Origin: Herbaspirillum sp. Sphag64
Lineage (GTDB): Bacteria; Pseudomonadota; Gammaproteobacteria; Burkholderiales; Burkholderiaceae_D
Length of the DNA: 64,000 nt
Reading direction: 5' to 3'
Assembly: GCF_014192645.1 (NCBI RefSeq)
Contig: NZ_JACHYE010000002.1
Span: 124,001-188,000 of the forward strand
Shown here: one piece after another, positions 1 through 64,000 of the stretch
Numbering within the stretch: position 1 is the stretch's first letter
Layout: every line of letters begins with the position of its first letter
Made by a program: the position numbers and the translations under genes
The notes under the pieces: model-generated
The model's input: the letters and a program-made list of their open reading frames with translations, nothing else
Told to the model about the DNA's origin: nothing
The model's database searches: none

Positions 1-3000
1 TCAGCGTGTTTGACAAGCCATTCACAGCAACAGTATCCAAGGTGCCTGAGACAGAAAGCGTATTGTTGTTACCAGAAACAGTGACGGCCGAGCTGTTACC
101 TGTAAAGTTCAAGCTATCACTTTGACCGTTGACTGCTACCGTGTCATTACTCCCCTGGACAGACAAGATATTGGTACTGCCATTGATGGTCACAGTACTG
201 TTGTTGCCAGTCACAGTATCGTTGCCTGTGTTGACCGCAATAGTATTAGTACCCTGGTTCACGACAACTGTGTCAGCGCCATTACCCAGTACAATATTAT
301 TAATACCATTGCCAACAGCTAGCTGATCATTCCCGTTGCCAAGCGTGATGTTGAAACCGCCACTGCCAACCGCAATCGTGTCGGCACCATTACCTAAGCT
401 GACGGTGCCACCACCATTGCCAACCGTCACCTGGTCATTGCCATCGCCTGCAGTAATTGTGTCGCTACCATTTCCTGCTGTGACTGTATCGCTGCCTTCA
501 CCGAGCGCAACGGAGTTGCTACCGTTACCTACAACAATGGCATCGTTACCATTGTTACTGGCCAGATTGAGCGTGCTATTGCCATTGCCCAAGGTAATGG
601 ATTCAGTACCACCGCCATTACTGTTGACATTGAGATTAGCATTATCCGAATCACCAGTTACGACGCTATTACCCTGTCCAAACGTAATTGAATCAGCGGC
701 ATTGCCAAGGGAATAGGTGTCGTTACCAGCACCACCGATCAATTGATCTTCGCCTGCTCCCACCACCAAGATGTCATTACCAGCATTAGCTGTAATCACG
801 TCACTCAGTGTGTTACCAGTGAGAATCAAGTTAGCAGCACCCATTCCTGTCAATGCTTGTACATTCGCCGATGCCGTATAGTTCACGGACGTTGTAATCG
901 TATTGCTAGCTGCACCGCTCTGGGCGTCGACCACGTCAGATACGTTGTTGACGACAAAATTATCATTGCCTGAACCACCAACAAGGGTAGCGACACCGGC
1001 TCCCGCTATCAAAGTATCATTTCCGCTATTTGCAGTGATGACGTTTGTTTCGCTATTACCAGTCAATGTGAGATTGGCATTACCAGTGCCTGTGATATTG
1101 CTCACACCGTTAGAAGCGGTATATGTGACCGATGTGAGTTCTGTATTCTTAACGCTACCGCTCAACACCTCGACAACGTCAGCTACATTGTTAATAACGA
1201 AGGTATCGTTACCAGAGTTGCCGATCAACGTATCCACACCACTATTGGAAGTAATGACGTCATTGAGGGTATTACCGGTAAGGGTCAGGTTTGCACTACC
1301 AGTACCAGTCAAAGCCTGAACGTTCGCGACGGCCGAATAAGTCACTGAGGTAGTGATTGTGTTGCTCTTTGCCCCGCTCTGCGCCTGCACCACATCCGCA
1401 GTATTGTTCACGACAAAATTATCGTTACCCAGACCACCGATCAGTGTAGCCACACCGGAGCCAGCGACTAGATTATCGTCACCGTTTCCTGCAGTAATTT
1501 GAGCAACGCCTGCACCGCCTTGCAGCAAATCGTTGCCATTTCCCGCAAAGATCTCGATTGAACTATTCCCTGCAATTACGCTGTCATTTCCATCACCGAC
1601 AGAGATAAGGTCATTTCCGTTTCCAGCATAGATAAGATCATTACCGTTACCGGCAAAAATGATGTCATTGCCGCCACCTGCAAATATATTGTCTGCACCG
1701 TTGCCAGCAACGATCAGATCTGTACCACCACCAGTGTAGATAACGTCATTCCCATCGCCAACTTTGATGACATCCTTGCCGTTACCTGCATAAATTACAT
1801 CGTTACCCTTACCCACAGTGATAGTGTCATCTCCATCTCCAGAGAACACAACATCGGTACCATTACCCCCCGTAATCGTTGTATTACCGATGTTACCCAG
1901 TAAAACACCGTCTCCAGACACTACTGCGTTAGACGCACTCGGGGTCTGCGCAACGATACTGGTCGTACCATTCGCATTTGTTATTTGCACCTGATTAGAC
2001 ATTTGCAAAGTGACCTCGTCAGCCTGAATCTGACTCCCATCAGTCATACTGACTGAAAAGCCACCGCTGATTACATTATTATTTTGGACACTGAAGGTTC
2101 CAGTGTTTTGTAATGAAATTTGGCTGATCCCTACTTGCGCCAGACTTTTCATTTCTCCAGGATCGACGGTTCCATTCCCATTTGCATCATCCCAAACAAA
2201 TAAGTCGTTCCAAATCGCATCAGACGAATTTAGTGCACCGGTGTGATTTGTATCAAATGACGCCAATGCCGCGAGATCGCTAGTAGCGTCGGGTACATAG
2301 TTCATCAAATTGAGCTGTTTGCCGCTCGTCAACACTCCCTTCCCGGTTGGGTCATAGACGAGAAACGCGTCCTGCGCACCGATCCAGCCGACGCTGTTCT
2401 TATAGCCATCACCACTCAGGTCAAAATAGACATTACTATTTTGTGCGGAAGTCGTGACGATGCCCGTTTTATGGAGATCAAGAACGATTGGATCACCGCC
2501 CTCCCCGCCTTCCCCGCCTCCTCCTCCCCCTCCTTCTGCGCCTTCTGTTTCTCCCGACTCAGCTCCCGATCCGCCAGTGCCACCAACGCCAGTTCCCTCA
2601 GTATCTCCACCATCGGTTTCCCCGGACCCAGCCGTATCGTCGCCACCACCGCCTTCACCATAAGTTGGGCTAACAGCTGGAGGTATAGGCACTGTAATAG
2701 TATCAACAGCCGACATACCATAAGAATCAGAGACCTTCACCTGAAACGCATCAGTTTCAGTCGAATTGATAGTGTAATTACTGTCCAAAGAAAAGGACCA
2801 ATTTCCATTTACGTCAATCGTAGCGACGCCATCACGTCCCTGATTTACTATCGAATAAGAAAAGTGAGTGTCATCTGGATCGACGACTTGGAGCTGTCCA
2901 TTGTATGGAGCATTGGAGGTTGCACCTGTTCCAGTAATGGAGAGCGGCTGAGCAACAAAAGATACATCTACGCCGACCTTACCCTGGGCAATATTTCCGA

Positions 3001-6000
3001 GATTGTCTTGTTCTGTGTAGGTGAAGCTTGCCTGATTACCTGAGTAGTCAGAATTGGGATCAAAATGAACAACACCATTCACTAAAGATACTGTGCCGTC
3101 AACTGCTCCACCCACGGCAGTAATTGTCAATCCCGTGACACCTGGTCCTGTTGCAACGTCGACCTGCGTCAAAACACTAACAGGAATATCGACTTCCACA
3201 TTCTCTGGTGTAGTCACCTGATGATTACCTGGCGTAATCGTTTGAATCTGACTAGTGTTATCGATAACCAATGTAACTTGGCCGTCACTAGCATTTACCA
3301 GCAGACCGTTACTGGTTTCTGTCGTCTTAACCCCTTGTGCATCGGCTGTCAAATCAGCAGTTGCCATTTGATAAACCTGCCCATTGCGAACCATTGTACC
3401 GTTCGCATAATCTAATTCTGTGATTCCTAGGCTACTCAATGAATGCAGCTCGCTCGCTTGAGCAATACCGTCGCCATTTACATCTTGCCAAACCTGCAGA
3501 GAATTCCATACAGGATCAGCAGAGGTCAAAATTCCATCATTATTAGAATCGATCCAACTCAGTGATGCGACTCCACGATCTCCTGGGACTACCTGTGAAT
3601 TTGAAAATAAATCACTTCCAACATTAATATCGCCTGTACCATTTACGTCGAGCACTAAAAATCCGTCGTTTGGACTAAGCCATGCCGTATTTTTTAAATA
3701 CCCTGAATCGTCGACATCAAACGACACATTACTCTGTGCCAGAGGAACCGTTTGAATACCATTTCCGGTCAAATCCAGGGCAATCGGATCAAACTGCTGG
3801 GTAGTTGCCGTAGCGGCGATAGGCTGAGCCAAACCGCCAGTTGCGGCATCACGCTGAACCTCTGATTCACCAGCTTGAGGCAGGCCATTTTGGGACTGAT
3901 CAAACATGGTTCGAGCTTCCCACTCGGGCGCGATTGCATTATTCGCTAGAGCTGCCTCGACATACTGCTGGGTCAGACTCAGATAATAATTCTTCGATCC
4001 GACAGTGGCATCCAAAGGATTGCCATTTTGATCGAATTTAAAAGTCGACGTCACACCAGTGACAGGATTAATCTCCGTCAGAGTAAAGACATAATTGTTA
4101 TAAGACAACGTCGGCAAACGGCTTGCGATGAGACCGACTTGTTCGTTCGGAGAATGTGAATTTGCAGAGCTGACTTGCTGTTCGAGATACCCCAATACTG
4201 CATTCATCTCGTTTGCTACATCATCTGCTCCGCCATTTTCCCCCGTAACTTGCAAGCCAACCGAACCATCACTATTCCATACAAAATTCCCTGATCCCCA
4301 AGGGACCGGAGGATCGTCATCCCCAAAAAGGCTAAAGATTGTATCAACAACATCTAAAGCAATTCCGAGTGGAGGATTCACGACGGTAATTGCGGCAATA
4401 GCAGCACCGACATAATTGTGTTCAGTAAGATCAACCGCAACACCAATGTACGATGCATCAGTAGCGATATTGGTTGCAGTAGCCGACGCTGCCTGTGCAG
4501 CCTCAGCTGCACTAGTGGCCGCAGCAGTGGCAGTACCTGCACTAGCCAAATCGGCAGCTGCTGATGCTTCAATCGAAGCATATAGTTGAGCTCCAGCAGC
4601 AACTGCGCTTGCAGCATCTCCAACTGCTGCTGCGTAGTTATCATTCTTTATAGCTTGCTCTAACCCAAGAAGCGAAACTGCACCACCAGCTACGCTCGCA
4701 GCTTCGTTGAGGTAAACGTTTGGTGACAAGGCATTAGCAAGTGTCAGCCCGGATGCAAGAATCGGAAGTGGCTGACCTTGTTGGATTGCCTGGACCAATT
4801 TCAAAGCATCATCAACATCCGATAAAGTTTGCAGTGTGGATGTGTTCGTAGATAACTGCACAACTGACTTCGACGTCCCATTGTCTTGAATGTAATACCC
4901 GGGAGTAGAAGTAGCTGTAGTACTGATGTCACTTAAAATATTTCCGTTTGAATCTTTTGTTATGACTGTCGTGACGTTGGGATCGTTTGCATTATTGTAT
5001 GCCGTCGAAACACTTGAGCCATCTGGCTGAGTTACATTGACAGATTGAAGCGTGTTATTGCCGTTGTAATTTTTTGTTGTGACGGCCCCGCTTCCATCTG
5101 CATTAGATGAAGTTTCAATACGGCTGATAATCAATCCGGTGCCGTTGTAATTGACTTGAGTAACAGTTTTGATGCCATCAATACTAATCGCTATGGAAGT
5201 ATCTTGGCTACTAATTGGATTGCCGCTGCCGTCTGTAACCGACGTATGATAACTATTTGAATCACTTCCGGCTGTCGTCAAAGAAATCTGTACGACTTGC
5301 CCAGTTTGATCTCGCGACGTTACTGTCGTGAGATTGCTATCAGTAGCACTGTTATATACCGTTTGTACCGAAGCACCGCTCGATTGTGTAACCGTCTGGG
5401 ATTGCAGGAAGGTGCCAGTACCATCATAAACACTACTAACAACAGTGCCCGTGGCAGCGTCCAAATTAGTTTTAACAACACTAGTTGGAACCCCATTTAA
5501 ATTAAAATTTGTCAAAGATGTTGCAGAGTTCCCAGTAATCGCATCAATTTTTGTCACGGAAGAATTGGTAATTAAATATTGCGAATCGACATAAGTGTAC
5601 GAATTAGTCGATTGAGTTAAATTACCGTTGCTGTCTAATGAAAATGTATTATCGGTGCGAGAAATTGGCTGCTGGGAACTACCAAATGTAATCTCACTAT
5701 AGCTACCAGCACTATCTATCTGAGTACGTTTCGTTCCAGATAAATCTGCATTAAAATTAATGATCACCCCATTGTCTCCAACTACAACAATAGTCCCATC
5801 GGCATTGTTCCCTATTTTAAAATTTCCAGTCATCCCAGTGAGTTGAGTACTGAGTGCCTGAGCAAGCGAGCTATTTGCATAGGCATTGACATTGCCACCA
5901 GAACTATTATCACCGGCAGAAATATTATTCTCTGGAAATATTATATCAGCCAAACTCTGTGCTGCGGCGACGACTGAATTATCATTTCCTGATGTTTGAT

Positions 6001-6535
6001 CAGACGGTATATTTACTGCATCCCCTAGCAAATTGAAGCTGCTTGGATCCTTAATGCTACGAAGAAATGCGTTTCCAATTGCGTCGATATAGGGAGTAAT
6101 ACCTTGATCAATAGCATCAAAAACCTTTTTTACGGTTGCCAATATTTCTGGAGAATCGACAATAATACCGCCATAGGTAATAGTCTTACCTATAACAACT
6201 GCAGCAGTTGCAACAGGTTGCGCACCCGGTATAAACGTAGCAAAGGCACCAACCAACGAAATTCCATTACCAATAATTGTTAATCCATCGCTCACCAAAT
6301 TACGGGGATCTGTACCAGATTTAAAATCTATAACAAACTTATAAGTTGCCGTAAGCATCAAGCCGGGCGCAGTTGCAATTGTTGCACCAGGTGACACTGA
6401 AGTTAAAACTCCAATTACTTGGCCAACAGAGTTTACGACTGTTGCTCCATTAAAAACACCTCCGTTAAATGCACTGCTTGCATTATCACCAATCGCTAGA
6501 GCATTAACTATTAAAGTTGAAGTTGTAGATGGCAT
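1..6535 (-). CDS. Giant RTX-type calcium-binding repeat protein (3' end beyond window)
   Basis: The frame is open from an ATG at 6535 to the left edge, about 2,178 codons, with an in-frame stop just before the ATG and no clear Shine-Dalgarno. The N-terminal third has alanine-rich hydrophobic stretches and loose YD-like repeats. Two copies of a module with the pattern DPIxLDLxxxGI followed by EF-hand-like Asp/Asn loops lie at about 3800-3450 and 2495-2130. Between them are cadherin/VCBS-like beta domains (about 3200-2700) and a Gly/Glu-rich linker (about 2660-2490). After them come RTX nonapeptides such as GNGNDLIYAG (about 1880-1480 and 740-300) and three longer repeats. Such proteins are normally exported by type I secretion and fold in calcium outside the cell; no exporter gene is in the window. 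It is last in the operon with the three upstream genes. Adhesin is the likely role; a toxin is possible. Confidence 0.85.
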   Translation of the reverse strand, partial: MPSTTSTLIVNALAIGDNASSAFNGGVFNGATVVNSVGQVIGVLTSVSPGATIATAPGLMLTATYKFVIDFKSGTDPRNLVSDGLTIIGNGISLVGAFATFIPGAQPVATAAVVIGKTITYGGIIVDSPEILATVKKVFDAIDQGITPYIDAIGNAFLRSIKDPSSFNLLGDAVNIPSDQTSGNDNSVVAAAQSLADIIFPENNISAGDNSSGGNVNAYANSSLAQALSTQLTGMTGNFKIGNNADGTIVVVGDNGVIINFNADLSGTKRTQIDSAGSYSEITFGSSQQPISRTDNTFSLDSNGNLTQSTNSYTYVDSQYLITNSSVTKIDAITGNSATSLTNFNLNGVPTSVVKTNLDAATGTVVSSVYDGTGTFLQSQTVTQSSGASVQTVYNSATDSNLTTVTSRDQTGQVVQISLTTAGSDSNSYHTSVTDGSGNPISSQDTSIAISIDGIKTVTQVNYNGTGLIISRIETSSNADGSGAVTTKNYNGNNTLQSVNVTQPDGSSVSTAYNNANDPNVTTVITKDSNGNILSDISTTATSTPGYYIQDNGTSKSVVQLSTNTSTLQTLSDVDDALKLVQAIQQGQPLPILASGLTLANALSPNVYLNEAASVAGGAVSLLGLEQAIKNDNYAAAVGDAASAVAAGAQLYASIEASAAADLASAGTATAAATSAAEAAQAASATATNIATDASYIGVAVDLTEHNYVGAAIAAITVVNPPLGIALDVVDTIFSLFGDDDPPVPWGSGNFVWNSDGSVGLQVTGENGGADDVANEMNAVLGYLEQQVSSANSHSPNEQVGLIASRLPTLSYNNYVFTLTEINPVTGVTSTFKFDQNGNPLDATVGSKNYYLSLTQQYVEAALANNAIAPEWEARTMFDQSQNGLPQAGESEVQRDAATGGLAQPIAATATTQQFDPIALDLTGNGIQTVPLAQSNVSFDVDDSGYLKNTAWLSPNDGFLVLDVNGTGDINVGSDLFSNSQVVPGDRGVASLSWIDSNNDGILTSADPVWNSLQVWQDVNGDGIAQASELHSLSSLGITELDYANGTMVRNGQVYQMATADLTADAQGVKTTETSNGLLVNASDGQVTLVIDNTSQIQTITPGNHQVTTPENVEVDIPVSVLTQVDVATGPGVTGLTITAVGGAVDGTVSLVNGVVHFDPNSDYSGNQASFTYTEQDNLGNIAQGKVGVDVSFVAQPLSITGTGATSNAPYNGQLQVVDPDDTHFSYSIVNQGRDGVATIDVNGNWSFSLDSNYTINSTETDAFQVKVSDSYGMSAVDTITVPIPPAVSPTYGEGGGGDDTAGSGETDGGDTEGTGVGGTGGSGAESGETEGAEGGGGGGGEGGEGGDPIVLDLHKTGIVTTSAQNSNVYFDLSGDGYKNSVGWIGAQDAFLVYDPTGKGVLTSGKQLNLMNYVPDATSDLAALASFDTNHTGALNSSDAIWNDLFVWDDANGNGTVDPGEMKSLAQVGISQISLQNTGTFSVQNNNVISGGFSVSMTDGSQIQADEVTLQMSNQVQITNANGTTSIVAQTPSASNAVVSGDGVLLGNIGNTTITGGNGTDVVFSGDGDDTITVGKGNDVIYAGNGKDVIKVGDGNDVIYTGGGTDLIVAGNGADNIFAGGGNDIIFAGNGNDLIYAGNGNDLISVGDGNDSVIAGNSSIEIFAGNGNDLLQGGAGVAQITAGNGDDNLVAGSGVATLIGGLGNDNFVVNNTADVVQAQSGAKSNTITTSVTYSAVANVQALTGTGSANLTLTGNTLNDVITSNSGVDTLIGNSGNDTFVINNVADVVEVLSGSVKNTELTSVTYTASNGVSNITGTGNANLTLTGNSETNVITANSGNDTLIAGAGVATLVGGSGNDNFVVNNVSDVVDAQSGAASNTITTSVNYTASANVQALTGMGAANLILTGNTLSDVITANAGNDILVVGAGEDQLIGGAGNDTYSLGNAADSITFGQGNSVVTGDSDNANLNVNSNGGGTESITLGNGNSTLNLASNNGNDAIVVGNGSNSVALGEGSDTVTAGNGSDTITAGDGNDQVTVGNGGGTVSLGNGADTIAVGSGGFNITLGNGNDQLAVGNGINNIVLGNGADTVVVNQGTNTIAVNTGNDTVTGNNSTVTINGSTNILSVQGSNDTVAVNGQSDSLNFTGNSSAVTVSGNNNTLSVSGTLDTVAVNGLSNTL
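770..1470 (-). repeat. Three tandem 71-82-residue repeats inside the RTX protein
   Basis: Three similar coding repeats follow each other. Each contains a pattern like GNDNFVVNN..ADVV, then a Thr/Ser-rich strand, then ANLTLTGN. The equivalent DNA positions are about 1411, 1198 and 952, so the periods are 213 and 246 bases, both multiples of three. Copies one and three are closest to each other. Such near-identical in-frame repeats can expand or contract by recombination, which would change the length of the surface protein. Confidence 0.75.
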
Positions 6536-6547
6536 TATAATAATCTA

Positions 6548-6889
6548 TTAAAGAAAATAAATTCTGATTTTAAAAATAAAAACAAAAAACATTGCTATTA
6601 ACAAACCAGCAATTAAACTGAATAAATTATTTCTTAAATAATTATTTTTATCCCGATCAAACAATCTAGAAAAAAATATAGGATATTTTTTTACACATTG
6701 ATATATCAACCAAAAAACACAAAATATAATTAATGGAATCGAAAAAGCAAAAAATTTTATCTTCCAACTATCATAATCAACAACAAGAATCCATTCTCCA
6801 TCAACAAATTCTTTGTGATTTCCAGTTGCCACACTAAAAATCCAAAGAATTATCATAGATACAGAAAATACATTAATTATTTTTTTCAT
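6548..6889 (-). CDS. Small membrane protein, unknown function
   Basis: A 113-residue protein with three hydrophobic segments: residues about 5-22, 48-66 and 88-112. Between them lie a short region with an EFVDGEW-like stretch and a basic loop. It resembles no family I can name. The start overlaps the end of the upstream gene by 17 bases, and the giant RTX gene starts 12 bases after its stop, so the four genes are probably one transcript. The reading frame is very AT-rich (many Lys, Ile and Phe codons), unlike the metabolic genes further right. A run of eight T bases on the plus strand sits directly before its start codon. It could be an immunity-type or secretion-helper membrane protein, but nothing in the sequence decides this. 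Confidence 0.6.
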   Translation of the reverse strand: MKKIINVFSVSMIILWIFSVATGNHKEFVDGEWILVVDYDSWKIKFFAFSIPLIIFCVFWLIYQCVKKYPIFFSRLFDRDKNNYLRNNLFSLIAGLLIAMFFVFIFKIRIYFL

Positions 6890-8030
6890 TTTTTTTATAG
6901 GAAATAAAATTAAATATATTTTCTTCTATTCTTCTAACATCACTTAAGCAATTAATTTTAGAAATCAAATACATAAAATTTTCTTTCTCCTTCTCTGATT
7001 CTAAGAGAAGATTTTCATTATTAATTAAATCTTCCATCCATAATTTCGCTAAATCCCCTCGATCTTTACCCCACATGATTGCGATCTCATCTAAAAATTT
7101 AACATCTAACTTGTTTTCAGAAGGCGCATCACGACTTTTAATTATTTTTGCCAATTTAGCTTTGTAAATGACTATTTTCTCATTTTGCAAATAACGATTA
7201 TCCCCTCGACCTCGTAATTCATTGATGCATTCCAATAGCATTGCTCTTAACCTAGACTTTTCATGTACAAGTGCTTGCTCAGACAGTGGAGTTTGATGAT
7301 CCATTGGGATCGTGTTGCTGATGTTATATCGAAACTCTTTCGACAATTCTGGATATAACTCTTCCAGGAGCATACTTCGCAAAGTCAGTAGCTTTTCCTG
7401 ACTATCAGCCTGCTCAACAAGCAAACTAAATCGCTCGCGCACACGCTCCGTCGAAATCATTACTTTTTCCGTTTTCTCTGCACGCCAAAGAATTAGCCTA
7501 GCGGCATCATGCATCGTCAAATTTCGCGCGACAGCAGTCGCTTCCAGATAAGGATAAGTAGCTTCTGCATCAGGCTGTTCAAGAAAAAGCTTTGCCTCCT
7601 GCCGCTTACGTGCCCGCAACTCGTATCCAAAGCTATCACTCGGCAAGTACGGCTCACGTAGGCGTTGAATTTTGTCCCGAAGAATATTTTTGAGCGCTCG
7701 CTTGTTAGTCTCAATAATCTCCTCTGTCTTATTTTTTCGAGCCTGATCACCGGCATGAACAAATGTATTTCCATTAAATCGCCACGCCCAGCAATTTTGT
7801 AGAGTCATTCCCTGAGGAAGGACTCCTTGGTAAGTAGATGCAAAATACCAATCTCCTTCCATGGGCGGAACATATTGCGGATCAGTGGTGAAATACACCA
7901 CGCGATACGACTTTACTTGTGTCAATACAACGTACTGTTGGCCTTCCAATTGCTCAGCGGATGAGTCAATATTTACACTCGACTTGGCCTGCTCACTATC
8001 CACAACATCAGCCGAAATTATTGTATTCAT
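6873..8030 (-). CDS. Hypothetical protein, helical, operon partner of PRTase-propeller
   Basis: The protein has 385 residues and I do not recognise the family. The first 110 residues look beta-rich and contain aromatic patches (for example YFTTDPQYVPPMEGDW). Residues about 110-250 are strongly charged and probably helical, with LREPYLPSDSFGYELR and ARLILWRAEK stretches. The last 130 residues are Lys/Glu/Asn-rich. No signal peptide or membrane segment is evident, so it should be cytoplasmic. Its ATG overlaps the TGA of the PRTase-propeller gene (ATGA at 8030-8027), so the two are probably translationally coupled and may work together. Parts of the helical region faintly recall phage tail-fibre assembly proteins, but not enough for a name. 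Confidence 0.6.
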   Translation of the reverse strand: MNTIISADVVDSEQAKSSVNIDSSAEQLEGQQYVVLTQVKSYRVVYFTTDPQYVPPMEGDWYFASTYQGVLPQGMTLQNCWAWRFNGNTFVHAGDQARKNKTEEIIETNKRALKNILRDKIQRLREPYLPSDSFGYELRARKRQEAKLFLEQPDAEATYPYLEATAVARNLTMHDAARLILWRAEKTEKVMISTERVRERFSLLVEQADSQEKLLTLRSMLLEELYPELSKEFRYNISNTIPMDHQTPLSEQALVHEKSRLRAMLLECINELRGRGDNRYLQNEKIVIYKAKLAKIIKSRDAPSENKLDVKFLDEIAIMWGKDRGDLAKLWMEDLINNENLLLESEKEKENFMYLISKINCLSDVRRIEENIFNFISYKKNEKNN

Positions 8031-9736
8031 TGTTGGTAAAATTCATTAACAGAATAGACTTTGAGCCCTGCATCATTTGTAGCCAACGCCAGCAAGCCGA
8101 CACTTACTGCAGGTGGTTGAAATACTCTTCCGCCAGCATGCCCCTCCCAAACCTTCAACTCTTTTTCCGAGTCCATAACAGCAATCTGACCGTCCTGAGA
8201 GACCACGATTAAATATTTTCCCATCCGAACAGGAGCCCATACTCCTGGACTGCGCAATCGATTCAACCAACGAATAGCACCAGTCTTTATGTCCAACGCA
8301 ACGAAATTCCATTTGCCATCGAGAATGTACACACAGCCTTCTCCAGTCTCGACAAAGTGATGTGCTCCAGGTTTTCCATAGCGTCGCTCCCACACGGTAG
8401 CCCCGTCGCGTATGTCAAGACAATGCAACATGCCAGTTTCCGTAGCTAAGAAGAGATTATCGCCATCAATCGCTGGACGCCCACGTACCAATCCCTTGGT
8501 GCGCTCCGTCCAACGAATTACACCGGTTGATGCATCCACACAAACCACAGTTTCGTCATTGCAGGTTGCAACAACGCATTGATGAGTTCCATCATAGACA
8601 GGACTACCCGGTGGCCAGTATCGATGGGATGCAGCCCAGAGTTGACGCCCGGTATCCAAATCCAGCGCCTGTAAGTGCCCGCATGGAGAACCTCCATTCC
8701 ACTGCTCAGTATTAATGAAAAGGCGCTTTTTAACCAAATCAATAGCAGGCGTCGCATGGATACTAGATCCTTGACGCCAGCGCCACTGAACCTCTCCCGT
8801 TGACGCGCGCAGCCGCGTCACAGTCCCGTCGTAGCATCCGAAAATTAGACTCTCGTCAACGTGCTGTAAAAGCTGAACGATACCCTTCAGAGGACGCTCA
8901 AGACTTTGATATTCCCATTCAAGAGCTCCGGTTTTTGCGTTATATCGGCTTACCCTACTGCTATCGTCAGCACAAAAAATTGCCTCTTCAGTGACGATTG
9001 GCGTACTTTTATAGCGATATGATTTTGTTTCATTTAACTCGAATCGCCACCATAACGGCTTTTCGATGAAGTCAGGATAAGCCCCTCTCATTTTGGGAGG
9101 TTTTGCGTCGAAGGCATCCCGCGACAAGCCAATATCGTGGCGTTTGAAGAGTGGTATAACGGGGAATTTTCTGAGACTGATCTGGCGAGAGCCTAAAGGT
9201 TGCCACATGTCGAAAAAGACAATCATGGCCACGATATCAAGATCATGACCGTCCGCCTCCAACGCCTGCTCTACGAGAGAAACGACAGAGCCAGCGTCGA
9301 TGAAGTCATCAACAATGACTGCCTTGGTTCCAGCTGGATGTAATCTTCCTTCAACCCATTTTTTCTTGTTATGTCCCTTGCGCTGATCACGTACCATAAG
9401 CACATCTAGCTCGTCACCATCTTCACGAGCAGCGTGTGCAATGGAGAATAAGAGAGGAGCAGCGCCAAATCCAGGACCGATCAACAACTTCACACCGAAT
9501 GGCTTTATGAGCTTCCATAATAATTGAGCGGCACGCGACGCATTATCCGCATTAAACAACATCTCGCGGAAGTCAAATGTGACGCCAGAACCAGTTAATT
9601 GAATAGCTTTACGTAAAATCTCTTTGCGCAAATCAGCCCATTCGGGCTGAGATCGCACTGCATCGTACACAGGAGGGTACAATTTTTTCTCAAGCTGTTG
9701 GTGCTCAATGTGTTGATAGTCTGCGGTGACACTCAT
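8027..9736 (-). CDS. Phosphoribosyltransferase fused to PQQ-type beta-propeller
   Basis: 569 residues in two parts. Residues about 40-230 look like a type I phosphoribosyltransferase of the orotate-PRTase kind: a PRPP-binding strand-loop AVIVDDFIDAGSVV near residue 140 and a basic loop RDQRKGHNKKKW near residue 115, in the place of the OPRT catalytic loop. Residues about 235-569 carry at least six blades with the AxTGxxxW signature of PQQ/quinoprotein-like propellers (NAKTGALEW, RASTGEVQW, DLDTGRQLW, DASTGVIRW, DIRDGATVW, DIKTGAIRW). No signal peptide is seen, so a cofactor-bearing periplasmic enzyme is unlikely; the propeller may be a binding or sensing scaffold. The gene heads the operon that ends in the RTX protein and faces the invertible cassette across an AT-rich gap. 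The real substrate is unknown. Confidence 0.8.
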   Translation of the reverse strand: MSVTADYQHIEHQQLEKKLYPPVYDAVRSQPEWADLRKEILRKAIQLTGSGVTFDFREMLFNADNASRAAQLLWKLIKPFGVKLLIGPGFGAAPLLFSIAHAAREDGDELDVLMVRDQRKGHNKKKWVEGRLHPAGTKAVIVDDFIDAGSVVSLVEQALEADGHDLDIVAMIVFFDMWQPLGSRQISLRKFPVIPLFKRHDIGLSRDAFDAKPPKMRGAYPDFIEKPLWWRFELNETKSYRYKSTPIVTEEAIFCADDSSRVSRYNAKTGALEWEYQSLERPLKGIVQLLQHVDESLIFGCYDGTVTRLRASTGEVQWRWRQGSSIHATPAIDLVKKRLFINTEQWNGGSPCGHLQALDLDTGRQLWAASHRYWPPGSPVYDGTHQCVVATCNDETVVCVDASTGVIRWTERTKGLVRGRPAIDGDNLFLATETGMLHCLDIRDGATVWERRYGKPGAHHFVETGEGCVYILDGKWNFVALDIKTGAIRWLNRLRSPGVWAPVRMGKYLIVVSQDGQIAVMDSEKELKVWEGHAGGRVFQPPAVSVGLLALATNDAGLKVYSVNEFYQQ

Positions 9737-10298
9737 TATTAGATACTAGTTATATATACTATATTTTTATGCATGAATTACGTGTCACTAACGCACGTCA
9801 CATTTTCACTTAACTATTTAATTCAATCGAACCAGAGATTTATCAGAAGATACTTGGTAGTATTTAAAATGATGCGATAGCTGTCAGGCAATTTTGTTGT
9901 TTAATTTACGTAAGTAACCTGTCGAATCGCTGACAACTGACACCTGCAAACATACATTTACAAGTCAACGTATCTTTTTTACACTTCGCCTTCGCTATAA
10001 CTAAAAAATGAATCTAGACATATACGCTTGTAACTAAGATCACAATTTTAGCCACTAATATTTTATAAAATTCGCCAAAAAAATCAAAAAATTAACAAAT
10101 AAATTATTAATTTTTTAAATTCAATTAATTTAATAGAATTGTATTTTTATTGCACAATTGGTTTAAAGTGAAAAAACTCGAATACATTCAATTTTCCAAA
10201 AAACATATGACAACTTGGCTTCTTAATTTGATAATCAAAAGCGTATAAGCAAGATTTAAAATATTCATATATTACATTCCGCAGTAATACCTACTTCA
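9737..10298. promoter_or_regulatory. AT-rich divergent intergenic region
   Basis: About 560 bases without a gene separate the PRTase-propeller gene (leftward) from the STAND NTPase gene (rightward). The stretch 10030-10160 is almost pure A/T with long A and T runs, the kind of DNA bound by H-NS/MvaT-type silencers. A perfect 6+1+6 palindrome lies at 10227-10239. Promoters for both directions must lie here, but I could not pick a convincing -35/-10 pair. It forms the fixed left flank of the proposed invertible segment. Confidence 0.5.
10227..10239. promoter_or_regulatory. 13-bp palindrome, possible operator
   Basis: TTTGAT and ATCAAA flank one central A, giving a perfect 6+1+6 dyad about 60 bases before the left inversion site. 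It could be an operator for the rightward promoter. No regulator gene is adjacent, so the call is tentative. Confidence 0.3.
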
Positions 10299-10327
10299 AT
10301 CGATAACTAAGAATTATGGGTGAGTTT
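10299..10327 (+). repeat. Left inversion site (inverted repeat IRL)
   Basis: Positions 10299-10319 are a perfect 21-base inverted match to 13749-13729; continuing inward to 10327, 27 of 29 positions match (mismatches at 10320 and 10324). The inside of the site is itself a dyad: arm ATCGATAA, spacer CTAAGAA, arm TTATGG. This is the 8-7-8 layout expected of a tyrosine-recombinase core site. The start codon of the STAND NTPase (10316) lies in the right arm. Confidence 0.85.
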
Positions 10328-12760
10328 CTAAACCGACGTCCGCACCTAGAGCGTCTTGCCAGCTTATTTAAAGAGGATGCCGCGCAAGGCGCCGTGGTGG
10401 TCGCGTTTGGTGCTCCCGGGGTAGGAAAATCTGCGCTGTTGAAAGAGGCGACGAAGTCCCTTTCGTCGAAATATTGCTACGTTTATTGCGATAGAAAAAC
10501 CGAAGGGATTTTAAGTGGCCAACCTCTACCGGAACTACTTCAAAGACGTTTATCTGCGCTAGCAGCAGAAAGTGGTTTCATGTCATTTGATGTTTTTGTG
10601 ACAGATAAACATTGGGTCAAAACCTTCGTCCGAGGGGGCGAGGCCGTAGGTCTCGTCGTAGCGAAAACACTGCTTCCTAGCAGTACTGCTGATTTCGCAG
10701 TTGAGGGCTATCAACATCTCAGAACTACGTGGGAGAAGCGGGGGCGGAACTTACCGAAATCCTTCGATATTGACGACCAGCGGCTAGTATATGCATTGAC
10801 GATTTTTGAGAAAAATCCGGCCATCATTCACATTGATCATGCGCAATACCTTGAGGATGCGGAGTTAGAGATCCTGCTGCATTTGGTAGATGCGACCAAG
10901 GCAGTACTTTTCTTAGAGTACGCCTCTCCGAGCTCCTTTTCACTATCCCATCTGCCTCCCCTATTGGCCGAGCGGCAGGTGTTGGCCTTAGCTGTCGAAA
11001 AACTGGGAGATCAATACGCAGATAGACTGTTTGCAACCTTACCAGAACGATTTGCAGCGGTACTGAGAAAGCAATTTGAGCAATCAGATGGAGATTTACG
11101 CTTATTTGACCAAGCAGTCGCTATTCAGTCCCGTAAGCACAATACGGTTGAGGTCTTTGATATTGCCGAAGATAGCTTGCAGCGTACTATTTCGCTGTCG
11201 CTAGAAAGACTAGATAAGGCTCACAAGAATTTACTTATTGCGCTTTCGGCTCACGCAGGTCCAGTAGAGCGAGCGCTCCTGCAAGATTTTATCTATTCAC
11301 TGCCTCCTGAAGCGGGTCTGCCCGAGTCAATCGACATTGACCACGCTATAGATCAGTTAGATGGAGACTTGTTGGTCGTGGCGACCATCAACGACGTCAT
11401 GAGTCAGACGCGCGTCAACAAGAAAATTGACCTTGACCGTCAACTGTCACTTGTCAGATTAACCTTCCGCAAGTACTGGAAAAATTTCTACCAGGATCTT
11501 CCTGCTAAGCAGCTATTTGTCTCCGACGAAGAACGTTGCCGACAACTACTGCATCAGTGTGCTGAACTCGATGATTTCGTCGGTATTGCCAGAACCCTCG
11601 AAGAAGTCGGGCGGAGAGGCATTTCCCGACGCAATCCACGAACCATTGTTTCATATCTGCAAAACATCGTCAGTAAGCTGAAGTTCACCGATGACCGTCG
11701 AGCACTATCGCGTATAGCCCTGTCTCAGTGCCTATTCTTCTATCAGACTGGCTGGTTCGATGAAGCACTGACTTGCTTGCTCATGGTTGAACCGATTCCA
11801 CGCGCCTATAAATATCTGTTGGCAGAACTGTATGCGTCTACAGAACAACAGCAGAAGGGACTACGCTTGGCTCAACGCTATATCGAGCAGCTTGATTCTA
11901 ACGAAAAGGACGCATTGGATGCTGAGTTATGTCTGCGACTGATTATCATGCATGCGTTACGCAATTCAGATCAACTAGAATCTGCCCGCGACTATTATCT
12001 CGAGACAATCGAGCGGAAAAAATATGCATCGCTGAAAGCTTTTCCCACCTTATTGAGATATGCGGATTTTTGTTTGTTTAAAGATGAAGATCAATCTCGT
12101 TGCCTGAAGTACCTGAGGCAGGCCGCAGAACTGACTAAGAAGAATCAAGAAAAAGAAGAATACGCAAGCATATGCCTGTCGCTAGTCCAACAACTCGGTT
12201 ATACCGATGCGTTAGGCGAAGCCGAAGTCTACTTGCATGAAGTCGATAGCATTGCTCAAGACTCGTGGATTCAACAAGCGACATTGTTGACGAATTGGGC
12301 CGTCCTCTCGATGTATCGTGGCATTTCCGACGTCACTGATCGCGACAGCCTAAGACAGGCGCTCCTTTTGTCCTACGATCCGCTCGATAGAATTCTCATC
12401 CAGATCAATATTCTTGCTTGGCATGCTCTTGCCGGACAGTTCGATGAAGCGGCACGTGTCGCCATACCGCTATATCGCGTGGCCCAAAATGCCACAATCG
12501 ATACGGAGATCCGACGCATTGCGTTGTACAACCTAGAGCAGTTGGAACGCGCGCAAGAAAAACAAGAACAAGCGCAAGAGTTATTTGAAACTTGGTCAAA
12601 AATGGACTCTGGTATCGATGAAAAATATTGGAAGTTTCGTCGAGGCGAAACGGTGGCCTCATCCTCTTCGCCGCGCTTTCAGATGCTCTTTCATCCCGTA
12701 TATTTAGCGCATTGGCATACTGGCCTTGTACCCTTTAATGCTATTGCTGACAATGCGTGA
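10316..12760 (+). CDS. STAND/AAA-type P-loop NTPase with TPR-like C-terminus
   Basis: An 814-residue protein. The Walker A motif GAPGVGKS is at residues 32-39 and a Walker B-like strand PAIIHIDHAQYL is near residue 170, typical of STAND/AAA signalling ATPases. The middle (about 300-400) may be a winged-helix segment. From about residue 420 to the end the protein is all helical with repeated Leu/Ala/Tyr spacing, as in TPR-like repeats. STAND proteins with such repeats often sense a ligand and then activate an effector, for example in phage defence; no effector domain is visible at either end here. Its ATG lies inside the left inversion site. The last 57 bases overlap the convergent ATP-grasp gene. 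A weak AAGAA six bases before the ATG is the only ribosome-site candidate. Confidence 0.8.
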   Translation: MGEFLNRRPHLERLASLFKEDAAQGAVVVAFGAPGVGKSALLKEATKSLSSKYCYVYCDRKTEGILSGQPLPELLQRRLSALAAESGFMSFDVFVTDKHWVKTFVRGGEAVGLVVAKTLLPSSTADFAVEGYQHLRTTWEKRGRNLPKSFDIDDQRLVYALTIFEKNPAIIHIDHAQYLEDAELEILLHLVDATKAVLFLEYASPSSFSLSHLPPLLAERQVLALAVEKLGDQYADRLFATLPERFAAVLRKQFEQSDGDLRLFDQAVAIQSRKHNTVEVFDIAEDSLQRTISLSLERLDKAHKNLLIALSAHAGPVERALLQDFIYSLPPEAGLPESIDIDHAIDQLDGDLLVVATINDVMSQTRVNKKIDLDRQLSLVRLTFRKYWKNFYQDLPAKQLFVSDEERCRQLLHQCAELDDFVGIARTLEEVGRRGISRRNPRTIVSYLQNIVSKLKFTDDRRALSRIALSQCLFFYQTGWFDEALTCLLMVEPIPRAYKYLLAELYASTEQQQKGLRLAQRYIEQLDSNEKDALDAELCLRLIIMHALRNSDQLESARDYYLETIERKKYASLKAFPTLLRYADFCLFKDEDQSRCLKYLRQAAELTKKNQEKEEYASICLSLVQQLGYTDALGEAEVYLHEVDSIAQDSWIQQATLLTNWAVLSMYRGISDVTDRDSLRQALLLSYDPLDRILIQINILAWHALAGQFDEAARVAIPLYRVAQNATIDTEIRRIALYNLEQLERAQEKQEQAQELFETWSKMDSGIDEKYWKFRRGETVASSSSPRFQMLFHPVYLAHWHTGLVPFNAIADNA

Positions 12761-13732
12761 AATGAAGTTATTAAACGTTTTCTCGTCGTAGCCGTAGGCG
12801 CTACAGAACTCTCCGTCGGCGCCGAGGTAAATGTCCGGTGTCAATTCGAGGATGATGATCTCGTTATCCTTGGTGATGCGTCCGTCAATTCGTAAGAGTT
12901 CGGTCTTGCCAAGTCGATGAAAGCAATCGATAAAGGCCTCGACGGTCTCTTCCTGAAAGGATGTTTTCAGGTCCTCGAAGGCGAATCGGTAACCACTGGG
13001 CATTTTGAGATCGAAGGTATTTAATCGGTTATTAAGGAAATTCGAATCGCCGTTGATCTTCCATCCACCGATTTCCATCGCAATTTGGTCGTGTTGATTT
13101 CCAAGTAAGCAGGCTGAGAATTCACGGCCCACGATAAACTCCTCGAGAATGACCGGCTGTCCTAAGTTCTCAAAGAGCTCCGCTGCGACTGCGGACACAG
13201 CCTCCCAAGAATTACAAAGGTTTCTGTCTGTAATACCAAGCGATGTACCTTCATAGTTCGGTTTTACTACGACTGGAAGCGAAAGATAGTTGGCATATTG
13301 AATGTCCTGCACTGACGTCAACACGGCTGAATTGGGTGTCTTTAATCTCGATTGTTTGCAGATGGCTTTCGTAAGCTCTTTATCATTACAAACTACCTTA
13401 GCGTACGCGTCAGCACCAACAAACATCACGTCGTTTGCTTCGCAAATTGCGGGAACGAGTCCGTGGCGGCTACGACTGCTTTCTCCGAACCAATAGGGAA
13501 AAACGAGGCAATCTTTATATTGCTCAAGCGCTGTCGTGAACGCGGTGAGATCTGAGAACTGCACCACGTTGTCGCAAGAAGCTTTCAGTCCTTCGTAAAT
13601 CATTTTGACAGTGCCTTCTAGAGGCCGATCAATACGTCTGTCAAATTCAGTGGCGGGAACATCTCCTGTCGAAGGATCTGCCACTAGCAATACGGTTCCA
13701 TCCCATGTTCGCTGACGATTAAATTCATCCAT
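12704..13732 (-). CDS. ATP-grasp ligase, D-Ala-D-Ala ligase-like
   Basis: 342 residues with the ATP-grasp order of D-alanine-D-alanine ligases: a strand LPVVVKPNYEGTSLGIT (about 150-167), the nucleotide-binding segment VILEEFIVGREFSA (about 193-206), and the metal-binding end LLRIDGRITKDNEIIILEL. The last motif reads LELTPD instead of the usual LE(V/I)N, so the metal-binding Asn appears replaced, and the substrate probably differs from D-Ala. ATP-grasp enzymes join a carboxylate to an amine or thiol using ATP. The gene starts in the right inversion site, nine bases after the recombinase stop, and overlaps the STAND gene tail to tail. It may make or use a small molecule together with the PRTase protein; that link is inference. 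Confidence 0.8.
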   Translation of the reverse strand: MDEFNRQRTWDGTVLLVADPSTGDVPATEFDRRIDRPLEGTVKMIYEGLKASCDNVVQFSDLTAFTTALEQYKDCLVFPYWFGESSRSRHGLVPAICEANDVMFVGADAYAKVVCNDKELTKAICKQSRLKTPNSAVLTSVQDIQYANYLSLPVVVKPNYEGTSLGITDRNLCNSWEAVSAVAAELFENLGQPVILEEFIVGREFSACLLGNQHDQIAMEIGGWKINGDSNFLNNRLNTFDLKMPSGYRFAFEDLKTSFQEETVEAFIDCFHRLGKTELLRIDGRITKDNEIIILELTPDIYLGADGEFCSAYGYDEKTFNNFISRIVSNSIKGYKASMPMR

Positions 13733-13749
13733 AATTCTTAGTTATCGAT
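13721..13749 (-). repeat. Right inversion site (inverted repeat IRR)
   Basis: Read on the minus strand from 13749, the arm ATCGATAA is followed by spacer CTAAGAA and arm TTATGGAT; the second arm is the reverse complement of the first at seven of eight positions. The stop codon of the recombinase (13744-13742) lies in the outer arm and the start codon of the ATP-grasp gene (13732) in the inner arm. It mirrors the left site at 10299-10327. Confidence 0.85.
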
Positions 13750-14701
13750 GCATTTCAAGCCGCTTTCTAATGTTGACACGCGAAATTCGCTCTCTAAGGG
13801 CGTGATCTGCCACATGCGTATAAATCTCAGTCGTTGTGATACTTGCATGCCCAAGTAATTTTTGTACGAAACGAATATCGACACCAGCTTCTAGTAACTG
13901 TGTAGCGGCCGTATGTCGCAACATATGAGGAGTAACCTTTTTCGTCAGATCTGCATTTTGAGCGAAAATTCGAATAATTCTGCGCAAATACTGATCTGTC
14001 GCAGGCCTTCCCAGACCGTTCAAAAGAAGCGCATCAGGTATGACCTTTCCAAATCTGACGATAGCACTCTGCCGATAGTCTCGAATTCTTGTAGACGTAA
14101 CTCGGTCTGGGAAAAAAACTTGCCGCTCACGATTTCCCTTGCCGAGAATTTGAATTTTTCGCAATCCGTGATCTATATCATATATACCCACCTTTGCCAG
14201 TTCTCCAATTCTCATTCCTGTCAATGTGAGCACCTCGATTGCAAGTCTCGCTGTCAACATATCCCAGTCACGTCTTGCCCACTTATTATGTAAGCCGTTG
14301 TCGACATTTACAGTCAACATTTCATGATCTATAGAGACGAGCTTTTTCATATCACTCGTTTGTAAATGACGGGGAAGGCGTTTTGGCAGTTTGATATTCA
14401 AATGTAGGCGTTCAAGGCAGTTAGATTCAAGAAATTTGTGTTGAAACAACCAGCGCGCAAAGACTTTAATACATGCTACCCGCCGCTTTACTGTTGATGC
14501 TTTTAAGTCCTGGTCGCTTCGCCAAATATGAACTACGTCGTTTATCCATAGCTCTGAAAAATTGCTCAAAGGCTGAGATAGACCTATTCTTTGCCCGAAC
14601 ATAAGCAAATCTCCCCGATAAGCGCTAAGCGTATAGGGACTCAGTTTTTTTTCAATTTCACAAAATTTCAGAAATAAGCTAGCCGCTTCCGATAAAACCA
14701 T
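13742..14701 (-). CDS. Tyrosine site-specific recombinase (XerC/D-like), probable invertase
   Basis: 319 residues. An N-terminal SAM-like core-binding domain (about 1-95) precedes the catalytic domain with the family residues: Arg in LTGMRIGELAKV (about 172), the HMLRHTAA box (His and Arg, about 263-268), the LLGH His (about 289) and the Tyr in TTEIYTHV (about 298). Length and motifs fit XerC/XerD-type recombinases. Its stop codon is part of the right inversion site and the ATP-grasp gene follows after nine bases, so site and enzyme are physically linked. The start at 14701 has a strong AGGAGG four to five bases upstream, which can pair with an upstream CCTCCT. Xer-type resolution of another replicon is an alternative job, but the paired sites favour inversion. 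Confidence 0.88.
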   Translation of the reverse strand: MVLSEAASLFLKFCEIEKKLSPYTLSAYRGDLLMFGQRIGLSQPLSNFSELWINDVVHIWRSDQDLKASTVKRRVACIKVFARWLFQHKFLESNCLERLHLNIKLPKRLPRHLQTSDMKKLVSIDHEMLTVNVDNGLHNKWARRDWDMLTARLAIEVLTLTGMRIGELAKVGIYDIDHGLRKIQILGKGNRERQVFFPDRVTSTRIRDYRQSAIVRFGKVIPDALLLNGLGRPATDQYLRRIIRIFAQNADLTKKVTPHMLRHTAATQLLEAGVDIRFVQKLLGHASITTTEIYTHVADHALRERISRVNIRKRLEMHR

Positions 14702-14705
14702 ATGC

Positions 14706-14725
14706 CCTCCTAAAAAATAAGGAGG
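14706..14725 (-). promoter_or_regulatory. Hairpin that can mask the recombinase ribosome-binding site
   Basis: In the recombinase mRNA, CCUCCU (from 14725-14720) can pair with AGGAGG (14711-14706) across an eight-base loop of A/U. AGGAGG is the ribosome-binding site just before the start codon at 14701. This would hold translation low until the stem opens, a sensible control for a DNA-flipping enzyme. The pairing is seen; the effect is inferred. Confidence 0.5.
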
Positions 14726-15159
14726 TAATAGTAGGGCCTATTTACCCTGATATATACATATAGTGCTCATGCCAAGCCAAGCCATCACCTTCAACATTGG
14801 TTCGGACCATACTAGTTTAAATAGCATCTTAGATTGCCCCGTGCATCCAAAGGCCCATTGTTCCCATCTCTTGAATACCGTACGCTATAACCGCTGTCTT
14901 TCTTTGAGCGCCGAGTTCTTTCGAAGACCTATCGCCACAATCCTCAAGAGCAGTGGATGCTATTCGAATACAATCGGAATTAATACAAGAAGAAGTGATG
15001 AAAAAATCAGGATAACTTGATGGGGTATTGAATGCACCTAACTAGCCAATCGCTGATTTATCTTCGAGCGATGCAGTTTTTTCAGTTGGCACCTAGCGTT
15101 CCGACTAGAAGGGCGCCAAATCATAAATTATTAATAGCAAGATTTACTAGGGGGCTGTA
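14726..15159. other. Intergenic region between recombinase and HEPN-like gene
   Basis: About 430 bases. An 85-codon frame (14763-15020) has no homology I recognise and odd composition, so I do not treat it as a gene. Divergent promoters for the recombinase (leftward) and the HEPN-like gene (rightward) should lie here; the A/T-rich segment around 15122-15145 is the best place for the latter. I saw no further copy of the inversion site. Confidence 0.4.
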
Positions 15160-16740
15160 GTGACAATGTTATTACCGAAAATAAAAGATCGATTTCTCTC
15201 AGGAGATTTTGTCCTTCACTGTTCCTTAATAACTTTGGAGCAGTGTGGCACTGAAGTAGAGCCAAAAATCTACGCAGGATCAGGTTCGATTGCGCTAAAT
15301 CCCCGAAAAGGATTCACTGGGAGCTTTGTGTCGCCAGTGCCCTTGGATACATTCAGGCAACTAATGGATGACCAGCAACTGGTTAGCGGCGAAATTATTC
15401 CAGATTCATATTTCTATCGTCTTCAAGCAATTTCCCTAGATGGAACAGCATGGGGCAATCCTAAAGTTGCTATTGGGCTTGAATTCGATGCTACGGGGAC
15501 ATTAGTTACCTTCGAACCGGACTTCCTGTCGACATTACGCCCAATAACCGAAGCATCCCAGACAGTAGCCAATTTCGTTTTTCTGGAGACACTTCCCTTT
15601 CCTTTAACTCATGGCACGAATACTATCGAGAAGGGACTGGACGGAGAACAATCCCGTTGGAAACGAGATCAAGGTGAGGCTCGCACAGCTCGGATGCACT
15701 TGAAATATCGCGAATGGAAGGAGAAGACTACTCACTCCCAAGTCACAGCGATATTTTTCGATACCGCACCGTTGGGCTTCGAACACCGACTGTTAGAGGC
15801 GATCAGGTTCTCTACGGCCGTACCCGCATCGTGGGTCATGCTGGAGTACGTTCAAGATGGACTGGTACATTTCGAACTAAGTCCGTACAGGCCTGCGCTA
15901 AACCACTTAGTCGATGAACCGCTGCAAGCTCGCGAGAACGCGCTAGATTTTTTCCGATTGTTTGATTCCTACTACGTTCATTCAAGTGAAAATGCCAAGG
16001 GCGAGGAATTTTCGCAGCTGTCCGTCGCCATAGGTGCGTTGTTCAATCTTAAGGGACTGGCCATCGGCGAAATCAGTCTCGTGATCGGCGTAACAATTGA
16101 AGCGCTGTTGAAGGAAGGATTTTCGGAGCTAGAGGAAATTGATCCCGAGATCATCGTGGAAGTAGAGGTGGTGGAAGACGTTATTAATTCTCTGACCACC
16201 ATACGTGAGAAGTCCCGAGGCCGTATGAAAGGTTCAATGAGCGGCATTAAGTCAATTCGCGCTCGGGACAAACTGGAAAAACTGCAGAAACTGGGACTAG
16301 TCAATCAAATGGAGCTGCAGCACTGGAAGAAACTCCGCAATACGTCGGCTCATGGATCCCTTCGGATCGATCCTCAAAAATGGCAGCAACATCTCCAGCG
16401 GATTTTTGCGGTGACTACACTGGCGTACAAGTTGACCTTCTTGCGGATCGGGTATTTCGGTCCTTATACTGATTACGGTTCGCCAGGTTGGCCAACCGCA
16501 TGGTTTCCCACTAAGGATGATGCCCAGAAACTTTCGCGTGTGACTGAGGAGCTTGCTCAATTACCTGTAGCGGATGTTAAGGGTAAGTTATACGCTTGGA
16601 AAGCGGTGGAGACGGCCCTTCGAAATACGTTTCCAGAAGGTGATGTCGGTGCGTTGCGTGCATCGGCGAGTCTGGTTCTCCTGGCAGCAATGAGAAAAGT
16701 CGGCACGCTTAGACTAGCCGAGTTAGGTTCGGGTAACTAA
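15160..16740 (+). CDS. HEPN-motif protein, possible anti-phage RNase (ApeA-like)
   Basis: 526 residues. The N-terminal half (about 1-240) is mainly beta strand and of unknown fold. The C-terminal half is helical and contains WKKLRNTSAHG near residues 386-396, which has the Arg-x4-His signature of HEPN ribonuclease domains. An N-terminal sensing region followed by a HEPN domain is the layout of the ApeA defence family, but I can only say that the motif and order agree. The start is set at GTG 15160, six bases after a G-run; an ATG two codons later is possible. Codon use is AT-richer than in the genes after 17.6 kb. It stands alone, transcribed away from the recombinase, next to the invertible cassette. 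Confidence 0.65.
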   Translation: MTMLLPKIKDRFLSGDFVLHCSLITLEQCGTEVEPKIYAGSGSIALNPRKGFTGSFVSPVPLDTFRQLMDDQQLVSGEIIPDSYFYRLQAISLDGTAWGNPKVAIGLEFDATGTLVTFEPDFLSTLRPITEASQTVANFVFLETLPFPLTHGTNTIEKGLDGEQSRWKRDQGEARTARMHLKYREWKEKTTHSQVTAIFFDTAPLGFEHRLLEAIRFSTAVPASWVMLEYVQDGLVHFELSPYRPALNHLVDEPLQARENALDFFRLFDSYYVHSSENAKGEEFSQLSVAIGALFNLKGLAIGEISLVIGVTIEALLKEGFSELEEIDPEIIVEVEVVEDVINSLTTIREKSRGRMKGSMSGIKSIRARDKLEKLQKLGLVNQMELQHWKKLRNTSAHGSLRIDPQKWQQHLQRIFAVTTLAYKLTFLRIGYFGPYTDYGSPGWPTAWFPTKDDAQKLSRVTEELAQLPVADVKGKLYAWKAVETALRNTFPEGDVGALRASASLVLLAAMRKVGTLRLAELGSGN

Positions 16741-16797
16741 GATTTCATACTGAGACCGTATGTACCGGAGAAACTTGCCTTGTCATCGTAAAAGTAT

Positions 16798-16813
16798 CCC
16801 AATACAAATTGGG
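16798..16813. other. Short hairpin after the HEPN-like gene
   Basis: CCCAAT and ATTGGG pair across a four-base loop, 57 bases after the stop codon. No U-run follows, so it is not a standard terminator; it may stabilise the mRNA end. Confidence 0.3.
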
Positions 16814-16933
16814 CGACTATGACCTACAATCTAGTCTGGAAAAATCATAGAATAAGTTTATTTTTTGACAAAAATACTCCATCCACTTCGCACAAAACGC
16901 AGACGCTCGCTTCCCCTCACACCACCAGAACTC

Positions 16934-16967
16934 AAAATCCCAACCATCTGTGGTTGGGATTTTTTTT
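16934..16967 (+). terminator. Rho-independent terminator
   Basis: An 11-base perfect stem (AATCCCAACCA at 16936-16946 with its complement at 16951-16961) has a four-base loop and runs into eight T bases. It reads best on the plus strand and probably ends the HEPN-like transcript, about 195 bases after that gene. The A-run before the stem means it could also work leftward. Confidence 0.85.
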
Positions 16968-17662
16968 GTCCGTAGCGCCAGTCCTGGCGGGACATCCCGG
17001 ATTGCCCTCTTGAACATGACTAGTCGACATGACTCAGTTTTGAGGTGAAATATGGCGCTTACCTCTCTCCGTTCTCTGTTTTTCTCTTGCACACTCAGCA
17101 ACAAAATCAGCCATTCGAGCTGACTCCCGAGCTGCCAGTTTGTTTTAACAACTGCCCAGGGACATGCAACCCAATCCCAAACCGAGCCAGGCCACCTTAC
17201 CCCTGACTTGACCCTATCCCACAAAGCAGTACCGACGCTTTCAAGCAATCAGCGCAGCTATTTATTTTAACTAGAATACTTAAGCGGAAGACAGTCATCC
17301 CACCTCAAACAGGCGACACCGGGAGTACCGTCCGCAATGGAACAAAATCCGTTCCACAATCAAGCGGAACCGAAGTCCCAGCCATCCCGCTGATCGTCAC
17401 GTCACGCGCAGATGAAGCCATCAGGCTGGATGTAAAACTCACCGCTTCCGGCCCAAGGAAAAATGGGTTGCCGCAGGAAGCTGTTCTGGAGCACCATTGC
17501 GGCCGCGGGAAAATGTCGGTGGCGTTGCGTCGAGGACGACATTGTCTAGCGCTATCTCAAGCGAATTCCGATATCCTGCATCATCAAACCCGGCAAATGT
17601 CAGCTGGCCGCCGCCCCATTTTGCGCTTCCTACAACATGCAGGTCGCTGAATATGTTCATTG
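16968..17662. other. Gene-poor junction between island and metabolic region
   Basis: Nearly 700 bases with no convincing gene. A small inverted repeat (CGCCAG/CTGGCG) lies at about 16976-16989. A 73-codon minus-strand frame at 17660-17439 contains a stretch like YRNSLEIALDNVVLD that could be the end of a decayed beta-sandwich protein, but no start signal or domain supports it. GC content rises through this stretch, so it may be the right edge of the accessory island. No tRNA gene or attachment repeat was recognised. Confidence 0.4.
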
Positions 17663-19015
17663 TTAACGGTGCACCAACAAGGGCGCAGCGCCGAGTTTGG
17701 TCCGCAGGCTGGCGACATCTTTATCAGACACAGCAGATGCGGCATTCCCCCATGTATTGCGGACATAAGTGGCAATGGCTGCCGCATCGACATCGGATAA
17801 TTTCCAGGCAAAGGCTGGCATCTGCGCACTCGTGGGATTGGTCTGCGTCGCTGCCCCTCTGCCGCCGAGCAAGATAGCACGAATCAGGTTATTGGCACCC
17901 GGTGCCTGCGCGCCAGGACTATTGGCCAGCGATGCCACCATGGCATCCACACCCTGCCCATTGCTGGCATGGCAGGCGGCACAATTGACCTGAAACAGTT
18001 GATGGCCCAGCAGCATCGTCTGATCCGTTTGTGCCAGCGGAGCCGGTGCGGTCTGCCCGGAGCCGGGCAGACTCTTCAGATAGACGGCAATTGCCTTGAG
18101 ATCATCCTGATTCAGGTATTGCGTCGAATTGCTGACGACTTCCCCCATCGAACCAGCGGCCACACTGCTACGGTTACCGCCATTGTGAAGATAATTGACG
18201 GTCTCCTGTACGTTCCAGCTGCCGATACCAAGATACGTGTTGCCACTGAGTTCAGGCGCATGCCAGCCTTCGAGATCATTGCCAAGCAAGTAATCGTTGT
18301 TGGCACCTAACAGATTCTTGCCGCTATGGCAGGCGGCGCAATGGCCGACACCATCGACCAGATAAGCACCACGATTCCATTGCACCGATTTGGCCGAATC
18401 GGGCTTGAACGGTGAGGGATTAAAGAACAGCAGATTCCAGCCAAACATCAATTGCCGGATATTGAAGGGGAATGGCAACTGCGTCGGTGGTGCAGCTTCC
18501 GGTACCGGCGGGATGCTCTTCAGGTATGCAAAGATATCCTTGATATCCTGATCTGATATCACGGCATACAGGTTGTAAGGCATGGCGGGATAAAGCAGTT
18601 TGCCGTGCGGCGCTACACCCTGCTTGATGGCGCGTATAAATTCCTCCTCGCTCCAGCTGCCGATGCCATGTTCTTTGTCTGGCGTGATATTGCTCGACAC
18701 GATCACGCCAAAAGGAGTCGCCATGCGTAAGCCACCCGCAAAATCCTTGCCTCCCTGAACGCTATGGCAGGCAATACAATCTGCTGCCTGCGCCAGGTAT
18801 TTACCACGTTGCACGGTGTCTTTTGAGCCGCCATGCGCCAGATCATATTGTGTGACCTGATCAAGCAAGGCCGTATCGGCTACCGTGCTGTTACGCTGCG
18901 CGCTTCTCCATTGCATCAAGCCCAGCAACACAATCAGCGCCAGCACGAAAAGCGCCACCACATACTTGACCCATCGCCTGCTTGTTGAAGGGGGCTTGTT
19001 TTGTGTCGTCACCAT
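17663..19015 (-). CDS. Triheme cytochrome c subunit of gluconate-type dehydrogenase
   Basis: 450 residues with an N-terminal membrane anchor (about 16-36) and three CxxCH heme sites: CIACH (about 78), CAACH (about 225) and CAACH (about 345). This triple cytochrome is the electron-accepting subunit of membrane FAD dehydrogenases for gluconate, 2-ketogluconate, sorbitol or alcohols; it passes electrons from the flavoprotein to ubiquinone at the periplasmic face. It begins one base after the stop of the GMC subunit and is the last gene of a three-gene operon. Which sugar acid is oxidised cannot be read from this subunit. Confidence 0.9.
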   Translation of the reverse strand: MVTTQNKPPSTSRRWVKYVVALFVLALIVLLGLMQWRSAQRNSTVADTALLDQVTQYDLAHGGSKDTVQRGKYLAQAADCIACHSVQGGKDFAGGLRMATPFGVIVSSNITPDKEHGIGSWSEEEFIRAIKQGVAPHGKLLYPAMPYNLYAVISDQDIKDIFAYLKSIPPVPEAAPPTQLPFPFNIRQLMFGWNLLFFNPSPFKPDSAKSVQWNRGAYLVDGVGHCAACHSGKNLLGANNDYLLGNDLEGWHAPELSGNTYLGIGSWNVQETVNYLHNGGNRSSVAAGSMGEVVSNSTQYLNQDDLKAIAVYLKSLPGSGQTAPAPLAQTDQTMLLGHQLFQVNCAACHASNGQGVDAMVASLANSPGAQAPGANNLIRAILLGGRGAATQTNPTSAQMPAFAWKLSDVDAAAIATYVRNTWGNAASAVSDKDVASLRTKLGAAPLLVHR

Positions 19016-19016
19016 G

Positions 19017-20789
19017 TCACACCTTCACCAAGGGTCCTGGGGATTTGAGATATTGCTCACGGATTGCCTGTGCGGCATGCAAGGTCAGTGCGGCGACGGT
19101 TCCTGTCGGGTTATAGCCACCATTATTGGCAAATGCCGACGCACCACACACAAAGGTATTCGGAACATCCCAGCTCTGCAGATACTTGTTGACCGCACTG
19201 GTGCGTGGGTCATCGCCCATGCAGGCACCACCTGTGGTGTGTGAGGAGAGATTGGTCATCGGTGTATATGGCTCGGCCGTCGGTTCGCTGCGATGTTTGG
19301 TTTCAACCCCGAGTGCATCGGCCATGTCCATGGAACGATCAGCCATGAATTTACCGATGCGCTTGTCGTTTTCATTCCAGTCAAAGGTAACGCGCAGCAG
19401 CGGACGACCATGGCGATCCTTGTAGGTCGGATCGAGATCGAGGAACACATCACGGTGCGGATAACTGTTGCCCATGACATAGATCGAGTTGTAGTTCTGG
19501 TAGGCCTTCTGATAGGCCTTTTTCCATTCCGCCCCCCATTGCGGCGTCCCGGGCGGCACGCCGCCGGTCAACCCGATAGGACGACCACCGGTGGAATGAA
19601 TCAGCAAGGTGCCGCCACCGATGAAATCTTCTTTGCTATGGTCGAAATTATCACCATTGAAATCATCAACCGCCTGTGCCAGCGCACCGGCACCGATGAA
19701 TGGATTGAGGGTTTCATTCTTGAACCAGATTGATGCACCCGAAATGGTCTGATAGGCATAATTGCGCCCCACCACGCCCTCTCCAGTCGTGTGATCGTAA
19801 GGCTTGCCGATCCCCGACAAAAGCATCAGGCGCACATTGTCGAACTGATAGGCCGACAGCACCACGATGTCGGCAGGTTGCTCCCATTCTTGTCCTTCGT
19901 TGTCGATAAAAGTGACACCGGTGGCCATTTTTTTATCGGCCGTCAGATTCACCTGCAGCACTTCCGCGTTGGGAATAACGCTAAAATTCTTGCGCATCAT
20001 CAGCGCCGGTAATACGCAGGCTTGCGGGCTACTCTTGGACCAGTTACCGCAACCGAAGAATTCGCAGTAACCACAATACGTGCACGGTGCCATCTTCACA
20101 CCAAGGGTATTGGTGTATGCACCGGAGGTATTACCCGCAGGGACCGGGAAGGGATGCCAGCCGAGACTTTTGGCGGCTTTGTCAAACAGCAGTGAGGCTT
20201 GGGTACGGGCCAGTGGTGGCAAAGGGTAATCACGTTGACGCGGCCCTTCAAAAACATTGCCGCCATCGATTTTGTTGCCACCAATATTACCGGCCTTGCC
20301 GGAAGTGCCGGCTATGCGCTCGAATTTGTCGTAAAAATGTTCCAGCTCGTCGTAGGTAACACCCCAGTCCTGCACCTGCAAACCCTCGACGAATCGTTTC
20401 TTGCCATATTTCTCGATGGTGTGGCTGTAGGTAACAAAATCAGTCGGCAGGAAGCGCCAGGTCATGCCGTTCCAGTGCGATCCCGCCCCACCGACACCCC
20501 AGCCGAACTGATAGGTGTTCATCTCACGCAAAGGCAAAGCCTCTTGCGAGGGCTTGTTGCGGAAGGTCATGGTCTCCACGCTCAACGGTTGCAACAACTC
20601 TCGCCGGCGAGCATAGCGCAATTCATCGGTATCGATGGTGGTGGGAAAGTCAGTACTGGTGTCGCGCCATGCGCCGCGTTCGATCGCCACCACGTTCAGG
20701 CCGGCGTCGGTCAGTTCATTGGCCATTAATGATCCTGCCCAGCCTAAACCAACGATCACCGCATCCACTTTGGGCCGTTTATTCGCCAT
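19017..20789 (-). CDS. GMC-family FAD dehydrogenase, large subunit (gluconate 2-dehydrogenase type)
   Basis: 590 residues. The FAD-binding motif VIVGLGWAGSLMANEL is at about residues 11-26. A cysteine cluster CTYCGYCEFFGCG (about 237-249) matches the iron-sulfur site of bacterial membrane FAD dehydrogenases. The C-terminal GMC region has SSHTTGGACMGDDP and GGYNPTGTVAAL, carrying the catalytic His/Asn area. It has no signal peptide of its own; in this family it is exported together with the Tat-bearing small subunit encoded directly upstream. Together with the cytochrome it would oxidise gluconate or a related polyol in the periplasm and feed the quinone pool. A good GGGAG site precedes the ATG at 20789. 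Confidence 0.9.
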   Translation of the reverse strand: MANKRPKVDAVIVGLGWAGSLMANELTDAGLNVVAIERGAWRDTSTDFPTTIDTDELRYARRRELLQPLSVETMTFRNKPSQEALPLREMNTYQFGWGVGGAGSHWNGMTWRFLPTDFVTYSHTIEKYGKKRFVEGLQVQDWGVTYDELEHFYDKFERIAGTSGKAGNIGGNKIDGGNVFEGPRQRDYPLPPLARTQASLLFDKAAKSLGWHPFPVPAGNTSGAYTNTLGVKMAPCTYCGYCEFFGCGNWSKSSPQACVLPALMMRKNFSVIPNAEVLQVNLTADKKMATGVTFIDNEGQEWEQPADIVVLSAYQFDNVRLMLLSGIGKPYDHTTGEGVVGRNYAYQTISGASIWFKNETLNPFIGAGALAQAVDDFNGDNFDHSKEDFIGGGTLLIHSTGGRPIGLTGGVPPGTPQWGAEWKKAYQKAYQNYNSIYVMGNSYPHRDVFLDLDPTYKDRHGRPLLRVTFDWNENDKRIGKFMADRSMDMADALGVETKHRSEPTAEPYTPMTNLSSHTTGGACMGDDPRTSAVNKYLQSWDVPNTFVCGASAFANNGGYNPTGTVAALTLHAAQAIREQYLKSPGPLVKV

Positions 20790-20815
20790 GCAGCACTCCC
20801 GAGTGATAGTGAAAT

Positions 20816-21523
20816 TTACGATTGTTTGCGAATAAAGCTGACCGGTTGAATATCCAGTTTTTTGCCGGGTTGATTGAGGTAATCGCGGAAGTCGTACTGG
20901 GCTCCGGGAAAACCGACCAGCTTCCAGCCCGCCATGTCTTTGTTGCCGCCATAAATGGGATCGGCAAAGTAGCCTTCACGGACGTTCCACAACACCAGAT
21001 TGAAGAAGAGTTTGGCATCCACGCCATCGAGGGCGAGGCTGCCAGCTTCCCACTGATTGATCAAGGCATCCTGTTTGTCTGGTGACAGCTCGACAAATCG
21101 CTTGCCCTGGTATTGTCCGCGTACCGCCTTGTCCAGAGCAGCGAGTCCGACACGCCAGCGCGTTGCCGGGCCGTCCTTGAACTGTGGCCCGGCTTGCGGC
21201 AGACCTTGCTTGAGTGGACCGTCGAGATAGAGATAGCTTCCCTTGCCATAGTCGCCGGCTAACTGGGCATCTATGAAGACGACACAGCCGGCTTCTTTCG
21301 CGCCGATACTCAGTTCGTCAGCAGGAATCAGACGCTCGGCAATGGCCTCTGCCAAGGCAGCTTCATCGGTGGTGAAAAATTTCCAGCCATCGGCAATGAC
21401 CGGCTGTGGTGGACTGGCGGGCGGCCCATTCCATGGCATCCCGCCCCAGATCACTTTGGCTTTGGCTATCACCGCCGTACCTGCCAGAACGGCCAGAGTG
21501 AGCAGGAAATAACGTCTGCGCAT
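20816..21523 (-). CDS. Small (gamma) subunit of gluconate-type dehydrogenase, Tat signal
   Basis: 235 residues, gluconate 2-dehydrogenase subunit 3 family. I chose the ATG at 21523, not the upstream in-frame start at 21592, because it has a GAGG site and gives a normal signal beginning MRRRYFLL, a twin-arginine-type motif followed by a hydrophobic stretch. The subunit guides the folded flavoprotein through the Tat system and stays bound to it. The gene is first in the operon, 26 bases before the flavoprotein gene. A LysR gene lies 250 bases upstream in the same direction. Confidence 0.85.
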   Translation of the reverse strand: MRRRYFLLTLAVLAGTAVIAKAKVIWGGMPWNGPPASPPQPVIADGWKFFTTDEAALAEAIAERLIPADELSIGAKEAGCVVFIDAQLAGDYGKGSYLYLDGPLKQGLPQAGPQFKDGPATRWRVGLAALDKAVRGQYQGKRFVELSPDKQDALINQWEAGSLALDGVDAKLFFNLVLWNVREGYFADPIYGGNKDMAGWKLVGFPGAQYDFRDYLNQPGKKLDIQPVSFIRKQS

Positions 21524-21775
21524 GAAGTACCTCGTTTGATAATGGATGAAAGCAACTGCTTGGGAAGTTACTTGACCGCAATACAAAACCAATACTGCAT
21601 ATTCTTAGCAATGTCGGCCCTGACCTGCCAGTGATACTGGCCCATATCGACCAGCGAAATGCCACGTAGCATTTATATTAGCGGCAAGTTGAGCAGATTG
21701 TGCTTTTTGCGTCGTCGGGCAACAACAATCAATCCAGAAAACAGGTAAGCAAGTTTAACGTCCTGTGCCAACACC

Positions 21776-22681
21776 TTATCCGCCGCTGGTGGCCCTGAGC
21801 ACGCCCATTATCTCTTCTGCCAGCAACAGACTGGCCAAGCCATGTTCGCGCTTCGCCCGGCGCACCAGCGAGAGCACATTCTTGCTGAAGGCGCGGTCGC
21901 GAATCTGCCGATACACCAATGTCTCCTGCCGGTATTCCTCGGCAATATCAAACTTGCTAAGAAAGGCAATGCCATCGCCGTTGGCCGCCAGTCGCTTCAT
22001 GGTTTCGATCGAGTTGGTGCTGAACGCAGGCTCGCAAGGCAAGCCCGCCTCCGCAAAGGTGTCTGCGACGATGCCATGCATGAGCATGGAGCGATCAGCG
22101 AAGATCAGTGGATACGGCGTGCAATACGCCAGCGGCACCGATTCCATGCGTGCCAGCGGATGCATCGGTGCCAGCACTGCACCCAGCGTGGTATCCATTT
22201 CCCAGAGACACTCCAGCTGCGGCGAAGGAGGCAAATTAAAACTCAGTCCCAGATCGGCATCGCCATTGACCAGTGCATCATGGATCTCGCGCATGAACAT
22301 GACGCGGATCGTGATCTTGATGTGCGGATGCTGTGCCCCAAAACTGGCTGCCGCAGCCGAGGCAATGCCGCTGGCCAGCCCCGTCAGCGTGGCAATGATC
22401 ACCTCACCTTTTGCCATGGTTTTGAGGTCACGGATTTCGGCTTCCACCTGACGGTATTCGAGCATAGTTCTGCGCACATGGGCGAGCAGAATCTCGCCCG
22501 CGGCTGTCAGCCGCAAACCACGTGGCAGGCGCTCAAACAACTGCTCGCCAATCTCTTCCTCCAGCTGTAGCAAATGTTTGTTGATGGCCGACGGCGCGAT
22601 ATGCAGTTTCTCGCCGGCAGCACGGATGGAGCCGGAACGGGCCACTTCATCAAGATAACGCAGCAGTCTGGAATGCAACAT
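21776..22681 (-). CDS. LysR-family transcriptional regulator
   Basis: 301 residues from the ATG at 22681 (a GGGGA site precedes it; the longer frame from 22759 has none). A winged helix-turn-helix occupies about residues 1-60, with SGSIRAAGEKLHIAPSAINKHL, followed by a periplasmic-binding-protein-like effector domain. The gene is divergent from the amidohydrolase gene at 22930 with about 250 bases between, the usual LysR layout, so it most likely controls the amidohydrolase/YczE/porin set. It also lies upstream of the dehydrogenase operon and could affect it. The ligand is unknown. Confidence 0.85.
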   Translation of the reverse strand: MLHSRLLRYLDEVARSGSIRAAGEKLHIAPSAINKHLLQLEEEIGEQLFERLPRGLRLTAAGEILLAHVRRTMLEYRQVEAEIRDLKTMAKGEVIIATLTGLASGIASAAAASFGAQHPHIKITIRVMFMREIHDALVNGDADLGLSFNLPPSPQLECLWEMDTTLGAVLAPMHPLARMESVPLAYCTPYPLIFADRSMLMHGIVADTFAEAGLPCEPAFSTNSIETMKRLAANGDGIAFLSKFDIAEEYRQETLVYRQIRDRAFSKNVLSLVRRAKREHGLASLLLAEEIMGVLRATSGG

Positions 22682-22929
22682 GGTTGTCCCCATTGAGTTC
22701 GGCTTATCGTACTCGAAAAGTGCACACTCCGAGCAAAAAATGGTTCTTTTTAGAAGCACTCACTTCGGTTTTAATGGCATCAGTCGTGATCGTTGATGAC
22801 TGAATCGACAACCGGATAAACACGGATTCTGGCGTCAGGGCTTCGCCCCGGCTGCCAGCGATGCTGTCAAGTCAGTTGGTTCGGTGCGGCATGCAGCAAA
22901 CAAAACTATTTGATGAAAGTGAGACAGCC

Positions 22930-24699
22930 ATGTATCAAGAAGTCAGTGAAAGAAACGTCACCGCAGCTGGTCAAGAAGGTCTGGTTGCAGAACATTACGA
23001 CAAAGTGCGCGCCATTTTCGAGGTGCTCAACGGCAAACGGGAGGCCGATCTGCTCCTGAAGAATTTGAATATCCTCGATGTCCACAGCGAGTCTGTGTAT
23101 CAAGGGTCAATTCTGGTGTATGACCAACGCATCATTGCCTTGAATCCCAATGAAACCGAGATCAAGGTACGGCAGGTGTTCGACGGTCAGGGCTTGTATG
23201 CGATCCCCGGGCTGATCGACGCACACGTCCACTTCGACGCGCAATTGGCACACCCAGCCGCCTTTGCCGAAGCCATCGTCCCTTGCGGTACTACCACCAT
23301 CTTTTCCGAATGCCTCGACTTTGTCAGCGCTGCTGGCCCTGAAGCAATTCCGGCGACCGAGCAACTGTTCAAAAACCATGAGCGCCTGCCTTACCGCGTT
23401 TATGCCTTTGCACCGGGCAAAAAGACCTCAGTGGAAGTCACCGATGCCCTGCTGAAGATGGAGCCGGTGATCGGTCTCGGTGAGCTGGCGCATCTGACCT
23501 ACAGCGTCGGTAACGATGATGATTTCCGCAAATCGGCGCTGGGCCGGGCCAAGGGTGGCTTCATGAATACCCATTGGGGTGTGACCACGCTGTCAGAAAT
23601 GATGTTGAATTACATGCCCGCCATCGGTGCCTTTGCTAACCACGACGTCTGGAAAGAAGACGATATCGAAAAAAGCGTGCGCTATGGCTTGCAGACTCAG
23701 ATCAAGTTTGGCGTCGGCAGCCCGGAAGTGATCAAGATCATGCTGCGCGCTATCGTCAAACGGCGCTGGCCGGCAGAGAACTTTCAGCTCTGTGCCGATA
23801 ATATCTCGGTCGACCGGCTCCTGACCAAGGGACATATGGACTGGATCGTCTCCCTGTGTGCCGAGATGGGGATTGATCCGATCAAGGCGATCAAGATGGC
23901 CACCCTGTACACTGCGCGGGCCTTCCGCATGGATAACAAGATCGGCTCACTCACACCGGGACGTTTTGCCGACATCGTGCTGACCGATAGCCTGTCGAAG
24001 ATCAATCCGCGTTTTGTTTTCAAGGATGGCGAGCTGGTGGCGCAGGATCGCAAAATGCTCAAGCAGTCTGATCTGGATTATTCCGGCATGGCCAAAAAAC
24101 CAGTGCCGGGACTGGTCGATCTGACGCCGCAACAACTCGATCTGACACCATTGGAAATCTCTGCCGATGGCAAGCAGGCCAAGGTCTATCTGTTTGACGT
24201 CTATGGCCGCGGCCATGAAAAGTTCTTCCAGGAAGTCTGGGTACCGTACCAGGATGGCAAGGTGGTGCCGGAAATCAACGGCGTCAGATACAACCGTATC
24301 ACGGTCGTGCAGCGTTATGCCAAGGACAAGCGCCATGTGGTCAATGGCCTGTTCAAGGGCGTCTTCGTAGACCGTGGCGCAGTAGCCACCTTCTGGCCCG
24401 CACCGAAGGCTTACTTTGTCGCTGTCGGTCAGGACAGTGCCGACATGTGTTACAGCCTCAAGCAGGTCGACGCCTATGCCGGCGGTTGCGTGGTGACCGA
24501 GAACCAGCGGGTCAAAGCAGTATTACCGTTGGAGATTTATGGCGTCATGGCCAACATGAACCTGACTGATCTGATCACGGCCACTCGCAGTATCGATGCC
24601 GCGCTGGAGGAACTGGGCAACCGCAATGAAGGTGAACCGGTGGTCAACAAATTGCTGACCCTGTTTATTTCACTCGATCGCTTCGGTTTTATGGCGTAA
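22930..24699 (+). CDS. Adenine deaminase-like amidohydrolase, divergent active site
   Basis: About 589 residues from the ATG at 22930 (the frame is open from 22861, but the earlier starts lack a ribosome site). The amidohydrolase metal strand IPGLIDAHVHFD is near residue 97, and the segment order and the extra C-terminal domain follow adenine deaminases of the AdeC type. Where AdeC has HAPGL and DDRHP motifs, this protein shows NTHWGVTT and ADNISVD, so some expected active-site residues are not conserved and adenine may not be the substrate. The neighbours, a LysR regulator, a membrane protein and a porin, suggest uptake and hydrolysis of a cyclic amide or amidine. Confidence 0.7.
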   Translation: MYQEVSERNVTAAGQEGLVAEHYDKVRAIFEVLNGKREADLLLKNLNILDVHSESVYQGSILVYDQRIIALNPNETEIKVRQVFDGQGLYAIPGLIDAHVHFDAQLAHPAAFAEAIVPCGTTTIFSECLDFVSAAGPEAIPATEQLFKNHERLPYRVYAFAPGKKTSVEVTDALLKMEPVIGLGELAHLTYSVGNDDDFRKSALGRAKGGFMNTHWGVTTLSEMMLNYMPAIGAFANHDVWKEDDIEKSVRYGLQTQIKFGVGSPEVIKIMLRAIVKRRWPAENFQLCADNISVDRLLTKGHMDWIVSLCAEMGIDPIKAIKMATLYTARAFRMDNKIGSLTPGRFADIVLTDSLSKINPRFVFKDGELVAQDRKMLKQSDLDYSGMAKKPVPGLVDLTPQQLDLTPLEISADGKQAKVYLFDVYGRGHEKFFQEVWVPYQDGKVVPEINGVRYNRITVVQRYAKDKRHVVNGLFKGVFVDRGAVATFWPAPKAYFVAVGQDSADMCYSLKQVDAYAGGCVVTENQRVKAVLPLEIYGVMANMNLTDLITATRSIDAALEELGNRNEGEPVVNKLLTLFISLDRFGFMA

Positions 24700-24720
24700 T
24701 ACCGATGCCATAGGAGAAAA

Positions 24721-24751
24721 CCGGCCAGTGTGCTCACCTTTCACTGGCCGG
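24721..24751. other. Strong intergenic hairpin
   Basis: CCGGCCAGTG pairs perfectly with CACTGGCCGG across an 11-base loop, 21 bases after the amidohydrolase stop. There is no U-run on either strand. It is likely an mRNA-stabilising stem or an attenuating terminator between this gene and the next one. Confidence 0.5.
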
Positions 24752-24895
24752 AGGCATCATCCCTTGCGACAGCCGACGACAATGTTGACGCGAGGGAGCG
24801 AGCAAACACCAATACAGTGAGGCAAGATCAGGCAGCCCAACGCCATCACATAACAGCAAAACAGCAAAAACAGCAGGAAGACACGAGGAGCGATC

Positions 24896-25606
24896 ATGGC
24901 ACACCACGCAGGGGAAGCAGAAGTCATCGATACCGGTAGTCTGAAACGACGCTGGATCACCTATCTCGCCGGCATTTACATTCTGACCTTCGGCCTGAGT
25001 CTGGCCATCAGAGCCGACATCGGCATTTCACCGCAAAGCAGTCTGACCCGCTCGATGACACTGGTGTACCCGCCGCTGACGCAGGGCACCTACAATTTCA
25101 TGCTGGAGATGTTCATGCTGTTGCTAACCTATCTGGTCGCCCGCAAGGACTTCAGGCTCAGCAACTTCGCCTCCCTGATCCCCGCATTCGTCCTGGCCGC
25201 CTGTCTGGATGTGAATTTGATGCTGACCAAATCGATCCACTTGCAAAGCTATTCTCTGCGCCTGCTGCTGTTGACGATTGGTGATGCCGCGCTGGCGCTT
25301 GGCTTGTTTCTGATGATTCGCGCCAACCTGGTGCTGATGCCGATCGACATGTTCGTCAACACCGTCTTCAAACGGACCGGGCGCAAATGGGGCGATATCA
25401 AGACCACCTTTGACTGTAGCTTGCTGCTGCTCAGTGCAGTGATCGGTTTGCTGTTTCTGGGTGGCCCCAAATTCATCCGTGAAGGCACCTTCATGAATGC
25501 GATTCTGGTCGGGCAATATATCAAGCTCTATTTTTACCTGTTCCACAAAGCCAAAGCCGCCTTCGGCACCCACCAACGCCAGACGCTGGAACGACAATCG
25601 TCGTAG
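24896..25606 (+). CDS. YczE/YitT-like integral membrane protein
   Basis: 236 residues with about five or six hydrophobic segments (about 20-40, 58-78, 85-107, 115-140, 160-185). The start of the membrane part, FGLSLAIRADIGISPQSSL, is the recognisable signature of the YczE/YyaS/YitT group. Function in the family is not settled; transport is suspected. It follows the amidohydrolase in the same direction, 196 bases later, with the hairpin between. The porin gene follows it, so the three may handle one compound. Confidence 0.75.
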   Translation: MAHHAGEAEVIDTGSLKRRWITYLAGIYILTFGLSLAIRADIGISPQSSLTRSMTLVYPPLTQGTYNFMLEMFMLLLTYLVARKDFRLSNFASLIPAFVLAACLDVNLMLTKSIHLQSYSLRLLLLTIGDAALALGLFLMIRANLVLMPIDMFVNTVFKRTGRKWGDIKTTFDCSLLLLSAVIGLLFLGGPKFIREGTFMNAILVGQYIKLYFYLFHKAKAAFGTHQRQTLERQSS

Positions 25607-25770
25607 TCACGCAGCTGGATCACACCACTACCGATAAGCGATAGGCGATAGACGACAGATACCGCCTTCGTCAGCACCTCAACCTTCGGTAACCACTACA
25701 CCATTCCCGCCTTTCTCCCCAACCAGGGGGAAGGCATTCCATCGTCCAATTTTTTTAAAGAGGATTTGTC

Positions 25771-26847
25771 ATGCGCAAGAAACAGGCTTGTCTTACCCCC
25801 TTCTACCGTATTTTCTGGCTGCTGGCGTTGTGTCCCCCTATCGGCTACTGCGCTGCGGCGCAGGCGCAATCAAGCGTACAGCTATACGGCATCGTCGATG
25901 CCTGGGTAGGAAGCCAAAAAACACCGGGTGCAGCATCCAGCTGGCAGCAAGGCGGCGGTGGTATGTCTACCTCGTTCTGGGGTATGGGTGGGCAGGAAGA
26001 CCTTGGTGGTGGCTATAAAACAAGCTTTGTGCTGGAGGGCTTTTTCCGTCCGCAAAATGGTGCCTATGGTAGCTTTAATGGCGATACGTTTTTATCGCGC
26101 AATGCCTATGTCAGCCTGACCGCACCGGCGGGTACCATCGCCCTTGGGCGGCGCAGCAGCCTGTTGTATCTGCAGTCCTGTGAGTTCAACCCGTTTTATG
26201 CCTCGTTCACGTTCTCGCCCACCATCGTCCAGCTATATTCCGGCCTCGGCACCTACCCGACCTACAAAACCGATCAGGGACTCGTCGGTGGCACCTCCTG
26301 GAGCAACGCCGTCGCCTACTACTCACCAGACATGGGAGGATTCTCCGCCAATGCCATGTATGCATTCGACGACAGCACCATCGCCGGCAAACAGATGGCG
26401 CTGCAAGCGTCGTACAAGAATGGCCCGTTGGCTGCGGGTGCTACCTACCAATATGCCAGCTTCAATTCTTCCGCGGCTGATCTGACCAACCTGATCAGCA
26501 GCATGCAAAGCCAGAGCGCGACCCAGCTCGCCACCTCCTACGATTTCACAGCAGTCAAACTGTATGCGCAATACACGCTGACCAACAATACTGTTCTCAA
26601 TAAAAGCTACCACGTCAATGTCTGGGAGACTGGCGTGGCGGTGCCACTCGGCGCCGGTAAAATCCTGGCCGCCTACGGCTACTCACGTGATGCCGGTGGC
26701 CTCGATCAGACCCGGCAAACAGTCTCGTTCGGCTATGACTACGCGTTGTCCAAGCGTACCGATGTGTATGCCATGTATCTGCAAGACCATTACGCTGCCA
26801 TCGGTTCTGGACGGACGGTCGGCGTCGGTATCCGGACCCGGTTCTGA
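25771..26847 (+). CDS. Gram-negative porin
   Basis: 358 residues. A Sec signal (about 1-33, ending AAAQAQ) is followed by SSVQLYGIVDAWV, the standard opening of betaproteobacterial trimeric porins, and then alternating beta strands with LSRNAYVSL and TIALGRR patches. The last residue is Phe after VGIRTRF, the outer-membrane assembly signal. It should form a diffusion channel in the outer membrane, perhaps tuned to the substrate of the preceding genes. A ribosome site GAGGA lies before the ATG. Confidence 0.9.
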   Translation: MRKKQACLTPFYRIFWLLALCPPIGYCAAAQAQSSVQLYGIVDAWVGSQKTPGAASSWQQGGGGMSTSFWGMGGQEDLGGGYKTSFVLEGFFRPQNGAYGSFNGDTFLSRNAYVSLTAPAGTIALGRRSSLLYLQSCEFNPFYASFTFSPTIVQLYSGLGTYPTYKTDQGLVGGTSWSNAVAYYSPDMGGFSANAMYAFDDSTIAGKQMALQASYKNGPLAAGATYQYASFNSSAADLTNLISSMQSQSATQLATSYDFTAVKLYAQYTLTNNTVLNKSYHVNVWETGVAVPLGAGKILAAYGYSRDAGGLDQTRQTVSFGYDYALSKRTDVYAMYLQDHYAAIGSGRTVGVGIRTRF

Positions 26848-26873
26848 GAGGGAAGACCGAGCTCGTCATCCTG

Positions 26874-27209
26874 ATGCGCTCGGTAAAACCAGATAAAAAG
26901 GAGGCCCGATTTAAACCTCGATTCAGGTATCTCAACGGTCGTGAGGAAAAATTCGCCAACTTCATTGAACTCACCCGCGACGTCAGTGCAGGCATTCCCT
27001 CTTGCCTGCATATCATTTACGCCTGCGAGCTGGTCAATGAGCTCAATCAGGATGCCGACATTGATGCTGATTCAGCAGCGCGGGCGGCGTCATCGATTGG
27101 AAAATCCGATAGCGCCAACTTGTATCGCCTCTCGCTAGCAGCAGCGACGATGCTGCGTGATGTGTCCGAGGAACATATCGCGCAGCTCAACAAGTTTTGG
27201 GATGAGTAA
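26874..27209 (+). CDS. Conserved-looking hypothetical protein
   Basis: 111 residues, mostly helical, starting very basic (VKPDKKEARFKPRFR) and then acidic (NQDADIDADSAARAA). No domain is recognised. It follows the porin by 26 bases and ends before a 350-base gap. Codon use matches its neighbours, and the frame is not a shadow of another gene, which supports it being real. No clear ribosome site is seen. Confidence 0.5.
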   Translation: MRSVKPDKKEARFKPRFRYLNGREEKFANFIELTRDVSAGIPSCLHIIYACELVNELNQDADIDADSAARAASSIGKSDSANLYRLSLAAATMLRDVSEEHIAQLNKFWDE

Positions 27210-27301
27210 ATAATTAACGAAGGAAGGGGCTTGCACGGTGCTTGTTACGACCGTGCTAGTGACGCCGTTGCCCCGTTGATGTCTCTCGTTGCTCATCGAC
27301 T

Positions 27302-27336
27302 TTATCCACAGATTTTGTGGATATGCCTGTGGAAAA
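27302..27336. promoter_or_regulatory. Cluster of three DnaA-box-like 9-mers
   Basis: Three sites lie within 35 bases: TTATCCACA (27302-27310, a perfect consensus), and on the other strand ATATCCACA (27324-27316) and TTTTCCACA (27336-27328). The rest of the gap 27210-27559 holds a GCACGG/CCGTGC dyad (about 27233-27255) and nothing else I can name. Confidence 0.5.
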
Positions 27337-27559
27337 CCTTCTACACACACACTTCAAAGCCAATTCTGTAGCGGGTTTCCGCGAATACCCCCTTCCGTGC
27401 CAAGCCGAATCAACACCCTGTCGTCCTGTGAATAACGCGCAAATCAGCGCGCAAACGCCTGCGTAGGCATTTCTATGGCGTTGCAGCGACACAAGAACTG
27501 ATCTATCACCTAGAATTCGTACCTTTCCGATAGACAAATAAAAAAATACAGGTTTCAAC

Positions 27560-28294
27560 ATGTTCAAAAAATGGGGTGTCTCTCTGCTGTTTGCCGTCAG
27601 TTCTTTTGCGTCGGCGCAAAAAATCGACTTCACGCAATGTCCACAATTCTTCGCCAATGGTGCGCCGCCGGTCGTGCGGGAGATTCAGCAGTGGCAACCG
27701 CGCGCACTCTGCTTTGACGCATTCGCGGTCATGCACGCGGGAAAAACCAAGACCCCGCTCTATGTCGCAGAGCGCCTCAACCGGGCGCAATTGAACGATG
27801 CGCTGGATGAGAAGCGCACCAACCGCTTCTACCCTGAAGCCCGACTCCCCTTCGCCGAGCGCTCACAACTCGATGACTACCGCGCCAGTGGTTATGACCG
27901 TGGCCATATGGCTCCTGCGGCAGATATGCCGACGGCGCAAGCAATGGCGCAGTCGTTCTCGCTGGCGAACATGGTGCCGCAGGCACCGGTCAATAATCGT
28001 AAATCCTGGGCAGGCATCGAACGTGCAACCCGCAATTACGCAATGCGGGCAGCAGGCGATGTGTATGTGATCTCGGGACCGGTGTTTGCGCCAACACCTG
28101 CGACGATTGGCGATGGCAAAGTGGCAGTACCGGCGTATCTGTTCAAGCTGGTGTTTGATGCAACGACCAAACGCGCCTGGGCGTACTGGATACAGAATAC
28201 GGATGAGGCAAAGGCTGGCAAGCCGATCTCCTATGCGGAGCTGGTTAAGCGCACCGGGACCGACTTCCTGCCCGGCGTTGCTGGAGTGCAGTAA
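27560..28294 (+). CDS. Secreted DNA/RNA non-specific endonuclease
   Basis: 244 residues: signal peptide 1-19 (ending ASA), then a NUC domain with the DRGHMAPAADM motif (about 113-123), whose His is the catalytic base, and the metal-binding Asn region around NMVPQAPVNN (about 137-146). These beta-beta-alpha metal nucleases degrade DNA and RNA outside the cytoplasm, usually for nutrient recovery. It stands alone between the DnaA-like sites and the convergent methionine transporter operon. Confidence 0.9.
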   Translation: MFKKWGVSLLFAVSSFASAQKIDFTQCPQFFANGAPPVVREIQQWQPRALCFDAFAVMHAGKTKTPLYVAERLNRAQLNDALDEKRTNRFYPEARLPFAERSQLDDYRASGYDRGHMAPAADMPTAQAMAQSFSLANMVPQAPVNNRKSWAGIERATRNYAMRAAGDVYVISGPVFAPTPATIGDGKVAVPAYLFKLVFDATTKRAWAYWIQNTDEAKAGKPISYAELVKRTGTDFLPGVAGVQ

Positions 28295-28325
28295 CAGCGC
28301 GTGTCAGGCTGCTTTTACCGTCAAC

Positions 28326-29009
28326 TCACCGACCACGCAGCCAGCGTACATAGCGGTCACCAATAACCTGTACCACGGTCACCAGCACAATCAGCACCGC
28401 AATCACGATCAGCATGACCTGTGTGTCGAAGCGCTGGTAGCCGTAACGGATCGCCAGATCGCCTAAGCCGCCTGCGCCGACAGCACCGGCCATGGCCGAC
28501 GAGCTGATCAGGGCAACCAGCGTGATGGTGAAACCACCAATGATGCCGGGGAGCGCCTCGGGCAGGTAGACGTGGCGGACGATGTCCCATTTTTTGCAAC
28601 CAAGCGCCTGTGCGGCTTCGATGAGACCGGGATCAACCTCGCGCAGGCTGACCTCGACAATCCGCGCAAAGAATGGCGTGGCACTAATCGCCAGCGGTAC
28701 GATGGCGGCCCAGACACCGATGGTGGTGCCAGCAACGAGGCGGGTAAACGGGATCAGCGCGACTAGCAGAACAATAAAAGGGGTTGCTCGAAAACCATTG
28801 ATCGCCCCGCCAAGCAGCCGGTGGGTGCGCGGTGAGGCAAGGAAGCCTCCGGGTGCTGTGACAATCAATACGATCGCCAGCGGCACACCGGCGAGCAAGG
28901 CAACCGCACCGGAGATACCGACCATCATCAGCGTGTCCAGCAGCGCGTTCCAGTAGCGGTCAATGGAGATAGTCAGGTTCAGCAAGATATCCAAGCTCCT
29001 TGATGTCAT
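28326..29009 (-). CDS. metI: Methionine-type ABC transporter permease (MetI-like)
   Basis: About 227 residues with five or six membrane segments and the permease-ATPase contact loop [24 protein letters not shown] (about residues 135-158). It belongs to the MetI family of D/L-methionine uptake systems. The ATG at 29009 is used here, but a TTG at 28985 ten bases after AAGGAG is also possible. The gene overlaps the end of metN by about 50 bases, so the two are coupled. Given the two binding proteins and the sulfur genes upstream, the substrate may be methionine or another organosulfur compound. Confidence 0.85.
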
Positions 29010-30138
29010 GTGCAATGGCTTGCGGGCCTTGCGTCAGGGTTGTCCAATCCGCAGCGTTGGCGGTGCTTTGCAGGGCAATCAGTAACTGCCCCTGGGTATG
29101 ACCTTGAATCCGGTCGACTCCACCATGCAGCAAACGCACCTTGCCACCGAGTGCTTCGGCAATGCGCGGGAAATCGGGCTCCAGTCCGTCGGCGCCGCGA
29201 TAGATCAATTGCAGCACACGGCTGGTACGTCCTGCTGGTTTGTCGTTCAGGAGAGATTGTTGCAGGTCATCTGGCAAACCATGTTGCAGTGGCGCCAGCA
29301 GGGCTTGAGTGGCGGCGTGCGTTGGATTGCCAAAGACTTTCCAGACCTCACCATGCTCGACAATGCGCCCTTGTTCCAGCACCAGAACCTGATCGGCGAT
29401 CTCGCGGATGACGCTCATCTCGTGCGTGATCAATATGATGGTGATCCCCAGCTGGCGATTGATGTCACGCAGCAGTTGCAGGATGGCGTGGGTGGTTTCG
29501 GGGTCGAGTGCCGAGGTTGCTTCGTCACATAAAAGAATCTCCGGGCCGCTGGCCAGCGCACGGGCAATACCGACGCGCTGCTTTTGTCCACCCGAGAGGC
29601 GGCTGGGATAAACGTCAGCCTTATCCTGCAGGCCAACCAGCGCCAGCAGCTCACGCACCCTGATGTCGATCTGGGCCTTGGCAACACCGGCTACCCTCAG
29701 CGGCAGCGCGATATTGTCATACACCGTTTTGGCCGAGAGCAGGTTGAAGTGCTGAAAAATCATGCCGATGCGTCGGCGCAAGTCCACCAGTTGCGCATCA
29801 TCGAGCGTAGCGATATCGATCTCATCGACCAGCACCTGTCCTTGCGTTGGCTGTTCCAGCCGGTTGATCGTACGCAGCAGGCTGGACTTGCCTGCCCCGC
29901 TGCGCCCGATGATGCCAAAGATGCTACCGGGCGAAATCTCAAGACTGATGTCTGCCAACGCCTGCACTGATCGCCCCGACGACTGGTAGGTTTTGCCGAC
30001 ATTGCGAAAGGCAACTGCGCCACGTGCAGTGGCTGTGTCATTCGCCGCAGTGGGTGAGGCGCGATGCAACGTTCGCGCCTGCGTCTCCTGCACGGCAGGG
30101 CTGTGCAGAGACTGCCTGGCGGTAATTGAGAGTGCCAT
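28960..30138 (-). CDS. metN: Methionine-type ABC transporter ATPase (MetN-like)
   Basis: 392 residues from the ATG at 30138 (AGGAAA upstream; the in-frame start at 30228 lacks one). Walker [10 protein letters not shown], signature LSGGQKQR and Walker [13 protein letters not shown] are complete. A C-terminal NIL domain (about 310-390), which binds methionine and inhibits transport, is present. About 45 residues at the N-terminus precede the usual family start, an unusual extension with no clear role. It sits between metQ and metI. Confidence 0.9.
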
Positions 30139-30181
30139 CCGGTGTTTCCTTGTAAAGTGGTCTGACTGGATTGCTGCTGGA

Positions 30182-30988
30182 TTACTGCTTGAGCCAGGCC
30201 AGCGTGTACAGGCGTTTGTCGTTGGCAAAGGCGCGGTCGATATCGGCCCTCACCGCAGGAGAGTTCTGGTAGATACGGATAAATTTTTGTACCACCGGGT
30301 CCTGTGTACGGCTGGCCTTGACCACGAACTGAATGGAAAAGCGTGCATCTTCAATGCCCGAATACGCCAGACCACTGGACGGATTGAATGCCTTGGCTGC
30401 CACGATGAAATGCGGATAGCCCTGTGCGATGTCGACATCAGGTGTGATACGTACCAGCTGTGGTCCTTCGACTTCGACGAAGCTGAGTTTCTTGGGGTTC
30501 TCGACAATATCGTTGATGGTGCCAAGATAGCCAACGTTCGGCTTGAGCTTGATCAGGCCGACACTTTGCAGCAGCAACAGGCCACGCCCCTGGTTGACCG
30601 GGTCGTTGGCGATCCCCACTTTACCGCCCTGCGGTACCTCGGCAATCGCTTTGTGCTTGAGTGAATACAGACCGACGTTGGCGAGAATGCCGGTGCCGGC
30701 GCTGGCGAGCTTGTAGCCATTTTGCTTGATGGCGTTGTTGAGGAAAGGCTGATGCTGGAAGTAGTTGATATCCAGATCCCCTGAATCGACGGCGACGTTT
30801 GGTGTGGTCCAGTCAGTGAATTCAACGACATCAACATCAATCCCCTGCGCCTTGGCTTCCTTGGCAGCAGCAACGATCGAGTCGGCATAGGCACCGGGCA
30901 CCACGCCGATGCGCAGTTTGTCAGCCGCATGGGCACTGAAGACGGACAAGGCCGTCAGCGAAATGGCGAACAGATGGGAAAGCTTCAT
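30182..30988 (-). CDS. MetQ/NlpA-like periplasmic binding protein 1
   Basis: 268 residues, signal peptide 1-22 ending AHA. The NLPA-family motifs [21 protein letters not shown] and [13 protein letters not shown] are all present. The usual lipobox cysteine is absent, so it should be soluble in the periplasm, not a lipoprotein. The ATG at 30988 has TGGAG at the right distance. It lies directly upstream of metN and next to a second, similar binding protein. Confidence 0.88.
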
Positions 30989-31066
30989 GAACAACTCCAG
31001 AAAACAGATAAAACGGTCAAGGGGAAAGACAGTGGAAATGCAGCTAAAAAAGCCGCTATCAGGCGA

Positions 31067-31882
31067 TTACTTCTTTTGCCATGCCAGACTGTAGAGCCGC
31101 TTGTCGTTGACATAGAGCGCGTCAATCTTGGCCAGTACGGCAGGTGACTCCTGATAGATCTTGATGAATTTCTGAATCCGTGGATCGTTGACTTTATCGG
31201 CGCGGGCGACGAAGACGATCGCGTATTGCAGATCATCCACGGTCGAATACTGCAAGCCGCTCTTGGCAATATCAGGACGACCGGCGGCGACGAAATGGGC
31301 TGGATAGCCTTGCGCGAGGTCAACGTCATCGAGTGCTCGCACCAGTTGTGGCCCTTCGATTTCCTTGAACTGGAGTTTCTTGGGGTTGCTGACAATATCA
31401 GCCAGCGTGGCCTTGCTGCCGATGCCTGGCTTGAGTTTGATCAGACCGGCACGCTCTACCAGCAGCAGACCACGGCCTTGATTGACAGGATCATTCGCTA
31501 CTGCAACAGTCGCGCCGTCTTTCAGATCGGACAGTGTCTTGATATGAGACGAGAACAGACCAATGTTTGGCAGCACGCCATAGCCAGCCTTGGCAAACTT
31601 GTAGCCGCGATCACGGATGGCGTTTTCCAGGAAAGCGGAATGCTGGAAGTAATTCAGATCGAGATCGCCAGACTGCAGTGCAACGTTTGGAGTGGTCCAG
31701 TCTGTCATCTCGACGACACGCACTTCCAGACCTTGCTTTTTGGCTTCACGCGCGGCCACTTCGACAGAGTCGTTCAGTACGCCCGGGGTGGTACCAATGG
31801 TTAATACCTGAGCATGAAGTAGCGTAAAAGAAAGACTGATGGAAGCGGCAAGGATAAAACGGGAGAGAGTTTTTGCGTGCAT
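31067..31882 (-). CDS. MetQ/NlpA-like periplasmic binding protein 2
   Basis: 271 residues, paralogue of the next gene: [21 protein letters not shown] and [13 protein letters not shown] are shared, and overall similarity is high. The signal peptide ends LLHA without a lipobox cysteine. Two binding proteins feeding one MetNI pump would widen the range of substrates. It is first in the metQ-metQ-metN-metI run. Before it lies a gap of about 270 bases and the decayed monooxygenase. Confidence 0.88.
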   Translation of the reverse strand: MHAKTLSRFILAASISLSFTLLHAQVLTIGTTPGVLNDSVEVAAREAKKQGLEVRVVEMTDWTTPNVALQSGDLDLNYFQHSAFLENAIRDRGYKFAKAGYGVLPNIGLFSSHIKTLSDLKDGATVAVANDPVNQGRGLLLVERAGLIKLKPGIGSKATLADIVSNPKKLQFKEIEGPQLVRALDDVDLAQGYPAHFVAAGRPDIAKSGLQYSTVDDLQYAIVFVARADKVNDPRIQKFIKIYQESPAVLAKIDALYVNDKRLYSLAWQKK

Positions 31883-31995
31883 GGCCTGATCGGTAAATGA
31901 AGTCCGTTCATTGCGCAGGCAATCGCCTTATAGGCCATGCCTGCTGCAATTCGATCTACAACTTTAGCATCGCGATCAATGGCTTACTACGAAGT

Positions 31996-32031
31996 AAAAA
32001 GTACATGGATATCCATTTTTTTCATGTACTT
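31996..32031 (-). terminator. Possible terminator or operator upstream of the metQ pair
   Basis: AAGTACATG (31999-32007) pairs with CATGTACTT (32023-32031). On the minus strand the stem runs into five T bases, so it could end the sulfur-gene transcript coming from the right. A perfect 12-base palindrome ATGGATATCCAT (32005-32016) overlaps it and could instead be an operator. Confidence 0.4.
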
Positions 32032-32149
32032 GAAGGCATCCAATCCGCTTCAGGATGCCGACGTCGCCGCAGTAGCGCGCACATCAAATGCCCCACCAGT
32101 AAATGAGTGCTGGCGAATCGTCACTGGCTGCTTACCCGGCAACAAGGGG

Positions 32150-32460
32150 TTACTGGCCTACCGAGGCCATGGACTTGAAGTTTTGTTGCGCCTGCGCGAT
32201 GTCTTCGTCGGTGAGGTGGCTGATTAACGCTTCGGCAGCAGCCCAGGTTTGCACTTCGGTCTCGCGCACGATCACCTGAAAGCGCACGCCAAAGCGCACC
32301 GTACGACCAAGCTGCGCAGCACGCTTGGCAGCCTTGATATCGAAATATCAACCTTCAACATTCACGGTCTTGCCGTCAAACAGGTCGCGCCATATCGTCA
32401 GAAATTCGTCGGCGGCTGGGGTTGACGCAGCGCTGTCTTGCTGGCGCGGCTTGGCGTGCG
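32150..32460 (-). pseudogene. Remnant of SsuD-type FMN-dependent monooxygenase
   Basis: The minus strand encodes fragments typical of alkanesulfonate monooxygenases: IWRDLFDGKTVNVEG, then an internal stop (near 32350), then [40 protein letters not shown] and [13 protein letters not shown], ending in TAA at 32150. In intact SsuD these pieces are separated by about 60 residues around PPLYFGGSS, which are missing here, and the N-terminal half and C-terminus are gone too. So it is a decayed gene with deletions at both ends and inside. It lies just after the two SfnB/DszC-like genes, its natural functional partners. Confidence 0.75.
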
Positions 32461-32462
32461 CG

Positions 32463-33713
32463 TTAAACGGGTACGGCTACCGGTTCAGTTTGCTGAGCAA
32501 TGATATTGACGACTTCACCGGACTGGGTCGACAGGCTCTGTCGGATGTTGCTGGCAGCATCTTGTGCCAGACGCGACAAGACCATGTCATCGTGCGGCGG
32601 ATTAAAGAGGCCGCAGCGTACATCCCGCAGCAGACGCTCCAGCGGCAGCTCGCGTGACAGGCTGTGACCGCCGACGATCTTCATGGCCAGATCGACCACA
32701 TTGGCAGCGTGGTTGGTGACGACCGATTTGACGATCCCGACTTCGTTATCGAGGCGGTGACGAATGTGCTCGTAGCGCTCCCAGCGGTCGGCCAGACCAT
32801 AGAGCAGGTTTTTGGCAGCGCCGATCTGATACTCAATCTCGCCGATTCGCTGCTGAACCTGTGGCAGGTCCAGAATCACGCCGGGTGCGTTGCTGGCTGG
32901 ATGGGCCGCGGCAAATTGCAACGCAAAGCGCCGTGCCGCCTGCGCCACACCAAGGTAGACCGCAGCAATCTGGAGACCAAAAACGCGGCTGCCGGTGGTA
33001 AAGCTGCTGGCCTTGCCGGGTTCGATCGTGTTAGCCAGCGCGCTTGCGGGGACAAACACATCGTCGAAGGCGATGTCATGACTGCCGGTACCGCGCATGC
33101 CGAGCGTATTCCAGCTCGGGATAATGCGAACTTGCTCATGGATGGGAACGATGAATTCGCCAGTCCTTTGTTGCTCTTCGATCCAGGCGTAGACGACGGC
33201 TTGTCGAATTTCTGGGGCACCGGAGCAAAACGCCTTTTGGCCGCGCAGGCGATAGCCACCATCGACCCGCTTGGCAACGGTAGTAGGACGCCCGCCGCGC
33301 AATAAATTGCCGCCTTCGCGTTCGGTGACGAGAATATTGATCAGGTGGCCTTTTTCGACAACATCACGGCACAGCTGCTCAAAATTGGCGCGTGACCATT
33401 TCAGGTCGAAGCTGAGATAGGCAAATGCCATCAGATGCCAGCCCAATGTCAGCGCGGTTGCCGCGCTGCCGCTGCCGAGCCGCTCCTGAAAAAGCAGCAA
33501 ACCATACAGTGACTGCCCCTGCCCGCCCAGTTCACTTGGCAGTGTCAGCGTCAATGCACCCCGCTCGCGCAAGAAGGCGAAATGCGCATGCGGAAAGGCA
33601 CCGCTCTGGTCCACCTCGGCGGCGGTGAGCGCCAACTCCTGTGCCAATTCGTCGGCATAGCGGGCAATTTCTATGTCACCGGCATGGCGCAATGTGGTGT
33701 CGAGATCAGACAT
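32463..33713 (-). CDS. SfnB/DszC-like flavin monooxygenase (acyl-CoA dehydrogenase fold)
   Basis: 416 residues from ATG 33713; the frame continues upstream to 34289 but that part is a shadow of the next gene. Acyl-CoA-dehydrogenase-like three-domain fold, with FCSGAPEIRQAVVYA in the middle and a C-terminal helical bundle. Members of this group use reduced flavin to oxidise sulfur compounds (sulfones, dibenzothiophene-like thioethers, sulfonates) for sulfur supply. It follows the related gene at 34950-33724 by ten bases, so they form one unit. The SsuD remnant comes next. Substrate unknown. Confidence 0.75.
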   Translation of the reverse strand: MSDLDTTLRHAGDIEIARYADELAQELALTAAEVDQSGAFPHAHFAFLRERGALTLTLPSELGGQGQSLYGLLLFQERLGSGSAATALTLGWHLMAFAYLSFDLKWSRANFEQLCRDVVEKGHLINILVTEREGGNLLRGGRPTTVAKRVDGGYRLRGQKAFCSGAPEIRQAVVYAWIEEQQRTGEFIVPIHEQVRIIPSWNTLGMRGTGSHDIAFDDVFVPASALANTIEPGKASSFTTGSRVFGLQIAAVYLGVAQAARRFALQFAAAHPASNAPGVILDLPQVQQRIGEIEYQIGAAKNLLYGLADRWERYEHIRHRLDNEVGIVKSVVTNHAANVVDLAMKIVGGHSLSRELPLERLLRDVRCGLFNPPHDDMVLSRLAQDAASNIRQSLSTQSGEVVNIIAQQTEPVAVPV

Positions 33714-33723
33714 GACAGCTCCT

Positions 33724-34950
33724 TCAGAACAGGCCGGAGGTTGGCGGCAACTGGTCTTTGAGGTAGTAGGCACCAACGACCGCTGCCTTCCAGTCACGTG
33801 GATTGTGATTGGTGACCGTGCGGGCGTTGCGCCAATGGCGATCCAGATTGTGCTTGCGCGACGTGGCAGATGCACCGGCAACATCGAATAAGGCTTGTGC
33901 GCCATCCAGCGCGGCAGCGGCGGCGATATATTGGGCTTGGGCGACGTCAATTGAAGCGGCAACCACAGCGTCATTGTCGAGCCCGGCAGCCCAGGCGGCA
34001 TCAATCTTGTCGGCCGCTTGCAGCACTGCTGCACGGGCGGCGAATGCCTGTGCCGAGATATGGCCGACACGCAACGTGACATACGGATCGTCGACCGATT
34101 TCTGCGCACTGCTGTGCTTGATCGGGCGTGCCACATGGCGGGTGAATTCAATCGCGTCATGCAAGACGTTACGGGCAATGCCGGCCAAAGTTGCCGCCAA
34201 AAACAATTGAGCAAATGGCGTGACAATAGTGCGCTGCGCCTTGCCATCGCGGTATTGCGGATTGCGCACCAGCTCATTCGCATTAACACGCACGTTGTTG
34301 AGCCGGGTAGTGCCGCTGGCGGTCAGGCGCTGGCCCATGGCATCAAAATCGTCGACCAGCTCAACGCCTTCACGATCACTGGGGATGATGAAGCGGGTTT
34401 CCTGATCCTGCTCGTTGAGGGCGGTGATGGTCAGCCAGTTGCTGTACAACGAGCCGGTGCTGTAATACTTGCTGCCATTGACGCGGAAATGATCTCCCTC
34501 GGCGACGATGCGGCTGCTGATGGCGCCATTGGCACCACCAATTTCCCAACCGGCATTGCCGACAAATTCACCGGCCAGATAGTGCTTGGCCCAGTGCTGA
34601 CGAGCAGCCTCGTCATCACCGGCGAGCAGGCCTTCCAGATACAGATAGGCAGGCCGCAAGCTCTGCGCAATATTGGAGTCTGCTGCGGCGACATCGATGA
34701 GCCAGTCGATCACATCACGTACCGAAGCACCAGGGCCACCATAACGACGTGGCACGCGCAAGGCCAGCAGTTTGGCCTGCGCCAGTTCTTTGACTTGCTG
34801 GTACGGTAACTGACGCTCACTCTCGCGTGCCGAGGCACCCTTGGCAAACGCTGGCAGCAACGCACGGCCATGCTGCAACAGGGTCGGTAAATCAAGGGCA
34901 ATCTGTGGGTTTCTGGATTCTGCGTGCTGCGTGTGTTGTGCCTGACTCAT
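33724..34950 (-). CDS. SfnB-family sulfur acquisition oxidoreductase
   Basis: 408 residues, acyl-CoA-dehydrogenase fold. N-terminal helical part with LRVPRRYGGPGASVRDVID; middle strand part with VNGSKYYSTGSLYSNWLT; C-terminal RHWRNARTVTNHNPRDWK, typical of the DszC/SfnB branch that acts as an FMNH2-dependent monooxygenase. It should release sulfur from organosulfur compounds when sulfate is scarce. It begins the unit containing a second such enzyme and the SsuD remnant; the methionine-type transporter downstream fits the same use. Confidence 0.82.
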   Translation of the reverse strand: MSQAQHTQHAESRNPQIALDLPTLLQHGRALLPAFAKGASARESERQLPYQQVKELAQAKLLALRVPRRYGGPGASVRDVIDWLIDVAAADSNIAQSLRPAYLYLEGLLAGDDEAARQHWAKHYLAGEFVGNAGWEIGGANGAISSRIVAEGDHFRVNGSKYYSTGSLYSNWLTITALNEQDQETRFIIPSDREGVELVDDFDAMGQRLTASGTTRLNNVRVNANELVRNPQYRDGKAQRTIVTPFAQLFLAATLAGIARNVLHDAIEFTRHVARPIKHSSAQKSVDDPYVTLRVGHISAQAFAARAAVLQAADKIDAAWAAGLDNDAVVAASIDVAQAQYIAAAAALDGAQALFDVAGASATSRKHNLDRHWRNARTVTNHNPRDWKAAVVGAYYLKDQLPPTSGLF

Positions 34951-35069
34951 GGCGATGCGTCCCGGTGCGGATGGAAATATGCAGGCATCCTACCTAGTGA
35001 CGCCGGTTACCGGCAAAGAACTAAACCGCATTTGGATATGACATTTTTGTTTTTCGCAGGAAATGCAGC

Positions 35070-36392
35070 TCAATGCAGCCATTTCATCAGCAGGGTCGCA
35101 ATGACGACCATCACTGCGCCGCCAATACGCGTCGATATCTGAGCAAATGGCATTAGCTCCATGCGGTTGGAGGAGGATAAGATTGCGACGTCACCAGTGC
35201 CACCCAGCCCGCTATGGCAGGCGGTGACAATGGCTGCCTCAACCGGATACATGTTGAGCCATTTGCCGACAAAAAATCCCGACATCACCATCGCCAGTAC
35301 CGTGACGACGCAAATGACGAAGTACGCCAGCGAGAAAGCGGCAATCAGTTTGTCCCATGAGACAAACAAGGTGCCGAGCCCGACCAGAATGGCAAACGTC
35401 AAATTGGTGGACATGAATTTGTACATCTGACTGGCACCCGCTTCCAGTGATGCCGGCAAGATCCGCAGTACCTTGAGCAATGCAGCGGCAATGATCATCA
35501 GAACTGGTCCGGGAATGCCGGTCAGTGGCGCCAGCAAGGCGCCCAGGGTGAACAAGCTGCAGCCTAGCAGGAGCCCTGCCCCCATCAGACGCAGATCGAT
35601 AGCGGTATCGGGGTTTCGGTTGTTGAGTAGAAGCTGATCCTCGCCGGTACGTACCAGGGTGCCTTCGCCACTGTAGGCAGGATGTCTTTCACCGAATCGT
35701 TTAAGTACGCCACTGATCAGGATAGCGACGACGTTGCCAATCAAAGCTGCCGGGACCATGGTCGCGACCAGATGTGCTTGTGAGGTTGACATGATGTCGG
35801 CATAGGCAATCGATAATGGCAAAATTCCCTCGCCGATACCGCCGCCTAGAATCGGCATAACGATAAAGAAAAAGGTATGTTCGGGATCATAGCCAAACAG
35901 CAAACCTGCCAAACTGCCGGCGACGACAGCGGCGAGTGTACCGACCAGCAGCGGGACAAACATCTTGAGGAAGCCATCGATCAGAATCTTTCGCTCCATG
36001 CCGAGCATGCTGCCCGCAACCAGACAGGCAATGTAGAGATATTGGAGATTGGCCGTCTTCATGGTGGTGGTGATGGCATTCAATGTCACGCTGTCCATGA
36101 CGCCATAGGCGAGCAGCGCCGAGGGCAGGAACAGGCAGAGAATTGCCGGCCCACCAATATCCCTGAAAAACGGAATGCGTCCTCCGATTTCTCCCAGTAA
36201 CATCCCGGACAGCATCAACACGCCGATACCGCCGATCATGTCATTGGGGAGTCGCTTGGTGATGATCGCCAGCGCGGTGACGAGCGTTAGTGCGAAAAAT
36301 ACCGGTAGCGCCATGCCGCCGATGCGAATCTGAATCAGCTGTGCAAGGTGTGCGACCGCTGGCAGGCGTACGTGATTTGTGGAATGTTCCAT
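35070..36392 (-). CDS. 2-hydroxycarboxylate transporter family (CitS/MaeN-type)
   Basis: 440 residues with about eleven membrane segments. The two re-entrant-loop signatures of the family are clear: GGGIGEGILPLS (about 186-197) and GLGGTGDVAILSS (about 395-407). Members take up citrate, malate or related 2-hydroxy acids with sodium or protons through the inner membrane. A GGAGACAACA ribosome site precedes the ATG. The LeuD and LeuC-like genes lie directly upstream in the same direction (51 bases), so the imported acid is probably their substrate or product. Confidence 0.9.
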   Translation of the reverse strand: MEHSTNHVRLPAVAHLAQLIQIRIGGMALPVFFALTLVTALAIITKRLPNDMIGGIGVLMLSGMLLGEIGGRIPFFRDIGGPAILCLFLPSALLAYGVMDSVTLNAITTTMKTANLQYLYIACLVAGSMLGMERKILIDGFLKMFVPLLVGTLAAVVAGSLAGLLFGYDPEHTFFFIVMPILGGGIGEGILPLSIAYADIMSTSQAHLVATMVPAALIGNVVAILISGVLKRFGERHPAYSGEGTLVRTGEDQLLLNNRNPDTAIDLRLMGAGLLLGCSLFTLGALLAPLTGIPGPVLMIIAAALLKVLRILPASLEAGASQMYKFMSTNLTFAILVGLGTLFVSWDKLIAAFSLAYFVICVVTVLAMVMSGFFVGKWLNMYPVEAAIVTACHSGLGGTGDVAILSSSNRMELMPFAQISTRIGGAVMVVIATLLMKWLH

Positions 36393-36443
36393 TGTTGTCT
36401 CCTGAGGAAGTCATGCGATAGCTTGGGCGCTGCGGCGCCTCGT

Positions 36444-37076
36444 TTAAGCTTGTTGTAGTGGCAAATTGATGCGCATCCATGGATGTGCCGCGTGGTGGCG
36501 TGTTTCAAATGCGGCAATCGCGTCGCTGTCGCGCAGAGTCATGCCGATCATGTCGCGCCCTTCAATGAACATGCGCTTTTGTCGTTCTGGCAAGGCAAAG
36601 TGGTAAGTCGCCCCATCGGACGTCAACACAGATTGCGCTTGCACATCGATCGTGAGGAAGGATTGATCAGCGCGCGCCACACGTGCCATCAGTTCAGCGA
36701 CGGTTTGTGGCTCCAGCATAATCAGCAGCAGCCGATTATTGAGTGCATTGAAATAGAAAATCTCGCCAAAACTGGGAGCAATCACCGCTTCAAAGCCGGC
36801 TTGTTGCAACCCCCACACAGCATGCTCACGACTGGAGCCACAACCGAAGTTGGTGCCGCCAATAAGGATGCGGGCATGCTGGTAGTGCGGCTGATTGAGG
36901 ACGAATTCGGGCCTCGGCAACCCAGCACCATCCATACGCAGATCGTAGAGAAGCCCGCCAGCGAGCCCGCTCTTGTCAATACCCAGCAGGAACTGCTTGG
37001 GCATGATCTGATCAGTATCCAGATTATTCAGTGGCAGCGGTGCGGCGATACCTGCGACAGTATGTTGTTCAGACAT
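36444..37076 (-). CDS. leuD: Isopropylmalate isomerase-type small subunit (LeuD-like)
   Basis: 210 residues from the ATG at 37076 (AAGGAG upstream). The swivelling-domain motif GGTNFGCGSSREHAVW (about 67-82) is intact. LeuD pairs with LeuC to hydrate and dehydrate 2-hydroxy di- or tricarboxylates. It overlaps the 3' end of the LeuC-like gene by eight bases. No leuB is next to it and a 2-hydroxy-acid transporter is, so a catabolic paralogue (for example citramalate or a similar acid) is as likely as leucine synthesis. Confidence 0.85.
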   Translation of the reverse strand: MSEQHTVAGIAAPLPLNNLDTDQIMPKQFLLGIDKSGLAGGLLYDLRMDGAGLPRPEFVLNQPHYQHARILIGGTNFGCGSSREHAVWGLQQAGFEAVIAPSFGEIFYFNALNNRLLLIMLEPQTVAELMARVARADQSFLTIDVQAQSVLTSDGATYHFALPERQKRMFIEGRDMIGMTLRDSDAIAAFETRHHAAHPWMRINLPLQQA

Positions 37077-38508
37077 ATTCAATCTCCTTACGTACATCTA
37101 CCAGATGACCTGCCAGCGCTGCGGCAGCGGCCATGACCGGGCTCATCAAATGGGTGCGTGCACCGCGTCCCTGACGTCCTTCAAAATTACGATTGGTCGT
37201 CGAGGCGCAACGCTGGCCGGGCTGGAGGATGTCGTCATTCATTGCCAGGCACATGGAGCAACCTGGTTGGCGCCATTCAAACCCGGCATCGCGCAAGGTT
37301 TGTGCAATGCCTTCGCGTTCGGCCTGTTCACGCACCCGCCCGGAACCGGGTACCACCATTGCACGCACCGAGGCGGCAACTCTACGTCCTTTTACAACGG
37401 CTGCGACCGCGCGCAAATCTTCGATACGGGCGTTGGTACAAGAGCCGATGAACACATGGTCAATCGGCAGCCCGGTCATTGCCTGGCCAGCCTCAAGCCC
37501 CATGTAGGTGAGCGCCTTGGTGGCGTTGGCGGCGTCCAGCGCAGTCGTCGATAAAGGAGGAATCTTGTTGTCGATGGCAATTGCCTGATCGGGGCTGGTG
37601 CCCCAGGTAACAAACGGTGCAACAACGCTGGCATCAAAGCAATGCCTTGCATCGTAGGTGGCATCAGCGTCGGAGCGCAGTGCCAGCCAGTCCTCGCTGG
37701 CTGTTGCAATCGCAGCGGGCGACATATCCTTGATCCGTGCCGAGACGTAATCAAGGGTGGTCTGGTCGGGAGCAATCAACGCGCCACGCGCGCCGGCTTC
37801 GACGGTCATGTTGCACAAAGTCATGCGCGCCTCGGCGGACAAGCTGGCGATGGCTGCGCCGCCATATTCAACGACATATCCCCGCGCACCTTGTGCACCG
37901 ATTTTAGAGATGATATAGAGCACCAGATCCTTGGCAGTGGTGCCGCCGGGTAGCTGACCGTCAACTTGAATATGCATGTCGCGCGCCAGTCGGTAGATAA
38001 GGGTCTGCGTCGCCAGTACGTGCTCCACCTCTGAAGTCCCAATACCAAAGCCGAGGGCACCCAGTGCGCCGTAGGTCGTGGTGTGACTATCGCCACAGAG
38101 AACGACCATTCCCGGCCGAATCAGGCCGATTTCGGGAGCCACGACGTGTTCAATACCCTGCTCTCGGTCTTGCACATCAAACAGATGAATGCCATGCCGC
38201 TGACAATTGCGGGTGAAGTTGGCCGCCTGGTGGGCTGCGGCATCAATCATGATCGTGCGCTGTTGATGAGCGACCGGGTGCGTCGGAATAACGTGATCGA
38301 CCACTCCCATCTGCTTTTCGGGACACCGCACCGGTAAATGCTTTTCTGCCAGACCAGCAAAGGCCTGCGGACTGGTGTACTCATTCATGATGTGCAGATC
38401 GGCATAGAGTGCGACGTGTTGCCCATCAATCTGGAACACCGTGTGGCTTGCCACGATCTTCCGATACATTGTTTGCTGCGTTTGATTCGTATGCTTGATT
38501 TGTTTCAT
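37069..38508 (-). CDS. leuC: Isopropylmalate isomerase-type large subunit (LeuC-like)
   Basis: 479 residues from ATG 38508 (GGAGAGAGGAA upstream; ATG 38469 is an alternative). Aconitase-family iron-sulfur ligands are present: Cys in GSCTNARI (about 358) and the CxxC of PGCSMCL (about 417-420). GDSHTTTYGALGALGFGIG is the substrate-site loop. With LeuD it forms a 4Fe-4S hydro-lyase. It is first of a three-gene minus-strand unit and divergent from a LysR gene, an arrangement typical of an inducible catabolic operon. Confidence 0.87.
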   Translation of the reverse strand: MKQIKHTNQTQQTMYRKIVASHTVFQIDGQHVALYADLHIMNEYTSPQAFAGLAEKHLPVRCPEKQMGVVDHVIPTHPVAHQQRTIMIDAAAHQAANFTRNCQRHGIHLFDVQDREQGIEHVVAPEIGLIRPGMVVLCGDSHTTTYGALGALGFGIGTSEVEHVLATQTLIYRLARDMHIQVDGQLPGGTTAKDLVLYIISKIGAQGARGYVVEYGGAAIASLSAEARMTLCNMTVEAGARGALIAPDQTTLDYVSARIKDMSPAAIATASEDWLALRSDADATYDARHCFDASVVAPFVTWGTSPDQAIAIDNKIPPLSTTALDAANATKALTYMGLEAGQAMTGLPIDHVFIGSCTNARIEDLRAVAAVVKGRRVAASVRAMVVPGSGRVREQAEREGIAQTLRDAGFEWRQPGCSMCLAMNDDILQPGQRCASTTNRNFEGRQGRGARTHLMSPVMAAAAALAGHLVDVRKEIEYV

Positions 38509-38638
38509 TTCCTCTCTCCTGCTCTGCGACGGGGCGAGTTTGGATCGCCGTGATATTGCTGACGAGAAGAAGTTTAATTTGATAACAACAACGCCATAAT
38601 GCATACTTATTGAATCTATTTTTCAATTTTATTTAATA
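38509..38638. promoter_or_regulatory. Divergent control region with LysR-type box
   Basis: 130 bases between the LeuC-like gene and its divergent LysR regulator. ATAATGCATACTTAT at 38596-38610 is a partial dyad with the T-N11-A spacing of LysR boxes and lies about 30-40 bases before the regulator start, where such a protein would bind to control both directions. Confidence 0.45.
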
Positions 38639-39544
38639 ATGAATAGCATTGCCGATCTGGAGTTTTTTACGCGATTGATTGCGCAGGGCAGCCTTTCGGC
38701 GTTGGCGCGCGAGCTTGGGATCACGCCCCCAGCGGTCAGTGCACGACTGGCACAATTAGAGAAGCGTCTCGGTGTGCGACTGCTCAATCGCACAACACGA
38801 CAAATCGCCATGACGCAAGAAGGTGAAATGTATTTGCGTGCGGGATCCAAACTGTTGGTGGAAGTGCAAGAGCTTGAGCAACTGGTCTCAAGCAGCCGCG
38901 ATATTCCGCGTGGGCTGTTGAAGGTAAACGCCACCTTCGGCTTTGGACGCCGCCACATCGTACCGGCCTTGTCAGCATTCACACATCAGTATCCGGCAGT
39001 CCAGGTTCAGCTGGACCTGACGGATCGGCCGTTGAATCTGGCCGAGTCGGCATTTGATGTTGGCATCCGCTTTGGCGATTTGCCTGACTCGCGCCTTGTC
39101 GCCAGAAAACTTGCCGTCAATCGGCGCTTTGTCTGCGCCGCCCCTGACTACCTCAAGGTGCATGGCATGCCAACTTCACCCGAGGATCTTCGCAGTCATC
39201 GCTGCATCGTGCTGCGAGAAAACGATAGCGCCTTTGGTACCTGGCATTTCAACAAAGGCAAACGCAATCAGACCGTCAAAGTGCACGGCGTCATGAGCAG
39301 TAACGATGGAGAAGCAACGCTACAGTGGGCGTTGCAGGGACATGGTGTATTGGCGCGATCAGAATGGGATGTTGGACAGTATCTCGATAATGGCACGCTG
39401 GTGCGCCTGTTACCGGATTGGTCGTTACCGTCGGCAGACATATACGCGGTCTACCCGGAACGACTCAATCTGTCCGCCAAGGTCAGGGTCTTCATCGACT
39501 TCCTTGAAGCCTTGTTGGCGCCCTTGCAGCAAGAACGACGGTAG
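38639..39544 (+). CDS. LysR-family transcriptional regulator
   Basis: 301 residues. Helix-turn-helix at about 1-60 (LSALARELGITPPAVSARLAQLE) and a C-terminal ligand-binding domain of the CrgA/DmlR-like kind. It is divergent from the leuCD/transporter unit with a shared 130-base control region, and most likely activates that unit when its acid is present. DmlR, a regulator of D-malate use, has the same general layout, which fits a 2-hydroxy acid inducer, but this is inference. Confidence 0.88.
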   Translation: MNSIADLEFFTRLIAQGSLSALARELGITPPAVSARLAQLEKRLGVRLLNRTTRQIAMTQEGEMYLRAGSKLLVEVQELEQLVSSSRDIPRGLLKVNATFGFGRRHIVPALSAFTHQYPAVQVQLDLTDRPLNLAESAFDVGIRFGDLPDSRLVARKLAVNRRFVCAAPDYLKVHGMPTSPEDLRSHRCIVLRENDSAFGTWHFNKGKRNQTVKVHGVMSSNDGEATLQWALQGHGVLARSEWDVGQYLDNGTLVRLLPDWSLPSADIYAVYPERLNLSAKVRVFIDFLEALLAPLQQERR

Positions 39545-39548
39545 CCGA

Positions 39549-39586
39549 CTTATCCACTGTTTTTGTTGACAGGCTTGTGGATAAGT
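39549..39586. promoter_or_regulatory. Inverted pair of DnaA-box-like sites
   Basis: CTTATCCAC (39549-39557) and GTGGATAAG (39578-39586) are perfect inverted repeats just after the LysR stop. The right one contains the consensus DnaA box TTATCCACA on the minus strand; the left one differs at the last base. They could be binding sites or a stem in the regulator mRNA. Confidence 0.45.
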
Positions 39587-39670
39587 ACACTGATATCTTG
39601 CTATATATTTGATTCTAAAAAGATTTATGAGTTTGCTCACAGACCGGCAAAGATAAGCGCTCCACAAACA

Positions 39671-39700
39671 AAAACGCCCCGCTAAAAGCGGAGCGTTTTA
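39671..39700 (-). terminator. Rho-independent terminator, usable in both directions
   Basis: AAAACGCcCCGCT and AGCGGaGCGTTTT form a 13-base stem with one mismatch and a short loop. A/T runs flank both sides. On the minus strand it would end the candidate small RNA; on the plus strand it may end the LysR transcript. Confidence 0.85.
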
Positions 39701-39851
39701 TCAGTCATCCGACACGACAATCAAAGAAGTATATTTGAGAAGATTCGCAAACCCCTACATATCTTGTAGGTGGTCTGCTCGTTGAATCTGCTCAGGTATC
39801 CCCTCTCTAATGAGAGTTTGAATCTACAGCTTGCCAGAACGGAACTAGCAT
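39671..39851 (-). ncRNA. Candidate small RNA with own promoter and terminator
   Basis: A non-coding stretch of about 180 bases starts seven bases after a promoter-like -10 and ends in a strong terminator. The RNA can fold: CUCUC/GAGAG around AUUA (39812-39799 region), CCUACA/UGUAGG around AGATA (39771-39755 region), and a long-range stem pairing GAUUC and AAAC (about 39824-39816) with GUUU and GAAUC (about 39752-39741) that encloses both. No open frame of note is inside. I do not recognise a known family; 6S RNA was considered, but the ends do not pair. Confidence 0.5.
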
Positions 39852-39857
39852 GGACAA

Positions 39858-39885
39858 ATAATACACTCTTCTTGACTTAGTGCAA
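39858..39885 (-). promoter_or_regulatory. Sigma-70-type promoter for the candidate small RNA
   Basis: On the minus strand TTGCAC (39885-39880) and TATTAT (39863-39858) are 16 bases apart. Each differs from the consensus -35 and -10 boxes at no more than two positions. It reads away from the tpm gene. Confidence 0.5.
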
Positions 39886-39960
39886 GTACTAAAAGCCAGC
39901 TATTTTTTAAGACTGCACTACAATACCGCTCTCACTGAACAGCAACCATAGAATCCATTC

Positions 39961-40620
39961 ATGCACGCAGAATTCTGGCTTGAACGTTGGCGCGACGGGC
40001 GCACACACTTTCATCAGGACAAGGTCATGCCTTTGCTTCAAAAATACTGGCCTGTCCTCGGCTTGCCTGCTGGCAGTCAGGTACTGGTACCGTTGGCAGG
40101 CAAGTCGCTGGATATGCTGTGGCTGGCAGCACAAGGCCATCGTGTGTTGGGCATCGAGTTGTCAGAGGTCGCTGTGGAACAGTTCTTCAGCGAACATGGT
40201 TTGCATCCTGAAAAGCGCACCCTCCCCTTTGGCGTCAGCTATCACAGTGACAATATTGAGCTCCTCTGTGCCGATATTTTTGCAGTACCGCCGAGCGTCT
40301 TTGCCCAATGCGAAGCCGTCTATGACCGAGCTGCGCTGATTGCCCTGCCACCGGCCATGCGCGCGCAATATGCACAGCAGGTCTATGCGCAATTACCGCC
40401 GGGCTATCGCGGTATGCTGATCACACTCGATTATCCGCAGCAGCAGATGGACGGGCCACCGTTTTCGGTGCCTGATGCCGAAGTGCAAGCCTTGATGGCC
40501 GCGCATTCGCAAGCGATTGTGCTGGACCAGCGCGCGATCCTGGATAAGGAACCGAAGTTCTCCGAACGAGGTGTGACGCGGCTCGATACCCTGCTTTACC
40601 AGTTACAAGGCAAACGCTGA
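39961..40620 (+). CDS. tpm: Thiopurine S-methyltransferase family protein
   Basis: 219 residues, full family length. It opens with [15 protein letters not shown], the bacterial TPMT hallmark, followed by the SAM-binding strand [16 protein letters not shown] and [11 protein letters not shown]. These cytoplasmic enzymes methylate thiopurines and, in bacteria, selenium or tellurium species. The next gene begins right after its stop (TGAATG), so the two are co-transcribed. Confidence 0.9.
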
Positions 40621-41064
40621 ATGATGCACGACCCGACTCTTACCGCCAATCCGTCACCCGACGATGACAATGCCCAGCAGCCGACGCGGCCGTGGATCGT
40701 GCTAGCGACGACCTATGACGTGGAAGCCTGGATCGACAGCTACAACCGCGACTTGCAGCAAGCCGTCAAGAAGGACAATACCAAAGGCTATGGCATCTGC
40801 TTTTTGCTGGAACTGGGTGGAGAGATCTATCTGCATACCACTTCGGAAGGCGATATTCTGCTCGATGTGAGCGAAGAAGCAAGCTGGGCTGCGCCTGTCA
40901 TCACTGCTGCGACGGGCGTCGCGCCGCCGTCAACTTCCATCTGGGCACTGCCCGGCGATACGTTGACACAACTGATATTGGGATTGAGTGGCCTGATCAG
41001 CGCGACACGGATTGTGGTCAGTCATGCCTACAAGACGCCGAAACATTGGCCGCAACAGTATTGA
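40621..41064 (+). CDS. Hypothetical protein downstream of tpm
   Basis: 147 residues, no recognised domain. A disordered acidic start (about 1-22) is followed by a mixed fold with WIVLATTYDVEAWIDSYN and GYGICFLLELGGEIYLHTTSEG. There is no signal peptide, so it should be cytoplasmic. Its start codon abuts the stop of tpm, so it is translationally coupled; a second ATG follows at once (40624). Confidence 0.6.
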   Translation: MMHDPTLTANPSPDDDNAQQPTRPWIVLATTYDVEAWIDSYNRDLQQAVKKDNTKGYGICFLLELGGEIYLHTTSEGDILLDVSEEASWAAPVITAATGVAPPSTSIWALPGDTLTQLILGLSGLISATRIVVSHAYKTPKHWPQQY

Positions 41065-41132
41065 GGATCTGAGGCGGGATGCTTGTCTGTTCTGCGCCCG
41101 ATTTGTCAGCGAGCGACAGAACAGACAGGGAT

Positions 41133-41279
41133 TCAGTACGATGAGCCTTTGGGCTTGGTGTTGAGCTCACGACGCGCATCGGCATCTCGCTCGGACTTCT
41201 TTTCAAATTCGGTGCGCTCGCAGGCACAGACAACCAGTACGATACATGCGGCCAATGCCAGAACGAAAAAGCGTTTCAT
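41133..41279 (-). CDS. Small lipoprotein, 48 residues
   Basis: The frame begins MKRFFVLALAACIVLVVCAC and continues with a short charged tail (ERTEFEKKSERDADARREL) to a stop at 41133. A signal peptide with a lipobox-like VCAC is clear, so it is probably a small outer- or inner-membrane lipoprotein. It is too short to name. It follows the two-component operon on the same strand after a gap of about 150 bases. Confidence 0.55.
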   Translation of the reverse strand: MKRFFVLALAACIVLVVCACERTEFEKKSERDADARRELNTKPKGSSY

Positions 41280-41433
41280 GATATTCCTCTGCGGTGTTAC
41301 GGTAACGTGGTGGTCAGTTGACGCTTGAATACCCTCTCCTGCAGAGAGAAGTTTACTCTACGGCCATAACAACAGCAAACGACGCAACAAAAAATGGCGT
41401 GCCGAGCAAGCAATGGCGCACGCAACGCAAGCA

Positions 41434-42804
41434 TCAGCTTGTAATACTGCGGCCCGCAGGCAGATCGTACTTTTTCATTTTGTCATACAGGGTTTTTCTG
41501 GGAATGCCCAACTGATCCGCGGCATTGGCAACATTGGCGCCGGTTGCCAATAGGGCGCGCTCGATCAGCGCCCTTTCACAGGCATCGAGCTGCTGCGGCA
41601 GACTCATGGCAGCCGCCTCAACGACATCAGCCTCTTGATCGGCAACCAGGTCGACCACCCCCAATACCCACCGATCGGCAAAATTGCGCAATTCGCGCAC
41701 ATTGCCTGGCCAGTCCTTTTGCTGCCAGCCTGCCATCTGTTGCTGAGTCCACGGCGCAATTTCACGCCGATACCGCAGTGCAGCCGCCTGCATGAAATGT
41801 GCCAATAACAAGGGAATGTCGTCACGTCGGTCGCACAAGCGGGGCAACGCGATGCTGACCACGCCGATGCGATAATACAGATCCTCCCGAAAGCCCCCCT
41901 GCGCTGCCAGTTGCAGCAGATCTGACTTGCTGGCCGCAATGACACGGCAATCGAAGGCGATCAGCTCATTGCTGCCAAGGCGCTCCAGTTGTCGCTCTTG
42001 CAATACCCGTAGCAACTTGATCTGCAACGGTAGCGGCATGCTTTCGATCTCGTCCAGAAAGACCGTGCCACCCTGGGCATGTTCAAGCTTGCCGATGCGG
42101 CGCTTCTGGGCACCGGTGAAGGCGCCAGCTTCATGACCAAAAATCTCGCTTTCGAACACGCTCTCGGGCAAGGCACCGCAGTTGATGGCCACAAACGGTC
42201 CTGTGCGGCCGCTGGCAGCATGCAGCTGACGCGCCACGACTTCCTTGCCGGTTCCGGTCTGGCCGTTGATAAGAACATCCGCATTGGTTGGTCCGATACT
42301 GGCAATCAGGGTACGCAAACGCTCGATGGCAGCCGACTGCCCAACCAGAGGCGGGGTTTCAGGATGCTCGATCCAGGCTTGCCGGAGACGACGGTTTTCC
42401 AGAATCAGACGGCGCTTCTCCTGTGCACGGCGGGCGGTTTCGACCAGTCGTTCAGCGCTGAACGGCTTTTCAATAAAATCATAGGCACCCGCGCGCATGG
42501 CCTCGACTGCCATCCCGACGTCGCCATGTCCGGTGACAACAATGACCGGCAAATCGCTGTCGGCAGTATTGATCTGGTTCAGCAAGGCCAGCCCTGAGCG
42601 GCCCGGCAGACGTACATCGGTGACGATAATGCCAGGGTAGTTTGCTACGGCCGTACTCAACAAGATCAGGGCCTGCTCCGCATCGGCGCAGGCCTGCACC
42701 TGAAAGCCGCCCAGTTCAAGCGTCTGGACTGTGGCCCGGCGCACGCTCTCTTCGTCTTCAATCAGAATCGCCTGTGCGCCTGTGATCGTGCTTGTTTGCT
42801 CCAT
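41434..42804 (-). CDS. RpoN-dependent response regulator, DctD/MifR type
   Basis: 456 residues. Receiver domain (about 10-125) with the phospho-acceptor Asp in IIVTDVRLPGRSG; AAA+ domain with Walker A GQTGTGKE, the sigma-54 contact loop GAFTGA and Walker B GGTVFLDEIES; Fis-type helix-turn-helix at the end (VANAADQLGIPRKTLYDKM). It activates sigma-54 promoters after phosphorylation. Its ATG overlaps the stop of the kinase gene by one base. The sigma-54 promoter and paired sites before the KgtP-like gene upstream of the kinase are its evident target. Confidence 0.92.
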   Translation of the reverse strand: MEQTSTITGAQAILIEDEESVRRATVQTLELGGFQVQACADAEQALILLSTAVANYPGIIVTDVRLPGRSGLALLNQINTADSDLPVIVVTGHGDVGMAVEAMRAGAYDFIEKPFSAERLVETARRAQEKRRLILENRRLRQAWIEHPETPPLVGQSAAIERLRTLIASIGPTNADVLINGQTGTGKEVVARQLHAASGRTGPFVAINCGALPESVFESEIFGHEAGAFTGAQKRRIGKLEHAQGGTVFLDEIESMPLPLQIKLLRVLQERQLERLGSNELIAFDCRVIAASKSDLLQLAAQGGFREDLYYRIGVVSIALPRLCDRRDDIPLLLAHFMQAAALRYRREIAPWTQQQMAGWQQKDWPGNVRELRNFADRWVLGVVDLVADQEADVVEAAAMSLPQQLDACERALIERALLATGANVANAADQLGIPRKTLYDKMKKYDLPAGRSITS

Positions 42805-44630
42805 TATTTCTCCATCCCTTGCTCGGACAACGGTAAGCGGATCGTGAATTCCGCACCGCCTTGCGGCAGATTTTGTGCAGACAATTGACCATTCATGGCT
42901 TGTACGATTGATGAGGAAATCGCCAGTCCCAGTCCGAGCCCCTTGCCACTTGGCTTGGTCGTAAAGAATGCCTCGAACAGATGGGGTACGACTTCGGCGG
43001 CGATGCCGGGACCGGTATCACGTATCCGGATCAGGGCGTACGTCTGGAGATGCTCGCTGTCACGTTCAATCTCAATGCCGATGCATTTGTCATCCGCATC
43101 ATTGTGCAAGCCAATCGCATCGATCGCATTGCGCAGCAGGTTGACTAGCACCTGTTCGGTACGCACCGCGTCGCCCATAACCTGCACCTGACTGCGCACT
43201 TGCACCACAATCCGAATCCCCTGCTGCTGACATTCATTACGCAGCAACAAGACGGCAGCGTCTACCGCTTGCGGCAGATCAACAACGGCGATGGCGTCAC
43301 CGCTCTTGCGGGCAAAGCCCTTGAGCTGGGCAATGATTTTACCCATGCGGGCACTGGCGTTGCTGATGTGTTCGAGGTTTTCTTCGACCTGCGGTAACTG
43401 GCCACGGCGAACAAATTGCACCGCATTGTCAGCAAATGCCCGAATGGCTGCCAGCGGCTGGTTCAATTCATGCGTCACACCGGCAGCCATCTGCCCCAGC
43501 ATGGCCAGCTTGCCGGCTTGCACCAGTTCACTCTGGGTTGATCGCAACAGACTTTCGGTGTCTTGCAATGCACTGTATTTGCTCTCCAGTGCCTGATTGG
43601 CCTGCCGCAGCTCCTGCACTCTGACGGCGATCGTTGCTTCGAGCTCCCGCTCAATTCGTTGCAGTGCATGGCGCGATTCCTGACGCTCCTGCAGGCGGCG
43701 CCGACGTTGATGCACGGCCCACAATGAGAGCACGGCAATCACCAAAACCAATCCAACCCACATCGACCACAACCACGCCATCCGTGCAATGCGCTGCTGC
43801 GAGGGAAACAGCATCAACTGCCAGCCCTGCTTGTCAATTTGCTGCATCACATGTTCGCCGAAACCCCGACGCAATGCTGGTGGCATGGCACCAACCGGGG
43901 TGATGCGCTGATCAGCATATTGATGCGTTCCGGCAAGCTCTTCCTGCAGCCCTGTCGCTAGCGGTGCGAGGCTATGGTACTTCCAGTCAGACCGATTGCT
44001 GAGAAATACCACACCGCTGTGATCAACCAGCGTAATTGGATCCTCACTACTGTTCCAGGTGCGCTCCAGCTCACTGAGATCAACCTTGACCACCATGACG
44101 CCTATAGGCTTGTCTGTGCCTGACGCTGCGGCCGCGTAAATCGGCTGTGCCATAAAATAACCGGGCGCGCTGGAGACATTGCCAATACCGTAAAACCGTC
44201 CTAGACGTCCGGATAGTGCCTCCTTGTAATACGGCCGGAATGCGAAATCACGGCCGACAAAGCTAGTCTGCTCGCGCCAGTTGCTGGCCGCCAGCGTGAC
44301 ACCGTTGGCATCCATCATGTAAATGGCGAGCACATGTGACTGTGCGCTGATTGACTCCAGCCGGTGATTCAGGCGCTTTACGGCGCTCAGATCATCCGGG
44401 TGATGCAGTACCTGCTCGACGTCAGCCAGGCCACCCAAGACAAACGGCATGCTTTCGAATTTGTCGAGAATGGATTGCAAATCCAGTGCAATGATCTGCA
44501 ATTGACGACTTCCGGCAGCGTACAGATCGTCGCGCGCCTTACTGGCAGCAATGGTATAGACGGCAAAAAAAAGCACCGCCGCACAAAGTGCAGCGGCAGT
44601 GAGGGACAAAATGGCTTTGCGGGAAGTCAT
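42804..44630 (-). CDS. Sensor histidine kinase, DctB/MifS type
   Basis: 608 residues from ATG 44630. First membrane segment about 6-28, a periplasmic double-PDC (dCache) sensing domain to about residue 270, second membrane segment about 280-300, a coiled coil, the HisKA box VTHELNQPLAAIRAFADN with the phospho-His, and the ATPase motifs NLLRNAIDAI, DTGPGIAAE and GKGLGLGLAISSSI. DctB-like kinases sense C4 or C5 dicarboxylates outside the cell. In Pseudomonas the similar MifS/MifR pair controls alpha-ketoglutarate uptake through a KgtP-like carrier; the same gene set is seen here. Confidence 0.9.
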   Translation of the reverse strand: MTSRKAILSLTAAALCAAVLFFAVYTIAASKARDDLYAAGSRQLQIIALDLQSILDKFESMPFVLGGLADVEQVLHHPDDLSAVKRLNHRLESISAQSHVLAIYMMDANGVTLAASNWREQTSFVGRDFAFRPYYKEALSGRLGRFYGIGNVSSAPGYFMAQPIYAAAASGTDKPIGVMVVKVDLSELERTWNSSEDPITLVDHSGVVFLSNRSDWKYHSLAPLATGLQEELAGTHQYADQRITPVGAMPPALRRGFGEHVMQQIDKQGWQLMLFPSQQRIARMAWLWSMWVGLVLVIAVLSLWAVHQRRRRLQERQESRHALQRIERELEATIAVRVQELRQANQALESKYSALQDTESLLRSTQSELVQAGKLAMLGQMAAGVTHELNQPLAAIRAFADNAVQFVRRGQLPQVEENLEHISNASARMGKIIAQLKGFARKSGDAIAVVDLPQAVDAAVLLLRNECQQQGIRIVVQVRSQVQVMGDAVRTEQVLVNLLRNAIDAIGLHNDADDKCIGIEIERDSEHLQTYALIRIRDTGPGIAAEVVPHLFEAFFTTKPSGKGLGLGLAISSSIVQAMNGQLSAQNLPQGGAEFTIRLPLSEQGMEK

Positions 44631-44701
44631 GTCGACAGGAGATTGTGCTGCAGGCAACAGGAAACGCGGTTCCGATGCCTACCGCACATCCTTCCGGAGA
44701 C

Positions 44702-46015
44702 TCAGTCCTCATCCTTCAGGTAGCCGACCTTGGTAGGATCTTGCATGCGGAAGGCAATCAGCAAAGAAATCGCACACATGATCGACACGTACCAGTAAAA
44801 ACTCGATTCGGATCCAGCCGATTTGAAGGACAGCGCTACGAATTCAGCCGAGCCACCAAACAGTGCATTGCCAACGGCATAGGACAAGCCGACGCACAGC
44901 GCACGCACTTCAGGCGGAAACATTTCTGCCTTGATCAAACCGCTGATGGAGGTGTAGAAGCTGACAATCGCCAACGCCAGCACCGCCAGACCAAACGCCG
45001 CGTAAGGATCGCTGACATCCTTGAGCAGATGCAGGATGGGGACGGTACAGATCGTGCCGAGCACACCAAAGATGAGCATCATGTTGCGTCGGCCAATACG
45101 GTCAGACAAGGCGCCAAATACCGGCTGCAGCACCATGTAGACGAACAGCGCGCCAGTCATCACGGCACTGGCGGTCTTGGCATTCATTCCGGCCGTGTTG
45201 ACCAGATATTTTTGCATGTAGGTGGTGAAGGTATAGAACATCAGCGAGCCACCGGCGGTGAAACCAACCACGGTGAAAAATGCGCGCTTGTGTCTCCACA
45301 GTCCGGCAAAGGTCCCGGCTTCCTTTTTTTTGCGGGTTTCGTCGGTAGCGGTCTCGGTGAGCGACTTGCGCAGATACAGCGACACCAGCGCAGCGAGTGC
45401 GCCCAGCACAAACGGAATACGCCAGCCCCAGGCACGCAATTCGTCGTTGCTCAGCACTTGCTGCATGACCACCAGCACCAATACTGCCAGTAACTGCCCG
45501 CCGATCAGCGTGACGTACTGAAACGAAGCGAAGAATCCGCGGTTGGCCTTGGGCGCGACTTCACTCATGTAGGTGGCGCTGGTGCCGTATTCGCCACCTA
45601 CTGACAGTCCCTGGAACAGACGCGCAACCAGTAGCAGCAACGGCGCAGCAGCACCGATGGCAGCATAGGTCGGCATGAAAGCGATCATCAGCGAACCACC
45701 ACACATCATGAGCACCGAAATCATCATCGATTTGCGACGGCCATGCTTGTCAGCAATACGGCCAAACAGCCAGCCGCCAATCGGACGCATTAGAAAACCC
45801 GCGGCGAATACGCCGGCAGTATTGAGCAATTGGCTCGTGCTGTCGCCCTTGGGGAAGAAGGCCGGCGCAAAGTAGATGGCACAGAACGAGTAGACGTAAA
45901 AATCAAACCACTCGACCAGATTGCCGGAGGAAGCGCCGAGAATGGCGAAAATACGTTTGCGGGTATCCGCCGGACTGCCCGTTTCAGGGGCGGTAGAAAA
46001 TACTTGTGTAGACAT
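44702..46015 (-). CDS. kgtP: MFS metabolite:proton symporter, KgtP/PcaT-like
   Basis: 437 residues from ATG 46015 (GGAG five bases before). Twelve membrane segments and motifs of the metabolite:H+ symporter family: [13 protein letters not shown] near the start, [13 protein letters not shown] in loop 2-3 and [12 protein letters not shown]. The overall sequence is closest, as far as I can judge, to alpha-ketoglutarate permease. It precedes the kinase gene by 71 bases on the same strand and is preceded by a sigma-54 promoter, so its product is probably the target of the DctB/DctD pair. Confidence 0.85.
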
Positions 46016-46198
46016 CATCTCTCCAGTTTTGTAGGGTGGCAGGCACACCGGCTCGTGCTCCGCTGCGCCGCCCGGACAAAGAAATCCATGCAGGAGACGC
46101 ACCCCACGCCGTACTCCGATGGTCACCAGTACCGTAGAGAAACGCGCATGAAGAGGCTTTAAAAACTGTCTCCTGATTTTTTGTTTTGCTGTTCTTTA

Positions 46199-46214
46199 TG
46201 CAGCCTTCGTGCCA
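46199..46214 (-). promoter_or_regulatory. Sigma-54 (-24/-12) promoter of the KgtP-like gene
   Basis: On the minus strand TGGCACG, four bases, then CTGCA, with the invariant GG and GC ten bases apart. Transcription would begin near 46187, giving a leader of about 170 bases to the ATG at 46015. Confidence 0.8.
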
Positions 46215-46296
46215 GATTGAGTAAAAATATCAAGTCATTGATTTTGAAAGACTTTTATCAACAAGCTATCGATCACTGTAGCACCATCTTGCGAAT

Positions 46297-46327
46297 TTCC
46301 GGAATTTCCCCCACACATGTTCTGGAA
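46297..46327. promoter_or_regulatory. Paired enhancer-like sites for the RpoN activator
   Basis: TTCCGGAA (46297-46304) and TTCTGGAA (46320-46327) lie 23 bases apart, about 110-140 bases upstream of the sigma-54 start site, both within slightly longer similar flanks. Two dyads on one helix face at this distance are the normal arrangement for DctD-type activators. Confidence 0.55.
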
Positions 46328-46570
46328 ATCCGCCTGACTAGTGAATGATAGGGAGAGAATAGTGTCGTATCAAGCAAGATTTGATGTCAATGCAAGCAAT
46401 CGGGTTCAACAAAGTTAGTCACCATGACTTGCTGCAACGCACAAGCAAACAGGTATCCGGGATTGCCCTCAATGAGCACAAGGATGACCATGAAATCAGA
46501 CCACATCAGGAAATGACTGATGCAGCAAACCCTGCACAGACGCTGATTTTAATGATATAAACTATTTACG

Positions 46571-46593
46571 CGGATATCTGTTGCCGATATCCG
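46571..46593. promoter_or_regulatory. Inverted repeat before the 50-residue gene
   Basis: CGGATATC and GATATCCG form a perfect 8-base dyad around seven bases, 50 bases before the start at 46645. It may be an operator or a leader hairpin. The rest of 46328-46570 shows nothing I can name. Confidence 0.35.
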
Positions 46594-46644
46594 ATTTGTG
46601 CGGGTTATACAGGATTCAGTTTCAACTTACCTCGGGAGGACAAC

Positions 46645-46797
46645 ATGAAAACGTTCTTCACCAAGCTCTACCGCGATCTGGTCAATTATCTGAATGATTC
46701 GAGCGAGCTCGATACTGGCGCCCATCGCGGCGCGCCACATCATATCGGGCTCTATTCCGGGCTGTGGACCTCTGACCAAAACGATCACCAGCATTGA
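46645..46797 (+). CDS. Small protein, 50 residues, unknown
   Basis: The frame opens MKTFFTKLYRDLVNYLND and ends in a His/Asp-rich tail (TSDQNDHQH). A textbook ribosome site, GGGAGGA, lies eight bases before the ATG, much better than most neighbours have, and supports real translation. The first 18 residues form an amphipathic helix. It is neither a lipoprotein nor clearly a membrane protein. Confidence 0.55.
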   Translation: MKTFFTKLYRDLVNYLNDSSELDTGAHRGAPHHIGLYSGLWTSDQNDHQH

Positions 46798-46899
46798 ATT
46801 TGCGTTGTATAAGTCACACCGGGCGGCACTGTTGATGGGTGGTTCCGGTGCTGACTTACCCTATAATTTGCGGCATCTGATGCTTTCCGTTAGCTGCCT

Positions 46900-47463
46900 A
46901 TGTCTGCCAATACCATCGATCTCAACAAGAGCATGACGCAATTCGACCAGCACGACAGTGTCTGGATGTTTGCTTATGGCTCATTGATTTTCAAGGTTGA
47001 TTTCCCTTTTCTTGCCCGCCGCCCCGCCTTTATCTCGGGCTGGGAGCGCCGTTTCTGGCAGGGCTCGCATGATCACCGCGGCACGGTGGATGCCCCCGGC
47101 CGAGTCGCAACACTCATACCAAAACAGGGCGCGCGTTGCGCCGGGATGGCGTTTCTGATCACGCCAGCGGTATTTGCACAACTCGATTACCGGGAAAAAA
47201 ACGGTTACCTGCGCTTATCGACGGAGATGACGTTTGACAATGGTGAGCATGCCACTGGGCTGGTCTACATTGCCACGGAAGAAAACAGCGCCTTTCTCGG
47301 GCCAGCCAGCGAGGAAGAAATTGCCCGACAAATCGCGACCGCCCGTGGCGCCAGCGGACGCAATGCCGATTACCTGCTAGGCCTGGCGGAGGCCTTGCGT
47401 GGGCTGGGAGAGGAAGATTCGCATGTGTTTACCATCGAGCGCCATTTACTGACGCACCGATAG
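46900..47463 (+). CDS. chaC: ChaC-like gamma-glutamylcyclotransferase
   Basis: 187 residues. The substrate loop FAYGSLIFK (about 24-32) and the catalytic Glu in LDYREKNGYLR (about 95-105) match the ChaC branch, which cleaves glutathione to 5-oxoproline and Cys-Gly in the cytoplasm. The start at 46900 is usual; ATG 46933 is a possible shorter start. Its last 18 bases overlap the convergent LysE-family gene. Confidence 0.85.
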   Translation: MSANTIDLNKSMTQFDQHDSVWMFAYGSLIFKVDFPFLARRPAFISGWERRFWQGSHDHRGTVDAPGRVATLIPKQGARCAGMAFLITPAVFAQLDYREKNGYLRLSTEMTFDNGEHATGLVYIATEENSAFLGPASEEEIARQIATARGASGRNADYLLGLAEALRGLGEEDSHVFTIERHLLTHR

Positions 47464-48084
47464 TAGCAACGCACCGGCACCGATAAAAAAACCGCCGGTC
47501 GCCTTGTTCAGACGCGTTGCGCCGCGCGGCGTACGAATGAAACGGCGAATCTGGCGTCCACCAGAGGCATACACAGCGCTCGACACAAATTCGGCACACA
47601 GGTAAATAGAGCCCAGCACCAGGAATTGATGGGCCGCAGGCCGTGTTGCATCAATGAACTGCGGAAAAATAGCCGCGAATAACATGATCGCCTTCGGATT
47701 CGTGATGCCCAGCAGGAACTCCTGCATCACCAGTGCGCGAGTGGATTTGACTGGCGCTGTACCCTCTGCGGCAACGTCACCACTGTCGGACAGCGCAATG
47801 TCGTGAAAGTCCCTGCTGCGCCACGCCTTCCAGCCAAGGTAGAACAGATAGCCGGCGCCCACCCACTTGACCGCATTGAACGCCGCCTCAGAGGCTAGCA
47901 ACATGGCGCCCAGACCAACCGCGGAAATCGTCAGAAAGATGGCAAATGCAGTCACGCGACCAAAGGTGGCCAGCAAGGCGGTGCCAACACCACGTCGCAA
48001 GCCATTATTGAGGGCGCAAAAATTGTTTGGCCCCGGCACCAGCGCCAGCATGATGGCGATAGGAATGAAAAAAAATGCATCCAT
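47446..48084 (-). CDS. LysE/RhtB-family exporter
   Basis: 212 residues with about six membrane segments. The family motif LALVPGPNNFCALNNGLRRG (about 13-32) is in place. Such proteins export amino acids or homoserine-type compounds through the inner membrane. It is convergent with chaC and divergent from the ParB-like gene, so it probably has its own promoter in the 48085-48200 gap. Confidence 0.85.
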   Translation of the reverse strand: MDAFFFIPIAIMLALVPGPNNFCALNNGLRRGVGTALLATFGRVTAFAIFLTISAVGLGAMLLASEAAFNAVKWVGAGYLFYLGWKAWRSRDFHDIALSDSGDVAAEGTAPVKSTRALVMQEFLLGITNPKAIMLFAAIFPQFIDATRPAAHQFLVLGSIYLCAEFVSSAVYASGGRQIRRFIRTPRGATRLNKATGGFFIGAGALLLSVRQ

Positions 48085-48259
48085 GAGGCCTCCTGTGGCA
48101 TCGAGAAGAGAAAGTCCGGCTTAAAAATACCGGTGACGAATGCAAATTCTAGCAGCGCCGGCGCGGACTCGCTTGCCTTCCTCGGGATAGCCGCAGCGCT
48201 GGTGTAAAATGCCGCTCCGCCAGCGACTTGCCCTGATCCTGCTGGTGCACGGGAATGCC

Positions 48260-49153
48260 ATGAATATCACGATCAACGAAGAACTCCTGCAATATATCGA
48301 TCCCCTCACCGCCAATGAATATGCGGCACTGGAGCGCAGCCTGCTAGCTGATGGCTGCCGCGACGCCCTGGTCCTCTGGGGCGAGGTCCTCATCGATGGT
48401 CACAATCGCTACGAAATCTGCCGTAAGCACGGCATTGAATTCAAGACTGTCCAACATCCCAGCCTGAACTCGCTGGAAGACGTCATGCTATGGATGATCG
48501 ACAACCAGCTTGGGCGCCGCAGTGTGACTGACTTTCAGCGTGGCGTGCTGGCACTGCGCAAGCGCGACATCATTTCTGCGCGGGTCAAAGTAGAAATGGA
48601 TGCCAACCTGGAAGCTAGACAGTCCGGCGATGGTAGTGCAGCACCGGAAGTTGCCAGCCCCGGCGCAACCAAGGCCGAGGGCACAGCCGATACCGATGCT
48701 GACCTAGGGACGGCCACCATCAAGACCCGCGAAGATATCGCACGGGTCGCTGGCATCAGCAGCAACACCATCAGTCAGATCGAGAAAATCCGCAAAACGG
48801 CGGCACCCGAATTGGTCGAAGCGGTCCGCATCGGTACCATTTCCATCAACGCCGCTGCTGCCGTGGCCTCACTGCCAAGCGAGGAGCAGGTGATCGCTGT
48901 GGCCGGTGGCAAAAAGGAATTGAGACAAGCTGCAAAGATGGTGCGCGAACAAAAAGCCGCCAGCAAACCACCTAAAGCAGAGCTCGCACCTTCTACTGCA
49001 CCCGCAACATCAGGCAGTGCACCTGCCGCTGCCGACGATGCGGTTCAACTGCGCGCTGAGATTGCCAGACTGCAAGGACAAGTGGCCAGTCTGCAATCTG
49101 AAAATCAGGCGTTGCAGGCAGAACTCGCCCAGCTACGTAACAAAGCGGCCTGA
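48260..49153 (+). CDS. ParB/RepB-like nuclease-domain protein with C-terminal coiled coil
   Basis: 297 residues from ATG 48260. A ParB-N-like domain (about 1-95) has LVLWGEVLIDGHNRYEIC, the place of the GHRR motif of ParB. A helix-turn-helix follows near 155 (DIARVAGISSNTISQIEKI) after an Ala/Thr-rich linker. The C-terminus (about 255-297) is a leucine-heptad coiled coil. Chromosomal genes of this kind resemble plasmid partition proteins but stand alone; no parA or parS is nearby. A transcription-regulator role is possible. Confidence 0.7.
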   Translation: MNITINEELLQYIDPLTANEYAALERSLLADGCRDALVLWGEVLIDGHNRYEICRKHGIEFKTVQHPSLNSLEDVMLWMIDNQLGRRSVTDFQRGVLALRKRDIISARVKVEMDANLEARQSGDGSAAPEVASPGATKAEGTADTDADLGTATIKTREDIARVAGISSNTISQIEKIRKTAAPELVEAVRIGTISINAAAAVASLPSEEQVIAVAGGKKELRQAAKMVREQKAASKPPKAELAPSTAPATSGSAPAAADDAVQLRAEIARLQGQVASLQSENQALQAELAQLRNKAA

Positions 49154-49176
49154 GGCCCACTCCCAGCTCAACGCGC

Positions 49177-49788
49177 ATGCCGACCTACACCATTGCTCAA
49201 GCTGTCGAGGTCGAACTGGAAATCCGCAAAAGCCGCTTCCTTGGACTGGTGCTGCCGGTTGATCACCGTGAAGCAGCACAGCGTGAGCTGGAGCAGCTGC
49301 GCGCACAACATCGCGGTGCAACCCATGTTTGCTGGGCACTGATGGCAGGCGGGCATTCGGGCATGTCAGACGACGGTGAGCCAGCCGGCACTGCTGGACG
49401 GCCGATGCTGGAGGTACTGCGCCACCATGAGCTGGAGGGTGTACTGGCAATTGTTGTGCGCTACTACGGCGGGATCAAACTGGGTGCGGGTGGATTGGTG
49501 CGGGCTTATACCGACGCTGTGGCATCGGCGCTAAAACTGGCAGTCCGGATTGAGCGCATAGCGTTTGCTGAAATTGAAATTGCGCTCGATTATTCTGACG
49601 AATCACATCTGCGCTACTGGCTGCAACAACAAAATTTTCAGCTGCTGGCGAGCCGTCATGACGACCTGGCGCACCTGCACGTCCGACTTCCCGCAACCGA
49701 GCTTGATCGACTCAGACAAGCATTGCCGCGCTTGGTGGCAGATATCACTCGCTGCTCGATCACAACATTCGATCAGGACAACGACTGA
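49177..49788 (+). CDS. yigZ: YigZ/IMPACT-family protein
   Basis: 203 residues. The N-terminal UPF0029 domain carries KSRFLGLVLPV and DDGEPAGTAGRPML, followed by VVRYYGGIKLGAGGLVRAY, the family signature; the C-terminal ferredoxin-like domain is about 135-200. The biochemical role is unsettled, with links to translation or proteolysis control. It starts 23 bases after the ParB-like gene and may share its transcript. Confidence 0.9.
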   Translation: MPTYTIAQAVEVELEIRKSRFLGLVLPVDHREAAQRELEQLRAQHRGATHVCWALMAGGHSGMSDDGEPAGTAGRPMLEVLRHHELEGVLAIVVRYYGGIKLGAGGLVRAYTDAVASALKLAVRIERIAFAEIEIALDYSDESHLRYWLQQQNFQLLASRHDDLAHLHVRLPATELDRLRQALPRLVADITRCSITTFDQDND

Positions 49789-49920
49789 GTCAGTGACTGG
49801 CAAGTACGTCGGCTTCGTGTCAGAATCTCGGTCCAGACACAGGGCTTCTCACGTATAGACCACAACCAGTTTGCTACCAACACCGGTATCGACTGCCAGA
49901 ATACCAACAAGGACGCAGCA

Positions 49921-50352
49921 ATGAAAACCACAATTACCGCCTGCCTGATAACACTCGCGCTGGCGGCTTGCGCCGTCACGCCCCCAGGCGAAGAGCGCAC
50001 TGCGGACGGCAATGTGCCGACAACACGCATTTATATCAAGGAAATGGCGATACAACGTGCAGGGCTGGCAGAAGTCCAGTTTTCGCGTCCAGAGAAATTT
50101 TATTCGGGTGAATGGCCTGTCGAGCTTGCCATTAACGATGTTGCACTGGCCAAGCTGCTACCCGGAGAAAAGCTGAGTATCTGGCTCCAACCAGGTGCAA
50201 GCTACACCTTCAGTGCCAAACCCCAGCAAAGCCTTCGCATCCCGACCTATATGCAAAATGGTGACATCACTGTCGATCTGACCAATGCAGGTGGGTATCG
50301 GATCAGTATTGATGCCGATGAGAAGGGTTATGTGTTGCACCGCGCAAATTGA
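49921..50352 (+). CDS. Hypothetical lipoprotein
   Basis: 143 residues. Signal peptide with lipobox LALAAC (Cys at 17), then a beta-rich domain with DVALAKLLPGEKLSIWLQPG and a C-terminal GGYRISIDADEKGY. It should be anchored at the membrane on the periplasmic side. No family name can be given. An AGGACG site lies before the ATG. Confidence 0.7.
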   Translation: MKTTITACLITLALAACAVTPPGEERTADGNVPTTRIYIKEMAIQRAGLAEVQFSRPEKFYSGEWPVELAINDVALAKLLPGEKLSIWLQPGASYTFSAKPQQSLRIPTYMQNGDITVDLTNAGGYRISIDADEKGYVLHRAN

Positions 50353-50504
50353 TCGGGCAAATAAAAACGGTATTCAATTGAATCTGTACCTATCGGTAGA
50401 TATTCAACAGACAGATAACTGATATTGAGAATCAAAATTGGCGGAAGACACCGGAAACACGCATACTGCACCGCAACATAACTCACTTTCTTGCGGAGCC
50501 TGCC

Positions 50505-50585
50505 ATGCGTATTCTGATTGACGTTTTGCCCTATACCTTGCTGATCGCTGCTATGGTTGCACGTTATTTCGCCGCAACACGCTAA
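50505..50585 (+). CDS. Possible 26-residue membrane peptide
   Basis: MRILIDVLPYTLLIAAMVARYFAATR, one hydrophobic helix. A GCGGAG site lies eight bases before the ATG and a strong terminator begins 25 bases after the stop, so this is a self-contained transcription unit of a size often used by small membrane peptides. Translation is inferred only from the layout. Confidence 0.4.
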   Translation: MRILIDVLPYTLLIAAMVARYFAATR

Positions 50586-50609
50586 TCTCTCTCACTGGGA
50601 GTGAAACAA

Positions 50610-50637
50610 AAAGAGCAGACTCTCTGCTCTTTTTTTT
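50610..50637 (+). terminator. Rho-independent terminator
   Basis: AGAGCAGA and TCTGCTCT form an 8-base perfect stem with a three-base loop, followed by seven T bases. It ends the transcript of the 26-codon frame and possibly the lipoprotein gene before it. Confidence 0.85.
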
Positions 50638-50817
50638 CGCCTGATGTCGCATGACTTGCTCAAGGACACTATAAGTCACCACAAGTCACAACAACAAATA
50701 CCAGGTTGATAACACCTTCAACAACCCATCATGGCAGTCTATAATCTGGGCGCTGTCTCATGTTGGGATATTATTTCAGCGCAGCAACTCTTTATTCTGT
50801 TTTTTGAGAGACTTTCC

Positions 50818-50943
50818 ATGTCGCGCATCATTCCTGTCTTGCTGGCCATCACTGTTACTGTCGCGCTGTCGCTGGGTCTGTCCGGCTGCGGCTGCAATGA
50901 CAGTCGCTGCTCCTTCACCAACATTCCGAGCGGCCAGCCTTGA
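50818..50943 (+). CDS. Small lipoprotein, 41 residues
   Basis: MSRIIPVLLAITVTVALSLG then LSGCGCNDSRCSF; the lipobox LSGC is clear and the mature part is only about 18 residues with three more cysteines. The start at 50818 is chosen because it begins the signal peptide; an in-frame ATG at 50731 would add an unlikely leader. Function unknown. Confidence 0.5.
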   Translation: MSRIIPVLLAITVTVALSLGLSGCGCNDSRCSFTNIPSGQP

Positions 50944-50995
50944 GCTGACCTCACAGATTGACCGCTGCCGGCCGGTAGCAGGATGCATTTTCCTG

Positions 50996-51832
50996 CTATA
51001 CATGGCGTTTCAGCCAGGCGCGCAGATCGTCCTGCGCCTGCTGTCGATATGGCGGCGCCTCATTGAATATTTCATGGTAAGCACCTGCATACCAATGGAT
51101 CTCCTTAGCACCCTCAGGTACCTGGTCAAAAAACTCGCGGCTGCCTGCCGGCTCAACCAAGGCATCATCACCCGCAACCTGCATCAATAAAGGTACAGTC
51201 AATTGCTTGGCATCTGCCATCGCATGCTGGATTGCTTCAAGCATGAAATTGACCACGCGCGCGGCAACTTTGCCGTGATTGAACGGATCTTTCTCGTACT
51301 CTCTGACGACATTGACATCGTGCGACAGACCGTGCGCAGGCAAACTGGTAGCGACTGCCAGCGCTGGTGCGATATGGGTGCTGATCGCCAACAGTAACTT
51401 CTGCATCAATGTCATGCGCAGGCCCAGCGCCGGGGATGACAGCAGCAAGGCCCTGACCGGCGACCAGCCTGCGGTGGCAAAGCGCGCCGCAATCAGCCCA
51501 CCGAGGCTATGACCAAACAACAATGGGGTGGTACCGGTCTGCTCAGCAAAATCGTTGAATACGAGCCGCAGGTCCGTCAGATAATCGTCGCTAAGGTGCA
51601 CACTGCCACGTGGACCCTCGGAGCGACCATGGCCACGGTGATCATGCATGCGTACAGAAAGACCTAGCGCATGAAACAGCGCAGCCAGTTCACCATAGCG
51701 GCCACTATGTTCGCCCAGACCGTGCACCATCACAATGCTGCCGCGCGGGTTGGGGTGCAGATTTTCTCGATAAAACAGGCGAGTGCCGTCCACGGTGTGA
51801 AGATAATTGGTGTTGTCCTGGAATGTCGTCAT
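50996..51832 (-). CDS. Alpha/beta hydrolase, monoacylglycerol lipase/lysophospholipase type
   Basis: 278 residues from ATG 51832. HGLGEHSGRYGELA (oxyanion region), GHSLGGLIAARF with the nucleophile Ser, the Asp in AGDDALVEP and the His in YHEIFNE form the catalytic set of the Hydrolase_4 group. No signal peptide, so cytoplasmic. Its likely substrates are monoglycerides or lysophospholipids. It is convergent with the small lipoprotein gene. Confidence 0.85.
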   Translation of the reverse strand: MTTFQDNTNYLHTVDGTRLFYRENLHPNPRGSIVMVHGLGEHSGRYGELAALFHALGLSVRMHDHRGHGRSEGPRGSVHLSDDYLTDLRLVFNDFAEQTGTTPLLFGHSLGGLIAARFATAGWSPVRALLLSSPALGLRMTLMQKLLLAISTHIAPALAVATSLPAHGLSHDVNVVREYEKDPFNHGKVAARVVNFMLEAIQHAMADAKQLTVPLLMQVAGDDALVEPAGSREFFDQVPEGAKEIHWYAGAYHEIFNEAPPYRQQAQDDLRAWLKRHV

Positions 51833-52009
51833 CGCTTGAATTAGTCGATCGTGTTGGAGGTTCACAGACAGCACCGTCAACCTGACAAAATGACAAATCA
51901 ATCAGGTTGAACATATGCGATCCACCATCAGAACACAAAATGCTTAGCGCGTCATTGTGAGGCGGCAAGCAACTGACAAAAAAACCTTTCGATCAGCGAC
52001 AATCATGGT

Positions 52010-52786
52010 ATGACCATTTCACTTCCTGTGCTTCTCAAACTGGGCAGCACCCTGCTCAGTACTGCCCTGCTATTGCCCGCCAATCTGCTGATACTGATGG
52101 CAGCTGGACTCTACTGCCAACGTCGTCACCCACGTGCAATCTGGCTTTGCTGGTCGTCGCTGGGATTATTGCTGCTCTTCAGTACCCGCGCCGGGGCACT
52201 GTTGCTGGTGGCACCACTGGAGCATCAGAATCCACCATTGCTCACGCAGCCGGGTGATGCACAAGCCATTGTCGTGCTGGCTAGCGGGCGTCTTTCGAAT
52301 GCGCCCGAAGCAACTGCACAAGACCTACCTTCGGCGACTGAGCTTGCGCGTCTTCGTTACGCAGCGCAACTGCATCGCAGCAGCAATTTGCCAATTCTGG
52401 TTAGTGGTGGCAACCCCGATGGGGATGCCGAGAGTGAAGCAGCATTAATGGCACGATCATTGCTTGATGATTTTGGCGTCATTGCGACGTGGCAGGAGTC
52501 ACTGTCGAACAACACCGCTGAAAATGCAATCTACTCGACGCGTATCCTGCATCAGGCTGGCGTGCATCGGCTGCTGCTGGTGACGGATGCAATTCACATG
52601 CCGCGTGCACTGGCCAGTTTCCATTACGCCGATGCCAACATGCTCATCACACCCGCGCCAACCATGTTCTTCAGTACCGAGCGCCGCTCCATCAATGACT
52701 TTCTGCCGAGTGGAGAGGGACTACGCCGATCCAGCTATGCAGTGCACGAATGGATTGGTATGCTGTGGTATCGACTCAGGGAATAA
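52010..52786 (+). CDS. YdcF/DUF218-family membrane-anchored protein
   Basis: 258 residues. Two hydrophobic segments (about 13-32 and 43-63) precede a Rossmann-like DUF218 domain with AIVVLASGR, LVSGGNPDGDAESEA and SLSNNTAENAIYST. ElyC/SanA/YdcF-type proteins act on the cell envelope; the exact reaction is not known. It stands alone, divergent from the lipase gene. Confidence 0.8.
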   Translation: MTISLPVLLKLGSTLLSTALLLPANLLILMAAGLYCQRRHPRAIWLCWSSLGLLLLFSTRAGALLLVAPLEHQNPPLLTQPGDAQAIVVLASGRLSNAPEATAQDLPSATELARLRYAAQLHRSSNLPILVSGGNPDGDAESEAALMARSLLDDFGVIATWQESLSNNTAENAIYSTRILHQAGVHRLLLVTDAIHMPRALASFHYADANMLITPAPTMFFSTERRSINDFLPSGEGLRRSSYAVHEWIGMLWYRLRE

Positions 52787-52977
52787 AGCTCATTCCCAAG
52801 TCGGTTCCGGTATTGATGGTGCAAGCGCAAGTTTTTGCAACGATGAAAAAATGACAACAACCACGCAAGAAATCGGTAGCAAAAATGCAAGCCCCTTGCC
52901 CCGATTTCTTACGGCATCCCCAGATCTACCTACCCCACTAAGCCTGTTCAATCCAAGGAAACTCTGGAGACACTAAA

Positions 52978-54741
52978 ATGAAATTATCATTCAATCAACG
53001 ACTTTGGGCACCCTTGGTCGTCAGCCTGATTGCTCTGCTGGCGATTGCCACCTTTGACACGTTCCAGTTACGCAGTCAGCGCCTGGAAGAACGCAAGGCC
53101 GCGCTGGTCAGTCTCGCCCAGGTGGCGATGAGCGTGATCAAGGACTACGCCGGCCAGGCACAAAATGGCACGCTCAGCAAGGAACAGGCCCAAACTCAGG
53201 CGCTGGCCCGCCTGAAGATGCTGCGTTATGGCAAGGATGGCTACTTCTCGGTATCGAATTCGAACCAGATCACATTGATGCATGCGATCAAACCTGAGCT
53301 CAATGGCAAAGACCTGTCCAACATGAAGGATCCGGTCGGCAATCTGGTCTTCGTCAACATCTCAAAAGCCGCTGCGCAACCAGAAGGTGGTTTTGTCGAG
53401 TATTTCTGGAGTAAGGTCGGTCATGACGAGCCGGTACCAAAAACATCCTTTGCTCTGCGCTATGAGCCTTGGGACTGGATCATCACCACTGGCATCTATA
53501 TGGATGATGTGAACGCCGCATTTTACAAATCGCTCTCTGAGACCGGGGTAGTACTGCTGGTGGTGATCATTATCCTCAGCCTGTTCGCGGTCTATATCAA
53601 TCGCAGCATCCTGCGCAGTATCGGTGGCGATCCTGGGGTCGCCGCCGAGGTAGCTAACCGTATTTCAGACGGTGATCTGACGCTGCACATTGACGTACGC
53701 GCCGATGATAGTGCGAGTTTGCTCTATGCTTTCAAGCGCATGCGCGATTCGCTGACCGATACGATCGGCAACATCAAAACTGCCGCCGAAACTATTGCCA
53801 CTGCATCTAGCGAAATTGCCAGTGGCAATCTTGATCTTTCCTCGCGCACCGAGCAGCAGGCAGGCTCTATCGAGGAAACCGCCTCGGCCATGGAAGAGCT
53901 GACCTCCACCGTCAAGCAGAATGCTGACAATGCACGCCAAGCCAATCAACTCGCCGTTTCCGCATCGGAAGTGGCGGTTGCAGGTGGCAATGTCGTTAGT
54001 GAAGTGGTAACGACGATGGGCTCGATTAATGATTCGTCGCGCAAGATCGTTGACATCATTAGTGTGATCGATGGAATTGCCTTCCAGACAAATATTCTGG
54101 CGCTCAATGCTGCGGTCGAAGCAGCACGTGCCGGCGAACAAGGTCGGGGCTTTGCAGTGGTGGCCTCGGAGGTGCGCAGTCTGGCGCAGCGCTCGTCTGC
54201 CGCTGCCAAGGAAATCAAGCTGCTCATCGATGACTCGGTATCGAAGGTTGACGCCGGAAGTACCTTGGTCAAACAGGCCGGCGATACGATGAATGAAGTC
54301 GTTTCCAGCGTCAAACGTGTCACCGATATCGTCGGGGAAATCAGTTCCGCCAGCCAGGAACAAAGTGCAGGCATCAACGAGGTTGGTCAGGCAATCGGAC
54401 TGATGGATCAAAGTACGCAACAGAATGCCGCCCTGGTGGAGCAGGCTGCTGCGGCTGCCAAATCACTGCAGGATCAGGCAGCCACGCTGGCGACACTGGT
54501 CGGACGCTTCACACTGGAGGCACACGCTGTGCAGCACAAGGTTGTCGTCAAGGCAAGCAATGCGCCGGTCGCTCGACCATCACCGACAACGTCCTCAGCA
54601 CTGAAGACCGTCACCAAAGCCCCGACGACACGCTTGCAAGCAGCACCGAAAAAGGCGGTTGGACATGAAACCGGCAAACCTGCTGGCGGCACGGCGACCA
54701 GTGCTAGTGCCAGTTCGGAAGCGGATTGGGAAACCTTCTAG
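52978..54741 (+). CDS. Methyl-accepting chemotaxis protein with single-Cache domain
   Basis: 587 residues. Membrane segment about 10-30, a periplasmic Cache domain with [19 protein letters not shown] and [15 protein letters not shown], second segment about 190-210, HAMP, and a signalling domain whose hairpin tip reads [20 protein letters not shown]. After an Ala/Lys/Thr-rich linker the protein ends in DWETF, nearly the NWETF tether for CheR and CheB, so it is a high-abundance-type receptor. Such Cache domains often bind small carboxylates. It has a long untranslated leader and its own terminator. Confidence 0.92.
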
Positions 54742-54783
54742 TCGGCTCCTTCAGCGCCCGACGGCGCTAACCTCACCTTACTT

Positions 54784-54810
54784 AAAAGGGCTTGCAATGC
54801 AAGCCCTTTT
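54784..54810 (+). terminator. Rho-independent terminator after the chemoreceptor gene
   Basis: AAAAGGGCTTG and CAAGCCCTTTT form an 11-base stem around CAATG, 43 bases after the chemoreceptor stop. Confidence 0.8.
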
Positions 54811-54958
54811 GTCTGTATCCATAGCGCACCACACCTGCCGCGCAAATTAGGCATAAAATAGTCTCGCGGGTTGCGCTTGAGTCCCGCTTCCGGTCTTCTG
54901 AACAATCCGAAGTGTGTCTGACAGGTTCCGCCTGTCGAGTCCTTTTAAGGAATAAGAC

Positions 54959-55147
54959 ATGGCGAATCCACCTAAATCAATTTCCGGCCTGATGTGCGAA
55001 CTCAGTGTCGCCCTGGCAGATCTTGCTGAAAAAATGAGCAATCTGTCCATTAGCCTGGAAAACCAATACCTCGACTCTGACTGCGAAGAACCACAAGCCA
55101 TGATGGAAGCAGCGCGCTCTACCATCGAAAAAGCAAAAGGCAGTTAA
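54959..55147 (+). CDS. Small hypothetical protein, 62 residues
   Basis: MANPPKSISGLMCELSVALA and a helical, acidic remainder with CEEPQAMMEAARSTIEKA. AAGGAA lies eight bases before the ATG. No domain is recognised. The gene is free-standing between two terminator-like regions and does not overlap any other real frame, which supports it. Confidence 0.6.
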   Translation: MANPPKSISGLMCELSVALADLAEKMSNLSISLENQYLDSDCEEPQAMMEAARSTIEKAKGS

Positions 55148-55337
55148 ATCAAGGCAATCCCGCCAGGTTATGGCGTCACGACTGACAATCGTTCATGATT
55201 GTCGCGCTTTGCTGCGCACCCGACTTTCGCTTGTCAATTCCCGATCTCCCGCTTGCAAAAAACCAAAAATCTCGGCATTCTCGCCGACTGGATTGCACTC
55301 AAGCAATTCATCTGATTTATCTTAAAGGACAATCAAC

Positions 55338-55931
55338 ATGTTTGGAATTTCAATGGGTCGTCAATTGCCAGCCATTGCGCTGGTGATGTCGACGCTTTGC
55401 TTGAGCGCCTGCGTGGTAGAGCCACCACGGGTACGTATCGAACCAGTTCAGGAGCACCGCATCGTGCAGGCGCCGCCAGCACCGATCGTGGAAGTCATTC
55501 CGGCTGCTCCTTATTCCGATTCTTACTGGATTCCGGGTCACTGGCAGTGGGAACACGAGCGCTATGTCTGGAATGGTGGTCATTGGGAACGGGCTCGCCC
55601 GAATATGGTGTATCAGCATGCGCACTGGGACTTTGAGCACGGCGAATGGATTTTCCGTCCTGGTAAATGGGTCGAACTGGTGCAGGAGCGCACAGTGGCT
55701 CCCGTGCTGGTAGAGGTTGAACCGCCATTGCCGCGTGTCGAAGTGATGCCACCGCCACCAAGCCCGAATCATGTCTGGATCGGTGGTTACTGGCGTTGGG
55801 ATCATGGTCATCACGTCTGGGTCGGTGGTCACTGGGAAGCGCGCCGCGAAGGCTATTTCTGGGCTCCCGCACACTGGTATCGTAGCGGCAATGGCTGGGC
55901 CATGTCTGGCGGTGGCTGGCAACGTTATTGA
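55338..55931 (+). CDS. YXWGXW-repeat lipoprotein
   Basis: 197 residues. A signal peptide with lipobox LSAC (Cys at 25) precedes a Pro/Val-rich linker and two aromatic modules, YWIPGHWQWEHERYVWNGGH and VWIGGYWRWDHGHHVWVGGH, each of the YXWGXW type; three looser Trp/His modules (AHWDFEHGEW, APAHWY, GGGWQRY) accompany them. Such small surface lipoproteins are common in betaproteobacteria; their role is unknown. AAAGGACA precedes the ATG. Confidence 0.85.
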   Translation: MFGISMGRQLPAIALVMSTLCLSACVVEPPRVRIEPVQEHRIVQAPPAPIVEVIPAAPYSDSYWIPGHWQWEHERYVWNGGHWERARPNMVYQHAHWDFEHGEWIFRPGKWVELVQERTVAPVLVEVEPPLPRVEVMPPPPSPNHVWIGGYWRWDHGHHVWVGGHWEARREGYFWAPAHWYRSGNGWAMSGGGWQRY

Positions 55932-55961
55932 TACCACGCTGAAAATACCGTTGTAGAAAAG

Positions 55962-55999
55962 AAAATCCGGCCCTTGCGTGCGCAATGGGCCGGATTTTT
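55962..55999 (+). terminator. Rho-independent terminator
   Basis: AAAATCCGGCCC pairs with GGGCCGGATTTT; the loop itself contains a small TTGCG/CGCAA stem. It lies 31 bases after the lipoprotein stop, and the A/T runs allow use from the convergent uraH side as well. Confidence 0.85.
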
Positions 56000-56041
56000 A
56001 TGTCCTGTCGTTACTCCCTGTAGCAGCAGCTTTAGACGATT

Positions 56042-56395
56042 TCAGCTACCGCGATAGGTTGAATAGGACCAGGGTGAAACGACCAGCGGTACGTGATAGT
56101 TCTGTGTCGGGTCGGCGATACCAAACGCAATCACCACCTCATCGATGAAGCGCGGAGTCGGTACCGTGACGCCTTGTGACGCAAAATAGTCTCCGGCCCC
56201 AAACAGCAGTTCATAGCGACCGGCCTGAAGCTCATCACCCTGCAGCAGTGGCGCATCGCAGCGACCATCGTTGTTGGTGACAGCTTGCTTAAGGAGTTTC
56301 TTCTCGTTGCCATGGATGGCATACAGCGCCAGTTTCACGCCAGCGCCCGGCTTTCCTTGCGTGACATCCAGTACATGCGTGCTCAGTTTTCCCAT
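56042..56395 (-). CDS. uraH: 5-Hydroxyisourate hydrolase (transthyretin-like)
   Basis: 117 residues from ATG 56395 (GAGGGAAG upstream; the longer frame is not used). The family residues are intact: His in LSTHVLDVTQGKPG, Arg in NDGRCDAPLL, His in NYHVPLVVSPW and the C-terminal YRGS. It opens the ring of 5-hydroxyisourate in urate breakdown in the cytoplasm. The divergent puuE gene belongs to the same pathway. Confidence 0.93.
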   Translation of the reverse strand: MGKLSTHVLDVTQGKPGAGVKLALYAIHGNEKKLLKQAVTNNDGRCDAPLLQGDELQAGRYELLFGAGDYFASQGVTVPTPRFIDEVVIAFGIADPTQNYHVPLVVSPWSYSTYRGS

Positions 56396-56594
56396 TGTCT
56401 TCCCTCTCTTTAGGCCCTCAGGCCAGTTATTCAGATTGCTGCATCCACAAGGAGCGCTCGGTTTCGGTGATTGGTGCGGCACATCATATACCGCGCCCCT
56501 CCGATCAATATAGCCTCACCATTATATTGATCATCCAATCTGCAGACATAATGCGGCGACTCGCTACAACCGATTTGAAGAAGGCTGCACAACC

Positions 56595-57548
56595 ATGAAC
56601 AAGCATTATCCACGCGACTTGATCGGCTACGGCCACACCCCACCGCACGCACAATGGCCTGGCAATGCACGGATTGCCTTGCAGTTTGTGCTCAACTATG
56701 AAGAAGGTGCCGAGAACTGCGTGCTTGATGGCGATGCCGGTTCAGAAACTTTTCTCTCCGAAATCATCGGTGCCCAGAGTTTTGCGGCACGCCACATGAG
56801 TATGGAGTCGCTCTATGAATATGGCTCGCGCGCTGGCTTGTGGCGTTTATTGCGGATCTTTGAAAGCCGCCGCTTGCCGTTGACAATCTTCGGTGTGGCA
56901 CGGGCACTGCAACGCAATCCGGAAGCCTGTGCAGCGTTTCTGGAACTGGGTCATGAAATTGCCTGCCACGGGCTGCGCTGGATCAGCTACCAAAACGTCG
57001 ATGAAGCCACCGAGCGCGCCCATATGGCCGAAGCCATTGCCTGTATCAAGGAAATCACTGGCAATGCTCCGCTGGGCTGGTACACCGGTCGCGACTCGCC
57101 GAATACGCGGCGTCTGGTCGCCGAACATGGCGGACTGGCCTACGATGCCGACAGCTATGCCGATGATCTGCCCTATTGGGAAAGCGTCAACATCCACAAC
57201 GGCGATGGCAGCATGGCAAGCACCCCGCAACTGATCGTGCCGTATACCCTCGACAGCAATGACATGCGCTTTGCAGCACCACAGGGATTCAATTCGGGCA
57301 GTCAGTTCTTTGACTACCTCAAGGATGCTTTTGACGTGTTGTATCAGGAAGGCGACCCGCACGGATTGAATCGCCCCAAGATGCTATCGATTGGCCTGCA
57401 TTGCCGCATTGCCGGTCGCCCTGCCCGGGCGGCGGCGTTGATGGGTTTTCTGGACTATGTACAGCAGCACGACCAGGTGTGGATTACCCGCCGGATTGAC
57501 ATTGCAGATCACTGGCGTCGCCAGCATCCCTACAGCAGCTCACTCTGA
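56595..57548 (+). CDS. puuE: Allantoinase PuuE (polysaccharide-deacetylase fold)
   Basis: 317 residues. DLIGYGHTPPHAQWPGNARI opens the PuuE type; NodB-like motifs such as LGHEIACHGLRW and GWYTGRDSPNTRRL follow. It is the metal-independent allantoinase that hydrolyses allantoin to allantoate. It is divergent from uraH over a 199-base control region, and its last nine bases overlap the convergent efflux pump gene. Other urate genes (uricase-type, uraD) are not in the window. Confidence 0.9.
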   Translation: MNKHYPRDLIGYGHTPPHAQWPGNARIALQFVLNYEEGAENCVLDGDAGSETFLSEIIGAQSFAARHMSMESLYEYGSRAGLWRLLRIFESRRLPLTIFGVARALQRNPEACAAFLELGHEIACHGLRWISYQNVDEATERAHMAEAIACIKEITGNAPLGWYTGRDSPNTRRLVAEHGGLAYDADSYADDLPYWESVNIHNGDGSMASTPQLIVPYTLDSNDMRFAAPQGFNSGSQFFDYLKDAFDVLYQEGDPHGLNRPKMLSIGLHCRIAGRPARAAALMGFLDYVQQHDQVWITRRIDIADHWRRQHPYSSSL

Positions 57549-59138
57549 GAGCACCGGCTCGACCTGATGGCGCTTGGCAAACCTGATTAACGGCACACGG
57601 CGGACGAACCATAATCCTGCCAATGCCGCCACAATCGCCAGCGCAATGCCGATGTGAATCGCGCTCACCAGGGAGGCGCGCGCTGCATCCAGCAATGCCG
57701 ATCCGTTGTGACCGGCTTGCAGCATCTGCGCCAGCAAGGTCGACTGGATATCGTGATTGACCAGGATCTCCGGATCCTTGAATTCAGCCAGCCATTGCGC
57801 TGCGTGATCGCTTTCCAGTGCCTGGGTCACGCCTTTGCCATAAATCTGCGTGACCAACGTACCGGTGATGGCGGTACCCAGCATGCCGCCAATCATGCGC
57901 AGTGATTGCAACAACGCGGTAGCAATCCCAAGATGCTCGCGACTGGCCGACTGCTGTGCAAACACGGTCAGATTCGGCAATACCAGTCCCAGTCCAAGGC
58001 CTCCGGCGAGCATCGCTGCCAGAATGACACTGGTTGGGGTACTGCGATGTGACAGCACCACGCCAAGACAGGACAGCGCCACCAGCGCAAAACCGACATA
58101 CATCATCAGATTCGGATTCGGAATGCGCGTAACAATACGCCCATTGATGATGCTTGCCACGGTAATACAGGCCACCAGCGGCGTAATCAGCAAACCAGCG
58201 TCGCGCGGCGACATGCCAAAGCCCCCCTGAAACAGCAGTGGCGAATACATCAGCATCGAGAACATCGCAAAACCAGCCAGAATGGAGAGCAGGAACAGAC
58301 TCGACATGGCGGGATCACGGAACAGTTCAAACGGCAAAATAGGCTGTGCGGCACGCTGCTCCCATTTCCACAACGCATAGAATGCGCCAACACTGAGGAT
58401 CAGCAACAAGGCCATCCCCATGGTCAAACCGCGTTTTGGCAGGAGCTCAACCAGCAACTGCAGACTGCCCAGCGCAACGGTGATCAACAAGGCTCCCAGC
58501 CAGTCAATTCGCATCTTGCCCTCATGCTTGATATGGCGGATATGCGGTAGATAACGCCAGGCGAAGAACAAGGAGAGGATGCCCACCGGCAAGTTGACGT
58601 AAAACACCCAGCGCCAGCCGAGCGACTGGGTCAGAAATCCACCCAGCGAAGGGCCAACTGAGGTGGCAATGCCGTAGGATGCACTGAGGATAATCTGCCA
58701 GCGCAGACGCACATGCGGATCTGGAAACAGGTCGGCAATGGAAGCGAATGCAGTCCCCACCAGCATGCCGCCACCAATCCCCTGCAAACCACGCGCCAGC
58801 ACCAGAAAGAACATGCTCTGGGCCATGCCACACAGCATTGAGGCCACCACGAAGACGATGATCGAGGCAATCAAGAACGGCTTGCGACCAAAGTAGTCAC
58901 CCAGCCGCCCAAAGATTGGCACCGTGATAACCGAAGTCAGGAGATAGGAGGTAGCAACCCAGGCATACAGATCAAAACCTTTGAGTTCAGCCACAATGGT
59001 CGGCAAGGCCGTGCCAACGATGGTTTGATCGAGGGCAACCAGCATGATCACAAAGCAGACCCCAAGGGTCGCCATCAGGGAGGCTCGGAACGGTAAGACC
59101 TGACCGCTGGAGTGAGCGGTTTCTGTAGTTGCAGACAT
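57540..59138 (-). CDS. DHA2-family drug:proton efflux pump (EmrB/QacA type)
   Basis: 532 residues with fourteen predicted membrane segments. Loop 2-3 motif GRLGDYFGRKPFL and motif C GPSLGGFLTQS are intact, with FVIMLVALDQTIVGTALPTI as the first segment. It exports drugs or metabolites with proton antiport. No membrane fusion protein is adjacent, so it may act alone. Confidence 0.9.
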   Translation of the reverse strand: MSATTETAHSSGQVLPFRASLMATLGVCFVIMLVALDQTIVGTALPTIVAELKGFDLYAWVATSYLLTSVITVPIFGRLGDYFGRKPFLIASIIVFVVASMLCGMAQSMFFLVLARGLQGIGGGMLVGTAFASIADLFPDPHVRLRWQIILSASYGIATSVGPSLGGFLTQSLGWRWVFYVNLPVGILSLFFAWRYLPHIRHIKHEGKMRIDWLGALLITVALGSLQLLVELLPKRGLTMGMALLLILSVGAFYALWKWEQRAAQPILPFELFRDPAMSSLFLLSILAGFAMFSMLMYSPLLFQGGFGMSPRDAGLLITPLVACITVASIINGRIVTRIPNPNLMMYVGFALVALSCLGVVLSHRSTPTSVILAAMLAGGLGLGLVLPNLTVFAQQSASREHLGIATALLQSLRMIGGMLGTAITGTLVTQIYGKGVTQALESDHAAQWLAEFKDPEILVNHDIQSTLLAQMLQAGHNGSALLDAARASLVSAIHIGIALAIVAALAGLWFVRRVPLIRFAKRHQVEPVLSE

Positions 59139-59333
59139 GGAAGAATTGATTGGCCGGCGCTAGCAGAGAAGTGCATTGGCAACATGACAAGACAGATGAG
59201 ATTGCGTCCTGACATCTGCCTGACCTCGCTGTGGTTCCGGCCTGCAGTGACTAAGGCGGTATTCTATCAATTCGCCGCCAAGTGTGCCAAAGCACTGGCA
59301 CACCCGGTCATGTGCAACGCCGCTGGCGGGCAA

Positions 59334-60698
59334 TTAGTCGCCAGCAATTGTCATGTTCTCCAGCAGGATGGAGCCGGTTTCCTTGGTGCCACGGATCAGT
59401 GTGTCGTTACCAACTGCTACGATATGTCGCAGCATCTCCTTCATGTTGCCAGCGATGGTGATTTCTTCGACCGGATACTGAATCACACCATTCTCTACCC
59501 AGTAACCGGAGGCACCGCGCGAATAATCACCGGTCACATAATTGACGCCCTGCCCCATCAACTCCGTGACCAGCAAACCGGTACCGAGCTTCTTGAGCAT
59601 GCCTTCGAACGTATCACCGGCACGTGTCAATGACGAGGTCAACGACAGGTTATGCGAGCCACCGGAATTGCCTGTGGTACGCATGCCCAGCTTGCGCGCC
59701 GAATAGGTCGACAGGAAGTAGCCTTGCACCACGCCATTGCTGACCACGGCGCGACGTTGGGTCTTGACACCCTCATCGTCAAATGGAGAAGAGCCGACGG
59801 CACCGATAACATGCGGATCTTCGAGAATCTGAATGTGTTCAGGAAGGACTTGTTGACCGAGCGAGTTCAGCAAGAATGAGGACTTGCGGTACAAAGCACC
59901 ACCCGAAACCGCCTGTACAAACGCTCCCAGCAAGCCTGCGGCCAATGGCGCCTCGAACAGGACCGGACATTTGCGGGTCGACAGCTTGCGTGCATTCAAG
60001 CGAGCCAGTGCGCGCTCTGCAGCATAGCGGCCAATCGCTTCGGGCGCAGCCAGCTTGCTGGGATCGCGCATTGAGGAATACCAGTCATCGCGCTGCATGT
60101 TGCCGCCCTTGCCGGCAATCGGCGCGACCGAAATAGTATGGCGGGAAAATGGATAGCCACCAATAAAACCACGCGAGTTGGCACTGACAAAGTGCGATTG
60201 TTGCGCGTAGACACTGGAACCTTCGCTATTGGTAATACGTTTATCCACCGCCAGAGCAGCAGCTTCGCAACGCTGGGCAATTTGTACCGCCTGTTCGGCC
60301 GTAATCAGCCAGGGCGTGCACAATTTCAGGTCACGGGGATGCATTTCGAGATCCTCAGCATCGGGCAAGCCAGCGCAGTCATCAATGGCCGTAAAGCGCG
60401 CAATGTTGTAAGCGGCTTCGACGGTCTCCTTGAGAGCCTGTTGCGAGAAATCCGAGGTACTGGCATTGCCACGACGTACATTGCGGCCCTCACCGAGGTA
60501 GACAGTGACGCCAATACCTTTGTCCTTATTCTGCTCGATGGTCTCAACGTTGCCGCGGCGCACTGCCACCGACAAGCCGCTGCCTTCACTGATATCCACC
60601 GCAGCGTCCGAGGCGCCCTTCTCTCTGGCATAGCGCAACACGTCCTGTGCCAGCTGTTTCAATTGGTCTTGACTGTGGGTAAATACGGATTCGCTCAT
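59334..60698 (-). CDS. pmbA: PmbA/TldE metalloprotease subunit
   Basis: 454 residues, the TldE-like partner of TldD. Lacking the HExxxH zinc site, it shows the PmbA signatures DISEGSGLSVAVRRG, GVTVYLGEGRN and NYVTGDYSRGASGYWVENG. The TldD/TldE pair trims peptides such as microcin precursors and CcdA in the cytoplasm. It is divergent from darP, the standard order in related bacteria. Confidence 0.93.
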   Translation of the reverse strand: MSESVFTHSQDQLKQLAQDVLRYAREKGASDAAVDISEGSGLSVAVRRGNVETIEQNKDKGIGVTVYLGEGRNVRRGNASTSDFSQQALKETVEAAYNIARFTAIDDCAGLPDAEDLEMHPRDLKLCTPWLITAEQAVQIAQRCEAAALAVDKRITNSEGSSVYAQQSHFVSANSRGFIGGYPFSRHTISVAPIAGKGGNMQRDDWYSSMRDPSKLAAPEAIGRYAAERALARLNARKLSTRKCPVLFEAPLAAGLLGAFVQAVSGGALYRKSSFLLNSLGQQVLPEHIQILEDPHVIGAVGSSPFDDEGVKTQRRAVVSNGVVQGYFLSTYSARKLGMRTTGNSGGSHNLSLTSSLTRAGDTFEGMLKKLGTGLLVTELMGQGVNYVTGDYSRGASGYWVENGVIQYPVEEITIAGNMKEMLRHIVAVGNDTLIRGTKETGSILLENMTIAGD

Positions 60699-60767
60699 GG
60701 GCCTGATTTTTCGAAATGCAGATAAAAGGGGGTATCATAGCAGTCGTTTAGCTTATTTATCTGAATC

Positions 60768-61385
60768 ATGCCAAATCCCAATCGCGGATCCTGCGGATTC
60801 CAATCGAATGAATTCGAGCAGGAATACGATCGCCCCTCCAAGTCACAACTCAAACGCGAAATGACCGCGTTACAAAAGCTGGGGGAAGAACTGGTTGCCG
60901 AACCTCGCGACCGCGTCAAACGCGTCCCTATGCCAGAAGATGTGCGTGATGCCATTCTGGAATGCCAGCAAATCAAGGACCATGAAGGTCGTCGTCGCCA
61001 GATGCAATATGTTGGCAAAAAGATGCGCACGCTGGAGGAAGACGAAATCGCTGCCATCCAGCGCACGCTCGATAGCTGGCGTGGCCTGTCCAAGGCAGAT
61101 ACCGCTTCCATGCACGCGCTGGAACGACGTCGCGAAAAGCTGCTCAAGGACGATGGCGCTCTGACTGAACTGCTGGCGCAGCATCCTGAACTGGACGTAC
61201 AGCACCTGCGTACACTGATTCGCAATGCGCGCAAGGAACAGGCAGAAAACAAGCCACCCAAGGCCTATCGCGAAATCTTCCAGATTCTGAAGCAATTGCA
61301 GGCGCAGTCACGTGCCGGCAGCACCGAGTCCGAGTCGGATGGCGACGACGCAGACGAAGACAGCGGGCATGAGCACAACGACTGA
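60768..61385 (+). CDS. darP: Ribosome-associated protein DarP (YjgA)
   Basis: 205 residues, all helical and highly charged, with [19 protein letters not shown] near residue 25 and [20 protein letters not shown] near 155, both family hallmarks. It helps late assembly of the 50S ribosomal subunit. The C-terminus is acidic and disordered. It is followed, with a 17-base overlap, by the Mog-type gene. Confidence 0.92.
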
Positions 61386-61995
61386 CATGGCAGACACGTC
61401 AGAAACACTGCTGATCGGTCTGGTATCCATCTCGGACCGCGCCTCCACCGGCATCTATGAAGACAAGGGCATTCCTGCCTTGCAGGAGTGGTTTGGTGCG
61501 GCCCTCTCCAGCCCATGGCGTATGGAAACCCGTCTGATTCCGGACGAGCAGGCAAGCATTGAAGCCACCTTGATTGAGCTGGTCGACCAACTTGGCTGCA
61601 ATCTGGTGCTCACCACCGGTGGCACCGGCCCGGCCAGACGCGATGTCACACCCGAAGCGACGCTGGCCGTTGCTACCAAGGAAATGCCCGGATTTGGCGA
61701 GCAGATGCGCCAGATCAGCCTGCAATTCGTCCCAACGGCGATTCTCTCGCGACAGGTTGCCGTGATCCGTGAAACCGCCGATCACGCGGCCCTGATCCTG
61801 AATCTGCCGGGCCAGCCCAAAGCAATCAAAGAAACACTGGAAGGCCTCAAGGATAACGACGGCAAGCAACTGGTTGCCGGCATCTTTGCAGCAGTCCCGT
61901 ATTGCATCGATCTGATCGGCGGACCGTATATTGAAACCGATGAGGCCGTCTGCAAGGCATTTCGGCCCAAGTCCGCCATCCGTCCTGCGCGTTAA
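61369..61995 (+). CDS. mog: Molybdopterin adenylyltransferase (MogA/MoaB type)
   Basis: 208 residues from ATG 61369 (ATG 61387 is equally possible). [19 protein letters not shown] begins the domain; [19 protein letters not shown] is the substrate loop. The enzyme adenylates molybdopterin for molybdenum insertion. The start lies within the end of darP, so the two are translated together. Confidence 0.9.
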
Positions 61996-62009
61996 ACCCC
62001 ATCAAATAA

Positions 62010-62633
62010 TCAGGGCGGGCATGGCAGCTCCCCCTGAGCACCACACAGACTCGCCTGATTGATCAAATCCAGATACTGCTTCAGGCGCTCGGGCCGGATG
62101 CGCCAACCAGAGTCCTTCTGATCATCTTCGGTTGCCGGACGCCAGCCAAACTGCACCAAAAACAGATTTTTCCTTCCCTCGATGATGGCAGTGAGATTAC
62201 CTTCGCCATACGGTGCCACATCACCATCACGGCTGCAGAAGCCACCACCTATCGCTGCATAGGCACCACTGATCTGGGTATCCTTGGACGTCATTGGCAC
62301 GAAGCGCCCCGGACATTTGGTTTGTGCCACCTGCATCAACGTCGCCAGCGCCTGCGGTGCCATATGCTGACCTGAACTCGGATTAAATGCCCCACGCTGT
62401 ACCGACATGTAACCCTCGCGCCACGCCTCTTTTTCTTCTGCGTTGGGCATGAACTCAACCACGTAATTACCGTCAGGATCACCATTGGTATGAGCCAGAC
62501 GCCAACCCGATGGCGGATGAATCAATAGATTCTCGCCGTTTACCTGAGGCATTTTTTCAGCTCTGGTGGCGCACGCCGCAAGGAAAGCGGCAGCCAGCGA
62601 TATGGTCAATACAATCTTGATTGTTTGCTTCAT
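62010..62633 (-). CDS. Hypothetical lipoprotein
   Basis: 207 residues with signal peptide and lipobox LAAC (Cys at 21). The mature part has LLIHPPSGWRLAHTNGDPDG and an NLTAIIEGRKNLFLVQFGW strand; four further cysteines could form disulfides. Periplasmic membrane-anchored. No known family. It is convergent with mog and divergent from the esterase gene. Confidence 0.75.
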   Translation of the reverse strand: MKQTIKIVLTISLAAAFLAACATRAEKMPQVNGENLLIHPPSGWRLAHTNGDPDGNYVVEFMPNAEEKEAWREGYMSVQRGAFNPSSGQHMAPQALATLMQVAQTKCPGRFVPMTSKDTQISGAYAAIGGGFCSRDGDVAPYGEGNLTAIIEGRKNLFLVQFGWRPATEDDQKDSGWRIRPERLKQYLDLINQASLCGAQGELPCPP

Positions 62634-62763
62634 TACCTATCCTTGGAGAACATGGAGGGCAGCGTCACGACCAATATCGTCGTATCATGAACACCCTGAT
62701 TCACTCCACTGCAAACCTCTATTGTGCATCAAGCCCTCGGTGCTGTGATGCGAAGAAAATATC

Positions 62764-63456
62764 ATGTCAACATCCTCCACTAACACCGCTCTGAATCCGC
62801 TTGCCACGATCGAAATTGAAACAGCCCCCAATCCCACCGCAGCCGTCATCTGGCTGCATGGCCTGGGTGCCGACGGCAATGACTTTGTACCGATCGTGCG
62901 CGAGCTTGATCTGACTGTCGCACCGGCTATTCGCTTTGTCTTCCCGACCGCGGATACGCGCCCCGTCACCGTCAATGGTGGCTATGTGATGCGCGCCTGG
63001 TACGATATTTTCGCACCGGATCTGGTGCGTCGGGAAGATGAACCGGGTCTGCGCACCTCGCAGGCACAGATCGAAGCGTTGATTGCAAAAGAACGTGCGC
63101 GCGGTATTGCTGCCAATCGCATCGTACTGGCTGGCTTTTCACAAGGTTGTGCGATGACATTGCAAACTGGTCTGCGCCACCCGGAAAAATTAGCAGGATT
63201 GATGTGCCTGTCTGGCTACTTGCCACTGGCATCCACCATCGCCGCCGAACGTGCTGCCGCCAACCAGCATACGCCCATCTTCATGGCGCACGGCAGGCAA
63301 GATCCGATTGTCGTGCTGGGACGCGGCGAACAGTCACGTGATGCCTTGCTGGCACTGGATTACCAGATCGAGTGGCATGAATATCAGATGCAACACTCTG
63401 TCTGCCAAGAAGAAGTCGACGATATCGGCCACTGGCTGCAACGTGTACTGGCCTGA
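62764..63456 (+). CDS. Phospholipase/carboxylesterase family hydrolase
   Basis: 230 residues. WLHGLGADGNDFVPIV (oxyanion region), LAGFSQGCAMTLQTGL with the nucleophile Ser, and the Asp in GRQDPIV belong to the PF02230-type carboxylesterases. The usual catalytic His should follow HSVCQEEVDDIGHWL; the sequence offers two His candidates there. Cytoplasmic, acting on short acyl esters or acyl-proteins. Confidence 0.88.
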   Translation: MSTSSTNTALNPLATIEIETAPNPTAAVIWLHGLGADGNDFVPIVRELDLTVAPAIRFVFPTADTRPVTVNGGYVMRAWYDIFAPDLVRREDEPGLRTSQAQIEALIAKERARGIAANRIVLAGFSQGCAMTLQTGLRHPEKLAGLMCLSGYLPLASTIAAERAAANQHTPIFMAHGRQDPIVVLGRGEQSRDALLALDYQIEWHEYQMQHSVCQEEVDDIGHWLQRVLA

Positions 63457-63491
63457 TCAGCTTTAAATCAACTTTGACCCAGAAAAAATAA

Positions 63492-63525
63492 AAAACGGCG
63501 CATTTCTTTAGAAATGCGCCGTTTT
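63492..63525. terminator. Bidirectional Rho-independent terminator
   Basis: AAAACGGCGCATTTC pairs perfectly with GAAATGCGCCGTTTT (15-base stem, four-base loop). It lies between the convergent esterase and maeB genes and can serve both. Confidence 0.9.
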
Positions 63526-63552
63526 CATTGTTGCCCTGCCTTGATGGCCGAT

Positions 63553-64000
63553 TTAACGCACTGACATCGCATCCATCACACACAATGCCGTCATGTTGAC
63601 GATACGACGAACCGTAGCCGACGCGGTCAGGATATGAACCGGCTTGGCACAACCCAATAGGATCGGACCAATTGCCACACCGCTGCCGGAAGCAGTCTTC
63701 AACAGATTGTAGGCAATATTGGCGGCATCGATATTCGGCATCACCAGCAGATTGGCGTCACCCTTGAGTGGCGAATCGGGCATGAACTGCGCCAGCACCT
63801 TGGTATCGAGCGCTGTATCACCGTGCATTTCGCCATCCACTTCCAGTTCAGGCGCCTGCTCCTGAATCAATGCCAGCGCTGCGCGCATCTTGCGTGCCGA
63901 CTCACTGTTGCTGGAACCGAAGTTTGAATGCGACAGCAAGGCTGCACGGGGGTGCAAGCCAAAACGACGCATTTCTTCCGCCGCCAGGATCGTGATTTCA
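63553..64000 (-). CDS. maeB: Malic enzyme MaeB, C-terminal part (5' end beyond window)
   Basis: The last 148 codons of a gene that begins to the right of the window. ITILAAEEMRRFGLHPRAAL, SNFGSSNSESARKM, DGEMHGDTAL and NLLVMPNIDAANIAYNLLK match the phosphotransacetylase-like C-terminal domain of large NADP-dependent malic enzymes. In MaeB this domain is regulatory and binds acetyl-CoA. The catalytic malic-enzyme part is outside the window; a stand-alone phosphotransacetylase is therefore not fully excluded. Confidence 0.85.
   Translation of the reverse strand, partial: EITILAAEEMRRFGLHPRAALLSHSNFGSSNSESARKMRAALALIQEQAPELEVDGEMHGDTALDTKVLAQFMPDSPLKGDANLLVMPNIDAANIAYNLLKTASGSGVAIGPILLGCAKPVHILTASATVRRIVNMTALCVMDAMSVR

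Follow-up and report, generated by a model that had tools for sequence, protein, structure and literature searches.

Introduction

Most known cases of phase variation concern surface structures or restriction specificity. In the G segment of phage Mu and in the pilin locus of Moraxella, an invertible segment presents alternative genes to a promoter that lies outside it; the enzyme of phage Mu, Gin, is a serine recombinase, and that of Moraxella, Piv, is a relative of transposases. Integrons combine one tyrosine recombinase with cargo that is exchangeable at its sites. In Ureaplasma, the tyrosine recombinase XerC flips a segment in which the genes mba and UU376 lie in opposite orientations, and clones were reported to make either MBA or UU376 after the inversion (PMC3599477).

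Here we analyzed a 64,000-nucleotide stretch of DNA from Herbaspirillum sp. Sphag64 (the window), in which the original prediction had placed a DNA inversion switch at positions 10299-13749. We consider it very likely that this locus is a site-specific inversion switch that exchanges which of its two genes follows each outside leader.

Results

An inverted repeat brackets two convergent genes

The perfect 21-nt inverted repeat that had been predicted (10299-10319 and 13729-13749) was found at exactly these coordinates, as was its extension to arms of 29 nt that match at 27 of 29 positions (Table 1). No other exact inverted repeat of the window whose arms lie more than 200 nt apart is as long, the next one measuring 16 nt, and the longest inverted repeat in 60 dinucleotide shuffles of positions 4000-24000 was 15 nt (mean 13.6). 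As predicted, the arms enclose exactly two convergent genes, counted as ORFs of at least 60 aa after removal of overlapping frames, which lie tail to tail and each have an ATG that overlaps a core site, and the recombinase gene ends in the right arm. A consensus scan found no terminator-like site inside the overlap of the two tails, the nearest being located at 12847-12863 on the plus strand. The contig of the window carries a single orientation of the segment.

Table 1. Features of the Herbaspirillum sp. Sphag64 locus (window positions)
Feature	Position	Strand	Details
AT-rich far flank	9737..10298	.	27% G+C vs 53% for the window; no ORF of 80 aa listed
Left arm of inverted repeat	10299..10327	+	core site ATAACTAAGAATTAT at 10303-10317
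AAA_16 / STAND-like NTPase	10316..12760	+	814 aa; start codon overlaps core site
Overlap of the convergent gene tails	12704..12760	.	57 nt
D-Ala-D-Ala-ligase-like ATP-grasp enzyme	12704..13732	-	342 aa; start codon overlaps core site
Right arm of inverted repeat	13721..13749	-	core 13731-13745; contains the stop codon of the recombinase gene and the start codon of the ATP-grasp gene
XerC/D-like tyrosine recombinase	13742..14701	-	319 aa; R164 K188 H259 R262 H285 Y294 all present

Of the names originally given to these genes, ATP-grasp enzyme and recombinase stand on family matches, and so does an AAA_16-type NTPase. The NTPase matched AAA_16 at 1e-8, above Pfam's cut-off, and has a Walker A motif; NACHT, NB-ARC, TPR or other repeat models gave no match at 0.01. 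From the AAA_16 match together with the long C-terminal part we infer that it is a putative STAND protein. The ATP-grasp protein matched Dala_Dala_lig_C at 1.3e-12 and stayed below the NCBIfam cut-off of TIGR01205 (D-alanine--D-alanine ligase; 82 vs 246 bits); by sequence it is Ddl-like. The recombinase matched Phage_integrase at 3.1e-34, and the solved structure closest to it in sequence is XerD (1a0p, 3.4e-62). Its scores for the housekeeping enzymes XerC and XerD lie under the NCBIfam equivalog cut-offs (193 vs 335 bits and 179 vs 330 bits, respectively). The catalytic R-K-H-R-H-Y set is present in 36/36 aligned recombinases including that of the window, which, judged by these residues, is an intact tyrosine site-specific recombinase. 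PADLOC defence models gave nothing convincing for the window genes: the best matches of the NTPase were 2e-4 and 5e-4, and the other five proteins had none.

Paired sites and gene geometry are conserved across phyla

The same STAND/ATP-grasp pair with paired sites was found at 12 loci in several phyla. The site motif is ATAA-N7-TTAT, and the 7-nt spacer is identical in both copies of a locus. Identical inverted core pairs were present at all 12 STAND/ATP-grasp loci and at 13 of 26 additional loci that the recombinase profile alone had retrieved, compared with 1/520 shuffled loci and 0/11 control loci, seven of which (~2.5 kb) are too short for a strong control. Among the 13 recombinase-profile loci in which no pair was detected, seven have one or two unpaired cores at which the contig stops; the other six do not. 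A start codon lies at most 40 nt from a site at 48/53 gene ends (27 loci), a count that leaves out one assumed start. The 3' ends of the cargo genes overlap in 22 of 29 pairs; counting those that come within 10 nt of each other raises this to 27/29.

The recombinase family spans Herbaspirillum, Bacteroidota, Campylobacterota and Bacillota. Its tree contains no clean clade, with L010 placed beside the Xer outgroup, and neither the tree nor the cargo type follows the other. In 8 of 26 recombinase contigs, less than 200 nt separate the contig end from the 3' end of the recombinase gene; at the 5' end this is so in none.

By DNA, the module occurs in 2/21 genomes of the genus; another one carries a related recombinase with other cargo. 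Searching 300 genomes of the order with the STAND protein returned the window's own genome only (1/300). The ATP-grasp protein gave 3/274 genomes of the class at 1e-15, two of them besides its own at 25 and 28% identity. With profile A4 we obtained 22/299 genomes of the phylum, the own match at 1e-172 and the others at 3e-35 or weaker; these 21 were taken for other ATP-grasps on score alone. Profile A7 gave 1/195 in the family at 1e-35. A scan of the whole genome collection with a single protein yielded nothing, and the same scan with A4 yielded ten loci, six of which were accepted as genuine on their score and gene order; the other four had no paired sites and were taken as plain ligases. Two profile scans of viral contigs returned no relative, and a viral origin was rejected. 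Four records in a phage collection matched the L010 ATP-grasp protein in part, at 23-25% identity, one annotated as a D-Ala ligase and three unannotated.

Both orientations occur in nature

Related genomes were compared for the opposite orientation, and it was found. Among the 12 STAND/ATP-grasp loci, the recombinase gene neighbors the ATP-grasp gene in five and the NTPase gene in six (11/12 assigned). Moreover, two Aliarcobacter plasmids are colinear at positions 1-985 (100%), inverted at 969-4425 (99.9%) and colinear again at 4406-9000 (99.8%). The breaks fall at the cores, the inverted segment measures 3.46 kb, and little besides the inversion differs at the locus. This plasmid pair displays one natural inversion exactly at the sites. 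It is the only near-identical pair that is inverted; L063/L064 and L121/L122 share the same orientation. The predicted inversion switch is backed by both orientations among the 12 loci, by the exact plasmid inversion and by the paired sites at all 12, and on these sequence comparisons inversion at the sites is well supported.

The far flank of the window (Table 1) presumably holds a fixed promoter. Its best sigma-70-like match lies at 10207-10235, and the region has no more matches than shuffles do; a scan of 9700-15200 gave 9 matches with 10.1 expected, and promoter scores at the two ends of 26 loci beat 90% of shuffles in 1/26 at each end. Beyond the repeat, the flank is not significantly similar to the corresponding flanks of L033 and L140. 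Because of this dissimilarity and the shuffle-level scores the fixed promoter is only putative, and promoter placement was rejected as evidence.

Cargo is exchanged at the sites

Plasmids of Aliarcobacter and of Streptococcus have different convergent pairs at the same locus, swapped exactly at the sites. Within Herbaspirillum, the recombinase family also occurs with other cargo under a core site identical to that of the window. Partners stay constant across distant hosts: STAND/ATP-grasp at 12 loci, methyltransferase/GNAT-like at three (plus one identical copy), a spermine-synthase-like protein with a second gene at two, and Thoeris ThsA/TIR at two. The partners of STAND-like NTPases are ligases, glycosyltransferases or serine-hydroxymethyltransferase-like enzymes. 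In L106 and L111, ThsA (SIR2-STALD) models matched at 1.4e-103 and 2e-84, and the TIR proteins matched PDC-S66 (1e-17, 2e-14) better than ThsB (2e-9, 4e-6). According to these models, the cargo of both loci is Thoeris, consisting of ThsA SIR2-STALD and a TIR protein. The plasmid pACRY43158 carries two modules. The ORFs of L060 are without masked bases.

Proposed mechanism and alternative explanations

We propose that the recombinase recombines the two identical inverted ATAA-N7-TTAT cores and thereby would flip the 3.4-kb segment. Since both convergent genes start at a site, a flip would exchange them between the far flank and the recombinase side. In the state seen in the window the NTPase gene faces the far flank, and the ATP-grasp gene follows the recombinase gene with its start codon ~10 nt past the recombinase stop. 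Read-through of one cargo gene would be antisense to the other because their tails overlap, so that probably mainly one product is made from each leader. The two genes may accordingly be expressed in alternation, and inversion may be reversible within a culture. The site pair would also form the boundary of the cassette, within which the cargo pair is replaced over evolution while recombinase and sites stay.

It is possible, if unlikely, that the element instead acts as a dosage or timing device, with both leaders active, a flip that swaps dosage or allows coexistence of the products just after it, and cargo genes that are partners. The constancy of partners across distant hosts fits this explanation, and in Thoeris both genes are needed and act together, so the paired genes may form two halves of a single system and not be alternatives. 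Transcription of the recombinase gene is directed into the segment in 20/29 loci (away from it in 9/29), so the neighboring cargo gene could be co-transcribed with it. The overlapping tails, however, disfavor simultaneous high expression of both genes.

Integron-like capture, in which the sites exchange or integrate cargo, orientation records the capture and flipping is rare, strikes us as improbable. It would account for cargo replacement that respects the sites exactly while the recombinase stays the same, and for the mismatch between recombinase tree and cargo type, but the Aliarcobacter plasmids differ at the locus by little more than the inversion, and two convergent genes that begin at the inverted sites enclosing them suit a switch. 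Furthermore, in the genomes G1095 and G1227 both outer flanks continue into the same cargo end (34/34 and 52/52 nt inside the core), whereas the inner ends of 30 intact loci are never fully alike (best 31/34 and 42/52 nt, both in L038). As a sign of mixed orientation, contig breaks at the sites are suggestive only, because long repeat arms (exact over 77 nt in L111) could break an assembly too and no cargo contig carrying the shared stretch was found in G1227; as proof they were rejected. L035, a 3987-nt contig, shares this ambiguity since the same 82 nt, including the recombinase 3' end, stand at both of its ends.

A chance repeat, a duplicated ribosome-binding site or transposon ends, the first two of which the original prediction had already denied, have a negligible probability: the short repeat length is all that speaks for them, shuffles and control loci contradict them, neither ORF list nor family search has a transposase between the window arms, and the conservation of position and core across phyla refutes them.

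Discussion

The cassette looks like a widespread genetic switch, and one recombinase family flips and swaps pairs of unrelated genes, Thoeris and STAND-like NTPases included. The cassette may have a role in phage defence, and one of the gene pairs carried by its relatives, Thoeris, is a known anti-phage system. With somewhat less than even confidence, we propose a widespread class of invertible immune cassettes with exchangeable cargo: one recombinase family and ATAA-N7-TTAT sites would hold the halves of an immune or conflict system tail to tail (STAND and enzyme, ThsA and TIR), only one half would be read at a time, a flip would arm or disarm the system in a subpopulation, and new pairs could be brought in through these sites. 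Should expression depend on orientation, the arrangement of the DNA would silence immune genes in a fraction of the cells, and a flip would release them. Conserved pairing marks candidate two-gene systems (ATP-grasp, SHMT-like, spermine-synthase-like and methyltransferase/GNAT pairs), and the recombinase profile with the site motif is a ready means to search for more such cassettes.

The original prediction knew of no described system that toggles a STAND protein against an ATP-grasp enzyme, and the open-access literature showed none among the matches listed; the same applies to this cassette, to convergent invertible gene pairs and to an invertible Thoeris. In L106 and L111 the Thoeris genes are convergent between recombination sites. 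Like Fim, Hin and RecV inversions and invertons, the cassette relies on site-specific inversion between short inverted repeats; these flip a promoter or regulatory element, whereas the inversion here would move entire genes between two leaders outside the segment. It resembles the Gin and Piv systems in having an invertible segment with genes read from outside. Their alternatives, however, are versions of one protein, and here unrelated enzymes are combined with a tyrosine recombinase. Integrons likewise use a single tyrosine recombinase at whose sites cargo can be exchanged, but an integron is a cassette array and here an inverted site pair surrounds two genes. The Ureaplasma locus, too, has a tyrosine recombinase and two oppositely oriented genes in the inverting segment. 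That locus encodes membrane or surface proteins, belongs to one genus, has another repeat sequence and is not reported to exchange cargo, and its xerC (UU222) lies elsewhere in the genome, judging by gene number, whereas the recombinase gene of the window adjoins the segment.

An inverted repeat brackets two convergent genes in the window

The original prediction had described a perfect 21-base inverted repeat (27/29 matching after inward extension) that brackets two convergent genes, with a tyrosine recombinase gene ending in the right repeat; ORFs and domain matches bore this out. It had also held that chance would not explain how repeats, gene boundaries and enzyme are in register. The 21-nt pair is the longest exact inverted repeat of the 64 kb window (arms > 200 nt apart) and exceeded 60 shuffles of the region (shuffle maximum 15). 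Each of the two cargo genes (genes between an inverted pair of core sites, ATAA-N7-TTAT) has its start on the core site ATAACTAAGAATTAT, and the 3' ends share 57 nt. Promoter scans of the far flank, the side opposite the recombinase, and across loci gave no evidence above chance.

Features of the window and side observations at relative loci (L, locus; G, genome)
Feature	Position	Description
Inverted repeat arms	10299-10319 / 13729-13749	perfect over 21 nt; sequence comparison
AAA_16 (STAND-like) NTPase	10316-12760 (+)	814 aa; inside repeat, convergent with ATP-grasp ORF
ATP-grasp protein	12704-13732 (-)	342 aa; D-Ala-D-Ala-ligase C-terminal domain; inside repeat, convergent
XerC/D-like recombinase	13742-14701 (-)	319 aa; outside right arm, 3' end within repeat
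Far flank	9737-10298	AT-rich, 27% G+C
Protein left of far flank	8027-9736	orotate-phosphoribosyltransferase-like N-terminal part, PQQ-type beta-propeller
ORF, open at window edge	2-6535	2178 aa; glycine/asparagine/aspartate-rich repeats, RTX-like by eye
Protein right of module	15160-16740	526 aa; no Pfam, NCBIfam or PADLOC match at 0.01
287-nt stretch	16922-17208	94% copy on same contig (G000:C2:97832-98118)
pM830MA NTPase gene	L008:1937-4407	annotated as two overlapping pieces; one ORF in the inverted pACRY43158 copy
Multiple cores	L109:3647-10507	same core at 3647, 4267, 5081, inverted at 10493; recombinase-like fragment inside
Two recombinase copies, Lachnospiraceae bacterium 3-2	L060:8339-17350	within ~1.9-kb inverted repeat around 987-aa ORF and glycosyltransferase; four family recombinases in genome
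Further core pair, Bacteroidetes MAG G1025	L133:1233-2327	958 bp apart, 76-nt arms, contig end

Relatives carry the module in both orientations

Querying plasmids with the recombinase and ATP-grasp proteins turned up the same three genes on Aliarcobacter, Methylobacterium and Paenibacillus plasmids, with a second module copy on the Aliarcobacter plasmid pACRY43158. A profile scan of an 84,980-species genome collection added six loci, in Herbaspirillum, Mucilaginibacter, a Bacteroidetes MAG (in whose contig the recombinase is represented by its 3' end alone), an Ignavibacteria MAG, Ruminococcus and a Lachnospiraceae bacterium. G1574, from the window's genus, and L033 (Herbaspirillum sp. alder98) carry the module at identical contig positions and were taken to be one genome, which places the window in Herbaspirillum. 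One identical inverted ATAA-N7-TTAT pair flanked the ATP-grasp and NTPase genes in 12/12 loci, the pairs of the first five being taken from a plain motif list and later searches requiring identity; the two sites of a locus shared their spacer, and most loci differed from one another in it. An extra aminoacyl-tRNA editing (YbaK-type) gene precedes the ATP-grasp gene in L007, L034 and L035, and an open frame holds this position in L036. The two pACRY43158 modules, L007 and L044, lie ~13 kb apart with spacers TAGGTAA and TAGGATA, and the NTPase adjoins the recombinase in both.

The original prediction had proposed looking among relatives for the opposite orientation, and we found it. With the recombinase as reference, the ATP-grasp gene is adjacent in five loci (window, L033, L008, L009, L036) and the NTPase in six (L044, L007, L010, L034, L037, L038); L035 was assigned to neither. 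The Aliarcobacter cryaerophilus plasmid pM830MA (L008) is colinear with pACRY43158 over positions 1-985 (recombinase and first site, 100%) and 4406-9000 (99.8%), while positions 969-4425 match the opposite strand (99.9%) and the alignment breaks fall on core sites. As the segment is reversed at the core sites between colinear flanks, this comparison shows that exactly the segment between the sites was inverted in nature, which is our strongest single result. Orientation was unchanged in the near-identical pairs L063/L064 and L121/L122.

A recombinase family with diverse and exchangeable cargo

A profile built from ten recombinases recovered the family at 2.8e-102 or better, and the next matches in the same genomes, which we took as Xer-like, scored 4e-71 or weaker. 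At 1e-85 it matched 18/246 genomes from the order of the Lachnospiraceae relative and 7/296 from the phylum of Mucilaginibacter (seed genomes counted). Among 26 loci fetched from these samples, 13 had an identical inverted core pair, seven stopped at a contig end with one or two cores that had no partner (L094, L096-L098, L101, L104, L114) and six had neither (L099, L100, L102, L103, L108, L112), and in three of these six a lone core-like match lies close to the recombinase. A core pair turned up once among 520 shuffled loci and in none of 11 controls, which comprised four loci of plain ligases and seven of Xer-like genes, the latter at ~2.5 kb each too short as a strong control.

The main cargo was convergent in 12 of the 13 paired loci. 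It comprised Thoeris ThsA/TIR (L106, L111), methyltransferase/GNAT-like (L107), spermine-synthase-like/unknown (L105, L118), SHMT-like/NB-ARC (L113), ATP-grasp_3/pentapeptide (L110), EamA/methyltransferase (L116) and FAD enzyme/unknown (L119) pairs, and glycosyltransferases with large AAA or Mrr-type proteins (L095, L109, L115). ORFs of at least 60 aa between the sites numbered none in L117 and six in L109, whose multiple cores look as if cassettes had piled up. The core pair of L133 possibly bounds a small invertible segment.

Aliarcobacter faecis pAFAEC carries a 98% identical recombinase and the same sites around GNAT and methyltransferase genes, and beyond the sites its flanks are 98% and 91% identical to those of L008. 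A single recombinase locus recurs on five Streptococcus plasmids (four from S. salivarius and one from S. equinus). Its cargo there is of three kinds: a polyprenyl synthetase with a membrane protein, an SHMT-like protein with a TPR protein that has weak AAA and nSTAND matches, or a GNAT-like protein with a methyltransferase. Comparison of L063 with L120 and L121 showed cargo replaced exactly at the sites. G1579, from the window's genus, combines a 70% identical recombinase and an identical core with a 1099-aa AAA protein and a glycosyltransferase-9-like protein. Homologous cargo retained the same partner across distant hosts, and the recombinase tree does not track cargo type.

Possible signs of flipping inside populations

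Of the recombinase contigs, 8/26 broke off less than 200 nt from the 3' end of the recombinase gene and 0/26 did so at its 5' end. In three of seven genomes examined (G1095, G1227, G1360), a second contig opened with the site and inner bases found in the recombinase contig before diverging outward, the shared inner stretch being identical over 34 nt in G1095 and 52 nt in G1227. These data are suggestive, being as expected from both orientations in the reads. Unusually long repeat arms are a possible alternative source of the shared stretches; full agreement of the two inner ends over 34 or 52 nt occurred in 0/30 intact loci, the best being 31/34 and 42/52, both in L038. A cargo contig was also looked for in G1227 and none was found, which weakens this reading there.

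Proposed mechanism

The target of a tyrosine recombinase consists of two short inverted arms, between which a spacer of 6-8 nt lies and where the enzyme cuts; the site consensus GATAAY-N5-ATTAT fits this form. Start codons lay no more than 40 nt from a site at 48/53 gene ends in 27 loci; annotated starts were used if available and, if not, the frame's first start codon, with a few placed by eye. The 3' tails overlapped in 22/29 pairs. Given these starts and tails, a flip would exchange the two cargo genes between the leaders preceding them outside the sites, and read-through of one gene would be antisense to its partner; this agrees with the predicted exchange between left flank and recombinase side. 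Because the recombinase stop overlaps the site in 6/29 loci, including the window, the adjoining gene may be translated by coupling. The two Thoeris genes act together, and Thoeris cargo is therefore the main argument against the two genes as simple alternatives. The flip may set which half gets made, or may arm the system only around the flip.

Comparison with known systems

Gene alternation by inversion in Mu and Moraxella is alike in spirit. The Ureaplasma mba/UU376 locus resembles the cassette in that two genes alternate via tyrosine-recombinase inversion (PMC3599477). Cassettes of this kind go unmentioned in the available parts of a 2018 genome-wide inversion study (PMC5903667) and of a 2025 paper that deals with a serine recombinase in phage resistance (PMC12529663), and no description was found in the open-access literature among the matches listed. 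In view of the Ureaplasma precedent and this search, the inversion principle is old, and what appears to be new is the spread of the family across phyla, its exchangeable gene pairs and its immune cargo.
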